Positions 1 through 35,445 of a stretch of 35,445 bases of DNA are shown here, piece by piece. Source of the DNA: a virus. The position numbers were made by a program, and so were the translations under genes. The notes below the pieces were generated by a model. The model was not told the DNA's origin and ran no database searches. It was given only the letters and a program-made list of their open reading frames with translations. The stretch lies in the IMG/VR virus record IMGVR_UViG_3300021964_000222, positions 1-35,445 of that record; one strand, written 5' to 3'. The number at the start of each line of letters is the position of its first letter. The stretch's first letter is position 1.

Positions 1-3000
1 AAAGGTACTTGGGCAGATGCTACATTCTATGATGCAGGCGATTCTGTACAATACGGTGTAAACTCGTACGTATGTGTGTATGCACATACATCAGACGAAA
101 CTGTTACACAAAACAGACCTGATCAAGATACTGCTGGTACTAATTGGAATTTATTAGTTGCTGGTGCAGAATCAGGAAACCTAACAACAGAAGGCGATAT
201 TGTTTATTATGGCGGCGCTGGCCCTACAAGATTACCAGTAGGAACACCTGGACAAGTACTTAAAGTAAATTCAGCAGGTGACGCACCAGAGTGGACTAAC
301 TTCGGTGCTATTAATAATGTATTTTATGTAGAAGGTTCCGGCGGTGTAGACGAAGCTGCTCCATTATATGGTATAACACTAGATAGACCTTGGAAAACTG
401 TACGCTATGCTACAGAACAAATTCAAGCAGGTGCTATAAGAAACAATGCAAAAAGATTACTTGAAAAAAATAGAGCATTTATACAAGAAGAAGTAGTAGA
501 ATATATTGATACAACTTATCCTGCACTGGTAGGTGTATACGATAAAGCTAAATGTCGTAGAGATACAGGCCAAGTAGTTGATGCATTAATATGGGATTTA
601 TCACACGGTGGCAACGAGCGTTCAAGAGATGCAGCAGTAGCATATTTTAGCGCAGACGGACAAACTTATCTAGCTGATAATGCTACAGAGACAGCAGACG
701 GTTTAAATTACATTAAAACATTAGCAGATGCAATACTATCAGATTTATTGGTAGGTACTGATGTCGGAACGAAATACGGAACTATAGCCCAAGTACAAGA
801 TTCTTCATTAATAGAAGAAGCAGATGCACAAGCAACTTTAGAAACGCTAGTTAATATTATAACTGGTGCTATTACAGCAGGTAATACAGATGCTGTTCCT
901 GCAGAACGTAAACCACAGAATTCAATTTTTGTAAAAACAGGAGAATTTGAAGAAGTTCTTCCAATAATTATTCCTGAAAATACAGCAGTAATAGGTGATG
1001 AATTACGTTCAACTAGAATTAAACCAGCAGGCATTTTAGTTGATAGTACAGATACTCCGTATACACTAGACGCTATTTCGAGACTACAGGCAATTACAAG
1101 TGACATTATTACAAATGTTTCTGTAACTGCAAGTGCAGGAAATGCTGTATCGCAAGACACAACTCGTCCTGCAGGATCTGCACAAGCCGGCACAGATGCA
1201 TCAGAACTTTGGCAGCAAATTTATGATTACATTGATTGGGGTGTAAATGGTGTAACTGGAGATTCTACAGTTCCAGCTTCAACAGGTTCTAATACTCCAA
1301 ATACTACTACTGATTATACCTATGCTGTAGAAGTTTTAGAAGCAAACAGAGCATTTATAGTTGCAGAAGTTACAGCATATATAGCAGCTACATATCCTGC
1401 TTATGTCTATGATGTTACAAAATGTGAAAGAGATATTCACAGATATATCGATGCTATCAAATACGATTTGATTTACACAGGTAACTATAAGTCATTACTA
1501 TATGCACGTTACTATGTAAATGCAGTAGGTGGAAGTTTACAAGAAGATATGTTCTATTTACGTAACGGTACAGGATTAAGAAACTGTACTGTACTAGGAT
1601 TAACAGGCACACTAGGTGCTCTAAATTCTTACGGTACAAGACGTCCAACAGCTGGTGCATTTGTAAGTTTAGATCCAGGCTGGGGACCAGCACATATAGA
1701 TGCGTGGATTATTAACAAATCGCCATACGTACAAAACGTAACTACATTTGGTACCGGTTGTATAGGTTGTAAGATTGATGGTGACTTACACGATGGCGGT
1801 AACGACTCTATTGTTGCTAACGACTTTACACAACTTGTAAGTGACGGTATTGGTGTATGGTGTACAAACCTAGGCAGAACAGAACTTGTTAGTGTGTTCT
1901 CATACTATGGACATATCGGATATCTAGCTGAAAACGGCGGTAAGATTCGTGCAACTAATGGTAACTCATCATACGGTGATTTTGGCACAGTTGCAGAGGG
2001 AGTTGATATTACTGAAGTACCTGTAACAGGTTCAATAACAAATAGAAACTTTGATGCAACTATACAAAGAGTATTTACTGACGGTAATGAGGTTCTAACA
2101 CTAGAATACTTAAATGCAGGACAAGAATATACTGTTGCTACTGATGCTATCCTTACAATTAATAATATAAGTGCAGCAGATGAAAATAGAACAACAGGAA
2201 CATACACTGTTACTGGTAGTACATCGGGTACTGGTACCGGACAACAATTTAGAATTACAATTGACGATGTCGGTGGAGCAAGTGTTGAGGTTCTAACAGG
2301 CGGATCAGGACATCTAGTAAGTGATATTATTACTGTATCTGACTCGCTATTAGGCAATGGCGGAGCAGCAGATGTTACATTTGATGTTGCAACTATTGGA
2401 GACGCAACTAGATTTACTATTACAGGTGAAGGCTTTGGAGCATCAGTTGCTAATGCAAATATTGTAGACGGTGGTGTGTTTGAAGTTAGATTGACAGATC
2501 CATCAGAAAACTTTGGCGGCGCAGATTATATTAGTTCAGAAAACGTTGCACAGGTTGGCGATACTACAAGTATTACATTAAGTAATACAGATTCTAGATT
2601 AAATAGTCAATATATCGGAATGGCAATTTACTTAGTAGCAGGACGTGGCGCAGGACAGTATGGTATTATTGACACATATAATTCAGGTACAAAAATAGCA
2701 ACTATTGTAAAAGCAAGCGACGGTACAGCAGGTTGGGATCACTTAACAGGTGCAGCGATTGAAGCAACACTTGATGATAGTACAAATTATAGTATTGAAC
2801 CATATGTAGATTTTGATGCTCCAGGAAGCGGACTATATGCAGATACTGCAAAAGGTAGAGCAATTGTTGAAGACGGAAAAATTGTAATTATTACAATTTG
2901 GGATCCAGGTAATGGATATACAGTAGCACCACTTATGACAATTGTTGATCCTAACAATACAGTAGATGTACCACACGATGTTAGAATTGCTGATGGCGTA

Positions 3001-3873
3001 TTAACACAACCAACTTGGACTAGTAGGGGTACTGCATTTGCAACAGCACAAGCAGAAGTTACAGGTGACGGCTTTATGGATAGATACCAACCCGGAAATC
3101 TTGTTAGAATGGAAGGATTGTCACTACCACCTAAAGCAGGTTCAAACATTACACTTAGTGGATTGCCTAATCAATACTTTAAGTTAGTTACAGTTAGAAA
3201 CTTAGAAGGTACAGGTCCATACACAGCACAAATTCAGTTATCACCAGATTTATCAATAACTGAAGCACCGGAGCACGGTGAATCTGTTGAAATGCGTATA
3301 CGTTATTCACAAGTACGTCTAACAGGACACGACTTCTTAGATATTGGTACTGGTAACTTTGGTAACACAAATTATCCGAATACTCCATTAACTGCACCGG
3401 ATCCCAACAAAGAAACTGTTGTTGGAGGCGGCGGACGAGTGTTCTATACATCAACTGACCAAGATGGTAACTTCCGTGTAGGACGTTTGTTTAACGTTGA
3501 ACAATCAACGGGTATTGCAACACTAAATGCTGATGCATTTAATATTAGTGGTCTGCAAGAACTTACACTAGGTGAATTGTCACTAGGTGGCACAGGCGCA
3601 ACTATTACAGAATTTAGTGTTGACGGAACATTTACTGCAAACAGTGATAACATTGTTCCAACACAAAAGGCAATTAAAACATACATTGCGTCACAAATTG
3701 GTGGCGGAGCAGGCGAACTAAATGTTAACAGTATTACAGCAGGTAGTGTTTTCATATCAGGGCAAGAAATAACAACAACAACAGGCGTTCAGATAAATAT
3801 ACTACAGAAAGTAAATTATACAGGCGGTATTTCAGGTGCTCCAGTAGCATTGAACTACTTCTTACAACAATAA
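1..3873 (+). CDS. Giant tail fibre / virion structural protein, 5'-truncated by the window
   Basis: The frame is open from base 1, so the GTG at 76 is not the real start; 1290 residues are visible. The first ~57 residues look like a small carbohydrate-binding module of the chitin-binding type: spaced Trp, a GDSVQYG stretch, a YVC stretch and a closing NW. Two copies of a NRAFI...TYPA...KC.RD...DA helical module follow, at about 457-640 and 1333-1500. Next comes a beta-rich region holding a glycine-rich GTGCIGCKIDGD stretch, then a C-terminal part with YTSTDQDGNFRVG and a PTQKAIKTYI motif typical of phage fibre ends. These modules are common in large virion proteins of marine T4-like phages. 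The related module at the N terminus of the protein at 13532 shows shared ancestry. It probably belongs to a tail or baseplate fibre; the exact T4 counterpart is unclear. Confidence 0.8.
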   Translation, partial: KGTWADATFYDAGDSVQYGVNSYVCVYAHTSDETVTQNRPDQDTAGTNWNLLVAGAESGNLTTEGDIVYYGGAGPTRLPVGTPGQVLKVNSAGDAPEWTNFGAINNVFYVEGSGGVDEAAPLYGITLDRPWKTVRYATEQIQAGAIRNNAKRLLEKNRAFIQEEVVEYIDTTYPALVGVYDKAKCRRDTGQVVDALIWDLSHGGNERSRDAAVAYFSADGQTYLADNATETADGLNYIKTLADAILSDLLVGTDVGTKYGTIAQVQDSSLIEEADAQATLETLVNIITGAITAGNTDAVPAERKPQNSIFVKTGEFEEVLPIIIPENTAVIGDELRSTRIKPAGILVDSTDTPYTLDAISRLQAITSDIITNVSVTASAGNAVSQDTTRPAGSAQAGTDASELWQQIYDYIDWGVNGVTGDSTVPASTGSNTPNTTTDYTYAVEVLEANRAFIVAEVTAYIAATYPAYVYDVTKCERDIHRYIDAIKYDLIYTGNYKSLLYARYYVNAVGGSLQEDMFYLRNGTGLRNCTVLGLTGTLGALNSYGTRRPTAGAFVSLDPGWGPAHIDAWIINKSPYVQNVTTFGTGCIGCKIDGDLHDGGNDSIVANDFTQLVSDGIGVWCTNLGRTELVSVFSYYGHIGYLAENGGKIRATNGNSSYGDFGTVAEGVDITEVPVTGSITNRNFDATIQRVFTDGNEVLTLEYLNAGQEYTVATDAILTINNISAADENRTTGTYTVTGSTSGTGTGQQFRITIDDVGGASVEVLTGGSGHLVSDIITVSDSLLGNGGAADVTFDVATIGDATRFTITGEGFGASVANANIVDGGVFEVRLTDPSENFGGADYISSENVAQVGDTTSITLSNTDSRLNSQYIGMAIYLVAGRGAGQYGIIDTYNSGTKIATIVKASDGTAGWDHLTGAAIEATLDDSTNYSIEPYVDFDAPGSGLYADTAKGRAIVEDGKIVIITIWDPGNGYTVAPLMTIVDPNNTVDVPHDVRIADGVLTQPTWTSRGTAFATAQAEVTGDGFMDRYQPGNLVRMEGLSLPPKAGSNITLSGLPNQYFKLVTVRNLEGTGPYTAQIQLSPDLSITEAPEHGESVEMRIRYSQVRLTGHDFLDIGTGNFGNTNYPNTPLTAPDPNKETVVGGGGRVFYTSTDQDGNFRVGRLFNVEQSTGIATLNADAFNISGLQELTLGELSLGGTGATITEFSVDGTFTANSDNIVPTQKAIKTYIASQIGGGAGELNVNSITAGSVFISGQEITTTTGVQINILQKVNYTGGISGAPVALNYFLQQ

Positions 3874-3888
3874 TGGAGAGAAAATAAA

Positions 3889-4206
3889 ATGGCCACAGGT
3901 AGACTAGCAGGTGAAGATTTACTCGCAGCAACAAATACAACTGTCTACACTTGCCCAGCAGAAACATATACTGTGGCAAGTGTTAACATTGTTAATAGAG
4001 GTAGCCAGCCTACTACTATTAACTTAGCTATTGCTGATTTAGATACACCTACAAATGGCGAGTTCATAGAGTATCAAACAGAACTTTTACCAAAAAACGT
4101 TCTAGAACGTACAGGTATTGTGCTCGCAGCAACACAAAAGATAGTTGTTAGATCCTCGCAAGCAAACGTAAGCGTTGTAGCGTTCGGAATCGAGACAGCA
4201 GCATAA
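3889..4206 (+). CDS. Small conserved virion protein (105 aa)
   Basis: A 105-residue, beta-rich protein without membrane segment or signal peptide, starting MATGRLAGEDLLAATNTTVY. The start is fixed by a good ribosome binding site (GGAGAG) 10 bases upstream, 15 bases after the giant fibre gene. Proteins of this look, with a VYTCPAETYTVASVNIVNRG type first half, occur next to fibre genes in marine T4-like phages and probably form a small beta-sandwich decoration or fibre-associated subunit. No enzymatic motif is visible. Its stop codon lies inside the late promoter of the next gene. The family assignment rests on memory of similar proteins; the molecular role is unknown. Confidence 0.65.
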   Translation: MATGRLAGEDLLAATNTTVYTCPAETYTVASVNIVNRGSQPTTINLAIADLDTPTNGEFIEYQTELLPKNVLERTGIVLAATQKIVVRSSQANVSVVAFGIETAA

Positions 4207-4209
4207 ATA
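4202..4209 (+). promoter_or_regulatory. T4-type late promoter CATAAATA
   Basis: CATAAATA followed by CTATTAA, close to the T4 late consensus TATAAATA. The TAA stop of the preceding gene (4204-4206) is bases 3-5 of the element. The predicted start of transcription is near 4215, giving a leader of about 19 bases with an AAAGGA ribosome binding site before the ATG at 4234. Confidence 0.7.
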
Positions 4210-4233
4210 CTATTAATAAAGGATATAACTGTT

Positions 4234-4572
4234 ATGGGAAGATACATTACAAATACACTAACATACTCAACTAACACAGTTTCCACCGGCACAACATATT
4301 CAGCAAGCGTTAACGATAGAGTTTTATGCACTGCCGGCGGAATTACAATCACATTGCCAAACACAACAGCAGACGGTGGATCTCTTGTTGCTGGCGACAC
4401 TGTACAAATTGTAGACGTTGGTGGCAACGCCGGATCTAGCTCAATTACTGTAGCTAGAAACGGAGCAAACATTCAAGGGTTAGCAGAAAACCTAACTATA
4501 GACATCAACAACTCGGCGCCGATATTAATTTATACCGGTGCAACATACGGGTGGGTAATTTCAGGAACATAA
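4234..4572 (+). CDS. Small beta-rich virion protein (112 aa)
   Basis: A 112-residue Thr/Ser/Gly/Asn-rich protein with no Cys cluster and no membrane segment. Alternating polar and hydrophobic residues (GGITITLPNTT, GDTVQIVDVGG, SSITVARNG, GWVISGT) fit the stacked strands of a phage fibre or tail-spike end domain; this pattern is frequent at the C termini of marine phage fibres. The gene has its own late promoter at 4202 and is followed after one base by the first Cys-rich gene, so it is co-transcribed with the adhesin group. It may be a fibre connector or collar subunit. The function is not known; I infer only a virion role from composition and place. Confidence 0.6.
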   Translation: MGRYITNTLTYSTNTVSTGTTYSASVNDRVLCTAGGITITLPNTTADGGSLVAGDTVQIVDVGGNAGSSSITVARNGANIQGLAENLTIDINNSAPILIYTGATYGWVISGT

Positions 4573-4573
4573 A

Positions 4574-5323
4574 ATGCCAAGTTTACGTACATTACTATCA
4601 GATCAATCACCGCCCACAATAGGAAACCCTAATAAAGTTTTCTATGTGCAGAGAATTGACGACGGCGCAAGCAGCGGCGGTTGCTGTTGTCTATGGACAG
4701 TTCCAGCAGGAGTAACTAAAGTTACTTTTGAAATGTGGGGTTCAGGAGGTATCGGTCAAGGTGCTAGATGTTGTGAACGAGCAGGAACAATGCCAACTGC
4801 GGGATCTTACTCGAAACTTACTATTGATACAGCAGAAAATTGTCAATACAGAATATGTTCAGGAGGATCAAGTAGCTGTAACGGATGTTGCGGAATATCA
4901 TCTAGAGCTCAACCTAGCTATGTTTTTGATGTTACTGCTGGAAGCGTAATAGGATGTGCATTAGGTGGAGCAGGCGGATGTTCTGAGATGACACGGGGTG
5001 GTTTCTGCTACGGATATATATGTTGCTGGGGATTATTAAGCGGCGAAGGCTTAGGCGATGTCAATTTTGAAGGTGGCGGCAATATTAGTTTTGTTAACTG
5101 CTATTGTCGAGATCAAATGGTATCATTTGCTCCTGGAGGTTTCCAGTCAGATAGACGTGCATCACAAATGTGTGCTAAAGACTCAGCAGGATCGGGTGTA
5201 TACTTTATGTGTTCTCCACCTTCGAGACCAGGAGGCGCTGGCACCCCAGGAAGAGCTTGTAGTGACGGTCGTTGTTACGGACAGCACGGAGCCGGCGGAA
5301 TGGTTAAAATATCGTATACTTAA
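4574..5323 (+). CDS. Cysteine- and glycine-rich putative tip adhesin A (249 aa)
   Basis: First of three paralogues. It begins with a short PSLRTLL leader, then GGCCCLWTVPAGV and a hydrophobic strand ending in EMWGSGG, the start of a glycine-rich domain family often found in phage fibre tips. I count 21 Cys in 249 residues, many as CC or CCC pairs, plus many Gly runs. The end, YGQHGAGGMVKISY, is shared with the other two copies. There is no signal peptide or membrane segment. The Gly-rich architecture resembles receptor-binding tip proteins, and the next gene looks like a tail-assembly chaperone, a usual partner of such tips. The cysteines could form disulfides once the virion is outside the cell, or bind metal. 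Adhesin role is inference. Confidence 0.65.
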   Translation: MPSLRTLLSDQSPPTIGNPNKVFYVQRIDDGASSGGCCCLWTVPAGVTKVTFEMWGSGGIGQGARCCERAGTMPTAGSYSKLTIDTAENCQYRICSGGSSSCNGCCGISSRAQPSYVFDVTAGSVIGCALGGAGGCSEMTRGGFCYGYICCWGLLSGEGLGDVNFEGGGNISFVNCYCRDQMVSFAPGGFQSDRRASQMCAKDSAGSGVYFMCSPPSRPGGAGTPGRACSDGRCYGQHGAGGMVKISYT

Positions 5324-5337
5324 AAGGAAAATAAAAG

Positions 5338-5985
5338 ATGCCAACACCAATTACAGAAACAACAGTAAGTTTTACTTACAACATTGCAGATAGATTGTTT
5401 GCGTCAACAAGTGCTGATGGTAGAACAGGCTCAGCATCTTATGAAGGCCCGGACCGAGTTTGGGTTTTTGTAGACGAAACAACAGGAAAGTTTAGTCAAA
5501 TTCAACCAGTACTTACATCAATGGAGGACGGAGCAGATGTTCCGGTTCCAATTAATCATAGAAGAGTTGAAGTAGTAGCAGCAGATGATCCAGTTATAAT
5601 GGCTATTATACAAGAAGGTTTAGTAACATATGACGATACATCAACGACTGTTGAAAATATGCCAGATGGATCAACTACCGAATTTGAAACAGTTGCTACG
5701 TTAGGACAAACATATAACAAAGACGAATTAATACATAATGGTACAAGTTGGGTATTACCTGCATTTAAAGAACCACCGCTAGACTGGGACGATGTAATCA
5801 ACGGAAGAAACGGTGCATTAATTTCAAGTGATGGTAAAATATCACCAGATATGCCAGATTCAGTGAAACAACCTTGGATCGATTACAGACAAGCATTACG
5901 TGATTTACCTGCAACTTACGGATACGGAACAGCAGACGAAATCGAAGCGTGGAAAGTAAATCTTCCAACTGAACCAGGAGCATAA
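5338..5985 (+). CDS. Putative tail fibre assembly chaperone (215 aa)
   Basis: The C-terminal third carries the pattern W..V...R...L......SPDMPDSVKQPWIDYRQALRDLP, split here by dots, which is the hallmark of phage tail-assembly chaperone proteins (the Phage_tail_APC type). The N-terminal two thirds are beta-rich, with EGPDRVWVFVDETTGKF matching NGPDKKYVVIDRNTNRM of the gene at 7525, so the two are paralogues. It starts at ATG 5338 with an AAAGGA ribosome binding site, 14 bases after adhesin A. Proteins of this type help fold or attach fibre tips, so adhesin A or B is the likely client. An alternative is that it is a virion part sharing the motif. Confidence 0.65.
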   Translation: MPTPITETTVSFTYNIADRLFASTSADGRTGSASYEGPDRVWVFVDETTGKFSQIQPVLTSMEDGADVPVPINHRRVEVVAADDPVIMAIIQEGLVTYDDTSTTVENMPDGSTTEFETVATLGQTYNKDELIHNGTSWVLPAFKEPPLDWDDVINGRNGALISSDGKISPDMPDSVKQPWIDYRQALRDLPATYGYGTADEIEAWKVNLPTEPGA

Positions 5986-5989
5986 TTAA

Positions 5990-6742
5990 ATGGCTGGACT
6001 TAGAGACTTATTACAGGTAGGAAGTGCATCGGGTAGTGCAGTAGACTTTACTGAATTCCACGTATTCAATGCCTCAAAAACAACTCAAAATAATGGCGGA
6101 GCCTGTTGTTTATGGACAGTTCCAGCAGGCGTAAATTGGTTTGCTGTTGAATTGTGGGGCGGCGGCGGAGGCGGCGCAGGTGTGTGCTGCTGTCGTGCAG
6201 GTTGGCCTGGAGGCTCAGGGTCTTATGCAAGAAAGTTCATAAAAAGTGTTAGTGAAGGAGACACATACACAATTTGTGCAGCTGGAACAACAGGATGTTC
6301 ACAAAGTTATTGCTGCGGATGTTCAGGCAATCCTAGTTTTGTAAGTGTTAACGGCGGAGCAGTTGAAGTTTGTGCATCAGGCGGCGGCCAAGGTGGAACA
6401 CGATGCTACTTTATGATTAATTGTAGTTGTCAAGGATGTGTTCCTTATCAGTGCGGTTCTTGGACTGGTGGCTTTGGCCTTTGCGGATCTACTGGATCTG
6501 CTGTTGGTGCTCCACATTGTAGTCAGTCAGCGTATGGCTTTATGCCAAGTGCTCCATTTACTCCAGCAGGTAGTAGAGGAACAATGAGCTATTGTGTTAA
6601 CGGACCAGGATGCTGTTTAGGTGGCGTACCGCATTGGCCAGGCGGTGGCGGAGCATCATCTGTTAGTCACACTAATACTTTATACTGTGGTCAATACGGC
6701 GCGGGCGGATTAGTAACTATTTACTATCCGACTTCGGTTTAA
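5990..6742 (+). CDS. Cysteine- and glycine-rich putative tip adhesin B (250 aa)
   Basis: Second paralogue: AGLRDLL leader, GGACCLWTVPAGV, then VELWGGGGGGAGVCCC, a GSYARKF strand, an ICAAGTTGC stretch and the YGAGGLVTIYY end. I count 22 Cys in 250 residues. The WTVPAGV...VELWGGGG segment is the standard opening of glycine-rich phage tip domains; what is unusual is the density of Cys, in pairs and triplets. The gene follows the chaperone-like gene after four bases. Divergence between the three copies is high in the middle and low at the two ends, as expected for receptor-binding proteins that share an attachment part and an end strand. Function inferred from architecture and context only. Confidence 0.65.
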   Translation: MAGLRDLLQVGSASGSAVDFTEFHVFNASKTTQNNGGACCLWTVPAGVNWFAVELWGGGGGGAGVCCCRAGWPGGSGSYARKFIKSVSEGDTYTICAAGTTGCSQSYCCGCSGNPSFVSVNGGAVEVCASGGGQGGTRCYFMINCSCQGCVPYQCGSWTGGFGLCGSTGSAVGAPHCSQSAYGFMPSAPFTPAGSRGTMSYCVNGPGCCLGGVPHWPGGGGASSVSHTNTLYCGQYGAGGLVTIYYPTSV

Positions 6743-6753
6743 GAGGAATTGAA

Positions 6754-7512
6754 ATGTCAAGTTTAAGAGATTATTTATTCGGATACCAACCAGGAGAAAC
6801 TATTGAACCTAACGAGTTTATGGTTTACAATACTAGTTTAAGTAACCAAAACGGAGGAAGATGTTGTCAGTGGGTGGTTCCAGCAGGAGTATCTTACGCA
6901 GTATTTGAAATATGGTCCGGAGGTGGTTCTGGTCCGGGTGTATGTTGTTGTCAACAAGGCGGAGGCGCAGGATCCGGCGGCTACGCTGTTAAAGGATGTA
7001 ATGTATGTCCAGGAGATTGCATTACTATATGCGCAGCAAGTAGTGGATGTTGTCCAGATCCTAGTAACAAATACGGCCAGTGCGGATTTTGTTCGTTTAT
7101 TTGTAACTGCGGTGGTGGTGGATCCGGTACTTGGCTTGCTAGAGTCTGCGGCGGCAGATATTCAGACCAATATTCACGTTGTTTCTATTTTGGTAGCTGC
7201 TATGGTTGCTGTTCTATGTGTTGGTGTTGCGGCGGCATTGTTAACGGATCATTTGATTTTTGTGCTCCTGGCACTATTGGTAATGCACAGCTAACACAAT
7301 ATTGCTTCGGATACGGAAGAAGTTATACAGCAAATGCACCGTTTACAGCTGGCGGATCAAGAGTTGGTACAGGTGGTTGTAGAAGTTGGCACGCCGGCTG
7401 CGGATGTGGACATTTTCCAGGAGGCGGCGGCCTTGCTGCACAAAAATACGACAACCAATGCTGCGGCGGCGAATGGGGCGGTGGCGGCCTAGTTTACGTA
7501 GTTTATTACTAA
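6754..7512 (+). CDS. Cysteine- and glycine-rich putative tip adhesin C (252 aa)
   Basis: Third paralogue and the most extreme: I count 30 Cys in 252 residues, about one in eight. SSLRDYL leader, GGRCCQWVVPAGV, FEIWSGGG, VCCCQQGGG, ICAASSGCC, then CYGCCSMCWCCGG and a final GGGGLVYVVYY. The start is set by an AGAGGA ribosome binding site. There is no Cys-x2-Cys zinc-ribbon spacing repeated regularly, and no secretion signal, so a secreted Cys-knot peptide or an ordinary zinc finger is unlikely. It is followed after 12 bases by the second chaperone-like gene, echoing the pair at 4574/5338. It is probably a variant host-binding tip; disulfide cross-linking is an inference. Confidence 0.65.
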   Translation: MSSLRDYLFGYQPGETIEPNEFMVYNTSLSNQNGGRCCQWVVPAGVSYAVFEIWSGGGSGPGVCCCQQGGGAGSGGYAVKGCNVCPGDCITICAASSGCCPDPSNKYGQCGFCSFICNCGGGGSGTWLARVCGGRYSDQYSRCFYFGSCYGCCSMCWCCGGIVNGSFDFCAPGTIGNAQLTQYCFGYGRSYTANAPFTAGGSRVGTGGCRSWHAGCGCGHFPGGGGLAAQKYDNQCCGGEWGGGGLVYVVYY

Positions 7513-7524
7513 TAGGATTTAAAA

Positions 7525-8481
7525 ATGGAAAATATATCAAAAGAATTTACATATCCAGTTACAGACGATCAATACTCAATGTCAAACGAGGAAGGTAAAA
7601 CAGGTACACTAACATACAACGGTCCAGATAAAAAATATGTCGTAATAGATCGAAATACTAATAGAATGACTGGTAGCTGTATTACAGAATCAGAGTGGGA
7701 ATCAGGCTTTAATGACGACGAAGATTCTGATGTTTATGCTGTAGAAGTTAACTGCGATGAAAATACTTTGATATGTGCTATGCTGCAATCAGGCGGCAGC
7801 GGCATTAATCCTGAAACTGTTCCTGAAATTACAGAAGAAATTCCAGGATATCCATTAGCGTACACTAGAAATGACCCTATGTTACCGGATCACGTATACG
7901 AAGTAGAAGAAATTGAATATGACCCAGGTGCAGGTGTTTTTGTTAAACCATTTCCTTGGAAAAAACCAATCGATACTTGGGAAGATATGTTAAGAAGAAG
8001 AAATAATTTATTAGCTAACGCAGATAAAAATTTATCAGAAGATCTTCCAACTTCAATTTATAATAAAGTTGCAAAATATAAGCAGTGGATGAGAGACTTA
8101 CCAGAAACGTTTGGTGTTGGATGGACTGTTACTGTTGATGCTGAAGGTACAGGATATATTGTAGGAGACAGACTATTAATAACTGACCCTAGATATAAAA
8201 ATGGATCTAACGCTCCTGATATTTTAGTAACAATCACAGCAGTAAATGAAACTGGTGGCATAACAGGATTTACTAGAACAACTGCATATGCCCACGAGTA
8301 TCATCCAGATGCAGGATCATACGAAAATGTATTTTATTCACAAAATTCAGCTAATGGTGCAGGCGCAGTGTTAAGTATGTCTAAAGTAAAACTAGTGCAA
8401 CCTTGGAAAGTAAATATGTTAAGAAATCCAGTTGACAATCCTGCCCAAGAAGCACAAAATAACATTATTGATTTATTATAA
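7525..8481 (+). CDS. Putative tail fibre assembly chaperone paralogue with an inserted fibre repeat (318 aa)
   Basis: This is a paralogue of the gene at 5338: same beta-rich start, then TWEDMLRRRNNLLANADK and YKQWMRDLPETFG, matching DWDDVINGRNGALISSDGK and YRQALRDLPATYG. Both end in a WKVN segment. In the shorter copy the two parts are ~13 residues apart; here about 95 residues are inserted (roughly residues 198-292). The insert reads GTGYIVGDRLLI...NAPDILVTITAV, the same repeat that occurs five times in the 2049-residue virion protein at 13532. So a fibre repeat sits inside an assembly-chaperone-like protein. The function is inferred from the C-terminal motif; the insert may dock the protein to fibres or make it a virion part. 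Confidence 0.6.
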   Translation: MENISKEFTYPVTDDQYSMSNEEGKTGTLTYNGPDKKYVVIDRNTNRMTGSCITESEWESGFNDDEDSDVYAVEVNCDENTLICAMLQSGGSGINPETVPEITEEIPGYPLAYTRNDPMLPDHVYEVEEIEYDPGAGVFVKPFPWKKPIDTWEDMLRRRNNLLANADKNLSEDLPTSIYNKVAKYKQWMRDLPETFGVGWTVTVDAEGTGYIVGDRLLITDPRYKNGSNAPDILVTITAVNETGGITGFTRTTAYAHEYHPDAGSYENVFYSQNSANGAGAVLSMSKVKLVQPWKVNMLRNPVDNPAQEAQNNIIDLL

Positions 8482-8502
8482 TATTTTATAAAATGTTACA
8501 TT

Positions 8503-8524
8503 GAAAGGCGCAACTGCGCCTTTC
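8503..8524 (+). terminator. Stem-loop, possible terminator of the adhesin operon
   Basis: A perfect 9-bp GC-rich stem (GAAAGGCGC / GCGCCTTTC) with an AACT loop, 21 bases after the stop of the gene at 7525. The T-tract after it is poor (ACTTTG), so it may terminate weakly or act as an RNA-end stabiliser. It separates the tip operon from the sugar-gene cluster. Confidence 0.55.
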
Positions 8525-8552
8525 ACTTTGACTAGTCTTAAAAAAATGATGC

Positions 8553-8560
8553 CATAAATA
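8553..8560 (+). promoter_or_regulatory. T4-type late promoter CATAAATA for the surface-sugar cluster
   Basis: CATAAATA with predicted transcription start near 8566, leaving a ~26-base leader before the ATG at 8592. A TATAAT at 8569-8574 could act as a host -10 box, but the -35 position (ATGATG) is poor. I favour late transcription of the three downstream genes. Confidence 0.6.
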
Positions 8561-8591
8561 TATGCGTATATAATTTTGATAGGATAACAAT

Positions 8592-9524
8592 ATGTCTCGA
8601 AACAAAGCATTTTTTATTAACGGCGGCGCCGGCCGTGTAGTGTGTTCAATACCTGCACTAGAAAAATTTGCAGAAGAAAATCCTGATAATAATTTTATTA
8701 TTGTTTGTGAAGGTGGCACAGATTTTTACAAAGGCCATCCGCTATTACACGCAAAAGCTTATGATGTATGGCATAAGAATTTGTTTGAAGATAAGCTAAA
8801 AGATATGGAATTAATAAGTCCTGAACCGTACAGAGTGTGGGAATATTATAACCAAAAAGCTAGTTTAGCTGAAGCGTATGATATTGCAATTAATAACAAA
8901 GGTGTTAGAGATTTACCTAAGCCTAAAATTGTTTTAAGTAAACACGAAAAAATAGCTGGTGCACAGGTCATTAAAGAAGTTAAAGAAAAAACTGGCAAAG
9001 ACAAAGCTGTAGTATTCCAACCATTTGGAAGAGGAGTCTTTAATGAGAATGGGATGATTACTGATTTCAGTGGTAGAAGTTTTGAGCCAGAAAATGTTCT
9101 TAGCATTGTCAAAAAATTAAACAAAGAATACGCAGTAATTTATATGGGCGAAATTGCTTTCGAATTTCAAAAGCACGGAATTTCAGAACCAGTTGCAATT
9201 CCGCAAGGAATTGGATTAAGAGAATGGGCAGCTATAATTGCACAAGCAGATCACTTTTTAGGATGTGATAGTGTCGGTCAACACCTAGCATATGCTTTTG
9301 AAAAGAAATCTACTATTGTACTTGGAAGTACATTTAAAGAAAATGTTTCATATCCTAAAGAAAAAACATTTAAGATATTAGATATGGGCGAAGGCGCAAG
9401 AATTTACTCTCCGATTCGTATTACTGTTGATGAATATGTTGATAGAGTAAACGAAGGTGTAATGGCAATGAACGAAAAAATTGAAGATATTATAATTAAA
9501 GAGATTAAAGAAGCTACAAAATAG
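8592..9524 (+). CDS. GT9-like (heptosyltransferase-type) glycosyltransferase (310 aa)
   Basis: A GT-B type glycosyltransferase resembling the ADP-heptose:LPS heptosyltransferase family. The N-terminal half opens with INGGAGRVVCSIPALEKF, the acceptor-side G-G-x-G-D/R...P.L pattern. The C-terminal half has FQPFGRG, then GLREWAAIIAQADHFLGCDS followed by VGQHLAYAF, matching the family's D-S-x-x-x-H-L-A-A donor site. The length (310) is close to the usual 320-350. There is no membrane segment. It is the first gene of a late-promoter operon with an SGNH protein and a carbamoyltransferase, directly after the tip genes. The same phage makes ADP-heptose (19678-22630), so ADP-heptose is the likely donor. 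The acceptor may be host LPS or a phage virion protein; the sequence does not tell which. Confidence 0.75.
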   Translation: MSRNKAFFINGGAGRVVCSIPALEKFAEENPDNNFIIVCEGGTDFYKGHPLLHAKAYDVWHKNLFEDKLKDMELISPEPYRVWEYYNQKASLAEAYDIAINNKGVRDLPKPKIVLSKHEKIAGAQVIKEVKEKTGKDKAVVFQPFGRGVFNENGMITDFSGRSFEPENVLSIVKKLNKEYAVIYMGEIAFEFQKHGISEPVAIPQGIGLREWAAIIAQADHFLGCDSVGQHLAYAFEKKSTIVLGSTFKENVSYPKEKTFKILDMGEGARIYSPIRITVDEYVDRVNEGVMAMNEKIEDIIIKEIKEATK

Positions 9525-9525
9525 T

Positions 9526-10368
9526 ATGTCAAGATTGTATACTTTTGGATGTAGTTTTACATCTTATGCTTGGCCTACTTGGGCAGACTTTTTTGGATTA
9601 GAATTTGATGAATTCGAAAATTGGGGAATACCCGGAATAGGTAATGTAGCCATTGCTAACAGAGTTGCAGAATGTTGTTTAAAAAATAACATTAATGAAA
9701 ATGATACAGTTGTAGTACAATGGTCAAGCCATTTAAGGAATGATTATCATCTATTTCGTCCACCTTTAAACAGGGATACTGATTTTAATTGGAAAACTAA
9801 AGGTTCTATTTTTAGCTACACAAACAAATCGTTATATGATAAAAAATGGGTAGAAAACTTTTTTGACGAAGAATCATATATTATGTTGTCCTTAAACGCA
9901 ATGTATAGTATAATTAATTTATTAGAAAATAAAAAATGTAAATGGAGAATGACTACTATAAGTGATTTTTCTAAGTTAGGTAATGACTATATTAATTCAG
10001 AAAATTTTGGCGAGGATTCAAACCTTTCTAATTTATGGAATAAGGAAATTTTTTCTCCTTACAAAAAAATATTCAATCACAAAAATTGGTTAGAGCCTAT
10101 AGGAACATACTGCTGGAAACAGAAAGAATTATTATATAAGTGGAAAGAATGGCAAGATCCACATCCGTCACCTGGTTTATGTATTGATTGGTTATATAAT
10201 ATATTAAAGCCAAGTTTAAATTTAGACAATACAAAATTGAAGCCAGAGCAAACAAAATGGTACTATAAATGTCAAGAAATCAAAGATAATGTTGATAATT
10301 TACAAATGTATGGTGACATTTTATATAAAGAGTTAGAAAATTTTGACAAAACATATAGAGGATATTAA
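9526..10368 (+). CDS. SGNH/GDSL hydrolase-like protein (280 aa)
   Basis: Begins MSRLYTFGCSFT: a short strand followed by G8-C9-S10, the position of the nucleophile in SGNH hydrolases. D211-P-H213-P-S, close to the C terminus, fits the Asp-x-x-His or Asp-x-His catalytic pair, and VVVQWSSHLRND may hold the N/H block. Such proteins are esterases or O-acyl transferases acting on glycans. The gene starts two bases after the TAG of the glycosyltransferase and is followed after one base by the carbamoyltransferase gene, so the three are one transcript. It could remove or place acyl groups on the same sugar. It is rich in Lys/Asn/Trp, more AT-biased than the fibre genes. The family call is moderately sure, the substrate unknown. 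Confidence 0.6.
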   Translation: MSRLYTFGCSFTSYAWPTWADFFGLEFDEFENWGIPGIGNVAIANRVAECCLKNNINENDTVVVQWSSHLRNDYHLFRPPLNRDTDFNWKTKGSIFSYTNKSLYDKKWVENFFDEESYIMLSLNAMYSIINLLENKKCKWRMTTISDFSKLGNDYINSENFGEDSNLSNLWNKEIFSPYKKIFNHKNWLEPIGTYCWKQKELLYKWKEWQDPHPSPGLCIDWLYNILKPSLNLDNTKLKPEQTKWYYKCQEIKDNVDNLQMYGDILYKELENFDKTYRGY

Positions 10369-10369
10369 A

Positions 10370-12166
10370 ATGAACGATAAGCCGGTTTGGATAGCAGGTA
10401 TTGCTAGAGGACATAATGCAGGAGTATGTCTATTAAAGGATGGCAAAATAGTTTTTAGTATCGAAGAGGAAAGATTAACCCGTAGAAAATACGACGGTGG
10501 ACCTCTAGCATCAATACTAAAAATAAAAGAGTACACTGATAAACTTGATTTTCTATGTATTTCTCATACAACACCCTTACATACAGCTGGCACATTAGAT
10601 TACTCCGGAGAAGATGTTTACACAGGTCTCGCAAGAAAAATAGGCTTGATAGAAGACACTCGTTACGGCGAAGATGGTACACATCCTCAAGTTATCGATA
10701 TGGCAATGTTTCATCACAAAATGCACGCCGGCTTGGCCTTTTATAGAAGTGGATTTGAAGAAGCTGTAGCAGTAATTGTAGATGGTGCAGGTACATTTTT
10801 TCCTTTAACTATAGAAAATGATACTATGACAGTGTATGAAACTGAAAGTATATATAAATGTACATACCCTGCGGAAATTACAACCTTGCACAAAACTATG
10901 GGTGCAAGAAATATGCTTATAAATGCATATATGACAGACTTTTCAGGAGGCGAGTGGGAACCGGGTGCAAAATTTAATTTGTCTATTACTGATAAGGCAG
11001 GCATTGTAAAGGCATATGAAGCAGTAACAGAATATTGCGGATGGTCGAGTATCGAAGCAGGTAAAACTATGGGATTATTTCCATATGGTTCTAAAAACGA
11101 TGATATACCGCCGTTGTTTGAGGCAAATGATAATCCTGTTCCAACAACAAATAGAAATTTAATTTTACCTAGATACCCAAACGGCGCAGTTGTTAATCAA
11201 AATATGTACAACTACTTAAACAACAATGAATCTGAAGATGTTACATTATTACAAAACAGAAGAGATTTAGCATATGCTGTACAAACGCAAACACAGGAAG
11301 CAGTAGTCGATTTAATTAGACACGCTGTTGAATTAAGTGGTTGCAAAAATGTTGTAATTAGTGGCGGTTACGGATTAAACTGTGTTGCAAATTATTATTA
11401 CTTAGAACAGTTAAAAGATGAAGGCATTGAACTATATGTTGAACCAGTTTCAAACGATGCTGGAACCGCAATGGGTGCAGCACTAATTTGGCACCACCAT
11501 CATACTGAAGATACAACAGTTAAGCCTCAAGCTGACACTGTTTATTTAGGTCCTAAATATGATTTACACGTAAATGAAATTATTTCTATCGCAGATAAGT
11601 ACAACAGTACTGTGTCAGACGCAAATCACAATGATATTGTTGAACTAATGACAGGAAAAAATATTGTTGCCTGTTTCCAAGGACAAAGCGAAAACGGACC
11701 TAGAGCATTAGGTAATCGTAGTTTAATGTTTGATCCAACTTTTGAAGATGGCAAAGATTTTGTTAATGAAATTAAACATCGTGAGTATTTCCGTCCATTT
11801 GCAGGTAGTATACTAGAAGAAGATGTACACGAGTGGTTTGATCTACGTGGTATGAAGAGCTCTCCTACAATGATGTATGCTGTAAACTGTCAACCAGGTA
11901 TTGAAGAAAAGATTCCTGCTATTATTCACGTAGACGGAACGTGTCGCATACAAACGGTCACTAGAGAACAAAATCCTCACTACTATGATATTATTAAAAC
12001 GTTTAAAGAAAAGACAGGTGTTCCAATTATCTTTAATACTAGTTTTAATTTAGGTGGTGAACCTCTTGTTGAAACACTTGACGATGCTGTAAGAACATTG
12101 TATAATAGTAAAATTGAATACTTATATTTGCCAGAATACGGAAAATTAATTACCGTAAAAAACTGA
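10370..12166 (+). CDS. NodU/CmcH-family carbamoyltransferase (598 aa)
   Basis: The start is ATG 10370, with an AGAGGAT ribosome binding site overlapping the upstream gene's end; an upstream in-frame Met nine codons earlier would overlap that gene. The N-terminal YrdC/Kae1-like ATPase fold shows HNAGVCLLKDGKIVFSIEEE followed by RLTRRK, and H115-H116-K-M-H119, the metal-site histidines. The C-terminal carbamoyltransferase part has SGGYGLNCVAN, EPVSNDAGTAMGAAL, ENGPRALGNRSL (441-452) and FNTSFNLGGEP (555-565). Length matches the family (550-620). These enzymes use carbamoyl phosphate and ATP to carbamoylate a hydroxyl of a sugar or other small molecule. With the glycosyltransferase and SGNH genes it forms a surface-decoration set. 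Enzyme class is clear; the acceptor is not. Confidence 0.9.
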   Translation: MNDKPVWIAGIARGHNAGVCLLKDGKIVFSIEEERLTRRKYDGGPLASILKIKEYTDKLDFLCISHTTPLHTAGTLDYSGEDVYTGLARKIGLIEDTRYGEDGTHPQVIDMAMFHHKMHAGLAFYRSGFEEAVAVIVDGAGTFFPLTIENDTMTVYETESIYKCTYPAEITTLHKTMGARNMLINAYMTDFSGGEWEPGAKFNLSITDKAGIVKAYEAVTEYCGWSSIEAGKTMGLFPYGSKNDDIPPLFEANDNPVPTTNRNLILPRYPNGAVVNQNMYNYLNNNESEDVTLLQNRRDLAYAVQTQTQEAVVDLIRHAVELSGCKNVVISGGYGLNCVANYYYLEQLKDEGIELYVEPVSNDAGTAMGAALIWHHHHTEDTTVKPQADTVYLGPKYDLHVNEIISIADKYNSTVSDANHNDIVELMTGKNIVACFQGQSENGPRALGNRSLMFDPTFEDGKDFVNEIKHREYFRPFAGSILEEDVHEWFDLRGMKSSPTMMYAVNCQPGIEEKIPAIIHVDGTCRIQTVTREQNPHYYDIIKTFKEKTGVPIIFNTSFNLGGEPLVETLDDAVRTLYNSKIEYLYLPEYGKLITVKN

Positions 12167-12172
12167 TAAATA
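12165..12172 (+). promoter_or_regulatory. T4-type late promoter GATAAATA
   Basis: GATAAATA, whose first two bases are the GA of the carbamoyltransferase TGA stop (12164-12166). Predicted start near 12178, leader of about 16 bases with a CAGGGG ribosome binding site before ATG 12194. Confidence 0.7.
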
Positions 12173-12193
12173 TTTTGTCAACAGGGGCATAAT

Positions 12194-12613
12194 ATGAATA
12201 ATTTGATGAAATATCTATCACAAGGAATGAAAAACACTGTATTGTTTAGAAATAATGCAGGAACTAGTCATAAAGGTCCTTGGAAACAATTGTACGAAAA
12301 TACACTACTTGACAGATGGCACGTAGGCGATTTTGCAACAGTTGAATATACTATTAGTGCAGACTTTGATAGAGATAATAAAGAAATTATAAAAGCTCTA
12401 GTTACAGCTAGTGTTGATCGTGCCTCTGTAGTTATTTACGCAAGAAATAATACATTAAACGATATGATAGATGTTTCGGTAACTGTTAACGATAGTTATG
12501 TTGATGTTAGTGTAACACCGATTATAGACAGTGAATTATCGACTAATTTTACTGGTACAAAAGTAATATTTACAGGACAATACTTCCATACAGTTAACCC
12601 TCCTATAGTCTGA
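12194..12613 (+). CDS. Conserved phage protein of unknown role (139 aa)
   Basis: A 139-residue protein with an N-terminal basic stretch (MNNLMKYLSQGMKNTVLFRN) followed by a beta-rich body (ATVEYTISADFD, ALVTASVDRASVVIYAR, VSVTVNDSYVDVSVTPI). No catalytic motif, Cys cluster or membrane helix is visible. It has its own late promoter and its stop is built into the late promoter of the next gene, so it is expressed with virion genes. Similar small proteins accompany fibre genes in marine T4-like phages. I infer a virion or baseplate-associated protein; I do not recognise a T4 counterpart. Confidence 0.6.
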   Translation: MNNLMKYLSQGMKNTVLFRNNAGTSHKGPWKQLYENTLLDRWHVGDFATVEYTISADFDRDNKEIIKALVTASVDRASVVIYARNNTLNDMIDVSVTVNDSYVDVSVTPIIDSELSTNFTGTKVIFTGQYFHTVNPPIV

Positions 12614-12619
12614 TAAATA
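12612..12619 (+). promoter_or_regulatory. T4-type late promoter GATAAATA
   Basis: GATAAATA overlapping the TGA stop (12611-12613) of the upstream gene in the same way as the site at 12165. Predicted start near 12625; ATAGGAG is the ribosome binding site before ATG 12638. It probably drives both 12638 and the 2049-residue gene. Confidence 0.7.
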
Positions 12620-12637
12620 ACATATAGGAGTAGGTTT

Positions 12638-13528
12638 ATGGCAACAGTTAATTCGCCTTTTGAGTCAAAATACGGATTTAAAGGTCCAGGCTTTTCAGTC
12701 GACAACGAAGGTAATATTATTGCAAACAGTATTATCACCGCAATAAATCCCGGTGACGATACAGATGTTGATTTTACAGACTTTACTATTACTGAAGGTC
12801 AAAACTCTTTTTTAATTGCTGAAGCAGATCCTGTTGACAATCCCACTATTACAGTTGCAAGACAATCAACATATTCATTTTCTATAAATGTTCCAAATTT
12901 AAAATTTTTTATTGTAGTTGGAAATCAAATTGATTCCGAATTGTATAGTGTTGGATTAAGTCACAGTGACGGAACTTCTGGAGCAGATTCACAAGGTAAA
13001 ACTAGCGGATCTTTACAATTTTCAGTTCCATTAAATGCTCCTAATGTATTATATTATACAGACGAAAATAGAAATAATTTTGGTACAATTAATATAGTTG
13101 ACCCAACAGGAAGATTTGGCACATTAGATGTTAACTCTACAATTAATGCAACTTCACCTACCGTAGGTGCCTTAACAGTTGCAGGCGGCATTGCTGTAGA
13201 ACAAGACATTTTTATCGGCGGAAGCTTAAATGTAGGAGGCACAGGTATAACTAACTTGGCCTCAGGAAATAATTTAGAATTAGAAGCAGTAAATGAAATA
13301 GTTTTAAAAGTTGATGGAACTAAAATAGCTGCTGTAACATCTACCGGCTTAACTGGTAGTATAGTAGACGCTACTATAAATAATACTGTGATTGGTCAAA
13401 CTACTCCGGCTTCTGCTACTTTTAGCACAGCTAAAGTTAATACGTTACCAACAACAGATTTAGATATATCGAATAAGCAATATACAGATAGTACTGCACT
13501 GGCTCTATCAATAGCATTTGGATTATAA
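12638..13528 (+). CDS. Fibre-stem / baseplate-associated virion protein (296 aa)
   Basis: Beta-rich protein with the phage fibre-stem signature PTVGALTVAGGIAVEQDIFI followed by GGSLNVGGTGITNLASGNNL, then GQTTPASATFSTAKVNT and a C-terminal DISNKQYTDSTALALSIAFGL split after position 20. Repeating hydrophobic-glycine triplets of this sort form trimeric fibre shafts. The N-terminal ~60 residues (SPFESKYGFKGPGFSVDNEG) are a likely attachment domain. It lacks the C-terminal peptidase domain that usually follows such stems in tailspikes. The gene is separated from the 2049-residue gene by only three bases, so the two products are probably made together and may interact. Similar proteins are known in cyanophages; the exact role is unclear. 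Confidence 0.7.
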   Translation: MATVNSPFESKYGFKGPGFSVDNEGNIIANSIITAINPGDDTDVDFTDFTITEGQNSFLIAEADPVDNPTITVARQSTYSFSINVPNLKFFIVVGNQIDSELYSVGLSHSDGTSGADSQGKTSGSLQFSVPLNAPNVLYYTDENRNNFGTINIVDPTGRFGTLDVNSTINATSPTVGALTVAGGIAVEQDIFIGGSLNVGGTGITNLASGNNLELEAVNEIVLKVDGTKIAAVTSTGLTGSIVDATINNTVIGQTTPASATFSTAKVNTLPTTDLDISNKQYTDSTALALSIAFGL

Positions 13529-13531
13529 GTA

Positions 13532-16500
13532 ATGGCAAAGACACAAATAAAAAATTATGTATTTAAACCGGGCATAGGAAGATTAGATAATTTATTTCCT
13601 GATGCATATAGTTTATTAGAACGTAATAAAACGTTTATACAAAAAGAAGCTAATGCTTTTATTCAAAATAAAATTAATACAGGACAGCCTGGTTATGTTG
13701 GCTATACCTATAACGCAGCAAAATGCGAAAGAGATGTAGGATATGTTATTGATGCATATTTAGAAGATTTAAGATACGGCGGCAACGAAACCCTTAGAAA
13801 TACAATTAAATATTATTGGGATCAAGACGTTGCTCAGGTTGACGGCGACCGCACACCTGAAACAGATGTTCACGAATTTATTGGAATTCTTATAAAAGAT
13901 TATATTTTTACTAATACGTTATATTCAGCATTAAATACTGAACAAACACAAACAGTAGATATTAGCAAGACTGTACAATCATTAGCTTACACACCAACAG
14001 GCGCATCTTATAAACCAACAACTGGTGTAATGGAATTAACACTAGGTAGCCATTCAATTAATGTAGGCGACGAAATTCATATTGCTCCGAGCAGTTTAAC
14101 TTTTACTTGTGCAAGAGACGGTAATGCAACAAATCATCCATATCCTAGAAGTTCGGGTGTTCCTAATGATTACGGCAAAGACAAATATTATTATTCACCA
14201 GTTAAAGTTATTGATACAACAGCAACTACTATTACAGTAAATGTTGGAGTAAGTTCGGATACAAGTGTTCATACGTTTGTTAGTGCAACTGCTAACGCAA
14301 TAACTGCTGGAGCTCCTGCAAAGATAAACACACTTGCATTCAATACTGTTGATGTAATTGAAAACGGATTAAGTGCATTACCGGTATTATCTCCAATAGG
14401 AGTAGGAACTGTAAAAATACAAGGTAGATATAATTCAGACGAGCTGCTATTAATATCAAATTCTACAAGAAGTGAAGTTTTGTATAACTTTACTAATGTA
14501 CAAACAGGTGCAAAAGTTATTGTTACAGATGATAATTCATCTGATAGTGACTTTCCTTTTTATATACAAACAACAGATGCAGTTACACTCATTGAATTGA
14601 ACTATGATACTAGTAGTCATAGTAGCACAGATGAACTACAGGTATTTGTAGAAAGAATTGAAAACGGTAAAAGTGTTGTAACAACTAGACCATATGATTT
14701 TGGTACAGATGCAATTGAACGTAACCGTATTGCACAACCGTTATCAATGCTCGACGCTGACTTTGAATATGGTCTACAGCCTACTAAATGGGCAGCAATT
14801 GGCACACTAAGAGGTTATCCTAGTGTATACGAAGTACCAGGAACAGATACACCAGTACTTAGTGTTGTAACAGATGCATCTGCTGGGACACAAGGTGTAG
14901 GTCAATCATTAATTACAGTTACAACTGTTTCACCGCACGGATTTACAGCAGGAACTCCAATTACTATTAAAGCACTTGAAGATAGTGTTAACGGTGCAGC
15001 AAGAGCTGAAGGTTCATTTGTGATAGTTACTATTGTAGATTCAACTTCATTTACTTATTATGCAAAATCTAAAGTTGGCACTATTTCAGGAACTGTACTA
15101 TCAACTACATATACGCAATTAAGAAAAGCAGGATTTTATACAGGCGCAGATATTGGCGGATCAGTATTTTCTGTAGCTAGTCAAGGTAGCTCAGGAACAA
15201 TGACTACAGAGCTTGGAGTATTAGCAGGCAGCACAATTATACCATATGATGATGATCCACCCGAAATTGGTTCTCCTTTAGAAACAGCAGGCGGCGAAAT
15301 TCCGTTAGGCTCTCAGGTAACTGGTATTATTGATCAGTCGCAAGGCGGTGGCTTATATCTTACTCCTACTGTAGTTGGAGATGTGCCTGCAGGAACTAAT
15401 CAAGTTACAGTTAGTGATGTTACTGGTATAGTTGAAAATTTAGCTGTAGATCGAGGCGACGGATTTGCAATTTATGTAAGCAGCATTGCTGGGAGCACTC
15501 TAACATTTAGTGACAATTTTACAGAACCTGTTATAGGTAATACAACAAACTATACAAATTTAGTCGGTACTAATGATACATCAGATGGCGAAAATGCAAG
15601 ATTTGATATTTCTTTTGCTGTAGATTCTAGTTTTACATATGTACTAGATGCAATTGCTAACGACGGTGGAGAAGGTTACGAAGTAGGCGATAGAATTATT
15701 ATTCCAGGTACATCACTTGGCGGCACAACTCCAGAAAACGATGCACTTATTATAGTAACTGAAATCCTTGACAGTGCAAACTCTATTGCTGATGCTGAAA
15801 TTTCAGGAACACACTTTAACAACGACATTTACTTACCAGATCAAACTGCTGTATTTCAAGGCGGAAACGGCTCGGATGCAACATTTGATATAAGCTACGA
15901 AAACGGCGCATTCACAAGTGTAGTAGTAAACACTTCTGAAATAGGATTTGGTTATGTGCCGGGGGATGTAATTGATGTTGCAGGATTTTTACTTTCTCAA
16001 AATGCAGCACCTTCGCAGTTTTTGAGAATTGGTGTTGATACTGTAGATGCAAATGGCGGAATTACTTCTATATCATTTGCAGGACAAGCACCTGCTGCTA
16101 ACAGAACTGTGTTTAATGCAACTTATACTACAACATCTGTTTCTGGTACAAACGCAGCATTTGATGTTACAGTAAATGGATCTAATTATGAAGTAAATTT
16201 TACAAATACTGGTGTAAACTATTTGGCAACAGAAAACTTCACAGTATTGGGTACATTACTAGGAGGAACTTCTCCAGCGAACGATTGTACTATTGTAATT
16301 GACAATGTTGGTGTAAACGGTGAAATTACTGCTACAACAGTTTCGGGTGTTACCTTTAACGGCGATACTAAAATTGGTCAACCTGGCGAAAACGTTACAC
16401 CTTCAGGTGCTACATTTAATGTAAGCCAAAACGGAGCGCAGTATGTAGCGACTATTTCAGATCCAGGCGACAACTACAATGTTGGAATGGAATTATTAAT

Positions 16501-19500
16501 TCCAGGAACAGCATTTGGCGCAGCAACACCAGAAAACGATTTAACTATTACAGTAACAAGTGTAATTGATTTGCTAGGCGGATCAATTGACGGAATATCA
16601 TCATCTGGCACAGGATATGAACCTATTGGAATTTATATCGATGTATTAGGTGCAAATGATCCAAATGTAGGTAGTGATGCTACGTTTAATTTAACTAGAG
16701 ATTCGGGTGTATATGGTAATATAATTTCTACAAATGCAGGATCAGGTTATAAACGAGGAAATAGAGTTTTAATACCTGGTTTCTTACTTGGCGGCATATC
16801 GCCGTTGAATGATCTTATTATTAGAGTGTCTTCAGTTGATGGCTTAGGTGCTATAACAGGATTTACACCTGATTTTATTGAAGCATCAAGAGGTAATAAT
16901 TTTGATTTAATCAGCACAGTACAAATGTCCGAAGCAACAACTGCTAATATGAATAGATTAACAACTATTGATTTTGGATCATTGGCTACATTGCAAATTG
17001 AATTTCCAAACGCACACGGACTAGTTCCAGGTGGATCGTTTATTGTTGGCGTTGGATCAGATGACGGATCAAATAATCATAACCTAGTAGCTGGATCGTT
17101 CTTTGTATCTGATATTCCGACTGTTAATACATTACGTTATCAAGCAAGAGCAGAAGGATTTATTGATACTACTACAAGTATTGCAGGATCAGTTTACCCA
17201 CGTCCAGACAGCTTCTTTATCCATAGACCGTATGACGGTGGTGTACAGCTAGGTACAGGTGGACCGCAACACGGTGCGCAAGCAATACGTCAAAGTAAAA
17301 AGTACATTCGTTACCAATCAGGTAAAGGTATTATGTATACCACTGGTGCACTTTTTGCTCCGAGTTACGATTTACGCAGTTTAACGGCAGACGGTGTAGA
17401 AGTCGGATCACTTATTACTGTGGTTACAGATGATAATGATCACGGAGTACAAGAAGGTGGAATTATTCGATTACTTGGTGTAGAAACACCTGGATATAAT
17501 AGTGGAGCAGAAACTGCTGTTCCTCCAAAATTTGATTATGAAGTAGTTCAAGTTATAGATGAAAGAACTTTTAAAGTTAGAGCACAGCGTAGATTAGGTG
17601 CAACCGAAGCTGTACTAGGATTTGGCTCACAAATGAGTGTTGTTAGCTGGCACGGTGCAACAGTGCGCTCGGGTATCTTTGATGATCAAAACGGTATTTT
17701 CTGGGAATTCGATGGAACACAAATTTCAGTTGTACAGCGTACTGGTACTAGACAACTTGCTGGTACTATAGCAATGGATATTGACACTAACTTAATTACA
17801 GGAACAAATACACGTTTTGAAGATCAGCTAAAAGCAGGCGACAGAATTATTATTAAAGGTATGACACACGTTGTAACACACGTTAACGATCAAACTGAAT
17901 GTACTGTAACTCCTGACTTTAGAGGTGTAGTAAATATTACAGGTGCAAAGATTAACTTAGTAGTTGATAAAAAAGTTAAACAAAGTGAGTTTAACTTAGA
18001 TAGATTAGACGGTACAGGCCCAAGTGGTTACAATATCGACATTGCTAAAATGCAAATGATTGGTATTCAATACAGTTGGTATGGTGCTGGTTTCATTGAC
18101 TTTATGCTACGTGGTAGTGATGGTAACTTTGTGTTTGCACACAGAATGCGTAACTCAAACGTAAACACAGAAGCGTTTATGCGTTCAGGTAACTTGCCTG
18201 TACGTTATGAAGTTGCTAACGAAGGACCAAGCGGCAAACTTGCAGAAGCAATAGATGCAACTCAAAATTATATAGTGCTTGAAGATTCTAGTTTCTTTCC
18301 CGAATATGGTACAGTATATATAGATAATGAAATTATCGACTTTACTGGAAAAAATGACACACTAAACCGCCTAACTGGTTGTATTAGAGGTGCTACTTTT
18401 GAAAACTTCCAAGCAGGCGCAAATAGACAATATACCGCAGGAGTTGCTGCGAGTCATAGTGCTAGAACAGGTGTTGTACTAATATCACAAACTATTACTC
18501 CACTTATTAGTCACTGGGGTTCTGCGTTCCTAACAGACGGTGGTTTTGATGAAGATAGAGGTTATATTTTCTCATACACAGAACCTGGATTAGAAGTTAC
18601 TACAACTAAGCAAACAGCTTTCTTGATTAGATTGTCTCCGAGTGTTTCGAACGCACTTGTTGGAGATTTAGGCGAAAGAGAACTTTTAAATCGTGCGCAG
18701 CTATTGTTGCAAGAACTAGAAGTTACATCAGAAAGTCAATCCGGCGGTATACCTATTGAAGGTGGTATTGTTGTTGAAGGAATTCTTAATCCTAAAAACT
18801 ATCCAACTAATCCTGCAGATGTTCTTTGGCAAACACTTAGTACAGAAGCACAAGGCGGACAACCTAGTTTTGCACAGATTGCAGCAGGTGGCTCTATTAA
18901 GTGGTCAGACGGTGCTGCCGCAACAACCGCAACAGTTAATACTCAGCCAGTATTATCAGTAACTATGCAAACTAACGAATTTGGCGGCAGAAACGATGAA
19001 ATTGATTTTGACCAAAGTGTGTACAACACCAATGGTCCAGTGTTGATTGGATCTGTTGTTAGTTCTGTTAACTTGAACGGAGATACTGTTTATGATGTTG
19101 CAGATAACAGAACAGTAGAAAATGTTCAATTTAGAAGCAGAGATGGCGATTATAGAATCAAAATTTCAGATGATCCAGATGCTGGCTATCAGCAAAACAA
19201 TTTCACATTTGCCTTTGGCGGCAACTTAGTAAACAGAAACTTTGCGTATGTAAGTAAATCATCTTTTGATGCAAGTGGTGCAAGTACAGGAACAGTTGTT
19301 ACAGGCGGCACAGTTACATTCCCTGCTAACACTAGTATTTCTAACGTAACATTGCTAAATCACGGTGGCACTGAGTTTTATCGATTAACTTTTAATAACT
19401 CTTTTACTGGAACGTTAAGTGCAACAAGTGGTAACATACAATTTACTTTTGAAGAACCACCTTATGCACAACCAGGAGAGACTATTTTCTCATTCATTGC

Positions 19501-19681
19501 ACAACCCGGCGAACGTTCTACTGTAGACTTTAGTGAATTGAAAGAACTAACAAATACACCATTAGGCGGCCGAGGAACATATCCAAATGGCCCTGATGTC
19601 CTTGCTATTAACGTGTATAAAGTGTCAGGTGCTTCTAGTGAAAGTAACTTGATCCTTAAATGGGGTGAAGCACAGGCTTAA
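13532..19681 (+). CDS. Very large virion structural protein with tandem repeats (2049 aa)
   Basis: N terminus (13613-13800) carries the LLERNKTFIQKE...KCERDVGYVIDAY module shared with the giant fibre at 1. The middle (about residues 685-1120) has five divergent ~90-residue repeats, each with (G)SDATF(D/N)(I/L) then GxGYxxGDxxxIPGxxLGG followed by PxNDLxIxV. The last ~900 residues contain GGPQHGAQAIRQSKKYIRYQ, an RLDGTGPSGYNIDIAKMQMI segment and GTVYIDNEIIDFTGK, a conserved domain of marine T4-like phages. There is no membrane segment or enzyme motif. It is likely a baseplate or long fibre protein; the T4 equivalent is uncertain. Its TAA shares bases with the convergent gmhB stop, and a terminator hairpin follows inside gmhB. 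Confidence 0.8.
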   Translation: MAKTQIKNYVFKPGIGRLDNLFPDAYSLLERNKTFIQKEANAFIQNKINTGQPGYVGYTYNAAKCERDVGYVIDAYLEDLRYGGNETLRNTIKYYWDQDVAQVDGDRTPETDVHEFIGILIKDYIFTNTLYSALNTEQTQTVDISKTVQSLAYTPTGASYKPTTGVMELTLGSHSINVGDEIHIAPSSLTFTCARDGNATNHPYPRSSGVPNDYGKDKYYYSPVKVIDTTATTITVNVGVSSDTSVHTFVSATANAITAGAPAKINTLAFNTVDVIENGLSALPVLSPIGVGTVKIQGRYNSDELLLISNSTRSEVLYNFTNVQTGAKVIVTDDNSSDSDFPFYIQTTDAVTLIELNYDTSSHSSTDELQVFVERIENGKSVVTTRPYDFGTDAIERNRIAQPLSMLDADFEYGLQPTKWAAIGTLRGYPSVYEVPGTDTPVLSVVTDASAGTQGVGQSLITVTTVSPHGFTAGTPITIKALEDSVNGAARAEGSFVIVTIVDSTSFTYYAKSKVGTISGTVLSTTYTQLRKAGFYTGADIGGSVFSVASQGSSGTMTTELGVLAGSTIIPYDDDPPEIGSPLETAGGEIPLGSQVTGIIDQSQGGGLYLTPTVVGDVPAGTNQVTVSDVTGIVENLAVDRGDGFAIYVSSIAGSTLTFSDNFTEPVIGNTTNYTNLVGTNDTSDGENARFDISFAVDSSFTYVLDAIANDGGEGYEVGDRIIIPGTSLGGTTPENDALIIVTEILDSANSIADAEISGTHFNNDIYLPDQTAVFQGGNGSDATFDISYENGAFTSVVVNTSEIGFGYVPGDVIDVAGFLLSQNAAPSQFLRIGVDTVDANGGITSISFAGQAPAANRTVFNATYTTTSVSGTNAAFDVTVNGSNYEVNFTNTGVNYLATENFTVLGTLLGGTSPANDCTIVIDNVGVNGEITATTVSGVTFNGDTKIGQPGENVTPSGATFNVSQNGAQYVATISDPGDNYNVGMELLIPGTAFGAATPENDLTITVTSVIDLLGGSIDGISSSGTGYEPIGIYIDVLGANDPNVGSDATFNLTRDSGVYGNIISTNAGSGYKRGNRVLIPGFLLGGISPLNDLIIRVSSVDGLGAITGFTPDFIEASRGNNFDLISTVQMSEATTANMNRLTTIDFGSLATLQIEFPNAHGLVPGGSFIVGVGSDDGSNNHNLVAGSFFVSDIPTVNTLRYQARAEGFIDTTTSIAGSVYPRPDSFFIHRPYDGGVQLGTGGPQHGAQAIRQSKKYIRYQSGKGIMYTTGALFAPSYDLRSLTADGVEVGSLITVVTDDNDHGVQEGGIIRLLGVETPGYNSGAETAVPPKFDYEVVQVIDERTFKVRAQRRLGATEAVLGFGSQMSVVSWHGATVRSGIFDDQNGIFWEFDGTQISVVQRTGTRQLAGTIAMDIDTNLITGTNTRFEDQLKAGDRIIIKGMTHVVTHVNDQTECTVTPDFRGVVNITGAKINLVVDKKVKQSEFNLDRLDGTGPSGYNIDIAKMQMIGIQYSWYGAGFIDFMLRGSDGNFVFAHRMRNSNVNTEAFMRSGNLPVRYEVANEGPSGKLAEAIDATQNYIVLEDSSFFPEYGTVYIDNEIIDFTGKNDTLNRLTGCIRGATFENFQAGANRQYTAGVAASHSARTGVVLISQTITPLISHWGSAFLTDGGFDEDRGYIFSYTEPGLEVTTTKQTAFLIRLSPSVSNALVGDLGERELLNRAQLLLQELEVTSESQSGGIPIEGGIVVEGILNPKNYPTNPADVLWQTLSTEAQGGQPSFAQIAAGGSIKWSDGAAATTATVNTQPVLSVTMQTNEFGGRNDEIDFDQSVYNTNGPVLIGSVVSSVNLNGDTVYDVADNRTVENVQFRSRDGDYRIKISDDPDAGYQQNNFTFAFGGNLVNRNFAYVSKSSFDASGASTGTVVTGGTVTFPANTSISNVTLLNHGGTEFYRLTFNNSFTGTLSATSGNIQFTFEEPPYAQPGETIFSFIAQPGERSTVDFSELKELTNTPLGGRGTYPNGPDVLAINVYKVSGASSESNLILKWGEAQA
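15584..16890 (+). repeat. Five tandem ~90-residue protein repeats inside the 2049-aa virion gene
   Basis: Repeat starts lie at about residues 685, 777, 872, 959 and 1047. Conserved elements are a GSDATFDIS-like strand, a GYEVGDRIIIPG turn, LGG and P(E/A/L)ND(L/C)xIxV. DNA identity between copies is low by eye, so they are old duplications. Single copies also lie in the proteins at 1 and 7525. Confidence 0.7.
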
Positions 19682-20292
19682 AGTCTTTCTAAATAGTCAA
19701 CAAAAGCGGCCAAGTTATCAAACACTTTGGTCGCTTTTTTTATCTTTTGATATGTAAATCTTTTGTTAATTAGTTCTTCAGTTTCTTTACCGTAGCCTGT
19801 TCTAACTAGTATAGGTCTTGCACCTATTTTCATTGCAGCTTTTAGATCTTTAATACTGTCGCCTACATAAAATCCTTTTGAAAATTTTACGTGAGGTACT
19901 TCTTTTTCACAACGTTTGAACATTCCTATATTAGGCTTTGCATATATATCTGTTTTATGACTGCTTTCACTATAGTATAGTCCGTCTATACTACGACAAC
20001 CTGCCTTGCCAAGTTCTTCAAACATATAATTGTGTAATATATCTACATCTTCTTGTGTATACAGACCCTTTGCAATTCCGCCTTGGTTAGTTATAATAGC
20101 AATTTTATGTCCTAATCTTCTAAGTTTAACAATTGCTTCGAGGCTGCCTGTTTCAAATTCAAAGTCTTCTATTTTGTACGTGTACTCTCCACGTTCTACA
20201 TTTATAACGCCGTCTCGATCTAAACCAACTACACACTTTGGTGCTATATATCCTGATTGTTGAGATTCGTCGCCCCAGTAAATATTAACCAT
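19678..20292 (-). CDS. gmhB: D-glycero-D-manno-heptose 1,7-bisphosphate 7-phosphatase-like (204 aa)
   Basis: HAD-superfamily phosphatase of the GmhB/histidinol-phosphatase type: D25-R-D27-G-V-I-N nucleophile loop, T68-N-Q-G-G motif II, K119-P-N motif III and G144-D145-S146...D149 motif IV. It would remove the 7-phosphate from heptose 1,7-bisphosphate, between the two HldE steps. The zinc-binding Cys/His loop of bacterial GmhB is absent: the segment reads YYSESSHKTD with no Cys pair, so the metal site is lost. About 18 residues precede the HAD core. It is the last gene of the hldE-hldD-cupin-gmhB operon, overlapping the cupin gene by 8 bases with a GAGGAA ribosome binding site. Pathway context supports the assignment; a related HAD sugar phosphatase is the alternative. 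Confidence 0.8.
   Translation of the reverse strand: MVNIYWGDESQQSGYIAPKCVVGLDRDGVINVERGEYTYKIEDFEFETGSLEAIVKLRRLGHKIAIITNQGGIAKGLYTQEDVDILHNYMFEELGKAGCRSIDGLYYSESSHKTDIYAKPNIGMFKRCEKEVPHVKFSKGFYVGDSIKDLKAAMKIGARPILVRTGYGKETEELINKRFTYQKIKKATKVFDNLAAFVDYLERL
19702..19741 (+). terminator. Intrinsic terminator lying inside the 3' end of gmhB
   Basis: A 12-bp stem (19702-19713 with 19727-19738, one G-T wobble), a 13-base loop, and a T run at 19735-19741: a classic rho-independent terminator for the plus-strand 2049-residue gene. It is entirely within gmhB coding sequence on the other strand. Read from the minus strand it is followed by TTTTG, so it may also act on the heptose operon transcript. 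Confidence 0.75.
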
Positions 20293-20686
20293 TCGATTCC
20301 TCTTGTTCTAGTGCTTGTTGTGCTTTCTGGCTATCGCCCGGAGCAACACGATAATTATCTTCAACACTATCGGCTGTACTTACTTCTGTAATACTACTAC
20401 TGTCTACTAGCGCAATTAATTGATGAGGTTGTAGTGGAGGATTATGCCAAGTATCACCTTCGGATAAATCTTTTTCGTGTAGTCTAGCATTAGTAGTATC
20501 AATCCAACGAACTCTAAATTTACCAGAATTGACAAACCAACTTTCGTCTTTTTCTCTATGAAAATGCATACTAAACATATTGCCTGCTTTTTCAAATACC
20601 ATAATTTTACCACAGTATTTGTCATTGGTAGCCCAAATTAATTCGTAACCCCAGCCTTTTTTAACAAATCCTTCAAGACGCTGCAT
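20285..20686 (-). CDS. Cupin-fold protein, sugar-isomerase/epimerase-like (133 aa)
   Basis: Single-domain cupin: GKIMVFEKAGNMFSMHFHRE holds H41-x-H43, E48 follows, and PPLQPHQLIA supplies H88, a normal four-ligand metal site. The opening KKGWGYELIWATNDKYCGKI and the EVSTAD...DNYRV end resemble mannose-6-phosphate isomerase type II cupins and related sugar-phosphate cupins. The C-terminal ~25 residues are Gln/Glu-rich and look unstructured. It lies between hldD and gmhB, overlapping both (14 and 8 bases). No gmhA is visible in the window, so this protein could supply an isomerase step or act on another phosphosugar; that is inference. A non-catalytic sugar-binding cupin is equally possible. 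Confidence 0.7.
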   Translation of the reverse strand: MQRLEGFVKKGWGYELIWATNDKYCGKIMVFEKAGNMFSMHFHREKDESWFVNSGKFRVRWIDTTNARLHEKDLSEGDTWHNPPLQPHQLIALVDSSSITEVSTADSVEDNYRVAPGDSQKAQQALEQEESNG

Positions 20687-21494
20687 TTATATATTCCTCT
20701 ATGTTAGTCCATTGCATATCTACTACACTATTTAAATTAGTTAAATCTGCACAGGTATACTTTTGATATTGTGATTTGATATTCTCTGGCATTGGTATTA
20801 GGTTAATTTTAGCATCGTACTTATTAGCAATAGCGTTAGCAACAGTAGAAAAACTTACACTGCGTCCGGTGCCTACATTAAATATACCCGATTGGTCGAC
20901 ACCAAACATTTTTTCGTGCAACTTACAAATATCATCTACACAAACAAAATCTCGTCTATATTTTTCACTATCTTCAAATAAATTAATATAGCCATTTTCT
21001 TTTGCTTGATGTGTAAATTTAGTATAAGGGCTTGCCTGATCGCCTTTATGTTCTTCGCCTGCGCCGTACACATTAAAGTATCTAAAGCCTTGAATTTTAA
21101 TTTGAAATTCGTCTATGTATTGATTAATAAATCTATCAAACAAATACTTGCTCCAAGCATACGGGCTTTGCGGAAGCAATGGCCCATTTTCTGTAAAATG
21201 TTCAGTAGGTCCGTAAACACTTGCACTAGATGCATATTGAAAGTTAGTGCCAAAGTTTTCGCATATTTGTATAAGTCTTACACTAAACTCAAAGTTCTGT
21301 TCTAGTATCTGATTTACGTCTGTGTATGTTGTGCTACTAATAGCACCTAAATGTATACACCAATCATAGTCTTCAGTACTAGGAAGTATACCTGGTTGCC
21401 ATTCCCATCCTTCAACTTCGTGACCTTGTTGCTGTAAATAGCTTGCAATATTCTTGCCAATAAATCCTTGGTGTCCTGTAACTAAAATTCTCAT
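20673..21494 (-). CDS. hldD: ADP-L-glycero-D-manno-heptose 6-epimerase (273 aa)
   Basis: Extended short-chain dehydrogenase: G7-H-Q-G10-F-I-G13 NAD(P)-binding loop, YASSASVYG with the catalytic Ser/Thr region, and Y112-A-W-S-K116. HldD-specific segments are present: GFRYFNVYGAGEEHKGDQAS, then LFEDSEKYRRDFVCVDDI and SGIFNVGTGRSVSFSTVA. It converts ADP-D-glycero- to ADP-L-glycero-D-manno-heptose, the last step of the pathway. Length is slightly below the bacterial norm (~310). The ATG overlaps the hldE stop by four bases, and a GAGG ribosome binding site lies in the end of hldE, so the two are translationally coupled. Confidence 0.9.
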   Translation of the reverse strand: MRILVTGHQGFIGKNIASYLQQQGHEVEGWEWQPGILPSTEDYDWCIHLGAISSTTYTDVNQILEQNFEFSVRLIQICENFGTNFQYASSASVYGPTEHFTENGPLLPQSPYAWSKYLFDRFINQYIDEFQIKIQGFRYFNVYGAGEEHKGDQASPYTKFTHQAKENGYINLFEDSEKYRRDFVCVDDICKLHEKMFGVDQSGIFNVGTGRSVSFSTVANAIANKYDAKINLIPMPENIKSQYQKYTCADLTNLNSVVDMQWTNIEEYINAAS

Positions 21495-22630
21495 TTGCTT
21501 GCCTCTATTATGCTAGTTGTGGAATAACCATCTACAGTTGATACTATGTGTACATCTGCTAAATCATTACCTACAACTTCTTCTATTTTATAATCGCCAC
21601 CTTTTACAATTAGATGCGGTTTTAATTTTTTAATTAATTCGTATGGAGTATCTTCATCAAATACAACTACTTGATCTACCCACGGTAATATTTCTAATTG
21701 ACTAATGCGCTTTATCTGATTGTTGATTGGGCGTGTTTCGCCTTTGAGACGTTTGACACTTGCATCACTGTTAATACCTACAATTAGTTTCTCACCGAGT
21801 GTTTTTGCTTCTGCTAAGAGCTCAAAATGACCCTTGTGCAGTATATCAAACACTCCGTTAGTAAACACTATACGATCTTCTAAGTCGCTTACAGCAAGCG
21901 TATATGTGCCTAGATGTGTAACTGCTTTGGTAGATCCTTTAACAGCAAGTTCGATACAATGTTTATAATCATAACCTTTAGTAAGTCCATAAACAAAACT
22001 TGCTAGAAAGCAATCGCCTGCACCAGTAACATCGTTTACTTCTACAACATCAACTGGTATGTCATACACTACGTTGTCTATGCTTGCAACAACATTTTTA
22101 CCAGCCCGTGTAGTAATAATATTACCTTGCCAAAGATCAAAGTCTAATTCTGTAAATTCTTTTTCGTTAGGTTTTACAAGCCAGGCACCTTTGTAATGTT
22201 CTGCTGATTTCTTTGGATCTACAATAACACAACAGCCTGCTTTGTTTGCTAATTGTATAATTTGTTCACTAAACTCCAATACACCTTTATTATAATCACT
22301 TAGTATTACATAGTCGTATTTGTTAAATGGAAATTCTTGTAGTTCTTCTAAAACGTCATAACCGTCTGCAATGTAATCTTTGTCAATGCGTGTGACATAA
22401 TGTCCGTCACACATAACTCGTGTTTTTATACTTGTAGGCTGATCAGGTTCATATAGACTAACATCTACACCTAAACTTTTTAAATTTTCGTAAACAAGTC
22501 CTGCACCGCCTACAGTTTCTACAATACGTTCTTGTGTAACAACTGGTACGGGTGCCTCAGGACTCAAACGTGTGCTTGCGCCGTAAATATATCTGTCGAT
22601 GATTATATCGCCAATAACTAAGACTTTCAT
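21491..22630 (-). CDS. hldE: Bifunctional heptose-7-phosphate kinase / heptose-1-phosphate adenylyltransferase, compact form (379 aa)
   Basis: Two fused domains. Residues 1-~245: PfkB-type kinase with G7-D8...D12, R21-L-S-P-E-A-P-V-P-V, GGAG (41-44) and D200-V-T-G-A-G-D206 with the catalytic Asp. Residues ~250-379: nucleotidyltransferase with VFTNGVFDILHKGH (H265-x-x-H268), INSDASVKRLKGETRP and DGYSTTSI near the end. It phosphorylates heptose 7-phosphate at C1 and later transfers AMP to heptose 1-phosphate. Bacterial HldE is about 475 residues; here the kinase half is about 75-100 residues shorter, but the key residues remain. A perfect sigma-70 promoter sits so close that the predicted first base is the A of ATG 22630, with no Shine-Dalgarno upstream. 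Confidence 0.92.
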   Translation of the reverse strand: MKVLVIGDIIIDRYIYGASTRLSPEAPVPVVTQERIVETVGGAGLVYENLKSLGVDVSLYEPDQPTSIKTRVMCDGHYVTRIDKDYIADGYDVLEELQEFPFNKYDYVILSDYNKGVLEFSEQIIQLANKAGCCVIVDPKKSAEHYKGAWLVKPNEKEFTELDFDLWQGNIITTRAGKNVVASIDNVVYDIPVDVVEVNDVTGAGDCFLASFVYGLTKGYDYKHCIELAVKGSTKAVTHLGTYTLAVSDLEDRIVFTNGVFDILHKGHFELLAEAKTLGEKLIVGINSDASVKRLKGETRPINNQIKRISQLEILPWVDQVVVFDEDTPYELIKKLKPHLIVKGGDYKIEEVVGNDLADVHIVSTVDGYSTTSIIEASK

Positions 22631-22636
22631 AATTCT

Positions 22637-22665
22637 ATTATACTTTATTTTAGGTTAAGTGTCAA
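22637..22665 (-). promoter_or_regulatory. Perfect-consensus sigma-70 promoter of the heptose operon
   Basis: On the minus strand: TTGACA at 22665-22660, a 17-base spacer, TATAAT at 22642-22637. Both hexamers and the spacing are the exact bacterial consensus. The -35 box lies just before and against the NUDIX stop. The predicted start, seven bases after the -10 box, is 22630, the A of the hldE start codon. The host polymerase should read this operon without phage factors, so early expression is likely. Confidence 0.85.
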
Positions 22666-23095
22666 GTAAATTAATAGTTTGAAACACAGTTTCTAACTTA
22701 GTTAAATTAATTTTGCTTTGAAGAGTATTACGTAATCCGTGATGCAAGGGTTTTGGCCACTTAGTAAAACTGCACCAAGCATAGCCATCGTGTTCGTTGT
22801 TAAGTTTAGGAATAAATTCTTGCTCTATTACACACAGATAGGTATGGAAATAAAATTTACTATCAGGAGAAATAAAACTTTCTAAAGGTAATGTTTTTTT
22901 AATTTCTGGAAGTTGTCCAATTTCTTCTTGGATTTCTCTTTTAAGTCCTTCCCACGGAGTTTCAGCACCTTCATTAGTGCCACCAACTAGTCCCCACATA
23001 TTAGATCTTTTACCGTTTGCTCTGTGCAAAAATAAAAATCTATTAGTGTCTAAAGTATAAAAGAGAGCTCCACTACATACTATTTTGTCATTCAT
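22655..23095 (-). CDS. NUDIX hydrolase (146 aa)
   Basis: Complete Nudix box: G39-x5-E45-x7-R53-E54-I55-Q56-E57-E58-I59-G60, preceded by NMWGLVGG as usual. The fold of about 146 residues is typical of small Nudix enzymes, which split nucleoside diphosphates linked to another group (ADP-sugars, NAD, dNTPs, RNA caps). It lies eight bases after gp15 on the same strand, so it is probably read with the gp14-gp15 late transcript, while the heptose promoter overlaps its 3' end. An ADP-sugar hydrolase role would fit the neighbouring operon; a nucleotide-pool or RNA-end role is the alternative. Substrate cannot be told. Confidence 0.85.
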   Translation of the reverse strand: MNDKIVCSGALFYTLDTNRFLFLHRANGKRSNMWGLVGGTNEGAETPWEGLKREIQEEIGQLPEIKKTLPLESFISPDSKFYFHTYLCVIEQEFIPKLNNEHDGYAWCSFTKWPKPLHHGLRNTLQSKINLTKLETVFQTINLLDT

Positions 23096-23103
23096 AAAAA
23101 TAG

Positions 23104-24516
23104 TTATCCAGCTAGATCAATTCTCCAGGTACCAACTGGATAATCACCGTCAACGGATTTGAACCATTCTCCGTCTTTAAATCTGTATTGAATATTAGTA
23201 TTAAGATTAGTAGTATATGTTAAGGAATTTTCTTTACTTGCGTCAAACACAATATTCCATTTAGTGCCGTCCCACTCTACAACATCGTTTGCCTTTGCAA
23301 TTAATCCTGAACCGTCTGTATTTTGCCAAGCAAGAGGAACTTTTGTAGCATTTTCGTCGCCAATATTTTCTAGCAATAAAAGTCTTAACCCTGCTACCTT
23401 AATACTGTCAGGATTAAATCTAGTAGGATCGATTATGTAATCAATACTTGTACGTCCTGAAATAATCGAGTCAGTTGGAAAACTATCAGCGTCCCAATTA
23501 ATTAATATTTTTCCTTCATCAAACGGACTAATTGTAAAAGTACCTGTAACAGTATTATCGTTATCTAAATTAGTTAAGTATATTCTACTTACATCAGCAG
23601 CATATTGGCCAGGTAATGCTTCGAATATCTCTCTCCAATTTTTATTACCAACTGCACCGTTTGTGTATAACTGTGCAGTATCTAAATCTAGATATACTCC
23701 ATATTTGTTGTAATTTACATTGGCCATTTGTTCACTTAAACCAGTTTTTGCTATAGAACCAAATTCGTTAGTTTTAATACCTGACTTAGCAAAATCGTCA
23801 TATTGGTTTAATTCTGGAACTGTTACTCCGTCTTCAATAGTGCCTCGATCTTCGTCAAACATACTTGTAATAATATTAGTAATTACACCCATTCTTCTAA
23901 CTTTTGTAGGCGGCGAGATATAAATGGGAATACTAAATGTTAGTGTTGCAATATCAATTTCAGAATCAACACCTACTGGTATACTTCTATTTGACCATTG
24001 TACATTTTCTAAATTAACTACGCTAATACTTGTCCAGTCAATAAAATTGTCTGTGGTTTGCATTTCTAAACTTGGATTGAATAATACTAATATTTGTTCT
24101 AATATTTGTAATTTTTGATCTGTATTACTAGCCCATATATCTGCATTAATACGCATTAAGTATGGTGTTGGAATAAGGCGTTCAACTGTATAATTTTTAC
24201 CTTGATAATTTAAATACTCTTCATTTTCGTCGTCGTATGCACGTTCTCTAATGTTAGTCTTGCGTGTATAAGTTGCATCTGTTAAACGATCTTTATCTAG
24301 TTCTAAACCAGTTACATAAACTGAAATTCTTGGTGCACTTGGAATTTTGTTTTCACTATTTTCTCGTATAATATTAGCAACCTGTCTTGTTAAATCGCCA
24401 TACATAACAGGAACGTCTTTTATTGCACCTGATCCGTCTTTCACAGGAAAGTTACTCAAAATACGCATCATCTGAGTTAAGTATCTTCTAACCTGACCGT
24501 CATAAAAATGTTGCAT
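23104..24516 (-). CDS. gp15: Proximal tail sheath stabilisation protein gp15 (470 aa)
   Basis: Recognised as the T4 gp15 family in its marine-phage form: MQHFYDGQVRRYLTQMMRIL, VPVMYGDLTRQVANIIRENS, IPSAPRISVYVTGLELDKDR, YTVERLIPTPY and WSNRSIPVGVDSEIDIATL. gp15 caps the proximal end of the sheath and tube and binds the neck. T4 gp15 is 272 residues; this one is much longer because of a C-terminal extension (about residues 270-470) with beta-rich NWREIFEALPG and WDGTKWNIVFD segments. Its ATG shares one base with the gp14 stop (TAATG), so the two are coupled. Together with gp14 it is inverted relative to gp13, gp18 and gp19, unlike T4. Confidence 0.88.
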   Translation of the reverse strand: MQHFYDGQVRRYLTQMMRILSNFPVKDGSGAIKDVPVMYGDLTRQVANIIRENSENKIPSAPRISVYVTGLELDKDRLTDATYTRKTNIRERAYDDENEEYLNYQGKNYTVERLIPTPYLMRINADIWASNTDQKLQILEQILVLFNPSLEMQTTDNFIDWTSISVVNLENVQWSNRSIPVGVDSEIDIATLTFSIPIYISPPTKVRRMGVITNIITSMFDEDRGTIEDGVTVPELNQYDDFAKSGIKTNEFGSIAKTGLSEQMANVNYNKYGVYLDLDTAQLYTNGAVGNKNWREIFEALPGQYAADVSRIYLTNLDNDNTVTGTFTISPFDEGKILINWDADSFPTDSIISGRTSIDYIIDPTRFNPDSIKVAGLRLLLLENIGDENATKVPLAWQNTDGSGLIAKANDVVEWDGTKWNIVFDASKENSLTYTTNLNTNIQYRFKDGEWFKSVDGDYPVGTWRIDLAG

Positions 24517-25688
24517 TATGTGTTATCCGCCGTTGGTTTTCTAGGACGTAGTGCTTTAGATAAACTCTGTCTTTCTTCAACAACTTCGCCGCCGATATTA
24601 CTTGTGTTTGTATTATTAATAAATGAAGATTTGTAAGTTTGGCGTTCAAGTGTATTACTTAATGTCATTCTAATATCATCATTCACTTTCACCCATCTAC
24701 TCCCGTCATATCTAAACATTCTATTTGGAAGGAAATCGGTTCGTAAAAAATAATCTCCTTCTTCGTTTTGTCTCGGAAATTGTATCCCGAATCCAAACGG
24801 TGCACCGTTTGGTGCAGTATCACCTGTTCCGACTAGGTAACCTGTATATCCTTCTCTTTCAGGACGACTAGCAACTTCGTCTGCACTATAAGTAATATTG
24901 CTTGCATCTAAATCTTCTTCGTCAGCAGTAGAAAGTGCAATACTTCCGTCGTCATTTGTAGCAACAGTATAATAGTGACTAATATCATATCCACTTTTAG
25001 GAGCGTCTGCTTCAGCTTGTGCAACTACTGCATTATTAATTTGCATTTCTTTCTCGTATGTAGAAAGAATATCACGCAATGAGTTGTTACTACCTTCTTC
25101 AGCAGGTAAGTCTAATATTTCTTTAAATTCTTGACTATCTATTATTTGTTTTAATTTGATTCTATATAAATGCGGATACCAAGTTTGTGAAAATCCTTCC
25201 GCTGCACGATTAACATCTTCTACAACATAAAAGCGTTTTAATGCTATTGCATAGTCGTTTGCAGCATACTCGTCTTTTAAATGAGGTAATTCGATCACAT
25301 CTCCTGGCATAATTTTTCTACCAAGAGTTTTTACTGAACTGTTTATATGAATAGTCATAAACAATGTGTCATTAGTTAAAAATAATCCAAATTGGCTTAG
25401 GTCAAAGTCTATGTCTTGAACATTGTAAATACCACGCATTGAATAAACGTCAGGATCGTATTTTCTATCTCTATTTTCTAAAAATAGTAAATCCTGTATG
25501 TTAGTTTCTTTAACAGCATCGTATGTTGGTTGGTCAGCAGTTCCTTCGCCTTCAGCAGGATTTTCGGGCCCTAAATACTTGTGTATGTTAATATCAGTGC
25601 CGCCAATGGTAAACATCTCATAAACTTGTTTGTCTATGAAATGATAATCATTGCCGCGTTCTGGTTTATATAATGATAGTCTTGGCAT
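24516..25688 (-). CDS. gp14: Neck protein gp14 (390 aa)
   Basis: Marine T4-like gp14 signatures: MPRLSLYKPERGNDYHFIDK, then LGPENP, a DLLFLENRDRKYDPDVYSMR stretch, FDLSQFGLFLTNDTLF, LGRKIMPGDVIELPHLKDEY and KRFYVVEDVNRAAEGFSQTW. gp14 joins gp13 in the head-tail neck. I place the start at the Met followed by PRLSLYKP (25688). Upstream in-frame ATGs at 25694 and 25715 overlap the late promoter GATAAATA (25701-25694). With that promoter the predicted first transcribed base is 25688, so the message would be leaderless; no Shine-Dalgarno is visible. T4 gp14 is shorter (256 residues). The C-terminal ~130 residues are more variable. Confidence 0.88.
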   Translation of the reverse strand: MPRLSLYKPERGNDYHFIDKQVYEMFTIGGTDINIHKYLGPENPAEGEGTADQPTYDAVKETNIQDLLFLENRDRKYDPDVYSMRGIYNVQDIDFDLSQFGLFLTNDTLFMTIHINSSVKTLGRKIMPGDVIELPHLKDEYAANDYAIALKRFYVVEDVNRAAEGFSQTWYPHLYRIKLKQIIDSQEFKEILDLPAEEGSNNSLRDILSTYEKEMQINNAVVAQAEADAPKSGYDISHYYTVATNDDGSIALSTADEEDLDASNITYSADEVASRPEREGYTGYLVGTGDTAPNGAPFGFGIQFPRQNEEGDYFLRTDFLPNRMFRYDGSRWVKVNDDIRMTLSNTLERQTYKSSFINNTNTSNIGGEVVEERQSLSKALRPRKPTADNT

Positions 25689-25693
25689 ATACA

Positions 25694-25701
25694 TATTTAT
25701 C
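25694..25701 (-). promoter_or_regulatory. T4-type late promoter GATAAATA for gp14-gp15-NUDIX
   Basis: Read on the minus strand, GATAAATA is followed by five bases (TGTAT) and then ATG. The T4 late start point, six bases after the element, falls on the A of that ATG. Only 16 bases separate it from the divergent element at 25718. Confidence 0.75.
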
Positions 25702-25717
25702 GATATGTGTTGCATAC

Positions 25718-25725
25718 GATAAATA
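25718..25725 (+). promoter_or_regulatory. T4-type late promoter GATAAATA for gp13
   Basis: GATAAATA then CTATA; predicted start 25731, which gives a 12-base leader that begins with the ribosome binding site CGGAG before ATG 25743. It is divergent from the gp14 promoter, and the two are almost back to back. Confidence 0.75.
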
Positions 25726-25742
25726 CTATACGGAGAACTTCT

Positions 25743-26501
25743 ATGGCAGATTTAGCAACACAAAAACAAGAAATATTTGATTATGTAAATGCAATGCTGG
25801 GCGGCGGTATGATCGATGTTGAACTTGATCCAATTCATTACGAAACTGCACTAACAAAGGCACTTACACGTTTTAGACAGCGTTCAGATAATAGTGTTGA
25901 AGAATCATATATGTTCCTTACTACAGTTGTAGATCAAAACGAATATGTTTTACCAAACGAAGTAATCGAAGTTCGTAAACTATTCCGTAGATCAATTGGC
26001 TCAAGAACAGGCGGTGGCGATGGCGGCAGCTTATTTGAACCATTTAACTTAGCATATACAAACACATATTTGTTATCTAGTTCTAAACTAGGCGGACTAG
26101 CAACATATGATCTATTTTCACAACACCAAGAACTTGTTGGTCGTATGTTTGGTTCATTTATTGAATTTAAATGGAGTACCACAAGTAAAAAACTTACTCT
26201 ACTACAGCGTCCTAGAGCAGAAGAAGAACTACTTCTTTATTGTTACAATTATCGTCCTGACTCAGAACTACTTAATGACTATCTAGCAGTGCAATGGCTT
26301 AAAGATTATACACTTGCAACTTGTAAGTATATGCTAGGTGAAGCACGTTCAAAGTTTGCTACTATTGCTGGTCCTCAGGGTGGATCAACTCTTAACGGTG
26401 ATGCACTAAAAGCAGAAGCACAAGCTGAAATGGAAAAACTAGAAGCAGAAGTATCAATGGCAGTTGCTGGTGGAACCGGGTACGGCTTTTTAATTGGATA
26501 A
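25743..26501 (+). CDS. gp13: Neck protein gp13 (252 aa)
   Basis: Marine T4-like gp13: QEIFDYVNAMLGGGMIDVEL, HYETALTKALTRFRQRSDNS followed by VEESYMF, NEVIEVRKLFRRSIGS, LGGLATYDLFSQHQE, LTLLQRPRAEEELLLYCYNY and LGEARSKFATIAGPQGG. gp13 sits in the neck between portal and tail and is needed for head-tail joining. ATG 25743 is chosen because the late promoter lies between it and an upstream in-frame GTG at 25707. Length is typical for marine phages (T4 gp13 is 309). It is on the opposite strand to gp14, with which it works. Confidence 0.9.
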   Translation: MADLATQKQEIFDYVNAMLGGGMIDVELDPIHYETALTKALTRFRQRSDNSVEESYMFLTTVVDQNEYVLPNEVIEVRKLFRRSIGSRTGGGDGGSLFEPFNLAYTNTYLLSSSKLGGLATYDLFSQHQELVGRMFGSFIEFKWSTTSKKLTLLQRPRAEEELLLYCYNYRPDSELLNDYLAVQWLKDYTLATCKYMLGEARSKFATIAGPQGGSTLNGDALKAEAQAEMEKLEAEVSMAVAGGTGYGFLIG

Positions 26502-26507
26502 AAGTTC

Positions 26508-26536
26508 TTGACAAAATGCATAGCAGAGTATACACT
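26508..26536 (+). promoter_or_regulatory. Sigma-70 type promoter for the dNMP kinase gene
   Basis: TTGACA (26508-26513), 17-base spacer, TACACT (26531-26536). Predicted start near 26543, leaving a 22-base leader with an AGAGGT ribosome binding site. The -35 box is 6 bases after the gp13 stop. Confidence 0.65.
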
Positions 26537-26564
26537 AGTTAAAATAACTTAGAGGTATATTTTT

Positions 26565-27065
26565 ATGAAATTGTTAGTTATCGGACACGGCCGACACGGT
26601 AAAGATACTGTGTGCGAAATATTACAAAAAAATTATAATTTAAGTTTTGAATCTAGTTCAAGATTCTGTTCAAAACTTTTTATCTATGATATGCTAAAGG
26701 ACAAATATGGATATACTAATGAAGAAGAGTGTTATGCTGACAGGCATAATCACCGAGCAGAATGGTATAATGCTATCTGTGATTTTAATAAAGGCGATGG
26801 AGCTCGTTTAGGCCGAGAAATATTTGAACAACACGATATCTACTGTGGCTTGCGTAACAAGCGTGAATTTTACGCTATGAAAAATACCGGTGTGTTTGAT
26901 TATGTTATTTGGGTCGATCGTTCAGATCATCTTCCTCCGGAAGCAAAAGATTCGATGAGTTTAGAGCAATGGATGGCTGATTTTACTATCGACAATAATG
27001 GCGATCTAAATGAATTAATGTTTAATACATATCAACTTATCGAACATTTAAAAGTCAGGACGTAA
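26565..27065 (+). CDS. Deoxynucleoside monophosphate kinase-like (166 aa)
   Basis: P-loop near the start: G7-H-G-R-H-G-K13-D14-T15, followed by a CEIL helix, as in phage dNMP kinases of the T4 gp1 type. Other shared segments are SSSRFCSKLFIYDML, DRHNHRAEWYNAI and the basic GLRNKREFYAM, which would bind phosphates. VFDYVIWVDRSDH is a typical Walker B-side strand with the base-proximal Arg. It is shorter than T4 gp1 (241 residues) but like forms from marine phages. It would phosphorylate dNMPs for phage DNA synthesis. Its own sigma-70 type promoter suits an early gene placed among late ones. Its 3' end overlaps the antisense HNH gene by 18 bases. Confidence 0.8.
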   Translation: MKLLVIGHGRHGKDTVCEILQKNYNLSFESSSRFCSKLFIYDMLKDKYGYTNEEECYADRHNHRAEWYNAICDFNKGDGARLGREIFEQHDIYCGLRNKREFYAMKNTGVFDYVIWVDRSDHLPPEAKDSMSLEQWMADFTIDNNGDLNELMFNTYQLIEHLKVRT

Positions 27066-27383
27066 ATCTCCTTGCTTCCAGCGAACACCTATTTTTTGTA
27101 AAATACGTTGGCAATTAGCACAAACAGTTTTTAAGTTTGTAGGCCGGCAGTTATTCAAATCTCCGTCTATATGAAACACATTAAACTGCTCAGGATGTTT
27201 ACTAGTATGTCCGCACTTTTCGCAGACATCTTTTTTCTCGTACCCTCTTTGCTTCCATTTAGGAATACCGTGTCCTACTCCATTGCGTAAGCAAGTTTCG
27301 CACAACTTACGATAGTAAGTTCTGTTTTCTTTTTTGTAATTTATAGCTGCTGGACGCTGTCCGCACTTACATAATGGTCTCAT
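27048..27383 (-). CDS. HNH endonuclease-like protein (111 aa)
   Basis: Zinc-ribbon HNH layout: an N-terminal C5-x-C7 and C28-x2-C31 pair, then CEKCG, the core FHIDGDLNNCRPTNLKTVCA and NCQ. The D-G-D...N...N-L pattern fits HNH nucleases, but the usual closing His is Gln (CANCQ), so catalytic activity is uncertain. Phage HNH genes are often free-standing homing endonucleases. It is antisense between the dNMP kinase and gp18, with a possible GCTAAATA promoter at its start and an AAGGTGAG ribosome binding site. Small size and antisense insertion suggest a mobile intruder. Confidence 0.7.
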   Translation of the reverse strand: MRPLCKCGQRPAAINYKKENRTYYRKLCETCLRNGVGHGIPKWKQRGYEKKDVCEKCGHTSKHPEQFNVFHIDGDLNNCRPTNLKTVCANCQRILQKIGVRWKQGDLRPDF

Positions 27384-27387
27384 ATCG

Positions 27388-27395
27388 TATTTAGC
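27388..27395 (-). promoter_or_regulatory. Possible late promoter GCTAAATA before the HNH gene
   Basis: Minus strand GCTAAATA, one mismatch from the NATAAATA pattern, four bases before ATG 27383. That spacing would start transcription at or just inside the start codon, while a ribosome binding site lies upstream, so it may be chance. Confidence 0.35.
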
Positions 27396-27450
27396 TCACC
27401 TTTTCGGTCCCTTTTTTATGGTGGATAACTAGGCTTTTTAAATCAAATAT

Positions 27451-27458
27451 TATAAATA
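27451..27458 (+). promoter_or_regulatory. T4-type late promoter TATAAATA for tail sheath gp18
   Basis: Exact T4 late consensus TATAAATA followed by CTG. Predicted start near 27464; ribosome binding site CAGGAG before ATG 27497. The rest of 27384-27496 holds a T-run on the plus strand and no gene. Confidence 0.85.
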
Positions 27459-27496
27459 CTGTATAGAATAAACTATATCCAACAGGAGAATATAAA

Positions 27497-30400
27497 ATGG
27501 CATTAGTATCACCAGGCGTAGAAGTCAATGTAATTGACGAATCATTCTACACCCCGGCCGCAGCTGGTACCGTACCAATGATTTTTGTAGCAACTGCAAG
27601 TAATAAAACTTCAAGCAGTGGCGCAGGAATTGCAGCAGGTACAACCAAAGCGAACGCTGGTAAACCTTACTTAATCACCAGCCAAAGAGAGCTTGGTGAA
27701 ACATTTGGCGACCCGTTATTTTACTCGGACACAAACGGAAATATGATTCACGCAGGTGAATTAAACGAGTACGGTCTTCAAACTGCTTATTCAGTTTTAG
27801 GCGTATCTAACAGAGCGTATGTAGTTAGAGCAGATATTGACTTAGGCAAATTAGAAGCACAATCAGATGCACCAGGCGGCGAACCGGCAGCTGGCGCATT
27901 TTGGATCGATACGCAAACATCTGCGTTCGGTATATTAGAATGGAACGGAGCAGCAGTTACAACAACAGGCGGACAAAGTTTCTCAACTGTTGCAAGAACA
28001 GTAATTACTGAAGCATCGGATATTGATTCAAGTACCTCAGCTCCAAAAACATCAATTGGACAAATTGGCGACTATGCTATTGATGCAACTATTGCATCAG
28101 GCGAAGATGCTACAAGATTCAAAGTATTTTATAAAACACCTGGCAATAGTACAGCGGCTGGCTCTGCAGGTGATTGGGTACGTGTTGGATCAACAGCGTG
28201 GAAAGCAAGTTGGCCAGCAGTAAGAGGCACAAAAACTCCAGTAAGTATTGCACTAGGCGATACAATGACAATCAACAATCTCGATGTTACTGCATCAGGA
28301 ACAACTATTACAACATTAGCAAGTGATATTAACAGTCGCGGTATTCCGGGTGTATCAGCAGCAGTTGTAGATAGTGCATTAGAATTATATTCAACAGGTG
28401 TTGATATTGTAATTGAAACAGGCTCAGGCGCACTAGTAGGCGACGAAAATACTGCTTCTGAAGATGGTGGCGCACTAGGTATTATTACAGGCACATATGC
28501 TGCTCCAAAAATTACTATTGCTCCGCACACAAGCGTTCCTGCATATAAAGATGGCGGCGCAGCAAATGCACCAACAGGTTCTTTATGGTTTAAAACTACA
28601 CAGCCAAACGGCGGCGCAGACTTTAGTGTAAAACAATATAATGCTGACACACAATTATGGGAATCAGTAGACTCTCCTGTATTTGCTACACCAGAAGCAG
28701 CACTATTCAACCTTGATAAATCAGGTGGTGGTGCAAATTTGATTGCAGGCGATGTATATATTAAAACTAATATCGAAGAAGAAGATCCAATTTTAGGTGA
28801 CTTCCAAGCATATGTTAGAACAGCAAACGGCGCAACAAGCATAACAAGTGATAAAATTACTACACAACTAACATCAGGTACATATTCTTTTGATTTAGAA
28901 GAAACTACAGCAGGTAGTTTAAATAGATCAACAAAGACTATTAATGTTGTTACACTTGGTGCAAGTACAGATGCAGACAAAATTGCAGCAGGTATTAACG
29001 CAGCAGGGTTTACAAATATTGTTGCACTTGTTGATGCGTCAAATAAAATTGTAATACAGCATAAAACAGGCGGAGATATTAGAATTGCTGATACCGACGG
29101 TGTTTTAGGATTAGCTGGGTTTGTTGCAACAGGCTCAAACAAAAAAGCAAATCTTTATACAGCACCAACAGGTGACGCAACAAACGACCTAGTTGCATCA
29201 AACTGGATGCCTTTAGAAGCAACTGCAAAAGACGATGCACCTGCAAGTTTAACAGCAGACGGCGAATTATGGTATAGTTCAGTAGTTGACGAAGTTGATA
29301 TGCTAGTACACGCAGGAGCAAGCGGATGGCAAGGGTACTTAACAGTATATCCTGATTCAAATGCTACAGGCCCAATTGTTTCAGCTACAGAACCTTCTAC
29401 ACAAACTGACGGTGTAAGTTCTTTAGTTGAAGGTGATTTATGGGTTGACACTTCGAACATTGAAGAGTATGGTCGTGTACACCGTTATAATGCAACTTTA
29501 AGCAAGTGGGTGTTACTAGATAAATCAGATCAAACCACAGAAAATGGTATGCTATTTGCAGATGCTCGTTGGAGTAATGCTGGATCAAACAGCGATGCAG
29601 CAGACATTGACGAGTTACTAGTAAGCGATTATCTAGATCCAGATGCTCCAGATCCAGCACTATATCCAGAAGGGATGCTACTTTGGAACACTCGTAGAAG
29701 TGGATTTAATGTTAAGCGTTTTGAGCGTAACTACATTGATACATCAGCAGACAACGGACGTTTCCAAGTAACTGGTTTAAGTGGAGATCTAGAAGATCAA
29801 GCAATGGAACTTTACTATCCACATCGTTGGGTAACTGATTCAGGTAACAACGAAGATGGTTCAGGTACATTTGGACGTCACGCACAGCGTAAGAGTGTTA
29901 TACAAGCATTACAAGCAACTGTTAACAGCAACCAAGACATCCGTGACGAAGAAAGTCGTCAGTTTAACTTGATTGCAGCACCGGGTTATCCAGAACTAAT
30001 TGGTGAAATGATTACACTAAATTACGATCGCAGACTAACAGCGTTTGTTGTAGGTGATACACCAGCAAGACTAACACCAGATGCAACTTCATTAAATGAA
30101 TGGGCAACTAACGTTAATCTAGCAGTTGAAGATAACGATGATGGCGCAGTTAGCCGTGACGAGTATATGGCAATGTATTATCCTTGGGGCTTTACAAGTG
30201 ACAATGCAGGTAATAACATTGTTGTTCCCCCAAGTCATATGGCACTACGTACTATTATACTTAACGACCAAGTTGCGTTCCCCTGGTTTGCTCCAGCAGG
30301 TACAAGACGCGGTGGTGTAACTAATGCTACAGCAAGTGGATATGTTACAAGCGAAGGTGAATTCCAGAGCGTAGCATTAAACACAGGACAGCGTGATACA

Positions 30401-30817
30401 CTATACAGCAACAACATAAACCCAATCACATTTATTAGTGGTGCAGGTTTAGTTGTATTTGGTCAAAAGACTCGTGCAAGAAATGCAAGTGCGCTAGATC
30501 GTGTAAACGTAGCACGTTTGATTGTTTACTTACGTGGACAGCTAGAATTACTAGCAAGACCATACTTATTTGAACCAAACGATAAGATTACACGTGACCA
30601 GGTAAAAGCAGCAGCAGATGCGTTGCTACTAGAACTAGTAGGTCTAAGAGCACTATATGACTTCTTAGTAGTTTGTGATGAATCAAATAACACACCAGCA
30701 AGAATCGATCGTAACGAGTTATGGTTGGATATTGCAATTGAGCCGGTGAAAGCAATTGAATTTATTTACATTCCATTGAGAATTAAGAACACAGGTGAAA
30801 TAGCGGCACTAGGTTAA
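27497..30817 (+). CDS. gp18: Tail sheath protein gp18 with large insertion (1106 aa)
   Basis: The sheath core is clear at both ends: MALVSPGVEVNVIDESFYTP at the N terminus; at the C terminus FPWFAPAGTRRGGV, NNINPITFISGAGLVVFGQK, RVNVARLIVYLRGQLE, ARPYLFEPND and AIEPVKAIEFIYIPLRIKN. T4 gp18 is 659 residues. The excess, roughly residues 125-700, is an insertion of surface modules: four or five units with a (G/P)xLW(V/F/Y)xT...xYN...LW pattern, and two flagellin-hook-like units (TITTLASDINSRGIPGVSAA; TDADKIAAGINAAGF). It would form the contractile sheath, with the insert on the outside. Own late promoter and ribosome binding site. Confidence 0.92.
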   Translation: MALVSPGVEVNVIDESFYTPAAAGTVPMIFVATASNKTSSSGAGIAAGTTKANAGKPYLITSQRELGETFGDPLFYSDTNGNMIHAGELNEYGLQTAYSVLGVSNRAYVVRADIDLGKLEAQSDAPGGEPAAGAFWIDTQTSAFGILEWNGAAVTTTGGQSFSTVARTVITEASDIDSSTSAPKTSIGQIGDYAIDATIASGEDATRFKVFYKTPGNSTAAGSAGDWVRVGSTAWKASWPAVRGTKTPVSIALGDTMTINNLDVTASGTTITTLASDINSRGIPGVSAAVVDSALELYSTGVDIVIETGSGALVGDENTASEDGGALGIITGTYAAPKITIAPHTSVPAYKDGGAANAPTGSLWFKTTQPNGGADFSVKQYNADTQLWESVDSPVFATPEAALFNLDKSGGGANLIAGDVYIKTNIEEEDPILGDFQAYVRTANGATSITSDKITTQLTSGTYSFDLEETTAGSLNRSTKTINVVTLGASTDADKIAAGINAAGFTNIVALVDASNKIVIQHKTGGDIRIADTDGVLGLAGFVATGSNKKANLYTAPTGDATNDLVASNWMPLEATAKDDAPASLTADGELWYSSVVDEVDMLVHAGASGWQGYLTVYPDSNATGPIVSATEPSTQTDGVSSLVEGDLWVDTSNIEEYGRVHRYNATLSKWVLLDKSDQTTENGMLFADARWSNAGSNSDAADIDELLVSDYLDPDAPDPALYPEGMLLWNTRRSGFNVKRFERNYIDTSADNGRFQVTGLSGDLEDQAMELYYPHRWVTDSGNNEDGSGTFGRHAQRKSVIQALQATVNSNQDIRDEESRQFNLIAAPGYPELIGEMITLNYDRRLTAFVVGDTPARLTPDATSLNEWATNVNLAVEDNDDGAVSRDEYMAMYYPWGFTSDNAGNNIVVPPSHMALRTIILNDQVAFPWFAPAGTRRGGVTNATASGYVTSEGEFQSVALNTGQRDTLYSNNINPITFISGAGLVVFGQKTRARNASALDRVNVARLIVYLRGQLELLARPYLFEPNDKITRDQVKAAADALLLELVGLRALYDFLVVCDESNNTPARIDRNELWLDIAIEPVKAIEFIYIPLRIKNTGEIAALG

Positions 30818-30830
30818 GTGCGTATATAAC

Positions 30831-30852
30831 GGACGGGATTAAATTCCCGTCC
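30831..30852 (+). other. Perfect stem-loop between gp18 and gp19
   Basis: GGACGGGA / TCCCGTCC, 8 bp with a TTAAAT loop, 13 bases after the gp18 stop and 8 bases before the gp19 late promoter. It has no T-tract, so it is more likely an RNA-end stabiliser or weak terminator than an intrinsic terminator. Confidence 0.6.
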
Positions 30853-30859
30853 AAATATG

Positions 30860-30867
30860 CATAAATA
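30860..30867 (+). promoter_or_regulatory. T4-type late promoter CATAAATA for gp19
   Basis: CATAAATA then CTTTATA; predicted start near 30873, 16-base leader with an AGGAGA ribosome binding site before ATG 30889. The separate promoter allows high tail-tube expression. Confidence 0.75.
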
Positions 30868-30888
30868 CTTTATATTAGGAGATAAAGA

Positions 30889-31533
30889 ATGCCAATCACA
30901 ACTTTAACAAATATTAGTATACCAACTGAAGGCGGCGGATCTAATAGTTCACTACTAATGCCGAAGCTACAATATCGCTTCCGTGTATTTTTAGATAACT
31001 TTGGAACTGTTGGCGGCGCAGATGGTACTAGGGAAATTTCAAGACAGGTAGTTGATGTAACCCGTCCAAACTTATCGTTTGAACAAATCACAATTGATGC
31101 TTATAACTCAAGAACATATCTTGCAGGTAAGCACACTTGGGAACCGATTACATTGACACTACGTGAAGATGCAAACAACAACGTACAAAAAATTGTTGGT
31201 CAGCAGTTACAAAGACAGTTTGACTTCTTTGAGCAGTCAAGCGCAGTATCAAGTGGTACTTACAAGTTCCAAACTAGAATCGAAATTCTAGATGGCGGTA
31301 ATGGTGCAACAGGTGCTAATGTAATTGATCGTTTCCATCTAGTAGGATGCTACATTGAGTCAGCAAACTACAATACACTAGCATATGCTACAAACGATCC
31401 AGTAACAACAACACTAAGCATTCGTTACGACAATGCAATCCAATTTGGTGCAGATGAAGACTTTAATGGTATTGGCGAACCAGTACTAAGATCTACAAAT
31501 GCAGCAACTGGTGGTACAACAGTTACTGGCTAA
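30889..31533 (+). CDS. gp19: Tail tube protein gp19 (214 aa)
   Basis: Marine T4-like gp19: MPKLQYRFRVFLDNFG, VVDVTRPNLSFEQITIDAYN, KHTWEPITLTLREDANNNVQ, QLQRQFDFFEQSSA and NDPVTTTLSIRYDNAIQFG. It stacks as hexameric rings into the inner tail tube. T4 gp19 is 163 residues; this one carries extra loops. It lies directly after gp18 as in T4, with its own late promoter and a strong terminator behind, so it is a single-gene transcription unit. Start at ATG 30889 is fixed by AGGAGA. Confidence 0.92.
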   Translation: MPITTLTNISIPTEGGGSNSSLLMPKLQYRFRVFLDNFGTVGGADGTREISRQVVDVTRPNLSFEQITIDAYNSRTYLAGKHTWEPITLTLREDANNNVQKIVGQQLQRQFDFFEQSSAVSSGTYKFQTRIEILDGGNGATGANVIDRFHLVGCYIESANYNTLAYATNDPVTTTLSIRYDNAIQFGADEDFNGIGEPVLRSTNAATGGTTVTG

Positions 31534-31561
31534 TATCTAAACAGATTGGCGTTAGTATACT

Positions 31562-31596
31562 AAAGCGGGAATTGTTAATTCAATTCTCGCTTTTTT
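31562..31596 (+). terminator. Intrinsic terminator after gp19
   Basis: A 13-bp stem (AAAGCGGGAATTG with CAATTCTCGCTTT, one G-T wobble), loop TTAATT, then a run of Ts to 31596. Ends the gp19 unit. Confidence 0.85.
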
Positions 31597-31618
31597 ATAT
31601 ACGCATATTTTATTACTA

Positions 31619-31626
31619 GATAAATA
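31619..31626 (+). promoter_or_regulatory. T4-type late promoter GATAAATA, start codon at predicted +1
   Basis: GATAAATA, five bases (TTATT), then ATG at 31632. With the T4 late geometry the first transcribed base is the A of the ATG, the same spacing as gp14. There is no ribosome binding site before the ATG. Confidence 0.75.
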
Positions 31627-31631
31627 TTATT

Positions 31632-32852
31632 ATGAGTACTCTAGATCCATATCTTGTAAATGTAAACCTTGATGTTCACTTACGTGACGCAAGACACGCA
31701 CATCAGCTGTTTACTGAATACGGCCATTCTTTTGCGCCTAAGCAAAAGTTTCTTTATCACGTTGTGTTTCAGCCTAGTAGAGCTGTTGCAGATGCATCGT
31801 TATATAATACATTTAAGTTTCAAAAAGAAATTGGCGTACTAGCAAAAATGTTAGATTTACCGTCTTTTAGAGCATCAATTGAAAATAAACAACAGTACAA
31901 TAGAAAAAAGAATGTACAAACTAGACTAGACTATCAAGATATTAGAATTGTGTTTCACGATGATAATATTGGTGCAACTAGATCTATGTTAGAAGAATAT
32001 TATAAATGGTATTATGTTGATGGTTCACAGGATATAAACAGAGGCGGTGCCTATAATCCTAGAGACAAGTTTGCAGAAAAAGTTCCTAGTTACGGATTAA
32101 ATGTACAAAAACAATCCACTGCACACGAAATTCCATTTTTTGAATATATAAAAATCTATCAACTTGCAAGACAACAATGGTTTAGTTATACTTTAGTAAA
32201 TCCTTTACTATCTGCTTGGCAACACGGTGATTTAGAATATGCAGATGGTGCAGGAGTTGTAGAAAATACAATTACTGTTGCATACGAAGCAGTGCTCTAC
32301 GATAAAGGCGACATAGGCGATTTTGGAGAACCTACTAATTTTACATCAGAAGAAACTCGCTACGATAATACACCTAGTCCAATTGGATACGCAGATCAAA
32401 ATATTGGGGAACGATATAATCTTGTACCTAGACTTTTAAACACAACTAATTATGCGCCGCGCGGACTTATTGCAAGAGCTGCTAATACTGCTAGTAGAGC
32501 ATCTTCAACTAGTACTAACGTTAATAACCAGCCTGGTGTATTAGAACAAATTATTGTTCCGTTAAGACAAAATAATTCTGTATCTTCAGTTTTAAATGCA
32601 GGAACTAATGTTGCAAATGTTGAATCTATAATTACAGAACTATCTAGATCACCTTCAGCAACTAGAAGTTTTGTAAGCCGTTCGATCAATACAGGCGAAG
32701 TACCAGGAATTAATACTGCGGCATATAATGCATTAAGTAACACAGCACAACAAGATATTACAGACGGATTAGTTAACAATATTAGATCTAATAAAAAATT
32801 AGCATCTTTTGCAAAGAATGCAATTGATGCAGCAAAAGGAATTTTAACATAA
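31632..32852 (+). CDS. Tail-tube-fold baseplate/tube-end protein, gp48/gp54-like (406 aa)
   Basis: Residues ~35-225 show the tail-tube layout: KFLYHVVFQPSR, KMLDLPSFRASIENKQQYNR followed by DYQDIRIVFHDDN, MLEEYYKWYY and LSAWQHGDLEYADGAGVVEN then TITVAYEAVLYD, the order of segments seen in T4 gp19. The remaining ~180 residues are low-complexity Ser/Asn/Thr with a helical end. gp48 and gp54 of T4 share the tube fold with an extra part and initiate the tube on the baseplate, so that is my best guess; it is an inference. It heads a run of genes with TAATG overlaps (32852, 33217), and its own message appears leaderless. Confidence 0.6.
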   Translation: MSTLDPYLVNVNLDVHLRDARHAHQLFTEYGHSFAPKQKFLYHVVFQPSRAVADASLYNTFKFQKEIGVLAKMLDLPSFRASIENKQQYNRKKNVQTRLDYQDIRIVFHDDNIGATRSMLEEYYKWYYVDGSQDINRGGAYNPRDKFAEKVPSYGLNVQKQSTAHEIPFFEYIKIYQLARQQWFSYTLVNPLLSAWQHGDLEYADGAGVVENTITVAYEAVLYDKGDIGDFGEPTNFTSEETRYDNTPSPIGYADQNIGERYNLVPRLLNTTNYAPRGLIARAANTASRASSTSTNVNNQPGVLEQIIVPLRQNNSVSSVLNAGTNVANVESIITELSRSPSATRSFVSRSINTGEVPGINTAAYNALSNTAQQDITDGLVNNIRSNKKLASFAKNAIDAAKGILT

Positions 32853-33217
32853 TGGTTGCTTCATCGGATAATCCAAAACAAGAAAGTCAAGAACTTACAA
32901 AAAAGTTTTTTAATAACTATTATAATAGACAAATATCATATAATGCATCAGAAGTTGATGCAGTAATTGGTTATTTTTTGAAAAGAGGATTTGATAAAAT
33001 TGCTGCTGTAAATACTGCTAGTATATTACTACAACAGGCTGAAATTGACGAAATATCAGTATTCCAATTAATTGATACACTTAAAGGCGTTAATGACGTT
33101 CAATTGAGTAATATAGTTGCACAAATTTTAAATTTAAATAGAAGTAAAGTAAGTACATTAGGATACAGAATTCCTGAAGTCAAACAACTATTTGAGCAGC
33201 GTCAAATAATTGTATAA
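32852..33217 (+). CDS. Conserved hypothetical protein (121 aa)
   Basis: Mostly helical, 121 residues, without membrane segment: KKFFNNYYNRQISYNASEVD, then AVIGYFLKRGFDKIAAVNTA and ILLQQAEIDEISVFQLIDTL. The GYFLKRGFDKIAA...ILLQQA pattern is found in a small protein of many marine T4-like phages next to structural genes, and its function is not known to me. Both ends overlap neighbours by one base (TAATG), so it is translated together with the tube-fold protein and gp4. A head- or tail-joining accessory role is possible from context alone. Confidence 0.65.
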   Translation: MVASSDNPKQESQELTKKFFNNYYNRQISYNASEVDAVIGYFLKRGFDKIAAVNTASILLQQAEIDEISVFQLIDTLKGVNDVQLSNIVAQILNLNRSKVSTLGYRIPEVKQLFEQRQIIV

Positions 33218-33654
33218 TGGCACATTTTGCACAAGGTAAATTTAATCTCAAAAACCCAGAAAAATACGTAGGTAACAAAACTCCTACATACCGTTCTGGA
33301 TGGGAATTTACCTTTATGAAGTTTTGCGACGAACATCCTAGTGTTAATCAATGGGCAAGTGAAGCAGTACGCATACCTTATCGTAATCCGTTAACAGGTA
33401 AACACACTATATATGTTCCTGATTTCTTTATTGTATACTCGGATAAAGGTGGTAAAAAACGTGTAGAACTAATAGAAGTTAAACCTAGTAATCAAGCAAT
33501 AAAAGAAAAATTAGGACGTAGCAGAGCTAACCAAGCACACTATGTTATTAACCAAGCAAAATGGGAAGCTGCGCGAGCCTGGTGCAAGCAAAAAGGTATA
33601 TATTTTAGAATAGTTACAGAAGCTGATATTTTTCATAACGGCACAAGACGATAA
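33217..33654 (+). CDS. gp4: Head completion protein gp4 (145 aa)
   Basis: T4 gp4 (gp50/65) family: MAHFAQGKFNLKNPEKYVGN, PTYRSGWEFTFMKFCDEHPS, VPDFFIVY and VELIEVKP. The layout E30...P68-D69...E87-V-K89 is that of a PD-(D/E)XK nuclease, as noted for this family. Length equals T4 gp4 (150). It completes filled heads before tail joining and may trim or protect the packaged end. It is translated from a TAATG overlap, and its TAA stop lies inside the late promoter of the next gene. Confidence 0.88.
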   Translation: MAHFAQGKFNLKNPEKYVGNKTPTYRSGWEFTFMKFCDEHPSVNQWASEAVRIPYRNPLTGKHTIYVPDFFIVYSDKGGKKRVELIEVKPSNQAIKEKLGRSRANQAHYVINQAKWEAARAWCKQKGIYFRIVTEADIFHNGTRR

Positions 33655-33657
33655 ATA
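33650..33657 (+). promoter_or_regulatory. T4-type late promoter GATAAATA for gp16
   Basis: GATAAATA containing the gp4 TAA stop (33652-33654) as bases 3-5. Predicted start near 33663, 19-base leader, GGAAG ribosome binding site before ATG 33682. Confidence 0.65.
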
Positions 33658-33681
33658 ATAGTAGCAGTTAATGGAAGTACA

Positions 33682-34182
33682 ATGACTAAAAAATTAGAAG
33701 ATCTTTTAAACTTGCCTGATTCAAAAGAGATTATAGATCAGGCCGAAGCCCAAGAAGCAGAACAAACAAAGCACGATTTAGAACGCACAGAAGCATTTAG
33801 AGATATTGCAGAATTAGATAAAATATCTTCTGCATTACCACAGGTTAAAGGCCTAGGAGAAATGGCTGATAAAGAACTTAACGAAGTTGCAGACAAAGCA
33901 ATGAGTGCATATGAAGATTTAATGGATCTTGGTATGAATGTTGAAAGTCGTTATAGTGGAAGAGTATTCGAAGTTGCTGGCGGAATGTTAAAAACAAGTT
34001 TAGATGCAAAAGTAGCAAAACTAGATAAAAAACTTAAGATGGTAGAACTACAACTCAAAAAAGAAAAAATGGACAAGGACGGTTCTACCGGAGGCGAAGG
34101 CATGATCGAAGGACAGGGTTATGTTGTTACTGATCGCAACAGTCTGTTAGAACGCCTAAAAGGGCTAGATAAAGATAAATAA
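33682..34182 (+). CDS. gp16: Small terminase subunit gp16 (166 aa)
   Basis: Marine T4-like gp16: KKLEDLLNLPDSKEI, LDKISSALPQVKGLGEMADK, SAYEDLMDLGMNVESRYSGR, FEVAGGMLKTSLDAK and KKLKMVELQLKKEKMDKD. The protein is almost wholly helical with a central coiled-coil segment and a Lys-rich end, as in T4 gp16 (164 residues). It forms the ring that regulates the packaging motor and recognises concatemeric DNA. In T4 it is followed at once by the large subunit gp17; here two other genes come next and gp17 is not in the window. Confidence 0.88.
   Translation: MTKKLEDLLNLPDSKEIIDQAEAQEAEQTKHDLERTEAFRDIAELDKISSALPQVKGLGEMADKELNEVADKAMSAYEDLMDLGMNVESRYSGRVFEVAGGMLKTSLDAKVAKLDKKLKMVELQLKKEKMDKDGSTGGEGMIEGQGYVVTDRNSLLERLKGLDKDK
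34174..34181 (+). promoter_or_regulatory. T4-type late promoter GATAAATA
   Basis: GATAAATA whose last two bases belong to the TAA stop of gp16 (34180-34182). Predicted start near 34187, leader about 18 bases with AGGG before ATG 34205. Confidence 0.6.
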
Positions 34183-34204
34183 TATATATGACAGGGAATA
34201 ACAG

Positions 34205-34768
34205 ATGAAATCATTTGCGCAAATATTGACTGAATCTAAAAAAACATACGAATTTAAAATTGGTGTGGCTGGAGAACTACCTGAAGGTTTCCAAGACCAT
34301 ATGGAAACCGCACTTCAAAAGTTCAAGTTGTTAAACAGTTCAGCAGGTAAGAAAACACCGATACAGGAACGTCCTTTAGATTTTCCTCAATTACAAAACA
34401 TGGAAGTTACATATTTTGAAGTTGAAACAGAGTATCCTACTACAGTACAAATACTACAAGAATATCTAGGACAGTGCTGTGGTATTCCACAAAGTCATAT
34501 TATTGTTCGTAATCCAAACGAACCACAAGAGTTATATCAAGCAACAAATGAAGACGAAGTATACGAGCCAATGTTAACTAAAGAAGACATGGGCGGCGAC
34601 AGCGCACAAGATTCAGTCGGCGGCAATCGTATTATGGAACTTCTAAAAGAACTTGAAACAGCACGTAAGGAAGCAGCAGTTCCAGATGGAGCAGACGCAG
34701 CGCCAGACGGCGAAACAGCAAAACAACAAGACGATACAGAAAACACCAAAGCGGTGCTAGGGAGTTAA
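34205..34768 (+). CDS. Conserved hypothetical protein (187 aa)
   Basis: Residues ~14-115 alternate strands and helices in a beta-alpha-beta-beta-alpha-beta order (YEFKIGVAG, FQDHMETALQKFKLL, NMEVTYFEVETEYPTTVQIL, HIIVRNPNEP), suggesting a ferredoxin-like fold; this is a by-eye prediction. The remainder is acidic, Asp/Ala/Gln-rich and probably disordered. No catalytic residues are recognisable. It is driven by the promoter at 34174 and followed after two bases by the next gene, so the two products may work together in head assembly or packaging. Similar proteins occur in marine T4-like phages with unknown function. Confidence 0.6.
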   Translation: MKSFAQILTESKKTYEFKIGVAGELPEGFQDHMETALQKFKLLNSSAGKKTPIQERPLDFPQLQNMEVTYFEVETEYPTTVQILQEYLGQCCGIPQSHIIVRNPNEPQELYQATNEDEVYEPMLTKEDMGGDSAQDSVGGNRIMELLKELETARKEAAVPDGADAAPDGETAKQQDDTENTKAVLGS

Positions 34769-34770
34769 AA

Positions 34771-35445
34771 ATGTCAGATATTAAAAAACTAATGGAATCA
34801 TTGGATGCAATTAACGAGTGTCCTCCGGAAATGGGAGAAGGCGGCATGATGCCACCAATGGCTTCACTTCCTGCGCCGGAAGATAAAGGCAATCCAGTAA
34901 CAATGAATGTGAGCTTAAATGCCAGCGGTAAAGAGCATGTTGAAGATTTGATCAACATGATGAAAAATGCGGGCATGAACGATGCTAAAGAAGTTGGTCC
35001 AGAACAACTTCCAATGCGTATGGATATGGAAAGACTACGTGATCTTGTAGGCGAACCGGGAATGGAAGAGATCGAAACAGACGAAGCTTACTCACCAGGT
35101 GACGAAAATGCAGAAGGTGTTGTAAGTAACTGTTGCAGTGCTGCGGTTGAAGACGAGCGTAACGGCCAAGGTAGATGCAGTGCTTGCGGCGAAGGCTGTG
35201 AAGCTGTTGCAGAAGAATCAATCGAAGAAGGTGGAATGAAAGATCAGCTTATCCAAGCAATGGAAAAGATTGCAGCTGATGACAGCGGAAATACACTTTA
35301 TAAAGCAATGACCAAAGGTGCAATGGGCCCGGATGTACAAAACTATCTACAAGATATGTACGATGACGTAGCACGTGATAATGGACTACACCCAGATGAT
35401 GATCACGATCAAATAGAAGAAAAAATGCATGAACTGATCGCAGCA
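34771..35445 (+). CDS. Acidic protein with zinc-finger-like Cys cluster, 3'-truncated by the window
   Basis: Begins ATG 34771 after AGGGAG and stays open to the window end (225 residues visible). It is very acidic and Met-rich, with repeated GMxx segments (MGEGGMMPPM, MRMDMERLRDLVGEPGMEEI). A Cys cluster, C121-C122, C136-x2-C139 and C143, looks like a small zinc site; a CCG...CSxCxxxC pattern is known from uncharacterised proteins of marine phages. The last part (IAADDSGNTLYKAM...QDMYDDVARDNGL) is helical. No function is recognised. It follows the hypothetical gene at 34205 and is probably in the same late transcript. Confidence 0.65.
   Translation, partial: MSDIKKLMESLDAINECPPEMGEGGMMPPMASLPAPEDKGNPVTMNVSLNASGKEHVEDLINMMKNAGMNDAKEVGPEQLPMRMDMERLRDLVGEPGMEEIETDEAYSPGDENAEGVVSNCCSAAVEDERNGQGRCSACGEGCEAVAEESIEEGGMKDQLIQAMEKIAADDSGNTLYKAMTKGAMGPDVQNYLQDMYDDVARDNGLHPDDDHDQIEEKMHELIAA

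Follow-up and report, generated by a model that had tools for sequence, protein, structure and literature searches.

Cysteine-rich tail tips beside an ADP-heptose pathway suggest that a giant phage may heptosylate its own adhesins

The purpose of the "LPS genes" carried by cyanophages has been a puzzle since the early genomes; one paper asks outright if these genes have a function or are just "stuffer DNA" (PMC3037559). The same question arises from a 35,445-nucleotide stretch of giant phage DNA (IMG/VR record IMGVR_UViG_3300021964_000222, positions 1 to 35,445; the whole stretch analysed is called the window), in which genes for ADP-heptose synthesis lie on one strand and a predicted glycosyltransferase (GT) follows tail adhesin genes on the other. 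What would such a phage do with heptose?

Profile and PDB matches place all four sugar genes named in the first-pass annotation on the minus strand. HldE (21491..22630) is a compact bifunctional heptose-7-P kinase / heptose-1-P adenylyltransferase in which a PfkB heptose kinase is fused to a cytidylyltransferase-type adenylyltransferase, with both domains and the GAGD and HxGH motifs present; its best PDB matches are 5x9q and the heptose-7-P kinase 4e84, and its NCBIfam HldE score (297 bits) lies under the equivalog cut-off of 521. HldD, the ADP-L-glycero-D-manno-heptose 6-epimerase (20673..21494), scores 233 bits to TIGR02197, best matches the PDB epimerase 1eq2 (E=1e-45) and displays the S/Y-x3-K and second Lys (HKG) residues. 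The HAD phosphatase (19678..20292) can be placed with GmhB on its closest PDB matches, the heptose bisphosphate phosphatases 4pnh (best) and 2gmw; its scores fall short of the curated NCBIfam cut-offs, and it lacks the cysteines of the zinc loop. A metal-type cupin (20285..20686; motif HxHx4E...H) completes the set, and a NUDIX hydrolase (22655..23095; PF00293, E=4e-16) immediately precedes hldE in this operon.

The plus strand opens with a 1265-aa tail fibre protein (76..3873; phrog_9851 tail fiber, E=4e-109), followed by three Gly/Cys-rich tip adhesins, the proposed acceptors: adhesin 1 of 249 aa (4574..5323; PF21722 weak, E=6e-4; phrog_4205, E=1e-20), adhesin 2 of 250 aa (5990..6742; PF21722, E=1e-6; phrog_4205, E=1e-26) and adhesin 3 of 252 aa (6754..7512; phrog_4205, E=5e-11). 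Two proteins resembling tail-fibre assembly chaperones accompany them (5338..5985, PF16778 Phage_tail_APC and phrog_9740/4912; 7525..8481, PF16778 below cut-off and phrog_9740 E=2e-29). Read directly from the sequence, a terminator-like hairpin, GAAAGGCGC-AACT-GCGCCTTTC (8503..8524; 9-bp mismatch-free stem, by eye), separates the tip genes from the unit that begins with the GT (8592..9524; phrog_8954). The first-pass annotation had placed a late promoter before this GT; the weak T4-late-type candidate CATAAATA (8553..8560) does come after the hairpin, but it is a single motif with one mismatch to TATAAATA, and such motifs occur in the window at chance density (112 against 109 expected). The GT is followed by a protein with GDSL/SGNH-like motifs found by eye (GCSFT ... 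DPHPS; 9526..10368; no Pfam match) and by a NodU/TobZ-type O-carbamoyltransferase (10343..12166, ATG start probably at 10373; PF16861 E=5e-58; PF02543; PDB 7xb6, TobZ) with both Carbam_trans_N and Carbam_trans_C domains. This member of the GT operon had been overlooked in the first-pass annotation.

That the GT is a GT9-type enzyme, as first proposed, is supported by its fold, whereas its resemblance to GT9 in sequence is weak. It scores 15 bits to Pfam GT9 (cut-off 22), and relatives in record L422 and in cyanophage S-CAM1 score 27.1 bits, over the cut-off, and 22.0, respectively. A sequence profile search of the PDB returned no relative, and only the fold search recovered them: the AlphaFold model (pLDDT 92) has as its top Foldseek matches the GT9 structures 3tov, 2gt1 and 1psw (E 1e-10 to 4e-8), with WaaC, WaaF and TibC among the top PDB matches. 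Identity to WaaC/WaaF over the fold alignment is 10–14%. The donor-site motif D226-S-x-G-x-H231 is retained, and D226, S227, G229, H231 and R162 are invariant in 43 aligned sequences. The catalytic base of WaaC is Asp13, within a G-D-V/M motif. It aligns to Arg15 of the phage enzyme, a pairing that rests on a local motif and on an HHalign match of low probability (19.5%, E=0.0012), and this Arg is invariant in 43/43 aligned relatives, so that phage GTs carry G-R where WaaC, WaaF and 3tov carry G-D; by this residue the enzyme falls outside WaaC/WaaF. The protein is 310 aa long, begins directly at a Rossmann strand and has three cysteines only (C18, C39, C225). Assignment as a bacterial autotransporter heptosyltransferase (BAHT) was rejected on the absence of a four-Cys iron finger and an N-terminal beta-barrel.

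Tip adhesins 1, 2 and 3 contain 21, 22 and 30 cysteines, or 8–12% of their residues. The first-pass annotation had passed over this composition. Tips adjoining a GT are 6.1–14.6% Cys (n=318), and among 81 further GT loci a Cys-rich ORF lies within 10 kb of the GT in 75 and within 3 kb in 73, the remaining six being contigs cut at the GT or just upstream. Cys-rich tail proteins neighbour the GT in every lineage, and the fibres themselves are unrelated in sequence: Gly_rich_2 tips, PF09327 tail tips of Vibrio N4-like phages, gp49 of HJ05, and a YadA-like repeat head in L422. With many GT loci sharing descent, the independent cases number four or five, one per fibre type, rather than hundreds. 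Vibrio tail homologues have 3 Cys in their first 350 residues without a GT versus 19 with one, and in the GT-less homologues the Cys columns are replaced mostly by E/Q/D/S/T/N. A tblastn search with a tip protein gave no matches, apparently owing to low-complexity masking, and a Pfam Gly_rich_2 search served as the GT-less tip control in its place. Gly_rich_2 domains in the GT-less phage Bellamy contain 0–0.7% Cys; where a GT is present, copies distant from it have 0.4% (P-SSM2) and 0.1% (S-CAM1), against 8.3–11.5% in copies that adjoin it. A check of Cys-rich ORFs in GT-less loci showed that the two in record L111 resemble radical-SAM-type (CxxxCxxC-like) proteins and not tail proteins.

Relatives of the GT adjoin tail genes in jumbo phages, cyanophages and N4-like Vibrio/Aeromonas phages (IMG/VR yielded hardly any matches to the N4-like GTs). 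Tip or chaperone genes adjoin the GT in nearly all of 122 related loci, including those in which the GT-SGNH-carbamoyltransferase block is inverted; the carbamoyltransferase lies on the GT's strand within 2.5 kb in 120 of these loci, and the GDSL/SGNH-like protein is found in 83. The cyanophages S-CAM1, P-SSM2 and S-SSM7 all encode HldE, and in each a single block holds the genes for the tips, GT, carbamoyltransferase, HldE, HAD, cupin and HldD. HldE is absent from GT-bearing K479, D505, SBP1 and HJ05, and five large records (L204, L205, L208, L209, L228) have GT and carbamoyltransferase and no HldE; in these the host may supply the donor, or a different sugar may be used.

On balance we lean towards the hypothesis that the phage brings along the enzymes both to make ADP-heptose and to heptosylate its tail adhesins, likely on Cys, with the sugar probably carbamoylated. 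Judged from gene content and conservation, it is very likely that the GT acts on tail proteins and probable that the sugar transferred is heptose; comparative evidence points to cysteine over serine as the acceptor, an assignment we consider reasonably likely. HldE, the GmhB-like phosphatase and HldD would, by homology, make ADP-L-glycero-D-manno-heptose in late infection, and the GT9-fold enzyme would pass heptose from this donor to the products of the three tip genes that lie shortly before its own gene. Comparative genomics and the exchange of the catalytic-base Asp for Arg suggest the thiols of the 21–30 cysteines in each tip as the most likely sites. An Arg there could bind a thiolate, but an alcohol acceptor would require a base. 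The co-transcribed carbamoyltransferase would probably then O-carbamoylate the added sugar, a reaction that WapO carries out on the core heptose of Pseudomonas (PMC8005017). Adhesin tips would in this way display outward-facing cysteines capped with sugar, and this may aid receptor binding, guard against disulfide cross-linking or provide shielding. Where the host makes ADP-heptose (Vibrio, Aeromonas), the phage would keep the GT alone, and phages of hosts without LPS heptose, such as marine Synechococcus, would carry the whole cassette.

Heptose could instead be placed on Ser/Thr of the adhesins, as TibC does on autotransporters, with the cysteines stabilising exposed tips through disulfides or metal sites. 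TibC has the same fold and uses ADP-heptose (PMC4358343), Ser and Thr make up 10–20% of the adhesins, and ~46% of tip cysteines occupy strongly conserved columns, a pattern that disulfide bonding or metal binding could leave as well. We nevertheless consider this unlikely, given that Cys richness tracks the GT across sequence-unrelated fibres, that the positions at which GT-less homologues lose Cys are mostly polar and presumably exposed, that the base an alcohol acceptor requires is Arg here, and that the Cys total is odd in 48 of 80 tips. The same Arg, together with the lack of HldE in some GT-bearing phages, would also suit a GT9-like protein that uses another donor or is no longer a transferase, acting perhaps as a chaperone or lectin for Cys-rich tips while the ADP-heptose cassette serves something else. 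The invariance of the donor-site residues and the single cyanophage block joining GT, carbamoyltransferase and HldE cassette make this quite improbable.

The first-pass annotation had set heptosylation of the phage's own tips beside remodelling of host LPS (core heptose or carbamoylation), which would block rival phages or restore the receptor. LPS core synthesis is the normal role of ADP-heptose and GT9 enzymes, the cyanophage genes were labelled LPS genes, their use unknown (PMC3037559), and WapO-type carbamoylation modifies LPS (PMC8005017). However, the GT is tied to tail genes across jumbo, cyano- and N4-like phages and is without the WaaC/WaaF base, marine Synechococcus LPS contains no heptose (PMC4515613) yet GT-bearing cyanophages carry the whole cassette, and Cys-rich tail neighbours are left without any LPS logic. 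Because of the tail linkage, the heptose-free LPS and the Cys pattern, LPS remodelling appears very improbable. Own-tip heptosylation is much better supported, since the GT adjoins tail genes in several lineages with unrelated fibres and GT-bearing cyanophages infect hosts with such heptose-free LPS.

The pathway has one gap. GmhA, noted earlier as missing from the window, is indeed absent there, and its SIS_2 domain was found in 0 of 31 related large viral records, complete genomes included, and in 0 of 274 loci. The cyanophage "phosphoheptose isomerase" (phrog_1238) was rejected as the missing GmhA; it has a DIDGTI motif, weak HAD matches and no SIS match, which mark its product as a HAD-type protein. 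The cupin is present in exactly the 23 HldE-bearing records and absent from GT-bearing records without HldE, and therefore tracks the sugar pathway. Its PHROG name, "cysteine dioxygenase", might seem apt beside Cys-rich tips, but was rejected: the cupin follows HldE rather than the GT or the Cys-rich tips. A separate and weaker claim, possible but rather doubtful, is that the cupin is a non-homologous GmhA replacement that would convert sedoheptulose-7-phosphate to D-glycero-D-manno-heptose-7-phosphate and complete the pathway. The lack of GmhA in 31/31 records and the co-occurrence with HldE are consistent with this candidate phosphoheptose isomerase, and D-lyxose/D-mannose isomerases are among its PDB matches by profile and by fold, although the fold equally matches oxalate decarboxylases, quercetinases and other cupins, and heptose-7-P could come from the host. 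In a hand tally of 127 bacterial genomes around G040, GmhA was found in 4 of 35 HldE+ genomes classed as cupin-high, compared with 51 of the other 65, a pattern that is suggestive and no stronger because it comes essentially from one clade with mixed gene context, the bacterial cupin often adjoining a GDP-mannose-dehydratase-type SDR in polysaccharide clusters and not HldE alone.

As a wider proposal, with belief and doubt nearly matched and doubt slightly ahead, we tentatively suggest that GT9-fold phage GTs with the Asp-to-Arg change S-heptosylate adhesin cysteines, the heptose often being carbamoylated as well, that unrelated fibres evolved dozens of surface cysteines as acceptors, and that where the host lacks ADP-heptose a phage pathway with a cupin replacing GmhA makes the donor. 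On the tail-adhesin reading, cyanophage "LPS genes" would provide the donor with which the phage coats its tail tips in sugar. We know of no virus in which ADP-heptose is used on tail tips. If the acceptor is cysteine, this would be, as far as we know, the first phage S-glycosylation system and the first S-heptosylation, by a GT9 enzyme with altered catalysis. If true, it would also give the proteins by which abundant marine phages recognise their hosts a chemistry invisible to sequence-based host-range prediction. The cupin, for its part, could add another phosphoheptose isomerase, not homologous to GmhA.

Actinobacteriophages encode GTs that glycosylate their own virion proteins, with different GTs and sugars, and to our knowledge neither Cys-rich acceptors nor a dedicated donor pathway is found there. 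Glycocin S-glycosyltransferases of the SunS/ThuS type presumably belong to a different enzyme family from the phage GT. They place sugar on Cys thiols (PMC6405829), as proposed here, but attach S-linked glucose or similar hexoses to single-site peptides, whereas the phage adhesins have 20–30 cysteines each. The precedent of autotransporter heptosylation raised in the first-pass annotation holds in part: TibC/AAH (PMC4358343) share the GT-B fold, the ADP-heptose donor and, as proposed for the phage, an adhesin acceptor, but the phage GT is without iron-finger cysteines and beta-barrel, has an invariant Arg for the base Asp, would act on tail tips, and comes with donor synthesis and a carbamoyltransferase. 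WaaC/WaaF are alike in fold, in the donor-site motif D-S/T-x-G-x-H and in linkage to ADP-heptose genes, and differ in Asp13 and in LPS-gene rather than tail-gene linkage. Pseudomonas WaaC/WaaF with WapO likewise pair a GT9-type heptosyltransferase with a carbamoyltransferase, a likeness in the pairing as such, but the proposed phage acceptor is a protein, not the lipid A core. The cyanophage "LPS gene" clusters (T4-GC 304, 305, 307, 308; PMC3037559) hold the same genes as the phage cassette and are here newly tied to the GT (GC302), the carbamoyltransferase (GC303) and Cys-rich tips.

The 35,445-base window derives from a virus record, and its 1106-aa tail sheath (27497-30817; phrog_10581), which is unusually long, has matches in jumbo myoviruses including PA5oct, Atu_ph07 and Vibrio 2.275.O. 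The tail part of the plus strand comprises a fibre gene and three Gly-rich tip genes (4574-5323, 5990-6742 and 6754-7512) interleaved with assembly-chaperone-like genes. A terminator-like hairpin in this plus-strand unit (8503-8524) lies between the tips and the GT9-fold glycosyltransferase (GT; 8592-9524), which is followed by an SGNH-like protein and a NodU-type carbamoyltransferase, the latter missing from the first-pass annotation. The minus-strand operon encodes, in order, gp14-like and gp15-like proteins, a NUDIX hydrolase and the cassette of HldE, HldD, a cupin and a GmhB-like HAD protein (19678-22630).

This neighbourhood is widely conserved. The carbamoyltransferase adjoins the GT in the same direction in 120 of 122 GT loci, and the order tips, chaperone, GT, (SGNH), carbamoyltransferase is kept over many contigs; where blocks are inverted, the tip, chaperone, GT and carbamoyltransferase genes are still grouped. 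Tip modification may include carbamoylation and would presumably benefit the phage. In most jumbo-type loci the SGNH/GDSL-like protein (9526-10368 in the window) sits between the GT and the carbamoyltransferase, and it could add an acyl group to the sugar or remove one.

Tips adjoining the GT contain 6-15% Cys in all 318 proteins, and the remaining proteins of the window contain 3% or less. Nearly all Cys-rich ORFs of GT-containing loci are tips, versus only 6 Cys-rich ORFs among 1405 in GT-less loci, two of which were examined and are radical-SAM-type in appearance. A Cys-rich ORF lies no more than 3 kb from the GT in 73 of 81 additional GT loci, and the six that lack any such ORF are all contigs that break off at the GT or a little upstream of it. 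These loci add further fibre types, such as one with a YadA-like repeat head (recognised by eye, with no Pfam match) and Cys at variable loop positions. In the GT-carrying N4-like phages of Vibrio and Aeromonas, the GT lies between or beside tail genes, and the adjoining tail protein is of another type but is Cys-rich too. The corresponding region holds 3 Cys rather than 19 in homologues of this protein from GT-less Vibrio phages, where those positions are mostly occupied by polar residues. Likewise, the Gly_rich_2 domain is Cys-poor in the GT-less phage Bellamy and in copies distant from the GT in P-SSM2 and S-CAM1. Taken together, this co-occurrence and these controls argue strongly that the GT acts jointly with the tail cysteines, and S-glycosylation would be the simplest mechanism for the pairing.

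Two further observations concern proteins other than the tips. At a distance of 5.5 kb from one GT relative, an RCC1-like repeat protein (L450:3136-4491) has a Cys that recurs in its repeats (..DWC..); it is possibly another acceptor type. The two Cys-rich radical-SAM-like proteins, on phage contig L111 (13405-18666), lie between a cupin and a carbamoyltransferase, one apparently fused, as judged by eye, to an ATP-pyrophosphatase/QueC-like domain.

The putative heptose donor could come from phage or host. The nearest PDB structures to the two HldE domains are a heptose-7-phosphate kinase and a heptose-type cytidylyltransferase, the top match of HldD is the E. coli ADP-heptose epimerase, and those of the HAD protein are heptose bisphosphate phosphatases; this homology supports ADP-L-glycero-D-manno-heptose as the probable product. 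In jumbo-type loci the NUDIX hydrolase gene (22655-23095 in the window) consistently lies immediately 5' of hldE, and its product possibly has an ADP-sugar role. Many jumbo records carry a second, shorter adenylyl/cytidylyltransferase gene (frame ~260 aa) some 20-30 kb from HldE (e.g., G001:C1:21695-22030, with equivalents in other records), often together with a second, distant cupin relative. Vibrio and Aeromonas hosts produce ADP-heptose for LPS, and no HldE was found in the Vibrio/Aeromonas GT phages checked. HldE is also absent from five other records with the GT (L204, L205, L208, L209 and L228). In cyanophages the HldE, HAD, cupin and HldD genes are attached to the GT block, and the GT-carrying cyanophages S-CAM1, S-CAM3, Sf-FS3, S-SSM6a, S-SSM7, P-SSM5 and P-SSM2 are all among the HldE matches. 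Heptose is missing from the LPS of two strains of marine Synechococcus (PMC4515613).

GmhA, the SIS-type phosphoheptose isomerase, was found neither in the window nor in any of the 31 related large records searched, among them the complete P-SSM2, S-CAM1, S-SSM7 and S-T4. Cyanophage genes named 'phosphoheptose isomerase' (phrog_1238; L002:15916-16239 and L003:16027-16371) show a DIDGTI motif, weak similarity to HAD proteins and no SIS domain, and the name appears to be wrong. Contigs L275 (335 kb) and L276 (153 kb), binned as Candidatus Neomarinimicrobiota, carry the cassette and tail genes and look like jumbo phage misbinned into a MAG; SIS_2 had no match on the former.

The cupin occurs in 23 of the 31 records, exactly those with HldE. 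It is of metal type, and among its fold matches are D-lyxose/mannose isomerases and also unrelated cupins. All 24 cellular genomes searched, which were drawn from cupin-profile matches, have an HldE-type adenylyltransferase match, and GmhA was not found in several genomes matched by that profile. In a hand tally of 127 genomes of one class, GmhA was present in 4 of 35 genomes of the cupin-rich clade versus 51 of 65 others, the GmhA-poor, cupin-rich genomes forming a single clade in which a GDP-mannose-dehydratase-type SDR often accompanies the cupin. The cupin might be an isomerase replacing GmhA, a role we propose tentatively and with some doubt.

Sequence similarity of the GT to GT9 enzymes is marginal. 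The solved structures that best match the predicted fold of its AlphaFold model (pLDDT 92) are a GT9 enzyme, WaaC (also in the form with ADP-2F-heptose), WaaF, and TibC in the form with ADP-heptose. The residues of D226-S-x-G-x-H231 and R162 are the same in all 43 aligned sequences, and we take them to match the WaaC donor site. Judging from the alignment, Arg15 of the GT occupies the position of the WaaC catalytic base, Asp13; the residue is Arg in 43 of 43 aligned relatives, and the GTs of the N4-like phages have G-R at the same position.
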